From NCBI GenBank assembly GCA_963855995.1, contig OY979725.1:9200883-9264882 (forward strand): a stretch of DNA of 64,000 bases. Reading direction: 5' to 3'. Of this stretch, positions 1-64,000 are shown piece by piece (position 1 is the first letter of the stretch; each line of letters begins with the position of its first letter). The position numbers and the translations under genes are program-made. The notes beneath the pieces were generated by a model, which was not told where the DNA came from, did not search any database, and saw only the letters and a program-made list of their open reading frames with translations. Source of the stretch: Muricea muricata (lineage: Eukaryota > Cnidaria > Anthozoa > Malacalcyonacea > Plexauridae).

Positions 1-440
1 AAAGTGTAAGAGATTGGTTTCTGAAAAATGTCGTGCTACACACAATATTCTAAAAATGCTTGGTTTTTATTCTATGTATTTTTGAATTTTTTGTTAAAAA
101 AAATAAAGGTAGCAATGCTTAGTGCATTTCACATTGTCAGGTTAGAAACGCAATAAGAAAAATGTGGCTCCGAACATTACAGCTTGGTCAATTTGGAATT
201 TATAAAAAAATCGTTTCTTCGTTGTTTTTCGACGTTTTGAAGGGTTGTTTCGAGTACAAAAAAGTATTTTTAGGAAGAATTATGTGCCCACGTTACATGT
301 CTCAAAGCCATCAAAATTCGTTGGTAATTCGTGCATGTATTTTTTCTGACTTATAAAAGCACAATTGATTAAAAATGATATTTTTCTTTTGACAAAAATA
401 CCTTTCTTCTGTGAGGCTGGCTGTATTTGAAAAAGCGTTG

Positions 441-525
441 GTCAACGCTCCGCCAAAACTCGTGGGTTTTCTCCGGGTACTCCGGTTCTTCCCACTGGGA
501 GAGTTGACAGGGTAGTTACATATGG
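441..525 (+). repeat. SINE body fragment, left arm
   Basis: The core CTCCGGGTACTCCGG, the preceding CGTGGGTTTT and the GTCAACGCTC / GAGTTGACAGGG bracket match the body of the tRNA-derived SINE at 53470-53703. The tRNA head is missing. The partner copy lies at 19250-19334. Confidence 0.7.
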
Positions 526-558
526 TTATAAAAATGTGACTAACTTTTGAAAACCTTT

Positions 559-806
559 CTACTTAGACTTGTTAAGCCTTCTCGTCATCTCTATCAGTTG
601 CATGTTTTGAGCCACATGTTTTTCTTTGTAATTGTGAAACAACTCGTTATATGCTGGGTAAACCTTTGCAAAACTCTCAAAATTTATCACTTCAAGTTGT
701 TTCATTGTTATAATATATTTTGAAGTATAAACATTTACTTACGTTGAAAAGACCCAAGTTTTTTAGGACTTTGTTCATTCACTTGTGTTATTGTTCTCTC
801 TGCCAT
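559..806 (-). CDS. Possible small two-exon gene, left-arm copy
   Basis: Mirror of 18969-19216. The second frame is open over 48 codons here too. One visible difference changes a glutamine to a proline (CCA for CAA in the TTTACC-GCATATAACG context). I recognise no family. See the right-arm copy for the structure. It is weakly supported and could be non-coding. Confidence 0.25.
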
Positions 807-999
807 GTTCTGTTTTCTTCTGTTGTTATTTTAATAAGTACAATGTGTGGTAGTTAATCTCTTTTGATTGTTATTCAAATTGTATGTAATCTTTACAAAT
901 TTTTTCAATAAATTGTTTACAAAATTTACTTGTGACCCCTTTTTAATTAAAAATTCAATTCCCATGGGAATTGAGAAATTGAATAAAAAAAATCCCCCT

Positions 1000-1112
1000 A
1001 CCCCGGCCAGCTCCCCAAGTGCCACTTCCACCTAAGTAGAAGTACTTATACATGTAGTACAAGTACTTCTACTTATTCACGGTGGAAGTAGCACTCGGAG
1101 AACTGGCCGGGG
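1000..1112. repeat. Imperfect hairpin, left arm
   Basis: TACCCCGGCCAGCTCCCC at one end pairs with GAACTGGCCGGGGTA at the other. Nearer the middle, AAGTAGAAGTACTT pairs with AAGTACTTCTACTT, around ACATGT. The mirror copy is 18663-18775, and a decayed version lies at 47095-47190 in the second copy. It looks like a foldback MITE. Confidence 0.7.
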
Positions 1113-1950
1113 TAGCCGGCAAAGAGAAGACCAACTTTGCAAGTGCTAATACAATTGCTAAGTTGATCTTCCCTAGAGAGCAGCCGCGCGTACCTAACAA
1201 ATTAAAACAACAAACGTTAGTGACTTAAGTACTTAGCATGCAAATTTGATTCCCAAAGCCAAAATGTCAAGTGCCCCCCGCTGATCCTACCAACTGCCTA
1301 CCTGCCTCAGTTCTAAGCTGTCTTCCTCAGTTCTAAGCTCCTGCATTCCATTCGTTACCTTCACTTTCCTCACCATCGCACAGTCACTCACAGCTGATAA
1401 ACCCGCATGCACCACCACCACCCCGACTGCCACCCAATTTCGAAAATTAAAAGAGTTAAAATTTCGGTAAAGTATGCATTTTAAATGCAATTTATTTGGA
1501 TATTTTAGATCAAACGTAAACAGAAAAAGCTCGTACATAAAAACAGGTGAGAATTCTATTTAAAATTTGCTTGCAAAATATAAAACTTAATTCGCATTTT
1601 TCTTAGTTAATAGTATAGATCAATTTAGTTGATGTTGAAACCTACTCTTAACTGTTTTGTTAGAAGTGACGACAGATTTTGGTTTTTAAGCATACTTTCA
1701 AAAATTTTAATTCCTTTAATAAACCTAACCCCATGCAACTTACACACGGCGCACACCCTCGCAGTCCATACATTTAGCTAATAAATTACGTTATAAACAA
1801 AAAAGCAAAATAAAAAGATAAATTACGTTATCTCTAGCTACTTAAACCCACTTAGACTGAGTTTTTGATTGAATTTTCAAACGTAAAACCTTAGCTGAAT
1901 GGGCATGGGCTTTTCGTTGTGTTAACTGTTCCGGAGTAAATATAAACCTG

Positions 1951-2190
1951 GGGCCGGTTGTATCAAAGGCGTTTAGCTTAAACGGTGGATAAGTGAAATT
2001 TAAAAATCAGTTTTACACCTAGTACGGAACCGAAATTATGAGTTGAAATAGAATAAATATTTAGTTTTATATATAATTGTTCTTCTCAGGTCAAATAACT
2101 TCAGCTGGTTTGTTTATACAACATGGAAACGTGTTTCATATTTTTGACTTATCCACCGTTTAAGCTAAACGCCTTTGATACAACCGGCCC
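1951..2190. mobile_element. PIF/Harbinger-like MITE, left arm
   Basis: A 240-bp element whose ~45-bp ends are inverted repeats beginning GGGCCGGTTGTATCAAAGGC. It is flanked by CTG at 1948-1950 and 2191-2193. A 3-bp CWG duplication with GC-rich ends fits PIF/Harbinger. The matching empty site with a single CAG is at 28767-28769 in the second copy of the large element. No coding capacity. Confidence 0.8.
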
Positions 2191-2693
2191 CTGATACTTA
2201 CCAAAGTCCAAGGCTGGGTCAAATAAGCATGAGAATTAGGCAAAAATAAAAAGCAATTGAAACTCAACAGATTCACTAAAGTTGTTTTTTTTTTTGGCAA
2301 CTTATATCCTTAAGTGTAGATGACATGCAATTTTTAATGCCGTAATTCTCACACTTATTTAACCGAAACGCCTTCATTTGCATGGTACCTCGCAGCTGCT
2401 CTCAAACCACCTTCGTAATTTGCTTTAGTGTACACAAACAATGACTTCATTGTTCCTGCTTACCAAAACAAATCTGAAAGCACCAAGATACTTATCATAT
2501 TAATAATCAAAGAGGATTCGCATTATGCAGTAATTACCATAAACAGACGCATCACCATTGAAACAAAGCATGCCGTATTCCCATGGGAATTTAAAATGCA
2601 CAAAAAAATATAATGATCCTACTGATTTGCATGGATGTATGAACCAAATTAGCTAAGAAACAAAGAAATGATATATTCCCTTGGGAATTTAAT

Positions 2694-2923
2694 GTAGCAA
2701 AAAGATGGCGGGTGTTGATTTTACCAGAATGCCTTGCGGTCTGAAATCGTTTAAAAACTTAAGGTAAATTAACCTCGTTTGAGGAACAGACAGATAGGTT
2801 ATTTTGTCACTTGTGTTAAAATTCCGTCCATTAGCTTATCTTAAATATCATTTCACTGGTATTCTTGATTGATACCCGCATTAAATTCTGGTAAAATCGA
2901 CATGCCACCATCTGTTTTGCTAC
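2694..2923. mobile_element. MITE with GATGGCG-bearing ends, left arm
   Basis: A 230-bp element with inverted ends starting GTAGCAAAAAGATGGCGG and containing TTTTACCAGAATG. Two more copies are in the window (16852-17081 and 23479-23713). The second copy of the large element near 27060 lacks it, so that site is roughly empty. Superfamily not assigned. Confidence 0.75.
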
Positions 2924-3826
2924 GGTGAATTGGAATACAAGTCACATTTTCTCGCTTTTTAACCAGAGAACACATTCTTTAAAGGTAGAACGACGGAATT
3001 GATCGTTTGCAATCGACGCCATCTTTGTTGACGTTTGAAACACATGGCAACCACAAAGTATCTATTCATTATATCTGATCCTATCGAGCCATACATCTTT
3101 AAAGTATCATTCATAATACGCTAAAACTAACGATGAAATAGTAAATTGACACAAGTACTTCGCTGTAAACAGCTGAAGTAATCTGCAGAGTCAACCAAGA
3201 TGGCGCCCAATCACACGAAATGACGTCATGTGCAAACCAAGAATAGTGACAAAATGCATCAACTATAATTTAGTGGCATTATTACGAAACTTATTTTTGT
3301 AAAACGTTCAATCCTACATGTTATTTTGTTTTGTTTTTAGAAATATCCAAATCCAAATGTTAGAGACGAAATTTCCAGGCGTTAAGGTATTGTTTCTTTA
3401 AAAAATATTGTCGACATTTACCATATTTTTACCTGTTTTTTGACTCGAAAATTGACTGCCAAACTCCTAGATATTCTATTTAATTATTTTGTTGAATGTA
3501 TTTGATATCAATGTTATTTCAATCCAATTTTTTTCACTTAATTTGCTGTCTTTTCTTTTTCATTAACGAGAAATATCTATTAAATCCTCTTTGATCCCTC
3601 AATAATAAGTATCTTGTTTTCTACTAACTTGCACATTACCACTACTTTCTATTACAATGTCGTGTCTTCTCATTCTTGTGGATTGTTGTTTTGTGGGTCT
3701 TGCCGTCCAGGATCGTTCATTCTTTTCTCTTCTTGTGCGTTTTTTTCACATCCCATCACCCTTTGCAATAGTAGAAAGAATTAAGTCATGAGATGATAGT
3801 TACGAATAATTTATAAACTATAACAT

Positions 3827-3960
3827 GATAAGTTTCTTGTACGTTTGCATGGTGAATACAATATACTTATTAAGCTTTGTGGAAACACCACGTAAATTTA
3901 TTATTGCAATAATAAATTTACGTGGTGTTTCCACAAAGCTTAATAAGTAAACTATAACAT
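3827..3960. mobile_element. Palindromic insertion, left arm only
   Basis: The right arm reads straight through here. The left arm has about 130 extra bases, flanked by the 13-bp direct repeat TAAACTATAACAT (3814-3826 and 3948-3960). Inside is an essentially perfect ~82-bp palindrome from CTTATTAAGCTTTGTGG to its complement, centred near 3903. Confidence 0.7.
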
Positions 3961-3969
3961 ATTAAGCAC

Positions 3970-4106
3970 TTATTGGATGAGGTTTTTGTGATATGCGAAA
4001 TGATCAATGTCGAGGTAAGAGTTATCAGCCGAGCCGAAGGCGAGTCAGATAACTCTTACCAAGACATTGATAATTTTGCATATCACAAAAACCGAATCCG
4101 ATAATT
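3970..4106. repeat. Foldback MITE, left arm
   Basis: TTATTGGATGAGGTTTTTG pairs with CAAAAACCGAATCCGATAA, and GGTAAGAGTTATC pairs with GATAACTCTTACC nearer the centre, leaving a short loop around GCCGAGCCGAAGGCGAG. The mirror copy is 15798-15935. The open frames that overlap it on the minus strand (4025-4288, 4045-4257) are by-products of this symmetry. Confidence 0.6.
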
Positions 4107-4324
4107 GCTTTATTATACATTGTAAGTCTTTTTCCTCGAGCAATTGACGAATTTCGCCTTCGGAAGAGCTTAAAAAGCAAGATGCCATAACATGAAACAG
4201 AAAATATCGAAAAAATGTTGTTGCCATGCCAACCATTGATGCCAACGAATACCGCATACTGTAATAATCTGCACCGTAGGCTCAACATGCAGATAACTCA
4301 GTTATCTGCTAGCAGATAACTGAG

Positions 4325-4548
4325 CCATAGAATAAGAATACATAGAAGGGCCACTCGCGTCGGAGCCTTTGGAGTTTTTGAAGCCGCGCATGTCGCATTA
4401 CGCACGTTATTAGCATTTTCTCAGCCAGTCAATTGCATTTTCTGGCCAATAGGAATGCTGAACTGGCTGGTGGCAGCCAGTAAACTGCATAAACATAGTG
4501 TGACATGTTGCACTGCTGAGTGGCCCTTCTATGTATTCTTATTGTATG
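4325..4548. mobile_element. MITE, left arm only, 6-bp duplication
   Basis: A 224-bp element with ~31-bp inverted ends (CATAGAATAAGAATACATAG and its complement at 4518-4548). ACTGAG is duplicated at 4319-4324 and 4549-4554. The right arm holds the intact empty site with one ACTGAG (15581-15615 region). Superfamily not assigned. Confidence 0.85.
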
Positions 4549-4634
4549 ACTGAGTTATCTGCAGATTGTGTGATAGTCGCATTTATCTGCATACAACTGA
4601 CCAATCACAACGCATAAAACAACTGCAATGTATA

Positions 4635-5000
4635 GTAATTAACACTTATTGACTGAGACCAAGGGAAACAGTATGTTTTGTGGACCAGAGACTGTCGATG
4701 TCGAGGGTCCACAAAACATACTGCTTTCCCGAGGTCTCAGTCAATAAGTATTTTATTATATACTGAGTGCCAAAAGAGAAGAAAAGTACCACAAATCAAT
4801 CAAACATGTGTAAAAAGGATTACCTTTTACCTGACATGGCTACGTGAGGCTTTGTGGATTTGTTGTCTACCGGTGAATAAAAGTAATGTCCACCGCTTAG
4901 CTACGTTGCCAGGGAGACAATAGAATTTCTCCACTATCACGTGATACGTTCTTAACCAATAAGAAACAGGAATAAATGAACTTTGACACTCAGTATATTA
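4635..5000. mobile_element. Compound insertion, left arm only
   Basis: About 366 bases separate TGCAATGTATA from TAAAATAG, which are adjacent in the right arm near 15494-15512. The insert holds two inverted pairs. AACACTTATTGACTGAGACC pairs with the region ending 4751. ATACTGAGTG (4757-4766) pairs with CACTCAGTAT (4988-4997). It may be one MITE nested in another. The junction bases hint at a TATA-type duplication but are not decisive. Confidence 0.65.
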
Positions 5001-6750
5001 TAAAATAGTATTAATTAGGCCGGCCAAATTATTGTGTAAGCTGTTAATATGAAATTTTTTTATTAAAATCTCGAGAATCATTAATAAATCGTGAGCAAAA
5101 CACAAAAGAAAATCATAGCCGTGAAGGAGTCTTTATTTCTCACACGCACACAACTTGCAGCTACCCTAATTTATGAATTTAGATTAAAATATCTCGAGAA
5201 TTAAACAACACGTAAGGAATGTGTAAATTCTTAAAGCTCTTTCGAACAATAAAAATTAATATCTCGCACTAATCTCTCTCAAAAGCTCTCTCAAATTTAT
5301 TGCCGATATCTCTTTGAGAATTACTGTGCACGTGAAATGTAACTTATATCAAAACTAGCTTACTTCAAGCTGTTTGGGAATCAAGATTTTACGTGTCAAC
5401 GAGATCAAATATGAATCTAAGATGGCAGACAGCGCATTAAATTTCTATCTTTACGACCAACTCCCCAACGAAAGGCTTTAATTCGCTCGAAAGTCGAATT
5501 TTGTTTTTTTTTTATTGTTTCAGGTAGTGAAAGATCCTGTGTGCTTTTTACAGTACTACCGACACTAGCAACGTTAGTGCGAGATGTTAATTTTTATTGA
5601 AACAAAAGCTGAACTGCTAAAAAAATGGAAACGACAAGATAAAATAAAAAAACTTACTTTCACTCTATCTTTGGATCTTCTTGGCTTCGGTTGTTCTCGT
5701 TTCATCATGCTGTTTATGGTTTCATCTGGTTGGCGCACTCTCTTCATGGAGCATCAAGGCGGTCCAGTAGGTAACTAGCTCACACGTGTCCAGTCAACCA
5801 ACATAAAATAAGGAGAAAATTAATGTTACAAAATATTTTAGAATATAGGACACTAAGCTTTAATTGAATTGACTTTAACAAACCGTACATTGTGATAGTA
5901 TTTGCATCTTAACATCTGATGGAGACGGCTTGTGATTTACTTCTTATGTCGATATGAATTCTTTCCCATCTTGTTGCATCATTAGTTGATGGTTGTTGTA
6001 TTCACTTTTTACTTGGCATTCTTTGAAAAAAAAATTACGATGTTCAGAAAACTGTTTACAAGATAAGCAAAGAAAACTACGTTCACAAGCATTAGAGAGG
6101 ACTAAGTAATTATAATAGGCGTGACAGGTCACAGAGGTTAGTCGACGAAGAAACTCATGGACAAATTCCCGGCATGATGATACCCCGATAGCAAGAAATA
6201 CAGCAAGTGTAGAACGTGTACGTGTGAGCTTAAACTGTATGTATGCAACTCCAAGAAAAGCGCAACACAAAATGGCGGAATTTAAAGACATTTCTGGTGT
6301 CATTTCCAGTTCCCTAACTTTCGCGGACAAATATATTTATATATTTTTCTCAAATTTTTTTGAAGTAAATCTAGATGGATTTTGTGAATAAACAAATTAA
6401 AAAAAGTATTGCCCACGTTAGGAAACTAGAACGGGCGCCCAAGAATGCCCACAATTTCTCCAATCTGGATTATATTTATTGATTGCGCAAATGACTGATA
6501 AAAAATAAGAGAGTAATAAAATACCAAATGGTTTGCTCTTCAAGATAGTGTCATACATGCGCGCGGCATTTCGGGATATTTGGGAAAACTCGTGTTGAAG
6601 TTGAACCTAAGGCAACATGCCAAGTACATGGATGACGCTATCCTGCTCAGGAAACTATTTCGTAATTGTCTTACAAAATGATGACAGTGAAACACAAGTC
6701 AACGCCACGGCATTTAAATTTCTCGTGTAGGATTGTTTGATCCTGCACAG

Positions 6751-6960
6751 TAATAGCCAAGTGGCGCAATCGTCAGAGCAAACGCCTATCACATGTGAGG
6801 TCGTGGGTTCAATCCTTACTTCAGACTCGTGACACCCATGTGAGGAGTTAGTCAGTCGTGGGTTTATTCCGGGTACTCCGGTTTGCGAATGTTGACTGGA
6901 TGGTTAAAATTGTAAAATATCAGTAATCACCGGAACACGGGTACTTAACTAAACTGCTGA
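6751..6960 (+). repeat. tRNA-derived SINE, left arm
   Basis: The tRNA-like head has an A box TGGCGCAATCG (6762-6772) and a B box GGTTCAATCC (6806-6815), the internal RNA polymerase III promoter. The body that follows has CGTGGGTTTATTCCGGG and TACTCCGGTTTGCG. This core resembles the V-type SINE core, as far as I can judge from memory. Not a functional tRNA: no acceptor stem pairing is seen. The mirror copy is 13540-13749. Confidence 0.8.
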
Positions 6961-7089
6961 CGATGAGGCGGAACTCATAATGAATTAATGAAAATGTGTT
7001 TCACTGTAGTTATCATATAATGTAATTGCCAAGCTGAATGAATAATTCTCCAGTAACTACGTCATATGAATAACTTACAATTATGAGAG

Positions 7090-7345
7090 TAGTGGGGGGG
7101 GGGGGGCAGCATAAAGATTGAAGTAGTGTCAAGGAAGGGGTACTACCCTGACGGGTACTAGGCGAAGAAGTAGAGTAAACAGGAGGAAGAAGATTAAATT
7201 GGAGTAAATAAGGGGGATTGGGGTAAAGAAGGGGAGAAGCAGGATAAAGAAACCAGTGGAAGGGGGTGCTATCCTGGAAGGAGTACCCGGGAAAGAAGAG
7301 GGTGAACAGGAGGAAAAGTAGATTGGAGAAAAGAAAGGGGAAATT
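7090..7345 (+). repeat. Purine-rich low-complexity tract, left arm
   Basis: A run of G followed by imperfect GGGGAAGAAG/GGAGGAAGAAG repeats. It produces a spurious proline- and phenylalanine-rich open frame on the minus strand (7013-7378). The mirror copy is 13155-13410. Confidence 0.7.
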
Positions 7346-8924
7346 AAACGGATCAGGAAATTCAGACTTGCAATTCAAATGAAAGGCAGCTCATTGGTCA
7401 TGTAAACACTCGTTGAATCATGGTTCTCGCTTGCCTTTAGCTTGGAATCATCTTTGAATTTGAACTGAAAGTCTGAATTTGCATGTTTCTTGTATAGAGT
7501 GCAGTGTATCAGAACAGAAGAGGTTTTGAAGAAAAAGAAAGAAAGAATAAAAGTAAGTTAAAATTTGTAAAGAATAATGAAGAAACTATTGGTACAGCAC
7601 TTGATACATGATGATAATCATCATTATAAACTCTCTATTAATCCGGGGGGGGGGTATAATAGAGAATTTGCAATGATAGTAAGTATATTGTAATATTTGG
7701 GTTTTTACCACTAAATCCTCTTGAAAGTTCTTTTTGGCTGTGGCTTCTCTCATCACAGTTGTCTGTGCTTGTCTTGCAAAATCTCTGGAATATCTATAAC
7801 GTGAAGGTCAATATTTAAGATTAGAAAAATAGAAACCGTAAAATAGAAAGAAATTTAAATCGTGGCGAATACTTTTTACGGTCTTGCTGGCATGACAAAA
7901 AGAGAGTATAGATTTATAAGATCATGTTGATTTATCCTTTATCTGAACTATATTTAACTTAGATTTTAAAATAGATTTCACCCTGGTAAGCAGACCGAAT
8001 GGGTTTTCAAACAAGATAACATTTAATGACTAAAACGTGCACAGAATAGTTAGAGAATGCTTACATGTCGAATAAAAATCCAATACTTTTAATGTCCAAC
8101 TACACAATAGCGATTCTCGTTGCATTTCTAGACTGGAGAAGAAGACGACGCCATTTTGATTTTGATTTCTCCCGACAACGGCAGATTTGTCTTCGCAATT
8201 TTTTTCCATTTCTTCGTCGTTTTAGCTCCAATTTGCTCATTGTGTTTCTTTCGTACCTTCCTCGCCATTTCCGTACAATCAATGGACATTTATACTCAAG
8301 ATTAAGACTGTATTGAGACTTTCAAAATGTTCGTCAGGAGACATAAAAATCGAAGCTTCTTCTTCGGGTTGCAGAAGCAAATGACGTCAGACGACCTTTG
8401 TCCGCCAGCAAATACCCGTATGTATAACATTCAATGATCTTTTTAGGAAGCTGAAAATCAGTTTTTATTGCGCGAACGAAGTGTTTTTGCCATTATTTCT
8501 TACTCAGATCTTTGTTCTACTACTTTACTTCCAGTTTAGTTAGGTAACTTGCCAAAAGAAACGCCTGTAAGGGACAATTTTGCATTTTTTTTTATTTCGA
8601 TGCTGATGAAGAAGAGAAGACTCGTTAGAGCTTTCATTGGCAAATATCTTTCCCTCCGTGGCCGAGAGGTAAAGACAACTGTCTTGACTTCGATTTTGGG
8701 TGGATCGAGGACCGGTCCAGTTCAACTGAGTTTGGTAAGAATTTAATTCTGATCGGTGCTCGATCCACCCAAAACTGAATTCAAAGCTGGGCGTGGAGTG
8801 CAGGAAAACACTAGGCAGTACCGCGAGGCCAAGGAGGCAAACGTTATTTTCCTAGTGTTGTTAACTAATATTTAAGCAAATTTCATTAACTTGACTGTTG
8901 GGGACAGACCTGTAGGGTTGGTGC

Positions 8925-9079
8925 ATTGAAGACTTCTCGTCGTTATTTCCCTTCGTTCAAGAAGACAAGTTGTCTTCATCGAGAAATAACGACGAAAAGA
9001 CTTCAAGACACCACTAAACCACTACACTTTAAAGCTACAGTGTAGTGGTTTAGCTAGCTAAACCACTACACTGTGCCAA
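8925..9079. repeat. Hairpin cluster, left arm
   Basis: First hairpin: GTCGTTATTTC pairs with GAAATAACGAC around an AAGACAAGTTGTCTT centre. Second: TAAACCACTACACT occurs twice, with AGTGTAGTGGTTTA between. The same cluster recurs at 11427-11580, 37025-37168 and 38900-39030, so it is a fixed part of the element's subcentral region. Confidence 0.75.
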
Positions 9080-9978
9080 TAATATATGGCTGACTTCTTC
9101 CTAACGCTTACGGTACGACCATGGATGCGCAAAGATGCGCAAACACATTAAAGCCTTGAAAGCAAGTGTTTTCTTTTAGGAAAGAATCAAGGACGACAAC
9201 GCTTACTAAATCAAAGCCGTCTAGTCATGTTTTAAGTACTTCAGCTATGTTTAACGATCTTTTACCAGATCTTTGCAAGAGGAAAAGTAAAATTTTGCAT
9301 CATTATTATTAACTTTCCGTCAGTCGTTTCTTTCTTGATCGAGCATTATATGCCATTGTGTTCAGTGTCCTTGATATAGGAGCCATATACTTATGGCCTT
9401 GGGTTTAATTCCCAAACACTGAATGGCAGTGTTTTGCTCTTCCAATGAGATAACAAGATGGCACTGTAGAACGCGTGGTTTTATATAAGCTACGAGCGTC
9501 AAGATATCCTTGATAGGTAACTATTGATCCTACAATGGACACTTATGTTCACTGCCAATAGGAACGTTTCCAACTCACAGCTTGTACATAATGGATTTTA
9601 TAGGTTGTGTCACAAGGAAACTGCAGTTCGGTCGTAAAATCAACTTGTTTTCAAGGTTGCCGGGTTTTAAACATTACTGACACTGTTAATGTTGTAGCTC
9701 GGAATTGTAAAACAACGGCGGCAATGCAGTTTTCTTGTGCCATAACCTGTAAAATGGGTGGTTTTATCATTTATATAAGCTACGACCGCCAAGCTTTATC
9801 CTTGATAGGAAACAATTGATCCCACCAACGACATTTGTATTCTCTACCGATAGGAACGTTTGAGACTTACAGCTTGTACATAACGCATTTTATCGGTGAG
9901 TCGTAAAACCAACCTGTTACTGCTCAGCAAACTACCAGTTCCCTCGATCAACGATAGTCGATGAAGCTTGGCGCTCGT

Positions 9979-10552
9979 AGGTTGTGTAAAACCAAGCATT
10001 TTACAGGTTATAGCCAGGTTAGCAGTATCTGCAATGTTTCAAAGCAACCACGAATAGAAACTGACAGCCAACGTTCTGAGTTAAGGTTTGTAGAATATAC
10101 TACATGATTAGTTACAGCATGACCAGGCATATAGTAAATAACGCTTTGCCATCTTGTTCCAAAGTTATCTTATTACTTGAAAGAGCTGAAGACTGCCATG
10201 CAGTGTTTGGGAATCAAACCCAAGGCCATAAATACATGACTCCTATATCAAGGACACTGAACACAATGACATATAAAGCTCGATCAAGAAAGAAACGACC
10301 GACGGAAAGTCAATAGTATATGCAAACTTCGACTTTCCTTCTTGCAAAGGCCTGGTCATAAAAGATCGTTAAACATAGCTGAGCAACTTAAAACATGCCC
10401 ACACAGTTTTGATTTAATAAGCGTTATCGTCTTTGACTCTTTCCCGAAAGAAGACATATTCTTTACAGGCTGTACAGTGTTTGCGCATCTATGCTTCATG
10501 CCTTCTTGAAAAGACCTCGCCATAAAAGATCGTTTAACTTAGCTGAACAACT
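9979..10552. repeat. Spacer at the palindrome centre
   Basis: The arms stop pairing after the bases GATGAAGCTTGGCGCTCG (9961-9978) and their complement (10553-10570). The spacer is not unique sequence. Roughly 10180-10500 repeats the segment found at 11075-11390 in the same direction, including a block that reads AAACCCAAGGCCATAAATA. That block is closer to the version at 38550-38600 than to the adjacent right arm. The remaining 9979-10180 contains GTTAGCAGTATCTGCAATG, similar to the centre of the second copy near 38143. Confidence 0.8.
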
Positions 10553-11426
10553 CGAGCGCCAAGCTTCATCGACTATCGTTGATCGAGGGAAATGGTAGTT
10601 TGCTGAGCAGTAACAGGTTGGTTTTACGACTCACCGATAAAATGCGTTATGTACAAGCTGTAAGTCTCAAACGTTCCTATCGGTAGAGAATACAAATGTC
10701 GTTGGTGGGATCAATTCTTTCCTATCAAGGATAAAGCTTGGCGGTCGTAGCTTATATGGTTATGGCACAAGAAAACTGCATTGCCGCCGTTGTTTTACAA
10801 TTCCGAGCTACAACATTAACAGTGTCAGTAATATTTAAAACCCGGCAACCTTGAAAACAAGTTGATTTTACGACCGAACTGCAGTTTCCTTGTGACACAA
10901 CCTATAAAAGCCATTATGTACAAGCTGTGAGTTGAAAACGTTCCTATTGGCAGTGAACATAAGTGCCTTTGTAGGATCAATAGTTACCTATCAAGGATAT
11001 CTTGACGCTCGTAGCTTATATAAAACCACGCGTTCTACAGTGCCATCTTGTTATCTCATTGGAAGAGCAAAACACTGCCATTCAGTGTTTGGGAATTAAA
11101 CCCAAGGCCATAAGTATATGGCTCCTATATCAAGGACACTGAACACAATGGCATATAATGCTCGATCAAGAAAGAAACGACTGACGGAAAGTTAATAATA
11201 ATGATGCAAAATTTTACTTTTCCTCTTGCAAAGATCTGGTAAAAGATCGTTAAACAGCTGAAGTACTTAAAACATAACTAGACGGCTTTGATTTAGTAAG
11301 CGTTGTCGTCCTTGATTCTTTCCTAAAAGAAAACACTTGCTTTCAAGGCTTTAATGTGTTTGCGCATCTTTGCGCATCCATGGTCGTACCGTAAGCGTTA
11401 GGAAGAAGTCAGCCATATATTATTGG

Positions 11427-11580
11427 CACAGTGTAGTGGTTTAGCTAGCTAAACCACTACACTGTAGCTTTAAAGTGTAGTGGTTTAGTGGTGTCTTGAA
11501 GTCTTTTCGTCGTTATTTCTCGATGAAGACAACTTGTCTTCTTGAACGAAGGGAAATAACGACGAAGTCTTCAATGCACC
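11427..11580. repeat. Hairpin cluster, right arm
   Basis: Mirror of 8925-9079, with CAGTGTAGTGGTTTAGCTAG and the GTCGTTATTTC stems. Confidence 0.75.
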
Positions 11581-13154
11581 AACCCTACAGGTCTGTCCCC
11601 AACAGTCAAGTTAATGAAATTTGCTTAAATATTAGTTAACAACGCTGGGAAAATAACGTTTGCCTCCTCGGCCTCGCGGTACTGCCTAGTGTTTTCCTGC
11701 ACTCCACGCCCAGCTTTGACTTCAGTTTTGGGTGGATCGAGCATCGATCAGAATTAAATTCTTACCAAACTCAGTTGAACTGGACCCGTCCTCGATCCAC
11801 CCAAAATCGAAGTCAAGACAGTTGTCTTTACCTCTCGGCCACGGAGGGAAAGATATTTGCCAATGAAAGCTTTAACGAGTCTTCCCTTGTTCATCAGCAT
11901 CCAAATAAAAAAAATTGCAAAATTGTCCCTTACAGGCGTTTCTTTTGGCAAGTTACCTAAGTAAACATGAAGTAAAGTAGCAGAAGAAAGACCTGAGTAA
12001 GAAATAATGGCAAAAACACTTCGTTCGCGCAATAAAAACCGATTTTCAGCTTCCTAAAAAGATCATTGAATGTTATACATACGGGTATTTGCTGGCGGAC
12101 AAAGGTCGTCTGACGTCATTTGCTTCTGCAACCCGAAGAAGAAGCTTCGATTTTTATGTCTCCTGACGAACATTTTGAAAGTCTCAATACAGTCTTAATC
12201 TTGAGTATAAATGTCCATTGGTTGTACGGAAATGGCGAGGAAGGTACGAAAGAAACACAACGAGCAAATTGGAGCTGAAACGACGAAGAAATGGAAAAAA
12301 ATTGCGAAGACAAATCTGCCGTTGTCGGGAGAAATCAAAATCAAAATGGCGTCGTCTTCTTCTCCAGTCTAGAAATGCAACGAAAATCGCTATTGTGTAG
12401 TTGGACATTAAAAGTATTGGATTTTTATTCGACATGTAAGCATTCTCTAAATATTCTGTGCACGTTTTAGTCATTAAATGTTATCTTGTTTGAAAACCCA
12501 TTCGGTCTGCTTACCAGGGTGAAATCTATTTTAAAATCTAAGTTAAATATAGTTCAGATAAAGGATAAATCAACATGATCTTATAAATCTATACTCTCTT
12601 TTTGTCATGCCAGCAAGACCGTAAAAAGTATTCGCCACGATTTAAATTTCTTTCTATTTTACGGTTTCTATTTTTCTAATCTTAAATATTGACCTTCACG
12701 TTATAGATATTCCAGAGATTTTGCAAGACAAGCACAGACAACTGTGATGAGAGAAGCCACAGCCAAAAAGAACTTTCAAGAGGATTTAGTGGTAAAAACC
12801 CAAATATTACAATATACTTACTATCATTGCAAATTCTCTATTATACCCCCCCCCCGGATTAATAGAGAGTTTATAATGATGATTATCATCATGTATCAAA
12901 TGCTGTACCAATAGTTTCTTCATTATTCTTTACAAATTTTAACTTACTTTTATTCTTTCTTTCTTTTTCTTCAAAACCTCTTCTGTTCTGATACACTGCA
13001 CTCTATACAAGAAACATGCAAATTCAGACTTTCAGTTCAAATTCAAAGATGATTCCAAGCTAAAGGCAAGCGAGAACCATGATTTAACGAGTGTTTACAT
13101 GACCAATGAGCTGCCTTTCATTTGAATTGCAAGTCTGAATTTCCTGATCCGTTT

Positions 13155-13410
13155 AATTTCCCCTTTCTGTACTCCAATCTACTTTTCCTCCTGTTCACCC
13201 TCTTCTTTCCCGGGTACTCCTTCCAGGATAGCACCCCCTTCCACTGGTTTCTTTATCCTGCTTCTCCCCTTCTTTACCCCAATCCCCCTTATTTACTCCA
13301 ATTTAATTTTCTTCCTCCTGTTTACTCTACTTCTTCGCCTAGTACCCGTCAGGGTAGTACCCCTTCCTTGACACTACTTCAATCTTTATGCTGCCCCCCC
13401 CCCCCACTAC
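13155..13410 (-). repeat. Pyrimidine-rich tract, right arm
   Basis: Mirror of 7090-7345, CTTCTCCCCTTCTTTACCCC-type repeats ending in a C run at about 13395-13405. Confidence 0.7.
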
Positions 13411-13539
13411 TCTCATAATTGTAAATTATTCATATGACGTAGTTACTGGAGAATTATTCATTCAGCTTGGCAATTACACTATATGATAACTACAGTGAAA
13501 CACATTTTCATTAATTCATTATGAGTTCCGCCTCATCGT

Positions 13540-13749
13540 CAGCAGTTTAGTTAAGTACCCGTGTTCCGGTGATTACTGATATTTTACAATTTTAACCATC
13601 CAGTCAACATTCGCAAACCGGAGTACCCGGGATAAACCCACGACTGACTAACTCCTCACATGGGTGTCACGAGTCTGAAGTAAGGATTGAACCCACGACC
13701 TCACATGTGATAGGCGTTTGCTCTGACGATTGCGCCACTTGGCTATTAC
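13540..13749 (-). repeat. tRNA-derived SINE, right arm
   Basis: Mirror of 6751-6960: B box complement GGATTGAACC at 13685-13694 and A box complement CGATTGCGCCA at 13728-13738. Confidence 0.8.
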
Positions 13750-15797
13750 TGTGCAGGATCAAACAATCCTACACGAGAAATTTAAATGCCGTGGCGTTGA
13801 CTTGTGTTTCACTGTAATCATTTTGTAAGACAATTACTAAATAGTTTCCTGAGCAGGATAGCGTCATCCATGTACTTGGCATGTTGCCTTAGGTTCAACT
13901 TCAACATGAGTTTTCCCAAATATCCCGAAATGCCGCGCGCATGTATGACACTATCTTGAAGAGGAAACCATTTGGTATTTTATTACTCTCTTATTTTTTA
14001 TCAGTCATTTGCGCAATCAATAAATATAATCCAGATTGGAGAAATTGTGGGCATTCTTGGGCGCCCGTTCTAGTTTCCTAACGTGGGCAATACTTTTTTC
14101 AATTTGTTTATTCACAAAATCCATCTAGATTTACTTCAAAAAAATTTGAGAAAAATATATAAATATATTTGTCCGCGAAAGTTAGGGAACTGGAAATGAC
14201 ACCAGAAATGTCTTTAAATTCCGCCATTTTGTGTTGCGCTTTTCTTGGAGTTGCATAGATACAGTTTAAGCTTACACGTACACGTTCTACACTTGCTGTA
14301 CTTCTTGCTATCGGAATATCATCATGCCGGGAATTTGTCCATGAGTTTCTTCGTCGACTAACCTCTGTGACCTGTCACGCCTATTATAATTACTTAGTCC
14401 TCTCTAATGCTTGTGAACGTAGTTTTCTTTGCTTATCTTGTAAACAGTTTTCTGAACATCGTAATTTTTTTTTCAAAGAATGCCAAGTAAAAAGTGAATA
14501 CAACAACCATCAACTAATGACGCAACAAGATGGGAAAGAATTCATATCGACATAAGAAGTAAATCACAAGCCGTCTCCATCAGATGTTAAGATGCAAATA
14601 CTATCACAATGTACGGTTTGTTAAAGTCAATTTCAATTAACGCTTAGTGTCCTATATTCTAAAATATTTTGTAACATTAATTTTCTCCTTATTTTATGTT
14701 GGTTGACTGGACACGAGTGAGCTAGTTACCTACTGGACCGGCGTGATGTTCCATGAAGAGAGTCGCCAACCAGGTGAAACCATAAACAGCATGATGAAAC
14801 GAGAACAACCGAAGCCAAGAAGATCCAAAGATAGAGTGAAAGTAAGTTTTTTGATTTTATCTTGTCGTTTCTATTTTCTTTAGCAGTTCAGCTTTCGTTT
14901 CAATAAAAATTAACATCTCGCACTAACGTTGCTAGTGTTGGCAGTGCTGTAAAAAGCACACAGGATCTTTCACTACATTAAACAATAAAAAAACAAAATT
15001 CGACTTTCGAGCGAATTAAAGCCTTTCGTTGGGGAGTTGGTCGTAAAGATAGAAATTTAATGCGCTGTCTGCCATCTTAGATTCATATTTGATCTCGTTG
15101 ACACGTAAAATCTTAATTCCCAAACAACTTGAAGTAAGCTAGTTTTGATAGAAGTTACATTTCACCTGCAAAGTAATAGTTGAAGAGATATTGGTAATAA
15201 ATTTGAGAGAGCTTTTGAGAGAGATTAGTGCGAGATATTAATTTTTATTGTTCGAAAGAGCTTTAAGAATTTACACATTCCTTACGTGTTGTTTAATTCT
15301 CGAGATATTTTGATTTAAAATCATAAATTAGGGTAGCTGCAAGTTGTGTGCGTGTGAGAAATAAAGACTCCTTCACGGCTATGATTTTCTTTTGTGTTTT
15401 GTTCACGATTTACTAATGATTCTCGAGATTTTAATAAAAAAATTTCATATTAACAGCTTACACAATAATTTGGCCGGCCTAATTAATAAACTATTTTATT
15501 ATACATTGCAGTTGTTTTATGCGTTGTGATTGATCAGCTGTATGCAGATAAATGCGACTATCACACAATCTGCAGATAACTCAGTTATCTGCTAGCAGAT
15601 AACTGAGTTATCTGGATGTTGAGCCTACGGTGCAGATTATTACAGTATGCGGTATTCGTTGGCATCAATGGTTGGCATGGCAACAACATTTTTTCGATAT
15701 TTTCTGTTTCATGTTATGGCATCTTCCTTTTTAAGCTCTTCCGAGGGCGAAATGCGTCAATTGCTCGAGGAAAAAGACTTAAAATGTATAATAAAGC

Positions 15798-15935
15798 AAT
15801 TATCGGATTCGGTTTTTGTGATATGCAAAATTATCAATCTCTCGGTAAGAGTTATCTGACTCGCCTTCGGCTCGGCTGATAACTCTTACCTCGACATTGA
15901 TAATTCCGCATATCACAAAAACCTCATCCAATAAT
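15798..15935. repeat. Foldback MITE, right arm
   Basis: Mirror of 3970-4106, with the same GGTTTTTGTGATATGC inverted ends. Confidence 0.6.
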
Positions 15936-16851
15936 TGTTTAATATGTTATAGTTTATAAATTACTCGTAACTATCATCTCATGATTTAATTCTTTCTACT
16001 ATTGCAAAGGGTGATGGGATGTGAAAAAAACGCACAAGAAAAGAAAAGAATGAACGATCCTGGACGACAAGACCCACAAAACAACAATCCACAAGAATGA
16101 GAAGACACGACATTGTAATAGAAAGTAGTGGTAATGTGCAAGTTAGTAGAAAACAAGATACTTATTATTGAGGGATCAAAGAGGATTTAATAGATATTTC
16201 TCGTTAATGAAAAAGAGAAGACAGCAAATTAAGTGAAAAAAATTGGATTGAAATAACATTGATATCAAATACATTCAACAAAATAATTAAATAGAATACC
16301 TAGGAGTTTGGCAGTCAATTTTCGAGTCAAAAAACAGGTAAAAATATGGTAAATGTCGACAATATTTTTTAAAGAAACAATACCTTAACGCCTGGAAATT
16401 TCGTCTCTAACATTTGGATTTGGATATTTCTAAAAACAAAACAAAACAAAATAACATGTAGGATTGAACGTTTTACAAAAATAAGTTTCGTAATAATGCC
16501 ACTAAATTATAGTTGATGCATTTGGTCACTATTTTTGGTTTGCACATGCCGTCATTTCGTGTGATTGGGCGCCATCTTGGTTGACTCTGCAGATTACTTC
16601 AGCTGTTTACAGCGAAGTACTTGTGTCAATTTACTATTTCATCGTTAGTTTTAGCGTATCATGAATGATACTTCAAAGATGTATGGCTCGATAGGATCAG
16701 ATATAATGAATAGATACTTTGTGGTTGCCATGTGTTTCAAACGTCAACAAAGATGGCGTCGATTGTAAACGATCAATTCCGTCGTTCTACCTTTAAAGAA
16801 TGTGTTCTCTGGTTAAAAAGCGAGAAAATTTGACTTGTATTCCAATTCACC

Positions 16852-17081
16852 GTAGCAAAACAAATGGTGGCATGTCGATTTTACCAGAATTTAATGCGGG
16901 TATCAATCAAGAATAGCAGTGAAATGATATTTAACATAAGCTAATGGACGGAATTTTAACACAAGTGACAAAATAACCTATCTGTCTGTTCCTCAAACGA
17001 GGTTAATTTACCTTAAGTTTTTAAACGATTTCAGACCGCAAGGCATTCTGGTAAAATCAACACCCGCCATCTTTTTGCTAC
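16852..17081. mobile_element. MITE with GATGGCG-bearing ends, right arm
   Basis: Mirror of 2694-2923; ends GTAGCAAAACAAATGGTGGC and CCCGCCATCTTTTTGCTAC. Confidence 0.75.
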
Positions 17082-17584
17082 ATTAAATTCCCAAGGGAAT
17101 ATATCATTTCTTTGTTTCTTAGCTAATTTGGTTCATACATCCATGCAAATCAGTAGGATCATTATATTTTTTTGTGCATTTTAAATTCCCATGGGAATAC
17201 GGCATGCTTTGTTTCAATGGTGATGCGTCTGTTTATGGTAATTACTGCATAATGCGAATCCTCTTTGATTATTAATATGATAAGTATCTTGGTGCTTTCA
17301 GATTTGTTTTGGTAAGCAGGAACAATGAAGTCATTGTTTGTGTACACTAAAGCAAATTACGAAGGTGGTTTGAGAGCAGCTGCGAGGTACCATGCAAATG
17401 AAGGCGTTTCGGTTAAATAAGTGTGAGAATTACGGCATTAAAAATTGCATGTCATCTACACTTAAGGATATAAGTTGCCAAAAAAAAAAACAACTTTAGT
17501 GAATCTGTTGAGTTTCAATTGCTTTTTATTTTTGCCTAATTCTCATGCTTATTTGACCCAGCCTTGGACTTTGGTAAGTATCAG

Positions 17585-17824
17585 GGGCCGGTTGTATCAA
17601 AGGCGTTTAGCTTAAACGGTGGATAAGTCAAAAATATGAAACACGTTTCCATGTTGTATAAACAAACCAGCTGAAGTTATTTGACCTGAGAAGAACAATT
17701 ATATATAAAACTAAATATTTATTCTATTTCAACTCATAATTTCGGTTCCGTACTAGGTGTAAAACTGATTTTTAAATTTCACTTATCCACCGTTTAAGCT
17801 AAACGCCTTTGATACAACCGGCCC
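17585..17824. mobile_element. PIF/Harbinger-like MITE, right arm
   Basis: Mirror of 1951-2190, flanked by CAG at 17582-17584 and 17825-17827. It was present before the palindrome arms were copied from each other. Confidence 0.8.
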
Positions 17825-18662
17825 CAGGTTTATATTTACTCCGGAACAGTTAACACAACGAAAAGCCCATGCCCATTCAGCTAAGGTTTTACGTTTGAAA
17901 ATTCAATCAAAAACTCAGTCTAAGTGGGTTTAAGTAGCTAGAGATAACGTAATTTATCTTTTTATTTTGCTTTTTTGTTTATAACGTAATTTATTAGCTA
18001 AATGTATGGACTGCGAGGGTGTGCGCCGTGTGTAAGTTGCATGGGATTAGGTTTATTAAAGGAATTAAAATTTTTGAAAGTATGCTTAAAAACCAAAATC
18101 TGTCGTCACTTCTAACAAAACAGTTAAGAGTAGGTTTCAACATCAACTAAATTGATCTATACTATTAACTAAGAAAAATGCGAATTAAGTTTTATATTTT
18201 GCAAGCAAATTTTAAATAGAATTCTCACCTGTTTTTATGTACGAGCTTTTTCTGTTTACGTTTGATCTAAAATATCCAAATAAATTGCATTTAAAATGCA
18301 TACTTTACCGAAAATTTAACTCTTTTAATTTTCGAAATTGGGTGGCAGTCGGGGTGGTGGTGGTGCATGCGGGTTTATCAGCTGTGAGTGACTGTGCGAT
18401 GGTGAGGAAAGTGAAGGTAACGAATGGAATGCAGGAGCTTAGAACTGAGGAAGACAGCTTAGAACTGAGGCAGGTAGGCAGTTGGTAGGATCAGCGGGGG
18501 GCACTTGACATTTTGGCTTTGGGAATCAAATTTGCATGCTAAGTACTTAAGTCACTAACGTTTGTTGTTTTAATTTGTTAGGTACGCGCGGCTGCTCTCT
18601 AGGGAAGATCAACTTAGCAATTGTATTAGCACTTGCAAAGTTGGTCTTCTCTTTGCCGGCTA

Positions 18663-18775
18663 CCCCGGCCAGTTCTCCGAGTGCTACTTCCACCGTGAAT
18701 AAGTAGAAGTACTTGTACTACATGTATAAGTACTTCTACTTAGGTGGAAGTGGCACTTGGGGAGCTGGCCGGGGT
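18663..18775. repeat. Imperfect hairpin, right arm
   Basis: Mirror of 1000-1112: CTACCCCGGCCAGTTCTCC pairs with GGGGAGCTGGCCGGGGTAG, with the AAGTAGAAGTACTT stem inside. Confidence 0.7.
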
Positions 18776-18968
18776 AGGGGGATTTTTTTTATTCAATTTC
18801 TCAATTCCCATGGGAATTGAATTTTTAATTAAAAAGGGGTCACAAGTAAATTTTGTAAACAATTTATTGAAAAAATTTGTAAAGATTACATACAATTTGA
18901 ATAACAATAAAAAGAGATTAACTACCACACATTGTACTTATTAAAATAACAACAGAAGAAAACAGAAC

Positions 18969-19216
18969 ATGGCAGAGAGAACAATAACACAAGTGAATGA
19001 ACAAAGTCCTAAAAAACTTGGGTCTTTTCAACGTAAGTAAATGTTTATACTTCAAAATATATTATAACAATGAAACAACTTGAAGTGATAAATTTTGAGA
19101 GTTTTGCAAAGGTTTACCAAGCATATAACGAGTTGTTTCACAATTACAAAGAAAAACATGTGGCTCAAAACATGCAACTGATAGAGATGACGAGAAGGCT
19201 TAACAAGTCTAAGTAG
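18969..19216 (+). CDS. Possible small two-exon gene, right-arm copy
   Basis: An ATG at 18969 opens 21 codons beginning MAERTITQVNEQSPKK and ends in the consensus-like donor AAC|GTAAGT at 19033. A second open stretch from ATG 19070 to TAG 19214-19216 encodes 48 residues beginning MKQLEVINFESFAKVYQAY, rich in charged and polar residues and possibly helical. Splicing 19033 to the AG at 19084-19085 joins the two in frame, but would need a 53-base intron, which is very short. Both arms keep the frames. A diverged relative of the donor region lies near 20160-20215. No known family is recognised. The splice model is inference. Confidence 0.28.
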
Positions 19217-19249
19217 AAAGGTTTTCAAAAGTTAGTCACATTTTTATAA

Positions 19250-19334
19250 CCATATGTAACTACCCTGTCAACTCTCCCAGTGGGAAGAACCGGAGTACCC
19301 GGAGAAAACCCACGAGTTTTGGCGGAGCGTTGAC
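19250..19334 (-). repeat. SINE body fragment, right arm
   Basis: Mirror copy of 441-525, with the same CCGGAGTACCCGGAG core on the minus strand. It was carried by the duplication and is not an independent insertion. Confidence 0.7.
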
Positions 19335-19774
19335 CAACGCTTTTTCAAATACAGCCAGCCTCACAGAAGAAAGGTATTTTTGTCAAAAGAAAAATATCAT
19401 TTTTAATCAATTGTGCTTTTATAAGTCAGAAAAAATACATGCACGAATTACCAACGAATTTTGATGGCTTTGAGACATGTAACGTGGGCACATAATTCTT
19501 CCTAAAAATACTTTTTTGTACTCGAAACAACCCTTCAAAACGTCGAAAAACAACGAAGAAACGATTTTTTTATAAATTCCAAATTGACCAAGCTGTAATG
19601 TTCGGAGCCACATTTTTCTTATTGCGTTTCTAACCTGACAATGTGAAATGCACTAAACATTGCTACCTTTATTTTTTTTAACAAAAAATTCAAAAATACA
19701 TAGAATAAAAACCAAGCATTTTTAGAATATTGTGTGTAGCACGACATTTTTCAGAAACCAATCTCTTACACTTT

Positions 19775-22427
19775 TCTTTGCATAACAGTGCATGCGATCT
19801 ATTTTTCGCAAAAAAATACAAAGAAAGTCTCAGACATCTCATTTTTCTGGTGGGCACAAGAACAGAAGCTTTTTGTTCAAATTGTGATAATTTATTTGAG
19901 ATAACTTTGGGCAAAATTCTATTTTTCATTGAAAACAGCCGAAAAATCAATGCTTTGGCTTTGCCCAGCAACTAATGAAGTCACTCGATAGTGAAGTTGC
20001 TTTATATACAATTGATAGTTTCAGTGTTAAAGAGACCAAAATAAAAGTAGAAATACATAACTTAGATTGATCTTGGATTGAAAAGTAAAAAATTTATTCG
20101 AAGAATCAATTTAAATTTAGTCTTTTTGGAAGGTACCATTGTCAGGTTAGGAACATATCTCTTTGAAGTATAAATTCATCTTTACTTACTTGTAGAAAAG
20201 ACTATATTCAAGAGCCATGTAAACCTGTTTTCTTATATTATTATTACCACGCAAGTATTACAAAGTGGAATATTTGAAATGTAAACTTGAACTGAAGCAA
20301 AGGAAATGCACATACAAATTCAGAAATATTTCAATTGCCAAAATACAAATTCACCACAACCAAACAATATAAAAAGTTCCAGTAGGCAATATGTTGTAAT
20401 TTTAATTAAGAAACTTATAAAGTAATAAATCATACAGGAAACACAAAAGAAATCATTTTCTCATCTTACAGAATCGGTATTTTCAAAATCACTTTGCTAT
20501 AGATCTGATGTATAAAATTGACGAGTTTCACAAGCCATTTACAACATTCGCATCTGTGTATGTCAGATATCTCGCCTTCAGCTTGGGTTTGTATATCCGA
20601 TACAACCCGGTCACTTGTATTGTAAATAGTACAAATCAAAATTGTTATCAAATCAAAGTCTCAAACTAATTTAAATTATTCTACTCCATATAATGCCAGA
20701 CAGTTTTACTTTTTCTCAGGAAAGACCTTATGTTCAACAAGGTAAATTTGGCATGTTAATTAAGAAGTCTGTAAAATTTGAAATTGCACAGTATCAACTA
20801 AAAGCTTCATGTGACTTAAAACTTTTTCAAGTCGATGTAATGCGAAGAACTCTGGTAAAGTATTTACTGTATCCAGGCATCAATAGAAAACTTTTAAAAT
20901 TAAAAATTGTAGTTACTTATACTTATTATTGGCCGACATCTGTACTGCTTGTTTATCTAGAAAATCTGGCATACTGTCAATTTTTTTAGTCCAAGGAAAC
21001 TTTTTTACTCTTAAATTCTTACATCTGCCACATCTTTTCTTTGCTAATAAAAAGAGCCCACAGAATTTATTTGGCAAGTTGTGGTTTTCTTTTTCATTTA
21101 AGATATGTAATTAATTGATAAAGTTAAAGAACAACTGCATCAGTTCATCTCAATTCCAAACAAGTTCCACTTTGTAAACAAAAGACAATATGCTAGCTTA
21201 TTTTGTCCTTAATAAGTAGTTCATCTTAAAGTTTGAAAGTCAACATTCTAGTACAAAATCACAAAGTCTGTATCTAAGATAAATTACCAGTAGTATAAAA
21301 TATTACAAAGTATTTTTTTAACTTTAAAGGGTCCAATATAACATTGAGAACTATTGTGATTTTCAAATGAACTTTCCAAACTTTCAAATGAACACTCAAA
21401 GCCAGCTTAAACAAAAGATGATTGAGATAGTAAACCAGGAAATAACATAGGTGTTGTAATTTTTTATCAAAAATATGATATAGTGCATATAACAGAAACA
21501 TTTCAATTAAAAAGTAGAAATATATTTCCTGTGGTTAGTTTTAATTGCTACATATATTGAAATTTTAGTATAATAATGGATGTTTTTGTTTCTGGCAAAG
21601 TCACCTCAATCTCCTTATGTTTAACCAACATTACAAAGTCAAATAATGACAAACACGAATGATTAAACACAAATTTATATTTTAATGGGTAAAAATAAAT
21701 ATGTCCAAATTAGTATAATCATGCATATAGGTCTAGTAGGGTACCAATTTTTAGAAACAGAATTGTGTTGTTTAGAGGCATAACATATAAAATTGCTAGA
21801 TTTGATATTTCAGTTTTTTAAGAAAGCCTTTTGTATGTGTTTTCATGAACTCTTGGGCCATAATTCAATTGATTTGAACCAAATAAGATTCTAACTTTCT
21901 TTTAAAACACAGTTCATCATTATTTGACTTTTTCTAAGATTAAAATGCTTCTGGAGCACATGAGATTCCACGGTATGTGTACCCACAAAATAATCGTCAA
22001 ATTAGGTGAGAATGAAACCGTCATGTCCAAAATTATACCGTCCCAAATTGTCCCATATTCAATATTGTACATGCAATATTCCAATACCTTTAACAATTTC
22101 ATTTTTCATAATCTGCCAGTTGTTGAGAGGAGGTTAAGCATTTTGTCGATCTACAAACAAATTTCAAAGAATTCTATTGAAGATAGATAACTGAAATGGT
22201 AAACAAACTGCAAAAGATAACAATGCAAGTGGTTGGGTAAAAACTAAAGACCACGTAAAGTCGGCCATTCTGTACAGTGTTTGGATTTGACAGTTTGAAT
22301 TTTAATTGCCTCAAGAAAAGTCTAAAAGGCATTAAAAACATAACATTCCTTGTTCTTTTTTAACCTCCCGACCTTGCACGACTCCCACATCCTGCTCCGT
22401 CTCCTCCTATCCACCTCCCACCCTCAA
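19775..22427. other. AT-rich sequence, almost no recognisable feature
   Basis: No convincing gene. Near 20137-20230 a stretch (CATTGTCAGGTTAGGAACAT, then TGAAGTATAAATTCATC and TTTACTTACTTGTAGAAAAG) resembles left-arm 130-150 and 718-770 in the same direction. It may be a diverged fragment of the same family. From 22366 a ~75-bp tandem unit begins (see the next entries). Open frames here, including 19690-19971 and 20693-20989, show no family resemblance. Confidence 0.5.
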
Positions 22428-22436
22428 GGCCCTGTC

Positions 22437-23365
22437 CAGTGAACTCTAATACAACTGGAACGATAACTCTTATATTTTCGTCCTATGATCGGACGAAGCC
22501 AAATTTGAAGCAAAAGGCGGGAACCGCGCGGGGAAAATGGCTTGTTCGAAAGGACTGGGGAAAGTTACGAGGAGTGAAAAGTTTGTTTTTGAGCGAAAAT
22601 ATACATGAAAAATTAGAATTTTCATCACAAGACTTCAATTTTAAAGATTCGATCCTGGTTTTCTGGATATTCCTGACTATTCTACACTTAGTTACAGAAA
22701 AAATTGAGGGCTATCAGTTTTTTACTCTGGAAAATGACGAAAGTTTCAACGTGCCGAAGCAAACTACGAAGCAAACTACGCTCTTCAACTCAAGAATATA
22801 TTGCTTTAAAACATTTCAACACTTCCAAAACTTATCTTGTGCTAAAGTCCAGGTATCGTTGTTTATTTTGAGCTTTTAGTCTTTGCTGTAGCCCTTTTAA
22901 AACGCGAGTAAATCGAGGTTTTCAAAGTGGTGTATTTGTATGGTTGATTTAAAAATACGTATAAAACTTATATTTTTCGTCAGATAGCATTAGTTTTAAA
23001 GCTTTAAACTTCGGTTACGGATAGTTCTTGGCAGCCTCTTCCATCTAACGGTTAAAACTCGAAAGGTATCAGTTGTTTAAAAAAGATATTTCATCACAAA
23101 GTTTTTGCCGAAACTGTTTTTCATTTTTAGCAGCCAAAAAATATTTTAAAATCTTACTCGACGTCCTAGAAAGTTGAGGTACATGAAATTTCAATCTACC
23201 TAGAAAATATTTAGCACCTAACTGGCTCTAAAACACGAAGTTAAAGGGTCCAAAAGAGCTTTTGAAAATAGGTCATATTTTGGTGGCTTGGCCTTCATGG
23301 CGGCCTTCAATTTGGCTTCAAAGATGGCGGCCAAGTTATCGTTCCAGTCTTTTTTGAGTTCACTG
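22437..23365. mobile_element. 929-bp element with 9-bp target duplication
   Basis: The ends CAGTGAACTC and GAGTTCACTG are inverted, and farther in ACTGGAACGATAACT pairs with AGTTATCGTTCCAGT. GGCCCTGTC is duplicated exactly at 22428-22436 and 23366-23374. Nine-base duplications are typical of Mutator-like elements. No transposase is seen. The 146-codon open frame at 22439-22879 has no recognisable domain. Confidence 0.75.
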
Positions 23366-23478
23366 GGCCCTGTCACACGGTGCAATTTTTCTTGCACTTG
23401 TAACTGCTCCGTCTCCTTCTCTATCCACCTCTTACCCTTAAGGCCCTGTCACACGGTGCACTTTTCCTTGCATTCACC

Positions 23479-23713
23479 GTAGCAAAAAAGATGGCGACAT
23501 GTCGATTTTACCAGAATGCATTGCAGGTATCAAGAAAGAATACGTGGGAAAAGATGACAAGAAACAAAGCTACTGGATTGAAATTTTAACACAAGTGTGA
23601 AAATAACCTATTGTCTTCTGTCTGTTCTTTAAAAGACGTTAATTTGCCTTTTTAAACAATTTCAGACTACCATGCACTCTGGTAAAATCGACATTTGCCA
23701 TCTTTTTTGCTAC
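23479..23713. mobile_element. MITE with GATGGCG-bearing ends, third copy
   Basis: A 235-bp element; ends GTAGCAAAAAAGATGGCGAC and GCCATCTTTTTTGCTAC, with TCGATTTTACCAGAATGCA just inside. Same family as 2694-2923 and 16852-17081. Confidence 0.8.
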
Positions 23714-24603
23714 AGGGAAAATCTACTCTTAAGTAAATTTGTGACAAATGTTTGGTACGTTAAAAAACCCCAGCAAACTGTGATGGAAACTTGCATTTGC
23801 CAATTTTACATCTCCCAATAGTAGAATTGCATTTCAAGTTGCAAGAAAAATTGCATTGTGACAGGACCTTTATTCTCCAGTGTTCCCGCCAACCTGCTCC
23901 CACCATTAGATGGAAAGTCCTTTTTTCACTACATTTTAGTAATTAGGCTACCCCCCTCCTCTCACAAGTCTGTAATCGCCTGACGAAATCAATTGGTCGA
24001 CAGTCCAAGGCATGTTTTGTAATCGAAATTCACAAAATTAAAATTAAATTGCCTTTTTACTCCGCCTGCCGTAGGCGAGGCGGAGTTTTAAATTCGCCCG
24101 GTTTCTGTTTTTTTTTTTCGGTGTCAGAAGTCGGTGCCGCCGCTAATGGGTGATACCGCTGGGCACAAGCCGCGTGAGCCGACCTAAACACGTCGTTTAA
24201 ACTCAATTTCCAGCGGAATATGTCAACAAAACACGCATTTTAACATGTATGCTAGAACATCTAAACCGCAAGGGGGTTTTACGTGCAAAAATTCTCATGC
24301 AAAATGTTTTAAAACGACAAATTCCACCGCGAAACTTTACCGAGGAGCGATGAGAGCGTGCTTCCGTCATTTTCTGTTGTATTCCTACTTTTAAGGAAAT
24401 TTAGAAATTTCTACACAAGAATCAAACGCAAATTCTACTGAAATATCTACATACAAAACACAATTTTTAACATGTAATAGTCAACAAAAAGGGACAGGAA
24501 GGTTCTTTATCAAAAAATTGCTCCAGAAATGTTTTAAAACGGCAAATAAAAGGTAAGAGACATTTTACATTCCAATTCCAGAAATACATATGTTAGTCTA
24601 AAG

Positions 24604-24634
24604 TTCCCAACAAATTATATCGTGGAGACTTCAG
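24604..24634 (+). repeat. 31-bp direct repeat, first copy
   Basis: Identical to 25492-25522 (starts TTCCCAACAAATTATATCGT and ends GGAGACTTCAG). The pair brackets the minisatellite and the AT-rich stretch before it. Confidence 0.8.
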
Positions 24635-24929
24635 ACTTAATAGCTTAGTCTAATTTTTAATTTTTGTTGTTTTTATGAGCGATTTTAATACTTGTTTTGT
24701 TAGAACGTCACGTTGAATAGTTGACTCAGAGAAAGGATTTCAAATTGGATATCACAGAAAATACAGATCACAGAAATACTTTTAAGTCGATTACTGTAAA
24801 GATTGTTGCTATAATTATTAAAATAGCAAGAAAAAAACTCAAAAATGCAAAATAAAAAAAAGAACAAAATTTAACTTAAATTTAGTAAAATTTCAACTGG
24901 CACTTTCTTAATTTGCCAAAACTTTATCA

Positions 24930-25490
24930 GACACCCTGCCTATATACCAATGTTTTAACTGACACCTGAAGCTTTCTGGAAGTAAATACTTTGTCAGCAT
25001 GTCGAAAGTCTAACTGACAACTTGTGGGCATGTACAGGTCAAAGTCTAACCGACATCTTGTCAACAAGCCAAAAGCCTAACTGATATCTTTTCAACAAGT
25101 GAAAAGCCTTACCGACATCTTGTCAACAAGCCAAAAGCCTTACCGGCATCTTGTCAACAAGCCAAAAGCCTAACCAACATCTTTTCAACAAGCCAAAAGC
25201 CTAACTGACATCTTGTCAACAAGCCAAAAACCTAACCGACATCTTGTCAACATGCCAAAAATCTAACTAGGAGCATATCAACATGTCAAAAGTCCATTTC
25301 AAAGCTTGTCCACATATCAAAAGACTAACTCAGATCTTATCAACATGTCAAAAGTCTGCTCGAAAACTTGTCAACTAGTCAAAATCCTTACCAACATTTT
25401 ATAAACATGCCAAATATTTACCTGACACCTTATCAACACATCAAATATCTAATTCAAAGCTGGTCAATATATCAAAAGGCTAGCCAACAT
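24930..25490 (+). repeat. 31-bp minisatellite, about 18 units
   Basis: Tandem imperfect units such as AAAAGCCTAACCGACATCTT GTCAACAAGCC. The middle units (25060-25260) are the best conserved and the outer ones decay. Units abut without spacers, so this is not a CRISPR array. Confidence 0.9.
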
Positions 25491-25491
25491 T

Positions 25492-25522
25492 TTCCCAACA
25501 AATTATATCGTGGAGACTTCAG
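25492..25522 (+). repeat. 31-bp direct repeat, second copy
   Basis: Exact second copy of 24604-24634, starting immediately after the last minisatellite unit. Confidence 0.8.
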
Positions 25523-26499
25523 GCAGTGTGCTACAGAATAGATTTAATAAATTGATGGATTTAATAGACTGATGTATTGTATACACTTTTAGTAAAATTT
25601 TCTTTACTTGCAAAATAAAACAGCTATTTGTTGGTGGCATTATGGCAAAAGAATCTTGTTTAACATATGTACTATTAAAGTCTTTAATCTAAATTAAATT
25701 CTAAAAAATGCAATCCTACTAGGACTCTGGACAGAGTGCCTGGCAGGTCACTCAGACATTGATTTTTGGTTATCTTAGTGATTGCATAAGATGTGCTAGC
25801 AATGTCTTAAAATGCCTTGGAAGGTACCGTAATAATAATTGATTTAAAAAGGAATTAGTTGGACAGAACAGAAATAAGTGAATGTACCCCACCCCCAATG
25901 AACTCTCTAGTTACAGCCCTGCCTGGCCTTGTGCCCATTTTCGTTTGGCAGGCGGAGTGAACGCCTTAGCAGGCGTCTTGTTAACAGTACTAATCATCGA
26001 TGTAAGTGCAAATATACTGTACTAACATATTTAGACAACGAAACGATCTAGATTTCTACTGAGTATTTCAAGTAGAAGCTAAAAATTCGACGTTTTTAAT
26101 ATAGTCATTGTTTCTTACGAGTTATGGTAATCAAATGAAATAAACTGACATCAAACTTTTCAATTGAATTTCGCTTGACATTTTTTTTCAATTTGGCAGT
26201 CCAGGTTTATTTTCACTTGCCATCTCTCAAATATGGCCTGCTTTTGGCCATTGGCAACCCGTTATTTCGAGCCCTGTCCTCGGCATTTTTAAAATTTGCA
26301 GCATGTAGGCTGTGTTGTTTCTGATAATGCTATGCGCAGGCTACATTATTTTCAATAATGCTTTTGGTATATTAGCCCTGATAAATTCCATGCAATTAAA
26401 ATAGACCGCCAACGTTTTTATAATGAACGTGAAATACTCTCCAGATTCGTTAATATAACGCAGAGTGGAAGCAAAACGTTTTGACGAGAAATATACCAG

Positions 26500-27300
26500 G
26501 TGGGAATCGTGTACATGTAAGCACTGAACTGTATGTAAGCAACTCCAAGAAAAAAAACACAAGAAAAAAAAACGCAATACAAAATGGCAGAATTTGAAGG
26601 CATCTTTGGTATCATTTCCAGTTCCCTACCGCTCGCGGGCAAATATATTTATTTACTTAATTTGTACATGTACATTTTTTATTTCCTGCAGCAATCTGAT
26701 TTGCTACAGCAGCTAACCTGGCGGCTTTTTATAAAAGAAATTACTTAGTACAAAAAATCAGGTAAAAATATATTGGCTAATGTTGACAATTTTTAAAAAA
26801 AAAACAATACCTTAACGCCTGAAAATTTGGCTTCTAACACTTGGACTAGGATATTTCTGAAAACAAAACAAAATGATATGTAGGATTGAACGTTTTTCAA
26901 AAATTAGTTTCGTAATTAAACCTACTTAGATGAAGGATTTTGTCATTATTCTGTCGTTCTACTCTTAAAATAGGTTGAGTCTAGGTTTACTAATTGTATT
27001 CTATAATTATAATCTTGATCATTTGTCAAAACAACAAGGAAATTTGACTTGACATTCTAATTCCTGGAGAATATACTATTTATTTGTTTCCTAGTCACAT
27101 GTAATTTGATTCATACATGCATGAAAATCAGTATTATTGTTATATTTTTGCCCATTTTTAATTTCCACGGGGATACAGCTTGCTTTGTTTTGATTGTGGC
27201 GAGACTTGACTATAATGAATCCTCTTTGATTATTAATATGATAAGTAAACTTGGTGCCTTTAGATTTGTTTTCGTAAGCAGGAACAATAGACCGATCCCG
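26500..27300 (+). repeat. Second-copy fragment A of the giant element
   Basis: 26520-26660 resembles left-arm 6230-6340 (GCAACTCCAAGAAAA, then CATTTCCAGTTCCCTA). 26755-26930 resembles right-arm 16330-16490 (CAATACCTTAACGCCTG). 27060-27300 resembles 17090-17320 (GATTATTAATATGATAAGTA). Divergence is much larger than between the two palindrome arms. The GATGGCG MITE is absent at its expected place near 27066. Confidence 0.7.
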
Positions 27301-27390
27301 CATCTATTGTTCTCCCTCCCTAGTTACTGTTGCTACGTCGGACAAGCTAAAATTTGTTTTCGATATACAGCGTGGAAAAAACCACGGCAA

Positions 27391-28141
27391 GAATTTCAAT
27401 GGCTAGCACTAAATTGAACCCACGAGTGGATAAACTATTGACATAACCGTCATAATTAATAGTAATTATTTAATAATACTCAGTGTTAACCATTTTTATG
27501 CCAGACAAAAAAACTAAACCTACGAGTGCATATTAAAAATGCAATCAAATTTTATGCATGGGTTATTTCAATTAGCCTATTCAATTTGGTTTTTATCAAT
27601 ATTCCCATGAGCAAAACAAACGTACTTTACAAAGATATTTTAATTTTTTAACAAGTGCTAGGGCATTCAAATGTTAACAATAGGTGATTTCAATAATTTT
27701 TGGGTTTTTTTGGGACACCCTGTATTGAACAAGACATTGTTTGTGTGCTGTATTCCCATGGGAATTAACAATGCGCAAAAAAAGACAGGGCATACAAAAA
27801 AAGCAAACTATTGAAATGATCTACAGGGTGTCCCAAAAAAACCCAAAAACTATTGAAAATGATCTATTGTCAACATTTGAATGCCCTAGCACTTGTTAAA
27901 GAATTAAAATATCTTTGTACAGTACGTTTGTTTTGCTCATGGGAATTTACATTTGTAAATTGTTTTCTCTAGATCAAATAACCCATGCATAAAATTTGAT
28001 TGCATTTCTAATATGCACTCGTAGGTTTAGTTTTTTGTCTGGCATAAAAATGGTTAGCACTGAGTATTACTATCAATTATGACGGTTATGTCAATACTTT
28101 ATCCACTCGTGGGTTCAATTTAGTGCTAGGCATTGAAATTC
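27391..28141. mobile_element. 751-bp palindrome with CAGGGTGTCCC inner ends
   Basis: The arms 27391-27724 and 27832-28141 are inverted copies (GAATTTCAATGGCTAGCAC pairs with GTGCTAGGCATTGAAATTC). The arms meet the loop at TACAGGGTGTCCCAAAAA, and a third such end lies at 28179-28192. The 107-base loop includes GTATTCCCATGGGAATTAAC, resembling left-arm 2570-2595. So two inverted elements may flank a piece of the large element. Confidence 0.7.
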
Positions 28142-28313
28142 TAACAATACATCATTTTCAATAGTTTTTGGGGGTTTTTGGGACACCCTGTATTGTTAAA
28201 ATGTCAAAGGCCTAGGATGGCCTAGCACTAATAAGATGTATAGAGAGTGCACAATATTGACAGGGCGAATCTATTGGGTTTAAGAACCCATGGGTTTAAT
28301 TCGTTTTGTCTAA

Positions 28314-28439
28314 GGTCTGTTTCAAACGTCTAATTTTGCATGCATCTAATCAATTCAAACAATAAATGGGATGGCTATCCTCGTTAGCAATTGTTTGAAT
28401 TGATTAGATGCATGCAAAATTCAACGTTTGAAACAGGCC
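28314..28439. mobile_element. PIF/Harbinger-like MITE, TAA duplication
   Basis: A 126-bp foldback. GGTCTGTTTCAAACG at the start pairs with CGTTTGAAACAGGCC at the end, and GCATGCATCTAATCAATTCA continues the stem. It is flanked by TAA at 28311-28313 and 28440-28442, the TWA duplication typical of PIF/Harbinger. Confidence 0.8.
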
Positions 28440-28442
28440 TAA

Positions 28443-28920
28443 CATCGGCACCATGTGCGCAAATGAAGGCGTTTCGGTTAAATAAATACGAGAATAGAAA
28501 GTAATCTTCAATGAGTTATGTATAAACAAACGTTAGCCGGTTTTGTCTATTGCTATTGTCTTAAAATTTGGACCAAAAAATAACTATACTATGCTGTACT
28601 GTAAAGGGACATTAAATATTGCATGTCAACTACAACTAAGGATTTAAATTCCCATAGATGAGTCTTAATAAAAAAATCTTTAGTTCGTGTTTCAAGTTTA
28701 AAATTGCTTGTTATCTTTGCATAATTCTCATGCTTATTTGACCCAGCCTTAGACCTTGGTAAGTATCAGGGTTATATTTACTTCCGACCAGTTGACACAA
28801 CGAAAAGCTCACACGCTTTCAGCTAAGATTCAACATATGAAAATCCAATCAAATACTCAGTCTTAGTGGGTTTAACGTAATTTATCTTTTATTTTGCTTT
28901 TTTGTTATCAGTCATAACGT
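28443..28920 (+). repeat. Second-copy fragment B of the giant element
   Basis: Resembles right-arm 17385-17990: AAATGAAGGCGTTTCGGTTA, then ACCCAGCCTTAGACCTTGGT, then ACACAACGAAAAGC. The 240-bp GGGCCGG MITE of the palindrome arms is missing. The sequence reads TATCAGGGTTATATTT with one CAG. Confidence 0.75.
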
Positions 28921-29252
28921 ATTATATAATACCTCATTAAATTCTGGTCGTTTAATTGGTTGATTATGGTCACGTGATATTAAATAAAAAGTTCCATTTT
29001 CCAAGAGTGCAATGAAAAACGTTCCATTGCACTCCTAGGAGTGCGATAGTTCTTTCCATTGCACTCTCACAATTCGCGTCCGTCAAAAAGCTCTTCGTAT
29101 GGTCTTCGTGGTTTACTTTAGGCTGGTTTCGGTCTTGAGATGAATGCGAAATAATCCAAATACTAAAATACGACGCAAATGCGTGTTTTTTTAAAATGTC
29201 GAATAAATTGGTTTTAAGAAACGATAGTCTGGTATTATAAAAAACAAATAAT

Positions 29253-29398
29253 GAATGTTTTTATTCGTTCAATAGTAAGAATATTTTCATTCGGTGAAAG
29301 ATTGATTGTTCCATTCAACTTGGCTATCGCCTCGTTGAATGGAACAATCAATCTTTCACCTCATGAAAATATTCTTACCATTGCACTCATAAACATTC
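29253..29398. mobile_element. Foldback MITE
   Basis: A ~146-bp near-perfect palindrome: GTAAGAATATTTTCAT pairs with ATGAAAATATTCTTAC, and GATTGATTGTTCCATTCAAC pairs with its complement, around a 14-base loop TTGGCTATCGCCTC. Nearby 28990-29070 repeats CATTGCACTC motifs in both directions. Confidence 0.7.
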
Positions 29399-30209
29399 CT
29401 TATTTGTATAATGGCAATTTGCACAATAGACCAACATTCTATCTGGGCAAAAAGAACAAAATCTTTTACAGCTAGAAAGAGGATCCTAAGGTTAGTAGAA
29501 TTGCAAAGTTCGGTGGTGAAATGTTGTAAAATGCGGAAAATATAGCCTTGTGAAGTTTGCAAATTTTGTATATATTTGTATTAAGCGCGGAAAAAGTTAC
29601 TATTTTCGCGGTAATTTTAGCTCAAGTTTAGGTTTATTCTAGCTTTCGACTCAAGGTAAGGTTTATTCTAGCTTTCGACTATATTTTAGTCATCATGATG
29701 ATGACAAAAATGTTTATTTTCGGAGTTACCGTTGTTTTGTATTTTTTTATCACCAAAACCAACTTAGTTTATTAAAAAGTGATCACATCAGTTGAGAATG
29801 AAAATCCATTTCCAAAATTATACTGCTACTGTAATTGTTCTAAAATAAAAAAAAATATTGACACTAACCAAGGCTCTTGCAAGGGTGGAGTGTTACCCCT
29901 CTCTATAAAACTGCCATTGTCTGCAAATGAATCCTTCCTTGGCAAAACTGTGTGACTGTTCCATCTCGGGCCTTGTTTATGCCTTACTGCAAAACAGTGA
30001 AACATTTACATTTTAGCAGCATGCTGTATATATAGTTTTATTATAAATGGTTTACCGTAAACTAAAACACTCATATTTTCCATATTTTCACTAGTGAAGA
30101 TATGAAAAAATACGTAACACTGAAAAACGCGTGTGTTTTCACGCCGGATTTACATGTTCCCTGTTAGCTTGTCTCGACTTAATCTTCATATCTTTGTGCC
30201 ATTGTGTAA
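29399..30209. other. No recognised feature
   Basis: AT-rich sequence. There is a short repeat AGGTTTATTCTAGCTTTCGACT at about 29629-29678 (two partial copies), and nothing coding. Confidence 0.5.
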
Positions 30210-32010
30210 TATCCTCTATATATAATATTGACAGTGACAACTAAGATAGATAATATTGACAGTGACAACTAAGATAAATAATAATCTTTATTTGTATCCG
30301 TTTTTTAATAATTTACATCGAATTCAAAAAGTATTAATAATATTTCTAGATACTTGCTTTCAGCAATAACCATAAGGCTAAAAATATCTGAAAGCAAATT
30401 TCAGAGGATTTAAACACGATTCAAATCTGGGTATTATTATGGATTTAAACAAAGAAAATATAAAATCAAACACATACTTATACTCACACACAAACACGTA
30501 CATTAATTGGCTTACAAAGATATTTTCACTATTGCTTAAAGATTGATAAAGAATTAACACCAAATGTAACTAGATCGTTTAAAATCAATGTTGGTCAAGA
30601 TATGACCATTTTAATTTCTTTTTAAATTTTTTAAGACTTGTTAAACTTTTGAAGCTTTCATCAATTGAATTCCATACTTTTGGACCTTGGAACTTAATGT
30701 TGAAAATTCCATAATTTGTTCTGGCCTTAGGAATATAATACGACTTTTTTGATGCCTGTCTAGTATTATAACTATGAATTGATGTTAAAGCATCAAAAAA
30801 GTTTTGAAATACCAATGGCAAAAGTTGATAGTGGTACTTATACTTAATAATTGCAATATTATGAGAAACCAAATCAGAAATTTTAAGAATTTTGAGAGTT
30901 TTAAATATCGGACTTGAGTGCTCGTCTGATTTTGAAAAGGTTATAATACGCAGAGCTCGTTTCTGGAGGATTAAAAGAGGATTTAACGTAGTCTCATAAA
31001 TATGACCCCATACTATAATCCCATACACCAAAAATGGTTGAATCAAAGCATAATAAAGCTTTTTAAGGATGTGAATATTAGTAAAATATCGAAGTTTTGA
31101 TAATACCCCAACACCTCATTTTATCTTCTTAGCAACATACCCGATATGGGATTTCCAGTTCAAATTAGAATCAATCAGAATGCCTAAATATTTTATACAA
31201 TACTCCTACTTTATAGGAAAATTATGAATTAGTAATGAGATTTGAGTTGTAATCCGTTTTTGTGGGGAATGGAAGATAACGAAACTTGTCTTTTTAATGT
31301 TCAACGAGAGCCTATTTGCACACAACCAAGTATGTATCTTAGGTAATTCTTCGTTAATGTTAACCTGCAATGTATCAATATTTTTATTTCTATAAAATAG
31401 ATTTGCATCATCAGCAAAAATGTGAAAAGAAAATAAATTAGAACTATGGTGAAAATCATTAATATACAATAAAAATAGAATTGGCCCAAGAACTGACCCT
31501 TGAGGGACACCACAATGGACATTTAGTGGGTCCGACGTTACTCCATTTACTGTGACTGTTTGTTGCCTTTCTTTAAGGTAGGAAACAAAACATTCCTTTG
31601 CTATTCCTCGAATACCATAGTATTCCAATTTCCCAATTAAAATAATATGTTTAATAGTATCAAAAGCTTTACTCAGGTCCAAAAATATTCCACACGAAAA
31701 ATCCCGTTCATCAATTGCTTTCTGAATTTTATCAGCAATAGAGAGAATTGCATGATCTGTGGAGTGATTAGAGCGAAACCCAAACTGAGTTTCAGAAAAA
31801 ATGTTATTGGAATCAATATAAGAAACTAGCCTTTTACACATAAGTTTTTCCAATAACTTATTAAAAACAGAAAGCAGGGAAATTGGGCGATAATTGCTTG
31901 TTATATTACGTGATCCATTTTTATATACAGGAATTATATTGCCCAATTTAAATTTATTCGGTACTATTCCTGTAGTAAAAGACGCATTAAATAAAATTAA
32001 AATTTCTAAA
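30210..32010 (-). pseudogene. 5'-truncated LINE reverse transcriptase (CR1/L2-like)
   Basis: On the minus strand one reading frame (31980 down to 30585) carries a non-LTR reverse transcriptase. It shows NYRPISLLSVFNKLLEKL, the palm motif FLDLSKAFDTI, GVPQGSVLGPILFLLYIND and the catalytic box FADDANLF (31430-31400), then the C-terminal thumb and a tail with YNTRQASKK. The frame is unbroken except for two in-frame stops, TAG at 31206-31208 and TGA at 31116-31118, so the copy is dead. The 5' part (endonuclease) is missing upstream of about 32010. The 3' end carries AATAAAG and a doubled ~27-bp unit TATCTTAGTTGTCACTGTCA near 30225-30280, which may be the LINE's 3' tail repeat. Clade within the CR1/L2 group not resolved. 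Confidence 0.85.
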
Positions 32011-32545
32011 TAATTCTAAATACAATAAATGTATTGAAAATGCCAGTTTCTCATTGCCCACGCCCAGTGATCACATGCATTTGTCAGCAAAATTAACACT
32101 CACAACATTAACAATACATTCAACACTGTCTTTCTTGACATATTTTTTATGATGGATAAAATAATTATATTTTTTAAAACATAAACATCGCCATGTATTA
32201 TGGAAATCATAAGTTTATGATGTCAAAGGCTGGGAAAAAGATTAAGAATCTGATAAAAACCTACATGAGCATGAACTATTCTGTCAACTACTAGCGTCAA
32301 CTTAAAGTGGTTGCCAAAGCTGGAAGATCAACTGGCATTTCCAAATGAATTTGCATAAATTGAGCAAGCAATTTTTATTAAAAACTGGTAAAAGTTGTAA
32401 GGTCGACATACAGCCTTTTGTTTTAGTGTGTTGCATTGTTTCCAATGCCTTCCCACCTCATTTCAACAGGCAAAAACTTTCATAGGCATCATTGTCAAAC
32501 CAAACAGCAAAAATCTCCATTATTTTTTTTTAGTTCAAGGCAGAC

Positions 32546-32863
32546 TGTTTCGGTATCGTAAATACCGAATACCGGTACATCGTAATCAAAATACCGGTAA
32601 ATACCTGTATATCGGCGGTTTTTGACGTCTTTTTAAGAGAGCAAATTGAACTGCTGAACGTCAATAAAATCAAGTTTTCACAAACAGTTTATGGGACACC
32701 TACTGCAGTAATGTACTGTGGCCTAAATCACAAGATTAACAGTAACAAGATTCCCATTTTTGCAGTAAATCATGCAGTAAAATACCGATCACGTAGTAAA
32801 ATACCGAAAGTCGGTATATCGGTATTTTTAATTTATACATATCGCCAATACCGGTATCTAAAC
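32546..32863. mobile_element. Possible MITE rich in ACCGGTA
   Basis: The ends GTTTCGGTATCG and ATACCGGTATCTAAAC are roughly inverted. AATACCGGTA and CGGTATATCGGTATTT recur inside on both strands. No clear target duplication. Confidence 0.45.
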
Positions 32864-32875
32864 ATATACAAGGTG

Positions 32876-33510
32876 CCATATATAAGGTAGTTCACGTAGG
32901 TAACATATACAAGGTAACATAGACAAGGTAGTTCAAGGTGCCATATATACTCAAAGGTACAACTGAATTAGACAAGAAAACAATATATTTTCTAAACTCA
33001 TGCATAAACAAAAAGGCAAAACTTCAGTTATAGATCCAAGGGTCCATTTTAAATGGCAATGAATATGCAGGTTTTGGTATCAAAATATGCATTAAAATAA
33101 ATGGTTTCCAACAAGTAGGAGCCACTGCAAGACCACCTTATGATCTAGTTGTTATATCACAAATTAATAGGAAATGTTGTGACCCATTCAAAGAAGGGAA
33201 TGTTGATTTTCACCTACACTTGGACTGCTTAAGGAGAAAGCAACCCTACTTTAACCAACACATGACAGTTGCTCCATGTGAACTATTCCAGCACCTATGA
33301 CGAGAGCATATTTGTTTCTTTGCAACTGTTTGGGTTCTTCTGTGATTTGAGTGATTGCTTGTTTAAACTATTATGCAAGTTAGGTACTAGTGTAGGTGTG
33401 AAACTGGTTTCAAGTTGAGATTTTTGCTGCTCCATTCAAAATTATGCCTTTGAAAGTTTTTGCCTGTTAAAATAAGACAGCAAGGCATTGGAATTGATGC
33501 TGAATCACAG
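32876..33510. other. No recognised feature
   Basis: Contains short AAGGTAGTTCA / AAGGTGCCATATATA repeats at 32870-32950 and otherwise nothing I can identify. Confidence 0.5.
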
Positions 33511-33665
33511 TAATGTAACCCTGTCAACCTTCCCTGTGGAAACCCCCATGACTTTTGGCAGAGCATGTTGACTTGATCATGAAAGAATTCAAATCACATT
33601 TAGGAGACCCACTTGAGCATCAAACCTGCAACCTTTGAGGTACAAGGCAACTGGTTTAACAAATC
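33511..33665 (-). repeat. Decayed tRNA-derived SINE
   Basis: Same order as the SINE at 53470-53703: CCCTGTCAACCTTCCCTGTG, TGACTTTTGGCAGAGC, GTTGACTTGATC, then CAAACCTGCAACCTTTGAGG and GGCAACTGGTTTAAC. The core is weakened to GAAACCCCCATG. Confidence 0.65.
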
Positions 33666-34079
33666 ACTTGATTGCTTACAACCAGGGTGCATTCTGTGAA
33701 CTCCACGCTGGATATATCTGGCGTGGCATCACTTTAGTGTCTGGCATACTGGTGCACAATGAGCAAAATCATATATGTTTTGAAAATGCAGCTGAAACAT
33801 CTGGCGCATCTCCGGCCTTCTGCATTCTGTTTTACATGGAATGCACCCTGGGCTCACAAAACTCACAACATCAGAGATCTAATGCCATAGGCGTCATAAA
33901 GTCAAATAGATGGAAATGGGAGATACTGGGACCTAATTTGTAACATAACAATACAGCTAAAAAATACACAAACTTTGCTAGATTTTTTATGCTTTATTTA
34001 TTGATGAGACCTTATTAGTTTTCCTAATACCAAACATGAATACTAACGGTAGATTTCATCTAAACTGTGGTTTCTACGA

Positions 34080-34565
34080 TTTATGGTCGTTTCAGCCCCC
34101 ATCTGCTTCGTCCCCCACCCTTTTGTCCCATAAGAAGTTTGTCCCTTAACCCTTTCATCGACTTATGCATTTTAAAAATATTAAATGCTGGAGTAGTAAG
34201 AAATCTACAAGTAGATTACATCAGAAATCTTAGAAACATTGTCTAGTATACAGTGTTAACTTTGCTGAACCAAATTTATCTGGGGTACAATTTTTAGGAT
34301 CAGTTGCAAGTTGTCACGTTTGCTAGTTGTGATTTGGATAAACAACTCACAAACAGTTTTTCAGAAGGTTTGGTCCACTTGAACAGCAACAACTCAAAGA
34401 ACAAATTACTATGGGACAAAACGGTTACGGGACGAGGGGGGGGGGACAGAACGACCAGATACCGTTTCTACTTCGACAACGTCCATAGCAAAGTAGAAAC
34501 GGTATCTAGATACTCTTGTAAAACTAAGATCTAAGGATAAGATCTAGATACTCTTGTAAAACTAC
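34080..34565. repeat. Inverted-repeat region with a 17-bp hairpin
   Basis: CGTCCCCCACCCTTTTGTCCCATA (34109-34132, in two parts) is roughly inverted at 34408-34445. AGATACCGTTTCTACTT (34457-34473) pairs exactly with 34491-34507. TCTAGATACTCTTGTAAAAC is directly repeated at about 34504 and 34541. Probably one or two MITEs. Confidence 0.55.
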
Positions 34566-34829
34566 AGATAGAAAATTAAGCATATTACCTTGAAATAAAC
34601 TAATAAAGGCAGGATTCCGTCAATATCTTAAAAATTTTAGCGCTTCTTGGTTTGTCGAGAAAAAAATTGATTTGGCAATTTCCGATCACGTGTTCCGACT
34701 GGCAACGAACAAACCCGACGCTGTGCGCAAGCAACGGCGCAACTGGATGTAGAGAAAGAGAGAGAGGGAAAAGCCCGAGGGCCGAGCTCGAGAGTGAGGG
34801 GAGGGGGAACAGGGAGCCCGAAGGGTTGA

Positions 34830-34965
34830 TTATATCTCGAACTAATGCTGCCAGTGTCGGCAGTACAATTATAAGCATACAATGACCGGATCTTTCGCTA
34901 TCTGAAACAATATAAATAGAATTTGACTTCCTGTCGAAAGGCCTTTGCTCGAAATGTTGCATTGA
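34830..34965 (+). repeat. Second-copy fragment C of the giant element
   Basis: Resembles right-arm 14915-15035: ATCTCGAACTAATGCTGCC, CAGTGTCGGCAGTAC, GGATCTTTCGCTATCTGAAAC and GAATTTGACTTCCTGTCG. A GA-rich stretch (34740-34810) precedes it. Confidence 0.6.
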
Positions 34966-35964
34966 TCCTATGATTTTGTGCCCTCGTGTTTCTAGTTTTA
35001 ATCCTTGGAATAAATATTACGAACATTCTACCTAACTAAACACTTTAACATAAAAAATGAGAAGATTGAAAAGATTGATAAAAAAAATTGAGAGCTGTGA
35101 AATGAAAATTAGTTGAGCTGGGAATTCCTTTTTTGCCTGGCAAAATGGAATTCCATGCACGGGACTGAGACTGACCAAGGCCCCCCCCTCCCCAGCATAA
35201 AATGAGGATGAGATTAAGATTTTAGCAAGATGGCCACTGGAATGATAGGGTTTGCGCACTGGGAAAATGGGATTTAGTTAAAATCTGTGCTGGGAAAATT
35301 TGAATAGGATCCTCCCTTCAGCACTCTCAAAATTGTCATAAACATGTTAGAGATATGTCCATGCTTTACAGCAATGTCCATTTCATAAGTCGAAGCTAAT
35401 GGCAGCATGTTTCATTTCATTTCAAGAAATTTCGTCTGTTCTTTAGCGGTTAGCGACCTCATGTTTTGTCTATATGTAACAAAGTAATTACTGAATAACA
35501 CAGACTGTCTACATGGAGCCAGTGGACAAGATATTAAGGTGTACGTGTATGCAATTTCAATTTCTATGTGATTTGATTGGCTCAATAACATTTAGGTAAA
35601 CATTTATAATACACATACACGACTAACTTAAGACAAAATTAAAACAAGACTTGAGCATTTCAAATGAAGAAACATAGTTACAAGTGTCTGCAAATGGAAG
35701 AAGTATCTTTCAACATACAGTTGCTAACTTTTTACTTCACGTTTTATTTAACTCACGCTGTCAAACATCTATGGCCCTGTATCAAATGGCAAACCCTATA
35801 GGGGAGTAGCGGACGGCTTTTTACGACTCCCAAGCAGTCTATAGGCAGCGCATTTACGTTCGTGCCAATTTTCTTCTCGGCAGGCGGAGCCGGAGTGAAC
35901 GCCTTAGCAGGCGTCTCGTTTTACCTCGAAAAGGTTCTGTTTTGTTCCACTTCGAACGATTCAT
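34966..35964. other. Mostly unrecognised sequence
   Basis: No gene. 35880-35915 (GGCAGGCGGAGCCGGAGTGA, AACGCCTTAGCAGGCGTCT) is a copy of the end motif at 25947-25981. Confidence 0.5.
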
Positions 35965-38900
35965 TTACGGTCCTGATAGAAAGAGGAAAATAAAAACTTG
36001 GTCATATATACCAGTACATTTACTCTGAACTTTATCAAATTTTAGAAAACAAGATTTTAACCCAGTAAGCAAACCGAATAGCTGTTCAACAAGACATCAA
36101 AACGTTCCATAACTAAAATATACATAAGAATAGTTAGGGAATACTTACATGTTGAATAGGAATCCAATATTATCAATGTCCAACCACACTACAACGGTTT
36201 TGGTTGCATCCTCGAGATTGGAGAAGAAGAGGACGCCATTTTGATTTTGAATTTCTTCGTCTTTGTCTGAATGTCTCCGTAATTTTTGCCCCATTTCTTC
36301 GTCGTCTTGGTTCGATTTTCGTCCACATACCTCCGTTAAAAGTTTGTCGCCATTTCTGTGTGATAAATTTGTATTTACTCTCGTTATTTAAGGTGTTTTG
36401 AAGACCTGTTGTTTGGACATCCTTCACACTGGCAGACATATTTTCCCGAAGCTTCTTCTTGGACTACCAGCAGCAAATGACGTCAAATGACCATTGTTGG
36501 CCGCCAAATACCCGTATGTGCAGTGATTAAATCTCTATGTTCGAAGCTGAAATGTTCTTTTTATGGCTCGCATGAAGCGATTTTATTGTTATTTTTAGCC
36601 TAGATGTTTCTTCTTCTTCTTTACTTCTAGTTTACCTAGTTAATTCGCCAAAAAAACGCTCGTAAGGGGCATTTTTGTAATTTTTTTTATTTGCATGCCG
36701 ATGAGTAAGGAAAGACCTGTTCGAGTTTTCATTGGCAAATATCTTTCCTCCGTGGCCGAGAGGTAAAAGTAACTGTCTTGACTTCGATTTTGGGTGGACG
36801 GGGACAGGTAAAGTCCAATTAAGTTTAATAAGAATTTAATTCAATTGGACTGACCGGTCAACGATCCATCCACAACTCGAATGAAAGTTGGGCGGGGAGT
36901 GCAGAAAAACACTAGGCAGTACCGCGAGGCCAAGGAGGCAAACGTTATTTGTCTAGTGTTTTTAACTAATATTTAAGCAAATTTTCTTGACTTGACTGTT
37001 GGGGACAGGCCTTTAGGGTTGGTGCATTGAAGAAATTTCGCCGTTATTTCCCTTCGTTGAAGAAGACATGTTGTGAAATAACGACGACAAGACTTCAAGG
37101 CACCACAAAACCACCACATTGTAAAACTACAGTGTAGTGGTTTAGCCGACTAAACCACTACACTGTGCCAGTTACATATGGTGGACTTCTTCCTAAAGCT
37201 TACGGTACAGACATGGATGCGCAAACATGCGCAAACACTTTAAAGCCTTTAAAGCAAGTGTTTTCATTCAGGAAAGAGTCGAAGACGACAACACTTACTA
37301 AATTAAAGCCGTTTGGTCATGTTTTAAGTTTTTTAGCTATATGTTTAACAATCTTTTGTGGCAATTAGGTCTTTGGCAAGAAGGGATCATTAATAACTTT
37401 TGTCAACTTTTACTTCCCGCAGATCTCTTGATGGAGCTTTATATGTCATTACGTTCAGTGTCCTTGATATTGGAGTCATTTATTTATGGCCTTGGGTTTA
37501 ATTCCCAAACACTGAATGGCAGTCGTTAGCTCTTTCAAGTGATGAGATAACATTGCAACAGAATTATCATATACTCTGCCTAGTCACTATAAGCAAGCTG
37601 TGAATGTAATGCGGGAAAAATATAGTATATTTACAGGCGTGAGAAATTAAACATAGTAGATAATATGGCCTTGGTTTTAATTGCCAAGCACTGAATGGCA
37701 GTCTTCAGCTCTTTCAAGTAATGCGATAACTTTGCAACTTTTCACAGCTACCGACTATGTCACGCCCGTAACCAATAAGCCTCAAATGAAAACTCTACGA
37801 TAATAATACGCATAATTTAACTGCTAAAATTGGTTCCACTATGTAAGACAATGGGGATGCACTTACAGTAGCTTACTTGTGATATATCCATAAAGTGCAT
37901 GGGTATATGCAAGCTGTAAAAATCAAGCTTTCTCGTGGATACAGGATAGTAAAATATGAAATAGTCTGAATGGGTATTTTGGACTGCACGGCTGACACTG
38001 CTAACTTTAGTACCATATTGTAAGACAGCGGGGATGCACTTAGTTTCCCTGTTACAAATAAAATGCATGGTTATATCACAAGTATACTAAGTGCATCATC
38101 CCCTTGTCTTACAAAATGGAACGAAATTAAAGTTAGCAGTATCGGTATTGCATTTAAAAGCACCCATTTAAACTATATATCTCAATGAGTATCTTACTAA
38201 CGTATAAAAGTTGTATAAACTGAATTGAAGTTTTCTGAGTTGAGGCCTTTGGTTACAGGTGTGACATAGTCACTGGCCGTGGAAGTGATAACGCAGTGCC
38301 ATCTTGTTGCAAAGTTATGTCAATACTTGAAAGAGCTAATGACTGCCACTCAGTGTTTGGCAATTAAACCCAAGGCCATGTTTTCTGGATGTTTAATTAC
38401 CATTAGTCACGCATGTAACCATAATAAATTTTTTATATCGAGCACGCTTTACACTTACAGCTTGTATATGGTGACTAGGCAAAGTAATAACTGTATTGCA
38501 ATGGTATCTCATCACTTAAAAGAGCTATAAAGCTGCCATTCAGTGTTTGGGGATCAAACCCAAGGCCATAAATAAATGACTCCTATATCAAGGACACTGA
38601 ACGTAATGACATATAAAGCTCGATCAAGACGAAAGGCTGACGGAAAATCAAAAAAGACAATAGTTATTAATGATGCAAACTTCGATTTCCCTTCTTGCTA
38701 AAACCAAATTGCTATGAAAGATCGTTTAAACATAGCTCAACAACTTAAAACATGACTACACGGCTTGCTTTGATTTAGTAAGCGTTGCCCTTCTTGACTC
38801 TTTCGTGAGAGAAAACACTCCAAAGTGTAAGCGCATCTTTGCGCATCCATGCTTGCACCGCAAGGTGTGGGAAGAAGTCCACCATATGCAACTAGTTTTA

Positions 38901-39060
38901 CAGTGTGGTGGTTTAGTTGTGTCTTGAAGTATTTTCGTCGTTATTTTTCGACGAAGACAACCTGCCTTCTTCAACAAAGGGTAATAAAGAAGGGAATAAA
39001 GTCTTCAATGCACCTACCTTACAGGCCTGTCCCTAACAGTCAGGTTAAGAAAATTAGTCA
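35965..39060. repeat. Second-copy centre: head-to-head palindromic core
   Basis: 35965-37560 follows left-arm 7870-9460 in order, including TAGTTAGGGAATACTTACAT, CCTCCGTGGCCGAGAGGTAA, the hairpin cluster and CCTTGGGTTTAATTCCCAAA. 38280-39060 follows right-arm 11040-11640 in order. The two flanks are inverted copies of each other around 37561-38279. The core contains a unit TGTAAGACAATGGGGATGCA at 37840, a related unit at 38018 and an inverted one at 38090-38120. Independent substitutions throughout show this locus is an older relative. Confidence 0.8.
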
Positions 39061-39689
39061 GTAATTGTATTAGTATTATTTTTGTTCCTACCGTGCTTTA
39101 CATGCAAGATACAGGATCCACATCCCAATTTACATCTGACCCCATCATTAGTATACTGGACAGTTAGTTGGTTGACGATCGATCCCATGCCATAATCAAG
39201 AAGAACATTGTTAAGAATGATAGAATGTTTGCGACATTTATGGTTGTTAAACGTAAATTTTGGGTTCAGCTAAACATAGGACATTCACCTGGAGTTCTAG
39301 TGTTTATAGAGATCATTAGATTGTATTTATATAACGACATGAACCCCTTTTTTGTCGGGTAACTCCACCATCCCTCCCCCGCAACCTGAATGTGATGTAG
39401 CAAGCAGGGTTAGAATGTAAAACCATTCCCAAACGTCTTAAAATATAGCTAATGAATATGCTGTAGTGTTGAAAACAGACAAGAAAATCTAATTTCGCGT
39501 CACCCTGCTTGTGACGTAATATTCCAACCTGGGAACGAGGTTGGTAACACTCATACCCAAAACACCCCAAGATGGCTATATTTGGCAATAAGTCCAAAGT
39601 CACTAGGTAAAAATACTACAATCCGTATAACAGTTAATAAAGATGTCTATTATTCGCACATGTAAAACTTGGAATTTCCAATAAGTTAG
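39061..39689. other. No recognised feature
   Basis: Unique-looking AT-rich sequence. No gene or repeat recognised. Confidence 0.45.
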
Positions 39690-39870
39690 GGTTTTGAAAA
39701 AATATCTCGAGAATGAAACAACGTTTGAAAAAGGTGTAAAATAGTTTTTTGCATAATTCTTAAAGCTCTTTCGAACAAGACTTTATTAAAATGTATTACT
39801 CTATCGTTTTAAGTATTACTGTGCACGTGAAATGTAAGTTAACGTACATCATAACTTAGTATCCTAAATA
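39690..39870 (+). repeat. Second-copy fragment D of the giant element
   Basis: Resembles left-arm 5195-5360: TAATTCTTAAAGCTCTTTCG, then ATTACTGTGCACGTGAAATG. Confidence 0.6.
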
Positions 39871-40199
39871 CACGCATCCTGCAATTTTCGAGATTTTTAC
39901 AAGTACCTAATAGAAATGTTTCTTGTTTCAAATACGATGCAAAAGGTCGCAAACTCTAGATTGCGACATCAAACGAAAAGTGCAAGGTTTACGAATGTAA
40001 TTCGATAAAAAAATTTTTTCAAAAATCAACTAGGATTATATAAGCGATTGAAATCTCGTATTTCTCGTTGAAACGTGGTAAAGCTCGGGAAAAATCCAAG
40101 CTTTGTAACTATACACGACAAAGGCGTAACTTCCGGGGGTAGAAAGAGTGAGGGGTTGGGAAGTTCGATTAAATGGACGTTCCAGTACCATTTCGCTAG

Positions 40200-40510
40200 A
40201 ATTAGAAGGGGGAGTTTATTAGCTAAATTTATGGACTGCGAGTGTGTGCGCTGTGTAAAGGAACTGAAATTTTTGAAAGTATGCTTAAAACTGAAACCTA
40301 TCGTCACTTCTAACAAAACAGCTACGAGTAAGTCTTAACGTCAACTAAAAAGATCTATTATCATTGTTAACTCAAAAACATGCGAATTAAGTTTTGTATA
40401 TTTTGCAAGTAAATTTAAGTATAACTCTCACCTTTTTTTATGTACGACCTTTAATGTTTTTATATTCGACCGATCTTTTTACGTTTAACTTGAAATATCA
40501 ACATAAATTG
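40200..40510 (+). repeat. Second-copy fragment E, left flank of the DIRS
   Basis: Resembles right-arm 17985-18280 (TTATTAGCTAAATTTATGGA, GAAATTTTTGAAAGTATGCT, ATCGTCACTTCTAACAAAAC). It stops at ATAAATTG, exactly where the DIRS begins, and resumes at 46868. Confidence 0.8.
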
Positions 40511-40552
40511 GAAAATTAAACGAGACTTACCTGGAAGTTGAGTTTGATTGAG

Positions 40553-40617
40553 ATTCTATCACATGACCATAGGAGGCAGGAAATCACACGAGAAGCACTG
40601 CGCACGCGTAGGTTCAT
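40553..40617 (+). repeat. DIRS inverted terminal repeat, recombinase side
   Basis: ATTCTATCACATGACC, GGAGGCAGGAA and GAAGCACTGCGCACGCGTA are shared with the complement of 46804-46866. Confidence 0.85.
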
Positions 40618-40819
40618 TTTTTACAGTACCCAATGGGTATATGTAAGAACGTTAGATAGAAATGCATGATAAAACGTTGGTGCTACAGCTGATCGATAGA
40701 CTGGAGTAGAAACGGTAAAGGTATCGCCGTCACCCTTAGGTAATGGGTGGGTGGTGGATATATTGTACTGAGTGGCCAGCTTCACCCGTGTAAGGGGCCT
40801 TCCAGGACCGGGTGGGCAT

Positions 40820-40938
40820 GTGATTTCCTGCCTCCCATGGTCATGTGATTGAATCTCAAACAAACTTCAACTTCCAGGCAAGTCTCGTTTAATTTTCCAA
40901 TTCTATCAGATGACCGGAGGCAGGAAACCCCACGAGAC
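40820..40938 (-). repeat. DIRS internal complementary region
   Basis: 40820-40898 is the inverse of 40511-40587 (CAAGTCTCGTTTAATTTTCC pairs with GGAAAATTAAACGAGACTT). 40899-40938 continues with ATTCTATCAGATGACCGGAG, the inverse of the right end. Confidence 0.85.
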
Positions 40939-41070
40939 TTTAAAGCAAATGTACCCATTGGGTAAAAGAAATACCAAGGTCACAACAACCAGTAATATTC
41001 TGCAACCAAATTTTGTGTATTTAAAAAAGGCACGGTGTGCCTAACACTCCGCACTAGTTCATTCTTAACG

Positions 41071-42248
41071 CTACACTGAAGATAGCAATACCTCTGTCAT
41101 ATCACACTCAGGATCAGTTTGAATAATGGGCTTGTTATAGAACTTCTGAAATGTCGAGGCCTTCGCCCAACCCGCTGTAGACATAATGACGTCAATAGGA
41201 GTAGCCTTCTTGTGAGCTTTAGATGTAGAAGCAGCTCTGGTACTATATGGATGAAAAAGAGTCGTATGAAGTCCAGCATCAGTCATCACAGTGTTAACCC
41301 AACGAGAGATAGTTTGTCGTGTTACGGGTTAATAGGGCTTTTGAAAGCTAATAAATAATTGACTCGCACCGCCACCTAAAAGGTTTGTTCTGCTTAAATA
41401 ATCTCGTAAAGTCCGGAGAGGACAAATCTTCGCATTCTTAGGATACTGCTTGATTAGAATAATTGGTGCTGACGCTCCTGGCTTGCTTGTCTTATATGCT
41501 GTGTAATATGAAAACGACAGGTATTGTCGGCCATTTCCATCCAACTCAGATCCAATAAATGTACCGTCTGTCCTCGCTGACCGTTGACCAGAAGGATAAT
41601 CATGACCAGCTTGAGTGTAAGGTTCTTTAGTGTTATATCGCTATGAGGATACAGTGTTTCGAGATATTTGAGGACCACTGCAACATCCCATGTGCAATCA
41701 TATTTGGGGACTGGTTTGTATTGAAGAAAAATAGATTTCATAAATTTGCTGACAAGTGAATGGGTGCCAAAGTTCTCGCACTCCCCACTTACAATGACAT
41801 TGGATAGTGCAGAACGCGCTGTGCCAATGGTCGAGTAACTGAGTCCTTTGTTGTGAAGAGCCATTAAAAAACCCAACGCATCTCTCATTGAGGGCGAATG
41901 GTAAGTAATTTGTCTTTGATTACAAAATTCCAACCATTGTGTAAGGTATGTCTCATACTGTTTCTTAGTACCGGGTCGCCAAGATTGCTTAATGAAGTCG
42001 GCAATGTCTGCTGGAAGTTGGAAGCGTACGAAGGAGTTCCGGAGACAGGAAACACCAGAAGATGAAGCTTCTGGTGAAGAGGATGTACTTCTGGCTTGAC
42101 CGGATGCTGCAGGAGTGTTGGTTTGGCCAGTAGGATCCAGGGTTGCTGATAGAGAATCTGGAGAACACTTGAAAACCAAGTATGTGTTGGCCACAGGGGT
42201 ACAACGATGATGCCTGAAGCTTTGTCCACACAAATCTTTTGTAAACAA
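41071..42248 (-). pseudogene. DIRS tyrosine recombinase, broken
   Basis: The N-terminal arm-like region (TYLTQWLEFCNQRQITY, GLSYSTIGTARSALSNVI) and the core (LVMIILLVNGQRGQTVHLL, with the first catalytic arginine in GQRGQT) lie in one frame, 42248-41454. A frameshift moves the rest into another frame (41544-41329, with KICPLRTLRDYL). A TAA at about 41333-41335 then interrupts it before the C-terminal part (41289-41071) with HPYSTRAASTSKA and the tyrosine region FQKFYNKPI. In related DIRS recombinases I expect PHSTRAA; here the second catalytic histidine position reads tyrosine. Overlaps the RNase H frame, as is usual in DIRS. Confidence 0.85.
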
Positions 42249-43416
42249 CTGGCGATAAGACGAAAGGGTGGAAAGGCATAAAAATTGTAGCTATGCCAGT
42301 TTAGACTGAACGCATCTACGGCTATACAACCAGGATCAGGCTTCCAAGAAACATAGTGTTGTAATTGATGATTAAGCCTACTGGCAAACAAATCTACATT
42401 CAAGTTAGGGTATTTGGCTACAATTGTCCTAAAACTGGACACATTTAACATATATTCATGTTGGTCGTGAAATATGCGCGACTTTTTATCAGCTTCATGG
42501 TTGGATGCACCCGCAATGTGCACTGCCGAAATCCATATAGAATGTTCTATACTCCACTCCCACATCTGAATCGTTAACTCATTTAATACCAAAGATTTTG
42601 TGCCCCCCCCCCCCTCATGTTATTAATATAAGTGACAGCCGTAGAATTATCTAACTGGAGTTGTACGGTGCAACGTTGACAGTTAAGACAAAATGCTTTT
42701 AGTGCAAAAAATGCTGCAAGTAACTCAAGGTAGTTAATATGAGAAGAGCTCTCGGATACTGTCCACCTGCCCCCAATCGCCTGAGAGTCCAGAACTGCAC
42801 CCCACCCGAGTGTGGAGGCATCAGATTTAATTATATAGGAGGGGTGGCTTTTAACAATCGATCTAATAGCGAGAGATATGTTACCAATCCACCAGTTCAA
42901 ATCATTAATGCTTCTGGGGCAGAGCTCCATAACAGCATTGTAGTTACTACCACTGGTTTTTAATGCAGATATCTTATCAATTTCTAGAGAGCGATAATGT
43001 AGCTGTCCGAATTCTACGCCAGGTAGATTGGAGATTAAAACGCCAACAACGCGAGAAACCTGTAAAATAGTGGGCCGCAAAGTCTATAGCAGTTCGGTGC
43101 AGCATGTAATTGTTTTTCTAATTTTTTCTGGAGTGGGCGAAATTGTCATGTTTAGGGAATTGAACACAAAGTCTAAAAAGGTTACAGTTTGTGCTGGGCT
43201 CAAAACAGATTTGTCTGTGTGTAGAAAAAACCCCACAGTATTCATTAAGGTAGCAGAGGCCTTAACATTACTGGAGCAAGCTGCAACAGAATCCCCTTGG
43301 AGATAGGAATCATCAATATAACATGAGATGATCTGACCCATAACATATATACGGGTTTCATAAGTTTTGTAAATATTCGGAGTGCACTTGCTAACCCATT
43401 GGGAAGGCAAGTGTAC

Positions 43417-44914
43417 GGCATCGTCTAAAACGCGGAATACGGAATGGAACAACTGGAATAACTGGAACAGCTGGAACAACTGGAACAACTAAAAATTTCC
43501 GATTTTTAGCACTTTTCTGAATTTTAGCATGTATGGAAGTACACACAACGCTCAATAAGCTTTCTAAAATATGAAAAACGCGCAGACAGAATACAATTCT
43601 AACAAATTACTTACACGAAAATATCGACAGTCAAAATTAAACGAGGTGATTAAGTTGGATTGTAATGGCATCTTGGAAACCAATTTACACTGTTCAGTTT
43701 TTGAAAACAAGACATTTTGGTAAAATAGCCTAACATAGCCCATTAAAGAAAATGTGCGTTCCTCGCGGAAGCCAAACTCTTATTGTGTGAGAATATGCCT
43801 TTCGCGGAAAACGGGCATTGCTCAAACAGACCGAATGCAACACAATATTTCGGTTTTCAAAAGCGAATAAAACCGTCAACGGAAAGAAGACCAGATAGTT
43901 TGAATTGCTCAAAGCAAGCACTTAAAAGACAATCAGGGGAGAAACTAGCGCCTTTTGGTTGGGGTGGGGGGTGAAAGGGTTCACTGCCCTGCCGTTATGT
44001 AAATGCCCTGCACAAAAATGCCTGCCATTCGGGCTAAATACAAATGACTTCAAAATTAATACAGATAAACCATCGAGATACAGTGGCGTAGCCAGGGTGA
44101 TTGTTTTAGGGGGTAACACGCGAGAGGCGAAGGCGATATGCTCCTTCGGGAAAATTTTGAAATCTACAGTTCCGCAAATGCGATTTGCTGCATTTTCGGG
44201 TGAGATTTAGCAGAAAAAAGCTTACTTTTGAGGATTATATGGTGCATAAAAGACATCATTTTTATCAATTTCACAATCACAGCAATCAATTCTTATTACA
44301 AGGGTGGTCCTTCTGGCCATTGGAGGGGCTGAGCCCCACTCCCCTTGTCTACGCCACTGTTGAGATAAACAAGCTAGTGGCTGCAGTGGTTCCACTTACA
44401 TTACAAGTTACAAAAATCACTATTCCATTGTAAATAAAAATCTAGTCATTCGATGATCGAATCTTAAAATCAAGCAGTCAAGCGTGAGAAATAAGAAAAG
44501 TAAGTTCAAAAACTGAAAGAGACACAAGTCTGACACACTGTCAGTCTGTCAAAAAGTAAAATTTAGCTATTACAAATACGGTTTTATTTTTTCATTTCAA
44601 ATTTTACATTTTGCCCTGCATACTTCCCCTGTTCCCTTAAGTTTCGCCCCTGAAGACAATGAAATTCGAAACTCGCGTGGCGTTGCCAAAGTGTGTCCAC
44701 TCTGTGTGGGGCTACTTTTCCTTAATAAATTACGATCCTTCGAGAGTGGAACAGGATATATATATATATAGTCAGGTGAAAAATAATATCTATGCAAGTC
44801 TAATATCGTGTTTTTTCCTGAAAATCGCAAGATATTTGTTTGTAATAAAAGAAAATTCAGCTGTTCCAGGTATTCCAGTTGTTCCATTCCGTGTTCCGCG
44901 TTTTAGACGATGCC
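43417..44914. mobile_element. 1498-bp element in DIRS RT, 9-bp duplication
   Basis: CAAGTGTAC is duplicated at 43408-43416 and 44915-44923. The inverted ends begin GGCATCGTCTAAAACGCGG and run into a short tandem TGGAACAACTGGAATAACTG array. The 9-bp duplication and long inverted ends suggest a non-autonomous Mutator-like element. No transposase is recognised inside; small open frames (43730-43974, 44185-44433) look random. A hAT-like MITE is nested at 44081-44359. Confidence 0.85.
44081..44359. mobile_element. hAT-like MITE nested in the 1498-bp element
   Basis: The ends CAGTGGCGTAGCCAGGG and CCTTGTCTACGCCACTG are inverted. The flanks TCGAGATA (44073-44080) and TTGAGATA (44360-44367) match at 7 of 8 bases. 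Ends and 8-bp duplication are typical of hAT. Confidence 0.85.
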
Positions 44915-45399
44915 CAAGTGTACTGGTAAAGTACACCATTAGCCACAAACTTTAAGTACTTTTGGTGATCCGGATGTATAGCTACCGTGTAATACGCATC
45001 TCGAAGATCAATGGAAGCCATATAACACCCTGGCTTCATTAGTTTAATCACAGTGTCCAGGGTGTCCATTTTAAAATGATGATAGGCTACATACTGATTA
45101 AACCTTTTAAGGTTCAATATCATTCTATAAGTGTCGTCTTTTTTAGGCAACAAAAATATGGGCGATATAAACTCTTCGGGCTCATGCTGTGATTGAACAA
45201 TCACACCTTTCGCGAGCAATTTGTGAATTTCAGTGCGAACTACTGAAATATTTTGAGGCTGCTGCGTAACACAGATTCCTTCATTTGCTGGTGGGAGTTG
45301 ATGTCCTTTAAACTCTATCCGGACCCCTCGAACATACTGTAAAATCGTAGTATCACTAGTTAATTTACGCCATTCAGGCAAATATTGCGATAAACGCCC

Positions 45400-46635
45400 T
45401 GCCTTAAACTGAGATTGATTTTTCAATATTTCAGCAACCTCACATTGAATAGGCAAAGAAAACATTACACTCACCCCACACGAGGAACTGCTAGCCGTTA
45501 CTTGCTTGAGGTCGCTTTTTTTCTTGGTTGTGGGAAACCGACCATTCTCGAAAAAAGGAGTCTTGTTGCGGTTATATGGCTGATATCTACGTTGAGCACG
45601 GTTACTCGAGCCATAAAAGGAGTTACCTCGGCTTACACGACTTGATGTTTGGTAACTTACAGTCGCTCTAACTCTCTTAGCAAGCTTATTAGCATCCGTG
45701 ATTTCTTTAGTCGCTTTTGACAAATCACCAAACAGGTAATCACCAGGGGCCGGTTGTATAAAAAAGTGATTAAAGTTAACTATGATTAGTGGAAACATAA
45801 GAGTTTTATACAACCGGCCCCTGATGGCATATGAACATTACAAAGTGCGGCAAAGTCCTTGTGGTGGTCTTTTTTCATAGCCAATCTTCTAGAATGGTGG
45901 TCATGATTGCATTGCAACATGAACGCTATAGAATCCGTCAACATCGTTAACAAATCCAGATCGCCTCCTTTGTTGAGGACATACTCCGTTGCCCGGACAA
46001 TCGCACTCACTGCGCCTATCAACACATGTTGAATTTTTTGGGACTTAGCATTGCCCGCCCGTGTACCGGCTGATATTTGGCCCCACATCAACGGGTTTAC
46101 TCGGGGCGTTTTTAAAAACTCCACATTTGCTGGGCGTAGGTATTTCTTGAGTTTATCCTGAAGTTTTTCGTCAGCAAGCCGTTCTTTTAATAAGCTCGTG
46201 ACAATGGTAGCTAATGCATCATTTACCGGCTGACCTGTTTTGTCTTCAACCGCGAGATCTTGGGCAATGTTTGATAATAAATCTGGGTGTGGCGGCTTTT
46301 GCTGCGATAATATCAAATTTTTTACACGGGTATCTAACGAAAGCTTGTCCGTTTCATTATCAGCACGCATTTGTTCGCGCAGTTCCTCGGTCAACCAGTT
46401 GTCATCGTCATTGATTTTCTCCCTCGACAACGCCTTCGCCTTCGACTCGTTCGGCTTCACCGGTTTCAGAGCGACCCTCGCGCAAAGTCGCCATACTCGC
46501 TTTCAAATTGTTAATTTCGCCCAACAACAAGGCGAACAAGTCGTTCATCGAGCTGGGATTCGAATCGTCGACGCCAGCTCTGGGCGCTGTTGAGCTCTGG
46601 TATAACTTATATCCCACAACGCCAAAACGACGCAC
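45400..46635 (-). pseudogene. DIRS gag-like ORF1, broken
   Basis: It begins at about 46635 (MNDLFALLLGEINNLKASM inside the first frame), shifts frame near 46430-46460, and continues as NWLTEELREQMRADNETDKL with the segment ending NVHMPSG. A 77-base insertion (74-bp MITE plus 3-bp target) separates this from GDYLFGDLSKATKEITDANK. Removing 77 bases would restore the phase, which supports the insertion boundaries. Downstream is a basic, arginine-rich, nucleic-acid-binding-like stretch (RGNSFYGSSNRAQRRYQPYN). Confidence 0.75.
45747..45820. mobile_element. Short PIF/Harbinger-like MITE in DIRS gag
   Basis: A 74-bp element with GGGCCGGTTGTATA ends, the same ends as 1951-2190. Flanks CAG (45744-45746) and CTG (45821-45823) fit a CWG target with one change. 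It splits the gag frame. Confidence 0.8.
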
Positions 46636-46803
46636 AGTGCGAAAAAAATTTAGAGCGAAACCAACTACGTTGGTTGATTTTCAAAGCAATACCAACTTCG
46701 TTGGATAAGTTAAACCAATGAAAAGCTAAGAGACACTCTTTTAATTTTGCTTGCTTTCACACAACATCACATACGTCTTGCTTGAACCACCGCTAGCTGT
46801 GCA

Positions 46804-46866
46804 ATGAACCTATACGCGTGCGCAGTGCTTCTCATTGGGTTCCTGCCTCCGGTCATGTGATAGAAT
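46804..46866 (-). repeat. DIRS inverted terminal repeat, gag side
   Basis: ATGAACCTATACGCGTGCGC to CCGGTCATGTGATAGAAT, the inverse of 40553-40617. Confidence 0.85.
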
Positions 46867-46867
46867 T

Positions 46868-47345
46868 ACATTTAAAATTCATATTTCACCGAAATTTTAA
46901 TTCTTTGAATTTGCGAATTGGGCGTCAGGTGCCAGTGGGTTTATCAGCTGTGAGTGACTGTGCGATATGGTAAGGAAAGTGAGGGTAACGAATGGAATGT
47001 AGGAGCTTAGGACTGCATGAGGAAGACAACTAAGAACTGGCCTCTGTAAAGAAGATCAACTTAGCAATTTGCATTTGGTCTTCTCTCCGTCGGCTACCCC
47101 GGCCAGCTCGCCGAGTGCTACTTCCACCGTAAATAAGTAGAAGTACTTGTACCATACGTAAAGTAGCACTTGGGGAGCTGGCTGGGGAAGGGGGATTTTT
47201 TAAATTTCTAAATTCCTATGGGAATTGAATTTTTAATTAAAAGGGGACACGTGCAAATTTTGTAAACAATTTATTCAAAAGAACTTGTAAACAATGCAAT
47301 TTTATTAACAATAAAAAGAGACTAACCGCTACAAAATTGTATTAT
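46868..47345 (+). repeat. Second-copy fragment F, right flank of the DIRS
   Basis: Follows right-arm 18284-18950: CATTTAAAATTCATA, GTTTATCAGCTGTGAGTGAC, GTAACGAATGGAATG, CGGCTACCCCGGCCAGCTC, AATTGAATTTTTAATTAAAA. The 1000-1112 type hairpin is shortened here (47095-47190). Confidence 0.75.
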
Positions 47346-48689
47346 ATAAATTTGAACTGAAGGCAAGAAAATGAAACAAACGTCTCAAAGTTAATTTTAT
47401 TTGTCAAAACAAGAATGTACCAGATGAAGTCTTAAAGAAGAAACAGAAATAGGCCAAAGAACATCTTGTAATTGCATTCATAATATCTAATTCAAAAACC
47501 CATCCCGGCAATGAAGTATAAAGATATCAAATACTTGAATTCAGTGAAAATTTATTGTACATACCGATTTATTGTATTAAACTACAGCTAAGTCAATTGT
47601 AATCTGAAGTGAATTGTCTTGAAAGTCACATGCCCGTATATTTGGGGAATTTTGAGGGTATCCAAAAAAATGCAGTGCGGTTCAAGCTTTCCTTGAATTA
47701 GCCAAACCACATAACACTTGTTAGTTGTGACTGAGGATAATTTCAGGTAGCGCAGCAACTGATCTATTTAAACACTAGTGTTATGTGGTTTGATTAATTC
47801 AATTCTTGTCATTTGAGTAACAACTAACAAGTGTCACATGAAAAGCCATGCTTTTTTAAAGTAATACAGTAGTAAACAAACTCAAAGGCACAACACTATA
47901 TGTGTGGCTCAACTGCAATCCTGCTCAGTTTCAGCACAACCTTGTTGAAAAATATTGAAAACCTACTTTACCGCTTGTTTGTTCCAACCCTTGCATTGAG
48001 TATAAATTTCCAGAAATGCTATATGCATGTATTAAACATATTTCACTGAACTATAACTTAAACTTTTAAGGGTTGTTTTCTCACAACTTCATCAAAAATC
48101 ATTTTGTTGTCTGGTTGTGGTTTCCTTTATATATGTATCAATAATCAGTTTTCAGATTTTGTCAGCACGCACTATTCTAAAATGAAGAGTACTTTTGGTG
48201 CTTTAATTCATTTGTCATTTGTATTCAAACCAGTTCCACTTTTTAATGCAGCAATACTCGATTTATATCACTAGATTACTTGACCGTAATGGCTTGTTCT
48301 AAAGTTGAAAAAATTACTACTGAAAATACAAAGACTGAAAAATCATACAATTAAAATGAACAATGAAAGTTGAATTTTTGGCTAAAAATTTGGGATAAAA
48401 ATCACTGACCTTTGTTGATTCAGGTTTTTAATTTGCGAAAATGCATTAGACTGAAAACAGAATTCAAGAATTTTGAGTTTTTCAAGATAGGAGTCATGAG
48501 TCAAGTCACTCATGGTGTTAGACTTGGAAAAATACACAAAGAGGATTATTTCAAAATCCTTTTTCGGCTCATAATTTCAGCAAAAATAATACAAAAGTAA
48601 TTCCAAATAAAGAGTGCATATTAATAACACAATTTATTAAAAACTGTATATTTCGAATTAGATTTGATTCATCTTCAGCAGTGTTAGCA
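47346..48689. other. AT-rich, one inverted repeat
   Basis: 47692-47840 is a foldback: CCAAACCACATAACACT pairs with AGTGTTATGTGGTTTG, and CACTTGTTAGTTGT pairs with ACAACTAACAAGTG. The rest shows no gene or known repeat. Confidence 0.55.
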
Positions 48690-48779
48690 AGTATTTTCAG
48701 TACCTTTCGTAACAATGTAGTTTTTTTAGCGTTAATGTAACTCCCGGCAAGCAAATGGTGCCTGCTCGTTGCCGAGATT

Positions 48780-51141
48780 GTTCGAATACAGGATAGGCGC
48801 GACAGGTGAACACGACTCCGTATCTCTTCATCTCTCGCTGTCCCTCCTTTATTTGCCAGGGGCCAAAGCAGTCCACCCCACAGACCGTGAACGGAGGTGG
48901 TGGTTGTAGACGATCCTCGTGTAAGTCGGCCATCTTCTGATCTTGAGGGGAAGCACGTAGTTTCCTGCACGGTAAGCAATCATAAATGTGATGGCGATCG
49001 CAGAACTTCCACCGGTTATGCAGAAGCCATTTACGCGCAGGATAATTGTCATTGACTTCGAGATTCGGGATTAGGTTTGGGGTTCAGGGTCATTGACTTC
49101 GGGATCTTCATGCGAAAGCGGGTGTTCGGTAGCACCTACCAGATCAAGTTGAGGGTTCTGGAGGAATGATGGACCAGAAAGCCAACGTTCGTTGTCAAGG
49201 AATTCTCGAGTAGTTAGACCTCTGAAGGCTTCGCCCGCAGGGTTTTCCTTGCTTTTAACGTATCGCCACTGTTCAGGAGATGTCTCATCACGAATCTGTT
49301 GGACCCTGTTGGCGACGAAGACGTCGAATGGTCGAGCCTCGTTATTAAGGTAGTCGAGCACCACCTTACTATCGGTCACGTATACGTCGACCATCTTGTT
49401 GTAATCTAGCTCTTTGCGCAACATGGCACTGACTCTAACTGATATATCAGGGGGGAGACACGAGATTTCGCCATAACTAGTTCGCAGTGGACTTCTTCAT
49501 GTACATTAACTAAACGTATATACGAACACTGTCCGTATCCAGACGCACTTGCGTCGGAAAATGATAAAGCTCTGTAGACTTTATCGGACCAAATTCCTTT
49601 GGTTGGAAGCATCTTCGCACTTTAAAGTCGTTAAGTAAGCAGAGTTCGTTTCTCCACTTCTCCCATCTGGCTCTAATTTGGTCTGGAACAGGGTCATCCC
49701 AGTTGGTTCCTTCACGACATAGCTTTTGAAGCAGTTGTTTTTCCACCAACAGGACAGGAGCAACTAATCCCAGGGGGTCGTATATCGAGCTAATCGTAGA
49801 TAGGATACATCTTCGAGTTAAAGGAGTATCTTGAAGGGTGATAAGCATTTGAAATGTGTCTGACTCAACACACCAATAGACGCCGAGTGCTCTCTCGATA
49901 GGTAGACGGTCGCTATGAAGGTCCAGGTTCTCCAGTGTGGAAGCACAGTCTTCGCGAGGGATTGCTGAAATAACTTCTTTCGAATTAGATATGAACTTGC
50001 GGAGCCGTGGAACTCTCTTCGCACACATTTCTTTAGTTTTTTTAATCAGGGTAGTGGCATGCTCAACGGTGTCGACCGATTTCAGTCCGTCGTCGACGTA
50101 GAAGTCGTTCCTCACGAAGTTGGCTGCCTCGTCTGCGATCCTCTTTAAGCCGACGTTTTCATGCAGATCCTGGCGATGATCCCCGCCAAAAAGGGGAACA
50201 GTCATCCTGTACTCACTTGGCTGTTTCGTAGTGTCTCTACCTTCCCACTAAAGGAATCGCAGGAAGCTTCGATGAGCTTCTGCCACTTTGAACTGGCGGA
50301 ACATCGCCTCCACGGAGCACATAAAGGCTGTAGGATCTTTCCTGGATCTGCAGAGCACGCACACGAGCCGGTTTATGAGGTCTGGAGCTTGTAGGAGGTG
50401 ATCATTCAGTGATTGCGCTGCAGTGAAATACTACTCGTATCATCTCGGGTTTTCTAGGGTGGTATACCCCGTGGTGTGGGATATACCTTACGTTGCCGTC
50501 TTGTTGAATTCCGTTGCGTATTTCCTTTCGATAAGTTCGTTCATGAAGGTGATATAGTCGTCACGGTATTTCTTATTCGTTTCCATGCGAGTCTGAAGCT
50601 TGGTTAAACGACGCAAGGCAATGGATTTGTTATTGGGCATAACAGGGCTTTCCTTTCAAAACGGCAGAGGTATTTCATAGTGTCCATCCTCTCGTTGACG
50701 AACGCCTTGCTCCATTTTCGTCAGAAATTTCTTGTCGTCTTGTGACATCGGTTGGTCTGAACTTCTTTCCGAAAAGTCCGATTCTAACATTTCTCGACAT
50801 CGAACGGGATTAATAACCTCCTTGATGCTTGGTTTGAATGCAAAATGGCATGTCTTCTGTGTGGACGCGTTGGTGAGCCGGATACTTTCTGTCGATATAC
50901 GGTGTGCTACGCCGTCTGAAACATTGTCCTCGTCTGCAACTTCACCACCAACATTGCCGATAATCCCCCATCCAAGATCGGTCCTTTGAGCATATGGTTC
51001 ATTCGGCTTTCCAGTGATGACTTCTCGTGGCATTATCGCTTGTGGACAATTGAAGCCAATGAGAAGTGTAACGTCTACGTCTGTCTTCAAAGGGACTAAG
51101 TGATGGGCGATACTGTTGAGATGTGGCCATGGCTGAACCAT
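48780..51141 (-). pseudogene. BEL/Pao pol: RT, RNase H, partial integrase
   Basis: 51141-50656 holds the typical pre-RT motif LLIGFNCPQAIMPREVITG and RTDLGWGIIG. RT proper reaches the catalytic DFYVDDGLKSV (about 50115-50080), followed by RCILSTISSIYDPLGLVAPV and the connection domain. RNase H segments lie at 49612-49071 (SFSDASASGYGQCSYIRL, VYVTDSKVVLDYLNNEA, QWRYVKSKENPAGE). The integrase zinc-binding part reads RHHIYDCLPCRKLR and the core begins FTVCGVDCFGPW before the sequence is lost. Frames are broken repeatedly. Confidence 0.85.
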
Positions 51142-51621
51142 CTCGGAACATGGTATCTGTTACCGCTTCGCTGGTATAGTTGTGTTATGGCTTATGTCAC
51201 TCACCACAAGGCCCTTGATTTTCTTGCTGGGAATTAGTTCGTTCTCGGCGTGCATAATCGATAAGGATAGCTGTGTCTTAGGTCCGTTGACTCGAAGACG
51301 GTCCACCATTTCCTGCGAGAGGAATGTGGTGTCTGATTGGTCATCTAATAAGGCTTAGACGAGTTTCTCTTCTTGAAGGTTGTCCGTGAGACTAATCCAT
51401 GCGGGTACGATCATTGAACTTATTTGGTATTGATAAACCCATTGTTCGTCGAACGGGTCTTGATACAGCGGACTATTGATTATCGGGATGTCCTTGCGGT
51501 TTTGAATCTTTCTTATCATTGGTTTCGTTTCGAACGTCTCCGTAGAGAGATGTTGGATGTAATTTTCCGCATGTGTCGCAGGTTTTTCTTTCCTTGCAGT
51601 TTTTGGAGACGTGGCCTTGCT

Positions 51622-53161
51622 TCAGCTTTGCTTCAGGCAACCAAAGCAAAGTCCTTTAGACTTGGTGAATTCTTTTCTTTCCTTTATATCTTTCTTGCAG
51701 AATTCTTGACATGAATTTAAGTTCGTGAGCTCCCTTACAAAGAACGCAGAACTTAACGGCTTGGGTTTCGTCTTTCGTTGTTTCGTGGTTGCTAGGATCG
51801 TCTTCCTTCGACTTTGTAAACAAGGTGTTCCTAGGTCTTCCTCCGTACTGCATGGGAAACTTGCATCTTGACGCACCATAAATTTGATACTTTGGTCGCT
51901 TGAAATCTTCGTCCTTGCCGATCCTTCGAAGGTTGACTGGGTCGCAAGCTATGTCAGAATCCTTCACGAGGAATTTCACAAACTCCGAGAAAGGGGGAAA
52001 ACTTTCTTTCTCTTCCTTCTAGTTACACACCAATCCTCCCCATCTAACTGCAGCCCATCTTGGTAGCTTGGACGTCATCTTATGATTCTCTTGGTCCTCA
52101 TCGAGAACTTTCAAACTGCTTATCCTTTCCATAGCTTTCTCACACTGGACGAGTAGACATGCGTATTTCCTAAGACCATGACTATCGTTTGGTGCAACTT
52201 GTGGCCATTCGCCAAGCCTTTTACGAAAGGCGGATGCCACTGCAAACGAGTTTCCAAATCGTTTCAACAACTGCTTCTTTGCCCTTTCAAAAGCGTCTTC
52301 GCCATCAAGCAATACAAATCCTTCGACAATCGCCTTTGCTTCGCCAGAAACATACTTTTCTAGGTAATGCAGTTTTTCAGCAGAGTTAATCGCACGAGTT
52401 TCTATTAGCGTTTCAATACTCACACTGGATACTGAAGGGGATCGCCAGAAAAGACACCAGGCTCTGGCAAAGGTAATCTACTTTGGTTGTGGATTTCTAA
52501 GAGTTTTGATATCGTATTCAGTTGGGCTTGGACAAGGTTGGGATTTCTTCGATGGCAGTTGACGATTGGTTGGCGTGGTCAAGGGGTATTGGATCCTGTA
52601 AGTTAGCATGAGAATAGTTTTGTTCATTGTGGGTATAGGTAGGTGCCAGGGGGTTGAGTTGTGCTAGGGTGCTGCTGTTGGCTATCGATCATTAATGACT
52701 ATGGGAACAGCTTGATTTCCTACTTCACAGGTCTGGGCTTCGTTAGCAGTCTGAGCTTCATTACTGGTCTGGACATTGCCTGGTCAGGTTCGGCTGAGAG
52801 TTCAGAAATTTCATAATGTGATCCTCTACATTATTCTGATCATCGTCTTCGAAGTCAGGCATCGCAACTTCTTCTTCAAACCTTTTAAATACGTTGATCC
52901 GGGCCTTCTTCTCCGCTAACTCCTTTGTGATCCCGTATTTCTCAGACTCTCAGTGACCGTTTCTCTGTTTGCCTTATCCAAGTCCTCCTTTACTTTAGCC
53001 TTACTCATTTTGGTGTTGAGGCATGTTAGTTCTTCTTCTAAATCAAGTCTGCGTTGTCGTGTAGATGAAGTTGTGCTAATAGTAGAATGGCGAATTTCCA
53101 TATTTCTCAAAGTTACGCAATGTTCACGAACGCTGGCCGATGACCTTCCGAGAACGTTCAA
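51622..53161 (-). pseudogene. BEL/Pao gag with zinc knuckles, broken
   Basis: The N-terminal part (53161-52916) is coiled-coil-like and charged (LDLEEELTCLNTKMSKAKV). The middle (52423-52019) matches the BEL/Pao gag domain: EKLHYLEKYVSGEAKAIVEG, AFERAKKQLLKRFGNSFAVA and HGLRKYACLLVQCEKAM. The zinc-knuckle region (51760-51622) has CVLCKGAHEL and GLCFGCLKQS, split between two frames by a frameshift near 51725. Confidence 0.8.
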
Positions 53162-53287
53162 AATTGTAGTCTAAATGCACCCTGGATTATCGTTCGCCAC
53201 TAAAATTCATATTGCCATTCTCTTGCGCATGGTTTGCCAACAAAACAGTGGTGGTGTTTGGCATTCTATCATATTTCTTACTGATGG

Positions 53288-53351
53288 TGCTTTGAGGTCA
53301 TGAACAAGTGCAGACGTATTTTGTCAGCACTTGTTCACGATCCTCAAAGCA
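53288..53351. repeat. Hairpin related to the STING-like tail
   Basis: TGCTTTGAGGTCATGAACAA pairs with TTGTTCACGATCCTCAAAGCA around GTGCAGACGTATTTTGTCAGC. A 29-base piece of it matches coding bases 55028-55056 at 26 positions. Confidence 0.65.
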
Positions 53352-53469
53352 CTTTGTGTAAAGATACAAGATACCTGAATTCCGATCATTTTCCAAAATC
53401 ATATATTTATAAATGAAACTAAACACAAACACTAATCAAGCTACAAATATTTTTTTTATTCACAAGGTC

Positions 53470-53703
53470 ACCACAACAGCGTGAGCCAATTACTGTGGGC
53501 CCGTAATACCTATCCCACCCTGTCAGCTTTCCCTGTGGGAGGAAACCGGAGTACCCGGAGAAAACCCACGACTTTCGGCAGAGCGTTGACTATACTCTTT
53601 TCACATGAGGACTGGGTTCGAGTCCACCTTACTGGGGATCGAACTCGGAACCTTAGAGGTGAAAGGCAAGTGGTCTAACCACTACGCCACCGAAGCCCCA
53701 CTA
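53470..53703 (-). repeat. Full-length tRNA-derived SINE
   Basis: On the minus strand: head TGGGGCTTCGGTGGCGTAG with A box TGGCGTAGTGG (53679-53689) and B box GTTCGATCC (53636-53644). The body follows with CTCTGCCGAAAGTCGTGGG, CTCCGGGTACTCCGGTTTCC and TCCCACAGGGAAAGCTGACA. This is the best-preserved copy of the family also seen at 441, 6751 and 33511. It is not a tRNA gene: no closing acceptor stem. Confidence 0.85.
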
Positions 53704-54617
53704 AAAATAAATAAATAAAAATACATTGTATAAATACTTTGTCAAACCTGAGTTAAACTCGACTCAAATTTACGATACCATCATGGATTATGCGTCTCAA
53801 CACCGGGATGTATTCATACCATGTTGGACATGATCTAGCAGTAATTTATATATTAAGCTCATACAAGTTTGACGTACGAATACATGTCGAATTTACGATG
53901 TACTTTAGACGCATCTATTAGGATTAAATTTGACTCGACATAAATCTAACGTATAAACTAGGCCTAAGACTTGACGACTAACTTTAGTTACTCTTATCGT
54001 ACTCTTCGACTTACTCTAAATTTATTTTATATGTCTCTTTTAAGAGGGTGGTAAAGGGAGGGTGCTTACCACGTTCAACGGCGGAGTAAAAGTAGATCCA
54101 TAATTCATGCGTCTTCGAGAAGCACCTTCACGTTTCATTTACATTGCAGTTTGTTTACAGACGGACCTACATCACGTTCCTCTAGATAGAGATCTTATTT
54201 TTTCAATTTGTATATAATCCTTCAATATGTATCGACCTCAGAAAGGCCTCTGAAGATATTTTCACTCTTTTTTGAACAAGTGGAAGATTACGAGACTGCC
54301 ATCTATTATTCCCAATCCACGTTGCATTCTTTTCACAATCACGCCTCACCGGCGTAGAACAAATCACATTTCAACCACACAGAATCAAGCATTTCACACA
54401 AACAGATATTGACCAATCATGACTCACGAAAATATTAAACACCCTCTTAAAACAGCTGTCTGACTAATGTCACGCAATTACGGTATATCTTAAATATAAA
54501 ATGTTGGAACCATCACATGACTTGATATGATTAAACTATCATTGCATTAACTAAGATAAAAAGTAATTGAAAATAGAAAAGTCCTCGTATGCAGAACGGA
54601 CTTTACAACATGCATGT
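53704..54617. other. Downstream region of the STING-like gene
   Basis: No repeat recognised. On the minus strand AATAAA occurs at 54021-54026, about 590 bases after the stop codon, and could be the polyadenylation signal. That is a weak inference. Confidence 0.4.
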
Positions 54618-56411
54618 TTAAAGACCTTTCATGTCTTCCTTCAAGAATTTTTCCTCATCAATATCACAAACATTACTGGACGCCAGCGCCACACGATCAG
54701 ATACTGGCGCACCATCGTTAGCATCACATTTTCTCTCATACTTTACGTCTCCAGTCGAGACGTCACTCGGTGGTGATGGGAGTGGTTTAAGATTCCCAGG
54801 CTCTTCAGGAATATCTGATGTTGGTCGTTTAAAGCCTTCGTCATCAGACTTTGCCACAGGCAACTTTACAATGAGATTCGGCTTCTTCTCTCCTTGCAGG
54901 GTGCTAGTCTCACCGGAATCATCAGCAGGAATAGAATTGTTCTTTGTCTCATCTCGAACATCGTCAGCAGTACTCAAAGTGACCTTACCGTCCTCTTGTG
55001 CCTGTTTTTCCCACAGAACATAGGGGTTGCTTTGAGCACCATGAACAAGTGCTGACCCTCTATAACTGGAGTGGTCAATATGTGATTTATATTTTCTTGG
55101 GCGCCTGTTTACCGCTACCTTTCGTTTAGGATTTCGTTTAAGATTAAGAATATTCTCATTCGCTGCTGTATCGAGCAAGAAACTATCTTCATCTGAACTA
55201 GTTCCAATAAGAATGGCAACATCTCGGCTGTCACGTGGTTGGCTTTTGACCGTGGTATCACTGGATGTACTAGTCTCCCGTGGCTGCCGTCGAGACGGTA
55301 TGGGATGCGGTGAAGTGGTGTCTGATTCTGTGTAGTTCTCGTTGTTGGATGTGCCTTGATCTGCTTCGATTTTTTCCATAATTGCTCTCACAAGCCAGCC
55401 TCTTCGTATATTTGGGACTTCCTTTATTTGTACAAGAGTACACATGTTTTTGTAAAATTCGTGGCCAGGTTCAGCAAGAATTTTCGATATTTCTTGGCAG
55501 AGCAAACCTAGGTGATCCTTAGGATTGTTGCCGTATAAGAATCCATATCTTTTAGACTCGTGTATCTTCTTTATAACTGCTAACTGTTCCCTTAAACAGA
55601 GTATAACATGCTTGTATTCTCTTCCATTGTACTGCAGGCGATAAACAGGTAATTCAGGACATCCACCATTTGAAGCTACTTCGCTAATGTCGCTGTCCAG
55701 ATCGTGCAACTTTCGGAAACAGTCGGAAACAAGCAGTATTATTTTTTTTGAATGTACCTGTATTTTGGTATGTTTATCCCAACCATTACGTTCAACTGCA
55801 TCAGATTGTTCCTGAACGGAAATGTCACTAGTAAAACGCTCGGTGAATGTTGCCATCAGTCTATCAATGTCAAAAAAGCAGCTCCACGCCAGGGTTTGAA
55901 TTGGATGCCATCCCAACTTCTCAATAAGTCTTGAAAGACTAACGTTAGATAGTGCGTTAAGATTTAGCAGATATGTCACCAGCGGGCTAAACACCAAGCC
56001 GCTTAAAATGTACATTAGGTCGTCAAGTGTAGCTATATCAGCATGTGTTAGCAATCTTATTACTACCAAAATCCCCAGGCCTAACACACTAACAAGTAAC
56101 AGTGGCTTCCACTGGAATGCACTGAAAGAATCTTTACACAACTTGGAACATTCCCGATTGTAACGACTACGACACTGACGACATTCTTCAAAAACGTCAC
56201 ACAAACATTGAATGATAGGAGCGATCAAGATGCCCAACAGTGTCATACAAGAAAATTCTACTATTTTGAGAATATTTTTCGGATAAAAGACGTGAAGAAG
56301 TACTAATCCGACTAGCAAAATTGCGAATAAAACCTTCGATACAACTTTCGTGCCTCTTTTCTTTAGTCTCGGCAACATGTTGTGTTCCGATTGATCTTCA
56401 ACTTTGGTCAT
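54618..56411 (-). CDS. STING1: STING-like innate immune receptor with long tail
   Basis: 597 residues in one intact exon. Hydrophobic segments at about 25-43, 47-70, 102-121 and 130-151 form a four-helix membrane domain. Between helices 2 and 3 lies a cysteine-rich RSRY stretch (71-92), as in human STING around HSRY and its palmitoylated cysteines. Residues 160-190 align without gaps to the STING connector and first helix of the ligand domain: S-x(3)-EK, then LAWS (174-177). IILLVSDC (224-231) and a long helical stretch, KRYGFLYGNNPKDHLGLLCQ to ILAEPGHEF, match the ligand domain to about 350. STING is an ER receptor for cyclic dinucleotides. Several ligand contacts look changed: the Y167 position is I, R238 is P, E260 is C. 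The tail 351-597 is long, Ser/Pro/acidic, and I find no LxIS motif. The start ATG lies 9 bases after a 3' splice site. Confidence 0.75.
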   Translation of the reverse strand: MTKVEDQSEHNMLPRLKKRGTKVVSKVLFAILLVGLVLLHVFYPKNILKIVEFSCMTLLGILIAPIIQCLCDVFEECRQCRSRYNRECSKLCKDSFSAFQWKPLLLVSVLGLGILVVIRLLTHADIATLDDLMYILSGLVFSPLVTYLLNLNALSNVSLSRLIEKLGWHPIQTLAWSCFFDIDRLMATFTERFTSDISVQEQSDAVERNGWDKHTKIQVHSKKIILLVSDCFRKLHDLDSDISEVASNGGCPELPVYRLQYNGREYKHVILCLREQLAVIKKIHESKRYGFLYGNNPKDHLGLLCQEISKILAEPGHEFYKNMCTLVQIKEVPNIRRGWLVRAIMEKIEADQGTSNNENYTESDTTSPHPIPSRRQPRETSTSSDTTVKSQPRDSRDVAILIGTSSDEDSFLLDTAANENILNLKRNPKRKVAVNRRPRKYKSHIDHSSYRGSALVHGAQSNPYVLWEKQAQEDGKVTLSTADDVRDETKNNSIPADDSGETSTLQGEKKPNLIVKLPVAKSDDEGFKRPTSDIPEEPGNLKPLPSPPSDVSTGDVKYERKCDANDGAPVSDRVALASSNVCDIDEEKFLKEDMKGL

Positions 56412-56420
56412 GACAAAATA

Positions 56421-56440
56421 CTAGAAAAGAAATTAAATCA
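56421..56440 (-). promoter_or_regulatory. 3' splice site just before the STING-like start
   Basis: On the minus strand TTTAATTTCTTTTCTAG ends at 56421, preceded by a TACTGAT branch-like motif, and the exon begins at 56420. It implies a 5' untranslated exon upstream. That exon was not located. Confidence 0.6.
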
Positions 56441-56956
56441 GTAAGCTTTTTAGACACACAACTTATCATGGTAAAAAGCCATCTAGGACCAGCAGTGCAT
56501 AGACAGGTATGTTAAAGAGGTGAGGGGGGGGGGGTTAACAAAATTTTGGTGCAAAGTGATTTCTTTTATGAAAATTAAAGCCTCTACACATGTTTTTCTA
56601 TTGTTCCTATTATGCCTATTTTACCAAAACAACAATGATAAACCATCTGCATACAGCCCGAATAACACCCACAGGTAAAAGAAACACACCCACGAAAACA
56701 GGTGCCCAGAACTTTATGTAAGTCGTGCTTTGAAGAGCCCCATATTGCCCCCATGCATGAGTCTGCAGGTGAGAACAAGAGTTCTGGAAGAGAACAGAGT
56801 AAATGCAGCTGCAAACCTGAAAATTTTGGTAATACTTTATAATAATGGGTGTGCTAACAACCTGTAGAAAATATTTATTTTACTTGAGTTGATCACTTAA
56901 TTCTGGTTCCTCAAAAAATTCAGGGGCATCCCCCTACCAATGGCATGGCTCTCAAG
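56441..56956. other. Upstream intron or leader of the STING-like gene
   Basis: No coding or repeat feature recognised beyond a G run at 56523-56533. It presumably lies in the 5' intron. Confidence 0.4.
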
Positions 56957-57332
56957 CAGGGCTGCATAATATGGCGGACCACAGAACCATTGGTCGCAGA
57001 AAAATTTTGAGGTTGGCAGAAAAAAAAAAGGTTAAAACTGTAAGTTAGAGGTTAACAATCTCAAAAAAATAAATGTTTTAATGAGTTTGATAGTCAAAGA
57101 GTGGAAAAACGGAATGGAAGAAAATAATATAATACTGTATACATTCAATTCAGCATATCACAAATAGTTAGACTTTATAAAAGGGACTGGTTTATGGGGA
57201 GAGGTCATCAAGAAAGTCAGAAATAATCAAGGGGATGCCCTCAGTCACTTTGCAAGAAATTCCATTACTTGCAGAAAGTACTTTGACAGGCATAATGGGT
57301 CCCAGAAAATTAATAATTTTATGCAGCCCTGG
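56957..57332. mobile_element. hAT-like MITE, AGGGCTGCATAA ends
   Basis: A ~376-bp element with CAGGGCTGCATAA and TTATGCAGCCCTG as inverted ends. The flanks GCTCTCAA (56948-56955) and GCTCTGAG (57333-57340) match at 6 of 8 bases. No coding capacity. Confidence 0.65.
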
Positions 57333-57741
57333 CTCTGAGGACCAGCATGTGTGGTGGTGAGGTTATCACTCAAAGTAGCTGCCAAGCTACAAAGATTATT
57401 TGTAACACTAGCAGGGGCATTGAGGGTTAAATGTGGGATGCATCTATTGGGGGCAATGGATGCTCACTCATCAATGATGCTTGAGGCAAAAATAATTTTT
57501 GAACTGTAAATATATTTAAAATATTGATCATTTCGGATTGGTTAAAATTATAACAAAAACATTTTAAAAGGCAATGCATATGTTCTCCACTGCCTTAAAT
57601 GCCATCAAACAGGGGTATATATTCTAGCTGTTGCTAATGTTGTTGCTAAGGTGGCATATTTTAGATAAAAGGTGACGTGGCATTTAGGAATTCAAGTCCC
57701 TCCCCCCAGTTGCTTTTTTACTGATAACAATTCCCTGTCTA
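57333..57741. other. No recognised feature
   Basis: Nothing identified on either strand. Confidence 0.45.
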
Positions 57742-57749
57742 GCATTAAG

Positions 57750-58574
57750 TAGGGCTGTGCGCCGGAGGGCCGGAGACCAGCCGGAGCTCCGGCATTTTTT
57801 GCCCGGCCGGAGCCAGAGCCAGAATTACCTTTTCAGCTCCGGCTGGTGCGTCAAAATAAGGATAACATATTACGAGAATGGATAATTGTGTGTCAAATGA
57901 CAAATTTGTGTCACTGACACATAAAATTGCATAAAAATTAAACTATATGTACAATGTACAAGCGACTGATCTTGCGCGGAAAATCGTAATCTAATCGTTC
58001 TATTTTGTCTGGTGGCACAATAGGAGATTACTAATTATTGTTCGAGATTACGCTGACAAGGTGCTATGCACTTTTTACATGAAATTCAAGACTATCAAAA
58101 TCTGAAGCACTTTACTGAACATTAATTGTAGATTATGGCATACTTAAAATACTTTTTTAACATCAATCCATCTCTGTGTTGTTTTTTCATGTTGTTTATG
58201 AGACGTCTTGTTGCCAGAATTACCTCTTAGATAAAAATGTGTCACAATTTTTCAGCCCTTTCATTTCTTATCAAAATATTGTCTAATAACTATTGTTTGA
58301 TATATAGTTTTAGTCCGTTACTCTGTTTAATAAAATACTTAATGCATAGTTTCTTTCGCTGAATCTCTGCATGGCAGAGATCTCGGGACATTGTGCGAAC
58401 TGAAACAGTACAAACAATAAAGTCGATCCAAGTAATATGCTATTACTCGGTTAGATTTTATCATTTTAACTTTTCCCCAGTTTTGACATGTTTAAAGTGT
58501 GAACAAATATATAAAGCCGGAGTTTTTAAGCCGTCACCAGCCGGAGCTGAAAAACCAGAGATTGCACAGCGCTA
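57750..58574. mobile_element. 825-bp hAT-like element, GCCGGAG-rich ends
   Basis: The ends TAGGGCTGTGCGCCGGAG and GATTGCACAGCGCTA are inverted, followed inward by CCGGAGCTCCGGC-type repeats at both ends. The flanks GCATTAAG (57742-57749) and GTATTAAG (58575-58582) match at 7 of 8 bases. The interior is AT-rich and non-coding. Confidence 0.75.
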
Positions 58575-58582
58575 GTATTAAG

Positions 58583-59055
58583 GTCCATGCAGGGAGCCCA
58601 AGGTTCACTTAGTCTGACCTCCAATCAAGGTCTTAATTAAAAATAATTGAGTTAAAAGGACTGTAATCTAAGAGTGAGAAACACATCAATAAATGAATTA
58701 AAAACCTCACAATAAATCAAATTACATCACAGTTGCCTAGCTTTATGCAACACAGCAATTAACTAGCAGTCAAAATCTTTATATACTTACTTAAAATAAA
58801 AAGTAACCATAAAATGCTGACAAAATGTTTTACTGTGTGCCTAAAATTTTACTCCAAAAAGAAAAAGTATTGCCTGTAAATTTTATTTCGGGGTAGATAT
58901 CAAAGATTTGGAATTAGTTATGAAAAGACTCTCACATATATTATTGATTTATATGAGTCAGAACAGGAAGGATTTGAAAACACTTGGAGCCCAGTGCCCA
59001 GTAGCAAACAAGTGGAAGAAAATACTGGACATTATGCTGTGATAAGAGCCCAAGG
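58583..59055. other. No recognised feature
   Basis: AT-rich, no gene or repeat identified. Confidence 0.45.
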
Positions 59056-59545
59056 GAAGCCAATCAATAGACCAAACAAATATAGCCCAACAAACCTAAC
59101 AGCTCAAACAAACAGCACAACAGACCCAACAGATGTCATCAGACCCAACAAACACAACAGCCTGTAAACACAACAGCAGCTCAACAAACTCAACTGATGT
59201 ACCCAACAAACACAACAGCTCTAATTAAAACCCTATTTTAACAGCCCTAACAGCCCAACAGACCCAAAAGTCCAACAGACCTTAAGTTGTGTTTGTTGGA
59301 CTTTTGGGTTGTTGTGTTTGTTGACTTCCATTTAGCTGTTGACTTCTGTTGGGCTGTATTTGGGCTTGTAATGGGCTGTTGGGTTTCTTGACCTCCTTTG
59401 GGCTCTTGGGTGTGTTGGGCTGTTGGGTTTGTTAATACTCTGTTGACTTCCTTTTTGTGTTTGTTGGGTCTGTTGGGCCAGGTATATGTTGTGTTCGTTA
59501 GATCTGTTGACTTCCATTGGGCTGTTGGATCTATTGTTGGAAAAC
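59056..59545. repeat. Inverted minisatellite of CCCAACAGAC-like units
   Basis: 59056-59283 is made of CAACAAACACAACAGC / CAACAGACCCAACAG-like units. 59288-59545 is the inverse, with GTTGGGCTGTTGGG and GTTGGGTCTGTTGGG units interspersed with GTTGACTTCC. The open frames at 59332-59583 are by-products of the repeat. Confidence 0.8.
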
Positions 59546-59990
59546 ACTTCTTATTAATTGTCCATCTTTGTGTTACATGTTAGGTAACTTATTAAATATA
59601 TGAGTTGGGTTTTAGGGTGGAATACTTTTATTGGGTTTCTTGTTGTGCTCAATGACCCAACGGAAGTGGATTCTGCCATGAACGTGCAAAAATGCAATGA
59701 TGATGGCTTTTGCATTTGAGTAACATTTTTAAGAATATGATACAGCTTAGCTAAAGCCATAGCTTAAACTATTCTGACTCACTGGGACTGTATCTACTTC
59801 ACCAAATTTAGCTAAAGCGCGAGCCCGAAGGGCGAGTAAGGCCAGTTCCAAAGTTATTTGCAAAACCAGTAATATTGCTTCGTTCTTAAGCTGGCCCTGA
59901 AATTTACAATTATTATAAATTGAAAGACGATGTGCAATTTGCAATTATTATTAATTGTAGGGAAGAGAACATGCTGATGTGAAACATGGC
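59546..59990. other. No recognised gene
   Basis: Contains a small inverted pair (TGCAATTTGCAATTATT and AATTATTATAAATTG near 59897-59955). Nothing else. Confidence 0.4.
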
Positions 59991-59997
59991 AACAAAT

Positions 59998-60074
59998 CAC
60001 AGGTAGCCCGATAAGCGGCTGCACTTGCTGTCATCATAACATGTATAATCGCTCGGCTTATCGGGCTACCTGTG
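59998..60074. mobile_element. 77-bp micro-MITE
   Basis: CACAGGTAGCCCGATAAGC pairs with GCTTATCGGGCTACCTGTG, and AACAAAT is duplicated at 59991-59997 and 60075-60081. The 7- or 8-bp duplication fits hAT or P. Confidence 0.8.
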
Positions 60075-60081
60075 AACAAAT

Positions 60082-60656
60082 TAGAGGAACTAGGAAGCAA
60101 TGTCAGTTTCCTGTTTCCGCATTACTTAGTTTACCCAGTGCTTACAGTAAGTCGAAAACAATTATCATATTTAACATTTATAACTAGATTGGATTTTTAC
60201 TAAATAGACTATCAAGTTAGACCACTGTGTCTAACTGTGTGTCAGTTTTACTAAAACGAAGCACACTAAAAGTAACAATTAACAATCAATACTAACAATT
60301 TTAAATTCTCACCGTCAAAGGAAAAGATCCAATAATTCAAATTCGAAACAAATTCCACAGTTTAATGCGCTTTTACTGAATAGATTGAGAGGTAAACTTG
60401 TCGATAACAAGACAAGTGTACAATCATGTATTTAAACTGCTGATGTAATCACTAATCGAAGTAATTTTCCCACAGTTTCCACTATGAGAAATTCCACAAT
60501 AGTGGTATTTTTTATTTATTTTTACAAAATTACGACGTCCTGTCCCAAATTCAGACGTCTTACTCAGTCCTACTAATACGTCCGTAATTCTTATCCTATT
60601 TTTGCAAACAAAATATCCCTAAAGTACATGCTGTATAAAAAGAAAAAAAAAGCTTT
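60082..60656. other. No recognised feature
   Basis: AT-rich; nothing identified. Confidence 0.45.
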
Positions 60657-61216
60657 GTCAGCTATATTGCACATTTGCACGTGCATTTCAAATTGTAAAA
60701 CTAAAACGGGGAGCATTCAGGGAGCAATGTGGATCAGCTAGGTGTACTGCTTCCATTTCCTCTCGTCCATTTCAGCTAATTTTTCACTGTAATATTCCGA
60801 ACTTCGTTGAGAAATGAGAATTTCAAAAGTTCATTTCAGAATTCGCAAGCCGGTTTGTGAAAAAAAAGCTGTGATTGGTCCCTGAACTCAACGAATTCAA
60901 TCAAATGTTTAGTTTACAAACCGGCTTGCGAATTCTGAAATGAACTTTTGAACTTCGGCCATGACTGTGAAAAGTAAGCTTAAATCGTCAATAACGGTCA
61001 AGGCCGCCCTTTTCTTGCTTTCTGTTATTTATAATCGAAATAACGGTAATTTGAATTGTGGCTACCTGAGGACTACCGTACCCCCCCCCCCCACGTTTTT
61101 CCCAGTATACCTCACTGAGAAATGGAAGCAGTGAACGTCGTTGATCCCTATTGCTCCCTGAATGTTCCCAGTTTTCGTTTTAGAATTTGCATTGCATCAC
61201 GTGCAATATAGCTGAC
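60657..61216. mobile_element. 560-bp foldback element upstream of the RhoGAP gene
   Basis: GTCAGCTATATTGCAC at the left pairs with GTGCAATATAGCTGAC at the right. Farther in, GCATTCAGGGAGCAATGTGG pairs with the complement at 61140-61170, and CTGCTTCCATTT with AAATGGAAGCAG. A second foldback, 60781-60974, is nested inside (AGTTCATTTCAGAATTCGCA with its complement, CAAGCCGGTTTGT with ACAAACCGGCTTG). It ends about 125 bases before the start codon of the gene. Confidence 0.8.
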
Positions 61217-61341
61217 CAATCAACAGCGTTCAACGCCAGGACCGCCATAGTTCGAATACATGTTGTTAAAAACTGTTTATAGTTTATACTGTGACATTCG
61301 GAATGATTTAAAAGTTTCAGCTTCGAAATTTGAAGGCAGAA
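61217..61341 (+). promoter_or_regulatory. Short 5' flank of the RhoGAP gene
   Basis: No TATA box. TTCGAA (61323-61328) and TTTGAA (61329-61334) lie just upstream of the ATG and resemble the CHR element (TTYGAA) of cell-cycle genes. That role is inference. Human ARHGAP11A is a mitotic gene. Confidence 0.35.
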
Positions 61342-61464
61342 ATGACAGATTTGTCTGCAATAGACTACAAAGACGCCGTACGGGCTGTTGTAAGACGACG
61401 TTTGAAAGAAATTGGCATTAAAGTTCCGAAGATAAAGCTAAGAACTGATTGTAAAATTGAACAT
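61342..61464 (+). CDS. ARHGAP11A: ARHGAP11-like RhoGAP, coding exon 1
   Basis: 41 codons from ATG 61342 (MTDLSAIDYKDAVRAVVRRR), ending in CAT|GTGAGT with the donor at 61465. The segment KEIGIKVPKIKLR corresponds to the short helix and GIKVKGV stretch before the RhoGAP domain in ARHGAP11A. I chose the ATG at 61342 because the upstream in-frame codon at 61330 is TTG. RhoGAPs switch off Rho GTPases; ARHGAP11A acts on RhoA in cell division. Confidence 0.75.
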
Positions 61465-62854
61465 GTGAGTCTATTTGTTCTTTATATTATGTTGCTTGAT
61501 GCATTTTATTTTAAGAACTAAGCATGTAGGTAGTTGGTTTACAGTGAGTTCTAGACTTTAATTTGTTGCAAGAAACTGCGCTGCAACTCTTAACTATTAA
61601 ATATGGTCTGATGGAGATATTTGTTGTGCTACAAAGAATGTATCAAATTATAAATAGACGTGCTCTTGTTTACAGTATGAATCTACTAATTGCTAAGGTG
61701 TTAAACTGATTAGTTTAAAACGTGGTAATTTCGTTAACAGCACATGCTCTTTCCCTGTTTATATTGTATTCAAAAGCTCAAGGGTTTGTGTATGAAAAGA
61801 TAAGTGTGATCCTTGAATCTTGTTAAAAATATGTATGGTATTTTTTAGTATGTATTTTGAGTTGTTCGTCTCTATGTATCAGATTACCAAACATATCTCA
61901 AGATACAATTTTAAACACGTAATAAAGTGGCTGAGTAATTCTAGAATATGTGGTGCCTTTTCGATAGAAGGAACAGAGTACAGTATTATAACATTGGCAG
62001 TGTCAGAAGTGTGGTATAAAACATATGATCTTTTATAACCCATGAACCGTACTGCTTGTATCATTTTATATGTAGTACATTATTCAGTGTTTTATGGTTT
62101 CAAAATACTTCACATTAAAACTTAAAGGGTTTGTTGCTTGTATCCTGTCTGGGTGGTACTTGGTTAATAATACACTAAAATAATATCACAATTAATTGAA
62201 ATTTTGACCTTGGTGAGCTTGGATAGCTTAAGAGTTTAAGGCACCATCCATTGTGTGTTAGGTAGAGGGTTGCAAGTTTCAGTTGCAACATTTTTTGTAA
62301 TGTTGGTTTTATTTTTTCAAAATTTTTTCTTTGAAGTTATACTTAGTATAAAGTATATTGGTCTCAGTGATGACATTATATCAATATACTGATATTTAAT
62401 TCAATGCCAGCATTTCAGATATATCAGTATACCAGACATCCCTATCTGCACCTGTGCATATAATCCCTTCATTGTTTACCTCTAACTCCAGTGATTTTAC
62501 TTCTAAATTATCCAGCTGCATTGATGCAAAATTCAGAGCATAATTACTCTATCTTATTTTCTCCTTGACGATTTTCATAGCAAAACCAGTTGAGCTGAGT
62601 GCAGCAACAGAAATTACATAAAATTTATGACTCAGAATAAATGACACTGCTAAAAGAATTCAGAAAGACTCACCAGATTCAAGATTCATTCCAGACTCAC
62701 CAGAACATGTCCATGTCCCCACATTACATGTATTACTATATGAGCCCATGTACAAGAAATTAGTATTGATAAAAACAATTTATAAATTATTGTAAAATTC
62801 TAAGGTCTCTTTTGGTCTTATGTGGTAAGTTTCATTGTTGTGTTTCATTTTCAG
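61465..62854 (+). other. RhoGAP gene intron 1
   Basis: GTGAGT to TTTTCAG. AT-rich; open frames at 61820-62064 are spurious. No repeat recognised. Confidence 0.8.
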
Positions 62855-62949
62855 GCTTCCTATGACAATCCAAATGCTGTGTTTGGAGTGCCCTTGGAAA
62901 GATTATTAACAAAAAATATCGGATCTGACAGTTACTACCCAGTGCCCAG
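62855..62949 (+). CDS. ARHGAP11A: ARHGAP11-like RhoGAP, coding exon 2
   Basis: Acceptor TTTCATTTTCAG (ends 62854) and donor CAG|GTAAAT at 62950. It encodes ASYDNPNAVFGVPLERLLTK and a short linker ending PVPR, the FGVP start of the RhoGAP domain. The phase (31 codons plus 2 bases) joins perfectly with exon 3. Confidence 0.85.
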
Positions 62950-63447
62950 GTAAATTAAAACATGTATATAGTGGTGTGAATTTGCAAGGTGGAATCTAGC
63001 CCCGACACACTATACACCCCCCGACTCACCTCTTGTAAGCTATTCTGCATGCTAAGAGTAACGTAATTGCCCTTATACTACACCTCTCACAAATGGTATG
63101 TTACTCATGCCTTCAGTACTGATGCATAGGATACAGAGGTTCAACTTCTCATAGCTTAACCAGCATGCTAAAGAGAGGCCTTCTCCCCCCTAAAAAATGT
63201 TAGTAGCAATATTGATTAGCTTCAGGGGGTTAAAGGCTTCTCTTTACTGCACTGGCTAATCAGGGGGTATGAACCTCTGTATGCTCGGTCGTACTGGCAT
63301 AGACGTTTGGCCTTTTTGCAAAAATATGAACCTTGGTCTCATCATGTAACTTCTTGCTGATGTGCTTGTTATTTTCCACTCAATAACAAATTGATCTTTG
63401 GAAATAAACTGTTCTAGTATAAATAATGATGAAGTACTCTACTTTAG
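62950..63447 (+). other. RhoGAP gene intron 2 with a foldback
   Basis: GTAAAT to TACTTTAG. 63126-63286 is an imperfect foldback: GATACAGAGGTTCAA pairs with TGAACCTCTGTATGC, and AAGAGAGGCCTTCTC with GGCTTCTCTTT. Probably a MITE. Confidence 0.7.
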
Positions 63448-63544
63448 ATTTGTAGTCAAAGCTACAGAATGTTTGGAGAATCATCTTGGCAGTGAAGGCT
63501 TGTTTCGTAAATCTGGTTCATCTGTCAGACAAAGACAACTCAGG
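63448..63544 (+). CDS. ARHGAP11A: ARHGAP11-like RhoGAP, coding exon 3
   Basis: Acceptor TACTTTAG (ends 63447), donor AGG|GTTAGT at 63545. It encodes FVVKATECLENHLGSEGLFR followed by KSGSSVRQRQLR. The arginine of GLFRKSG is the catalytic arginine finger that inserts into the GTPase active site, so GAP activity is likely retained. The gene continues beyond 64000. Confidence 0.9.
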
Positions 63545-64000
63545 GTTAGTTATCAACAGTCAATCAAACTTGTTATACACAGGCCAATTGCTATAGGTTA
63601 TTTCTAAATACAAGTTGTAACAAGTCTGCAAATGACAAGTTGTGACAAGCCTGATTTTAGTACACTTGTTGCAACTTCGTAAAATTCTTGACAAGTTATA
63701 ACATGTTGGTAAAATTGACAACTATTTCTGGCTGTGTGTATGAACATATCAAGTGTTCGAGATCTATATTGTACTCATTGACTTAGTCTCCTAGGCAACC
63801 ATTCTTAGTGGCCCTTTGTAAGCAACACTAAGACCGGCTGCATAGGAGACTATATTAACTAGCATCTATTTAGTAACATTTTGCATACTGTATACTGTGT
63901 AGACATATTTGATGTGTACACAGCCAAAAACATGCAAGTTGAACAAGTCTCTTGACATCTTGCAACAAGCTGATATCAGGATGTGTTTATATGGCTTGCA
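63545..64000 (+). other. RhoGAP gene intron 3 (partial) with repeats
   Basis: 63605-63725 repeats ACAAGTTGTAACAAG / GACAAGTTGTGACAAG motifs. 63784-63852 is a small foldback with TAGTCTCCTA and TAGGAGACTA ends and an inner CTTAGTG/CACTAAG pair. The next exon is not in the window. Confidence 0.6.

Follow-up and report, generated by a model that had tools for sequence, protein, structure and literature searches.

The 64,000-nucleotide stretch of Muricea muricata DNA analyzed here (the window) harbors a gene on its minus strand whose sequence firmly places the encoded protein in the STING family. The residue at the position of human Tyr167 is replaced and a long tail follows the ligand domain, and the alignments make it likely that the lid of the ligand domain is short and that further ligand contacts have been lost, features which it shares with three paralogs from the same genome. 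On balance, we favor the reading that the gene codes for a lid-less paralog of STING that would have given up canonical cyclic-dinucleotide binding and would act as a membrane scaffold. The gene comprises the following parts:

54618..56411, minus strand: single-exon open reading frame of a predicted STING-family membrane protein, 597 amino acids plus stop
56412..56440, minus strand: short 5′ stretch with a splice-acceptor-like TTTCTTTTCTAG directly before TATTTTGTC-ATG (read by eye, unscored)
55959..56357, minus strand: residues 19-151, four hydrophobic segments, predicted STING transmembrane domain (hydropathy, STING_TM, alignment to human STING)
55851..55949, minus strand: residues 155-187, connector and first ligand-domain helix, EK...LAWSCFFDIDRLM (z 5.1, 13-row alignment)
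55719..55748, minus strand: residues 222-231, first strand KKIILLVSDC, human LYILLPLDC (z 5.9, family profile)
55647..55718, minus strand: residues 232-255, putative shortened lid with the equivalents of Arg232, Arg238 and Tyr240 missing or replaced (13-row alignment; contrary alignments exist)
55581..55646, minus strand: residues 256-277, hairpin VYRLQ-YNG-REYKHVILCLREQL (13-row alignment, alignment A2, family profile, subset runs)
55344..55580, minus strand: residues 278-356, remaining ligand-domain helices and last strand NMCTLVQIKE (z 3.7, with 9 of 5000 shuffles equally good; family profile)
54621..55346, minus strand: residues 356-597, Ser/Asp/Lys/Pro-rich tail of 242 residues, predicted disordered (composition, patterns)
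55182..55220, minus strand: tail residues 398-410, VAILIGTSSDEDS (single pattern match in the tail)
55086..55139, minus strand: tail residues 425-442, KRNPKRKVAVNRRPRKYK, strongly basic cluster (charge count)

The gene runs from ATG to TAA over 597 intact codons. By eye, a pyrimidine-rich run ending in TAG is recognizable 9 bases 5′ of the ATG; given this acceptor-like sequence, the coding region constitutes one exon, and an intron in the 5′ UTR is likely. The chance that the 242 codons of the tail stay open is about 6e-7 as calculated from their base composition, hence the frame is no chance event; the five other frames of the same stretch contain 6 to 34 stops.

The hydropathy of the protein reveals hydrophobic segments at about residues 19-51, 46-77, 98-129 and 131-151, and the RSRY and EK...LAWS motifs occupy residues 81-84 and 164-177, respectively. 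Pfam STING_TM matches residues 54-165 with E=2.9e-4 and 21.6 bits, which is under its curated cut-off of 28.1, and an alignment of residues 1-186 with human STING reaches z 9.1, which none of 500 shuffles equals. The protein thus possesses a four-helix membrane domain of the STING type. Pfam STING_LBD has no match in the protein.

A search of the genome (453 Mb, 74 contigs) with STING_LBD gave seven matches, L001-L007, which do not include the window gene. An eighth paralog, L008, lies beside L006 and was the one case of extra STING sequence among seven further stretches examined around L005-L007. Besides the window gene, the genome hence contains at least eight STING genes, one of which (L007) is broken. 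Their STING_LBD scores are graded, from 154.5 bits for L001 over 137 for L004, 69.3 for L005 and 44.3 for L006 to 16.6 for L008 and no match for the window protein, with 35.5 bits for the broken L007; L001, L004, L005, L006 and L008 pass the STING_TM cut-off. The cyclic-dinucleotide lid is kept in L001-L004, and L005 (798 amino acids), L006 (402) and L008 (413) are lid-short as the window gene appears to be, L006 and L008 having short C-termini. Four stretches outside the window are referred to below:

L005:202-2595, minus strand: STING paralog L005, 798 amino acids
L007:976-1941, plus strand: STING paralog L007, in-frame stop after 265 codons
L008:172-1413: lid-short STING L008, 413 amino acids, beside L006
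L008:3864-4025: fragment of a third STING copy, near L008

In L007, similarity detected by tblastn continues past the stop in the same frame to about position 1941, and this copy is probably a pseudogene. L006, L008 and the fragment form a small STING cluster on contig C10, which also carries the window gene and L007. L001, L002 and L003 are arranged as a lid-bearing tandem (G000:C5:1155587-1167383) of single-exon frames about 4 kb apart, L001 and L002 being 96% identical. We had considered that the intronless window gene might be a retrocopy, and dropped this idea because the eight paralogs likewise occupy single open frames (that of L007 being broken).

In a blastp comparison against a database of eight proteins (the window protein itself and L001-L007), the window protein matched L005 with E=2e-24 and the other six with 2e-9 to 3e-14. 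These paralogs from its own genome settle its membership in the STING family. It is 20-26% identical to every relative, and its aligned core is 23-25% identical to the lid-bearing paralogs. A profile of four sequences scored the ligand domain with 11.1 bits, compared to 7.4 for the best of 2000 shuffles. The family profile, which comprises L001-L006, L008 and the human, Nematostella and two Stylophora sequences and from which the window protein was left out, scored the protein with 115 bits over residues 55-352 and the ligand domain alone (residues 166-356) with 36.3 bits versus at most 4.3 bits in 2000 shuffles. Hence, this part of the protein is a homologous STING ligand-binding domain despite the missing STING_LBD match. 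The earlier note had recognized a four-helix start, the RSRY loop, the EK...LAWS helix and the ligand-domain helices as STING-like and had proposed a profile search of the ligand domain; hydropathy, STING_TM, the shuffles and the family profile all agree with this assignment.

Among the 15 PDB sequences listed as matches of the whole protein, 13 are STING chains (E 0.083-6.5), the other two being ArcB and IcmQ. The ligand domain alone retrieved no STING chain from the PDB sequences, and its sole match, to Protein IcmQ with E=0.51, was taken as chance. AlphaFold models calculated without an alignment for the whole protein and for residues 152-356 were uninformative (mean pLDDT 40.5 and 38.6), and a Foldseek search with the former, in which no match at E<=0.001 appeared, is meaningless at such confidence. 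No relatives of the gene were present in viral contigs, none of nine pattern matches in GTDB genomes was confirmed by tblastn, and within the window tblastn found no second STING-like stretch, all other matches having E 3.5 or worse.

We compared the ligand pocket with the positions listed for human and pig STING in the available part of PMC7288161, calling residues in human numbering from three MAFFT modes on the full 13 rows. Ser162 is kept in the window protein, and Tyr163 is replaced by Cys, Gly166 by Asp and Tyr167 by Ile (Ile182). The latter replacement, which had been proposed before, appears in all three modes and under either of the two competing alignments described below, so that the stacking aromatic is absent in any case. 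Arg232 is replaced by Asn. The lid arginine Arg238 and Tyr240 are missing in all three modes, although contrary alignments keep both. The earlier note had placed a proline at Arg238, whereas this residue falls inside the lid deletion and a proline appears in one mode at the column of Tyr240. At the pocket floor, the 13-row alignment shows Glu260 replaced by Cys272, Thr263 by Glu and Pro264 by Gln; the cysteine, also predicted previously, was found in all three modes, but a contrary alignment puts a Glu at position 260.

Shortening of the lid is indicated by the spacing between the equivalents of Cys206 and Tyr245. This is 39-43 in all eight STINGs that bear a lid (those of human and Nematostella, two from Stylophora, and L001-L004), compared to 26 in the window protein, 29 in L008 and 31 in both L005 and L006, where the motifs marking the ends were picked after seeing the alignments, the choice for L005 is unclear and L007 is unmeasurable. 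Relative to the eight lid-bearing proteins, the lid is shortened by 8-17 residues across these four lid-short ones, and by 13-17 residues in the window protein alone. The equivalents of Arg238 and Tyr240 are absent from all four in the 13-row alignment. At Tyr167, L005 carries Asp, and L006 and L008 retain the tyrosine; Glu260 is a Thr in L005, and L008 has an Arg at the column of Arg232 in two of the three modes. Of the lid-bearing paralogs, L001-L003 retain all 12 positions scored except for a Ser at 267, and the residues that differ in L004 are Phe (163), Leu (242), Gln (260), Ser (263) and Arg (267). The proposal of an altered ligand pocket is therefore supported, with the short lid and the loss of Arg238 and Tyr240 being common to three paralogs of the same genome.

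How the lid is read depends on which of two alignments is chosen. In the short-lid alignment, which underlies the earlier note, VYRLQYNGREYKHVILCLREQL is the counterpart of the human hairpin and the lid preceding it is 13 residues shorter. In the lid-kept alignment, YRLQYNGREYKH is the lid, Arg232, Arg238 and Tyr240 are retained, and it is the hairpin that falls into a deletion. When the templates are human, Nematostella and Stylophora sequences, hmmsearch, hhalign and three MAFFT modes choose the lid-kept alignment. In shuffle tests whose segment limits were chosen after seeing the alignment, the segment Cys206..YKH scored z 7.0 against a coral STING in this alignment (none of 5000 shuffles as good), and summed over four templates the lid-kept segment reached z 6.1 versus z 2.2 for the hairpin of the short-lid alignment. 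Anchored scores are divided, human STING favoring the short-lid alignment, Nematostella and one Stylophora sequence the lid-kept one, and the second Stylophora sequence either of them depending on gap costs. The lid-kept alignment also won with seven paralogs in the absence of L008, in A1 and in an E-INS-i alignment, and in A1 L005 likewise keeps Arg232 and Arg238. In blastp, the alignment with L005 is short-lid and that with L003 is lid-kept.

When L008 was added, alignment A2 and all three MAFFT modes run on the 13 rows gave the short-lid alignment. So did the family profile, whose match covers the entire ligand domain through the hairpin; a profile of the lid-bearing sequences alone gave the lid-kept alignment and ended at residue 272. 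We further realigned the 13 rows in three modes after dropping 0-2 of 11 rows, always keeping the window and human sequences. The short-lid alignment was obtained in 173 of 201 MAFFT runs, which share data and hence are non-independent, and the lid-kept alignment in 28; split by the presence of L008, the former was found in 155 of 168 runs with and in 18 of 33 runs without this sequence (18 versus 15). Among small sets, human alone and human plus L001-L004 each gave the short-lid alignment in all three modes, and human plus three anthozoan sequences the lid-kept one in all three. We judge the short-lid alignment to be likelier because L006 (SVYQLL) and L008 (SVYEL), whose hairpins are recognizable, also have shortened lids. 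An alignment that keeps the contacts, which according to the earlier note would speak against its reading, thus exists and has to be taken seriously: it wins with human, sea anemone and coral templates and in two paralog alignments, but it loses in A2, in the three all-row modes, in the family profile and in most of the subsets.

In a phylogenetic tree, one branch (86/88 on all columns) separates the eight lid-bearing sequences, among them those of human and anthozoans, from L005-L008 and the window gene. The split between lid-bearing and lid-short proteins has a support of 84/78 after removal of the lid and pocket columns, and of 97/98 with the window gene and L007 left out as well, with the limit that the tree is unrooted and that long branches can create such a split. 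The end branch of the window gene, with 2.5 to 2.6 changes per site, is the longest in the tree, and its own placement is uncertain. The data neither support nor reject a clade that unites the four lid-short proteins to the exclusion of L007 (p-AU 0.41). L001-L004 group with the sea anemone and coral STINGs apart from the human protein (81/83 to 87/88). A single old lid-less STING lineage is therefore a possibility. A wider proposal would hold that such a lineage, separate from the cyclic-dinucleotide-binding STINGs of animals and represented here by at least four single-exon genes, consists of nucleotide-independent membrane scaffolds or sensors of another signal that in two cases use long disordered tails as output; we regard this as doubtful. 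If the old lineage were real, the split between lid-short and lid-bearing forms would predate the divergence of human, sea anemone and coral.

The tail of the window protein contains 11.6% Ser, 10.3% Asp, 8.3% Lys and 7.9% Pro and is placed with disordered sequences by a charge-hydropathy plot. Within residues 356-597 there is no match to LxIS, to the TRAF-type PxQxT/S or to the strict TBK1-type [DE]xPxPL[RK]. The protein hence lacks a vertebrate-type signaling tail with LxIS and TBK1-binding motif. The long Ser/Pro/acidic tail without LxIS described in the earlier note is therefore confirmed by composition and pattern scan, with a length of 242 residues as delimited here. KPLPSPPSDVS had been considered as a TBK1-like motif and was dropped because the strict pattern is unmet. 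The stretch VAILIGTSSDEDS presumably resembles a SUMO-interacting motif with a run of acidic and Ser residues behind it, and the block 416-445 around KRNPKRKVAVNRRPRKYK has a net charge of +9 in an otherwise mostly acidic tail. Pfam found neither a domain nor a homologue of the tail, and the tails of the window protein and L005 gave no significant match to each other (best E 2.4). The L005 tail of about 430 residues, which has no Pfam domain above cut-off, seems from its translation to include about three copies of a unit some 115 residues long; cross-matches are offset by 115, yet self-blastp listed the full-length match alone.

If these features are taken together, the protein would be a dimer or oligomer located in the membranes of the ER/Golgi, with the STING architecture of four membrane helices, connector helix and STING-type ligand domain kept. 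The lid that closes over the cyclic dinucleotide would be cut down, and the contacts Tyr167, Gly166, Arg232, Arg238, Tyr240, Glu260 and Thr263 would be replaced or missing. Closure by a cyclic dinucleotide would then be impossible, and the protein would have to assemble constitutively or jointly with the four lid-bearing STINGs, or be gated by another ligand or by modification of the tail. The disordered tail may recruit partners and signal or scaffold in place of the vertebrate-type TBK1/IRF tail. From the altered pocket we infer that canonical cyclic-dinucleotide binding has been lost, and analogy suggests a scaffold or adaptor function.

It appears quite unlikely to us that cyclic-dinucleotide binding is kept, with YRLQYNGREYKH forming a lid that carries Arg232, Arg238 and Tyr240. 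The z 7.0 of Cys206..YKH against the z 2.2 of the hairpin, the agreement of the search and alignment programs on human, Nematostella and Stylophora templates, A1, the E-INS-i alignment, blastp to L003 and 28 of the 201 subsets argue for it. The hairpin, however, constitutes two strands of the core sheet of the STING ligand domain and would be deleted, Tyr167 is an isoleucine regardless, the limits of the shuffled segments were set post hoc, and A2, the all-row modes, the family profile, the remaining 173 subsets and the sets of human alone and human with L001-L004 go the other way. A tentative possibility, compatible with a lid-less protein and differing in the output, is that of an inhibitory partner which in mixed dimers or oligomers holds lid-bearing STINGs inactive or tunes their threshold. 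STING dimers meet at the membrane domain and connector, which are the strongest match of the window protein to human STING, and four lid-bearing STINGs are encoded in the same genome; the identity of 23-25% in the aligned core speaks against such pairing.

The pocket might instead be remodeled for another small molecule, for instance another nucleotide signal or a lipid-like ligand, over which the shorter lid closes. Consistent with this, the ligand-domain core is retained end to end, Ser162 is kept and, in the available text of PMC9980059, coral STINGs with replaced pocket residues shift their ligand preference. Yet the coral variants described there retain the lid arginine and both tyrosines, the positions replaced here are those which that text calls universal, and all four lid-short proteins have a shortened lid with little agreement on its replacement, which makes a receptor for an altered ligand unlikely. 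Decay of a duplicate without function, finally, is very improbable: L007, with its in-frame stop and similarity beyond, demonstrates that members of the family do decay and the end branch of the window gene is the longest, but 597 codons are intact despite 2.6 changes per site, the STING architecture is kept over residues 55-352 and an open tail is improbable by chance.

When compared to canonical animal STINGs (human STING1; Nematostella vectensis 5CFL; 8EFM, 8EFN and 8GJZ, which we take to be Stylophora pistillata STINGs), the lid-less paralog proposed here shares the four membrane helices, the RSRY loop, the LAWS connector helix and the ligand-domain core, and differs in the lid shorter by 13-17 residues, the replaced or missing contacts and the 242-residue tail without vertebrate motifs. 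L005, L006 and L008 are like it in the short lid and the loss of Arg238 and Tyr240, and L005 is also long-tailed; unlike it, L006 and L008 retain Tyr167 and end in short C-termini, and L005 keeps Arg232 and Arg238 in A1. S. pistillata, with seven STING genes according to the available part of PMC9980059, resembles the present genome in having several paralogs with altered pockets. The ligand domains of its STINGs are described there as 54-75% identical to one another, and four purified ones bind cyclic dinucleotides, whereas the lid-short proteins here share 19-37% identity among themselves and with the remaining rows. Oyster TIR-STING and the bacterial-like eukaryotic STINGs, the latter defined in the accessible text of PMC10732462 by ligand domains closer to those of bacteria, likewise have STING domains in unusual architectures, but in contrast to oyster TIR-STING, Pfam recognizes no TIR or other domain in the window protein.

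STING is commonly treated as a receptor for cyclic dinucleotides. In the open-licence literature, judged mostly from titles and abstract openings, we came across no description of STING paralogs without a lid. At least one survey (PMC12424679, section 8) lists 50 genes from early-branching eukaryotes, namely those that retain all ligand-recognition features. Copies like the window gene would escape such a filter, as they would Pfam STING_LBD. Expression and function of lid-less STINGs would mean that the STING fold has a role independent of a nucleotide signal, and a single genome would offer lid-bearing and lid-less forms for direct comparison.

Scans of the window with Rfam and for tRNAs were empty. 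Downstream of the STING gene, a SINE-like sequence (53480-53710, minus strand) presumably resembles a tRNA-derived SINE, and ARAGORN finds no tRNA. Retroelement remains at 41457-52477 on the minus strand comprise a Pao peptidase, DUF1759, a reverse transcriptase (below cut-off) and a phage-integrase-like domain, an arrangement of the latter two that we take to be DIRS-like. A second reverse transcriptase, presumably LINE-like, is located at 31209-32015 on the minus strand. On the plus strand, 63395-63604 matches RhoGAP with E=0.0018, below cut-off, and 61342-61464 matches nothing; both are probable exons of a RhoGAP gene. Positions 1-19774 form a near-perfect inverted repeat, either a large palindrome or an assembly artefact, whose outer arms (1-3337 and 16438-19774) are 100% complementary and are followed by six further arm pairs of 95-100%, with about 2 kb between the innermost arms.
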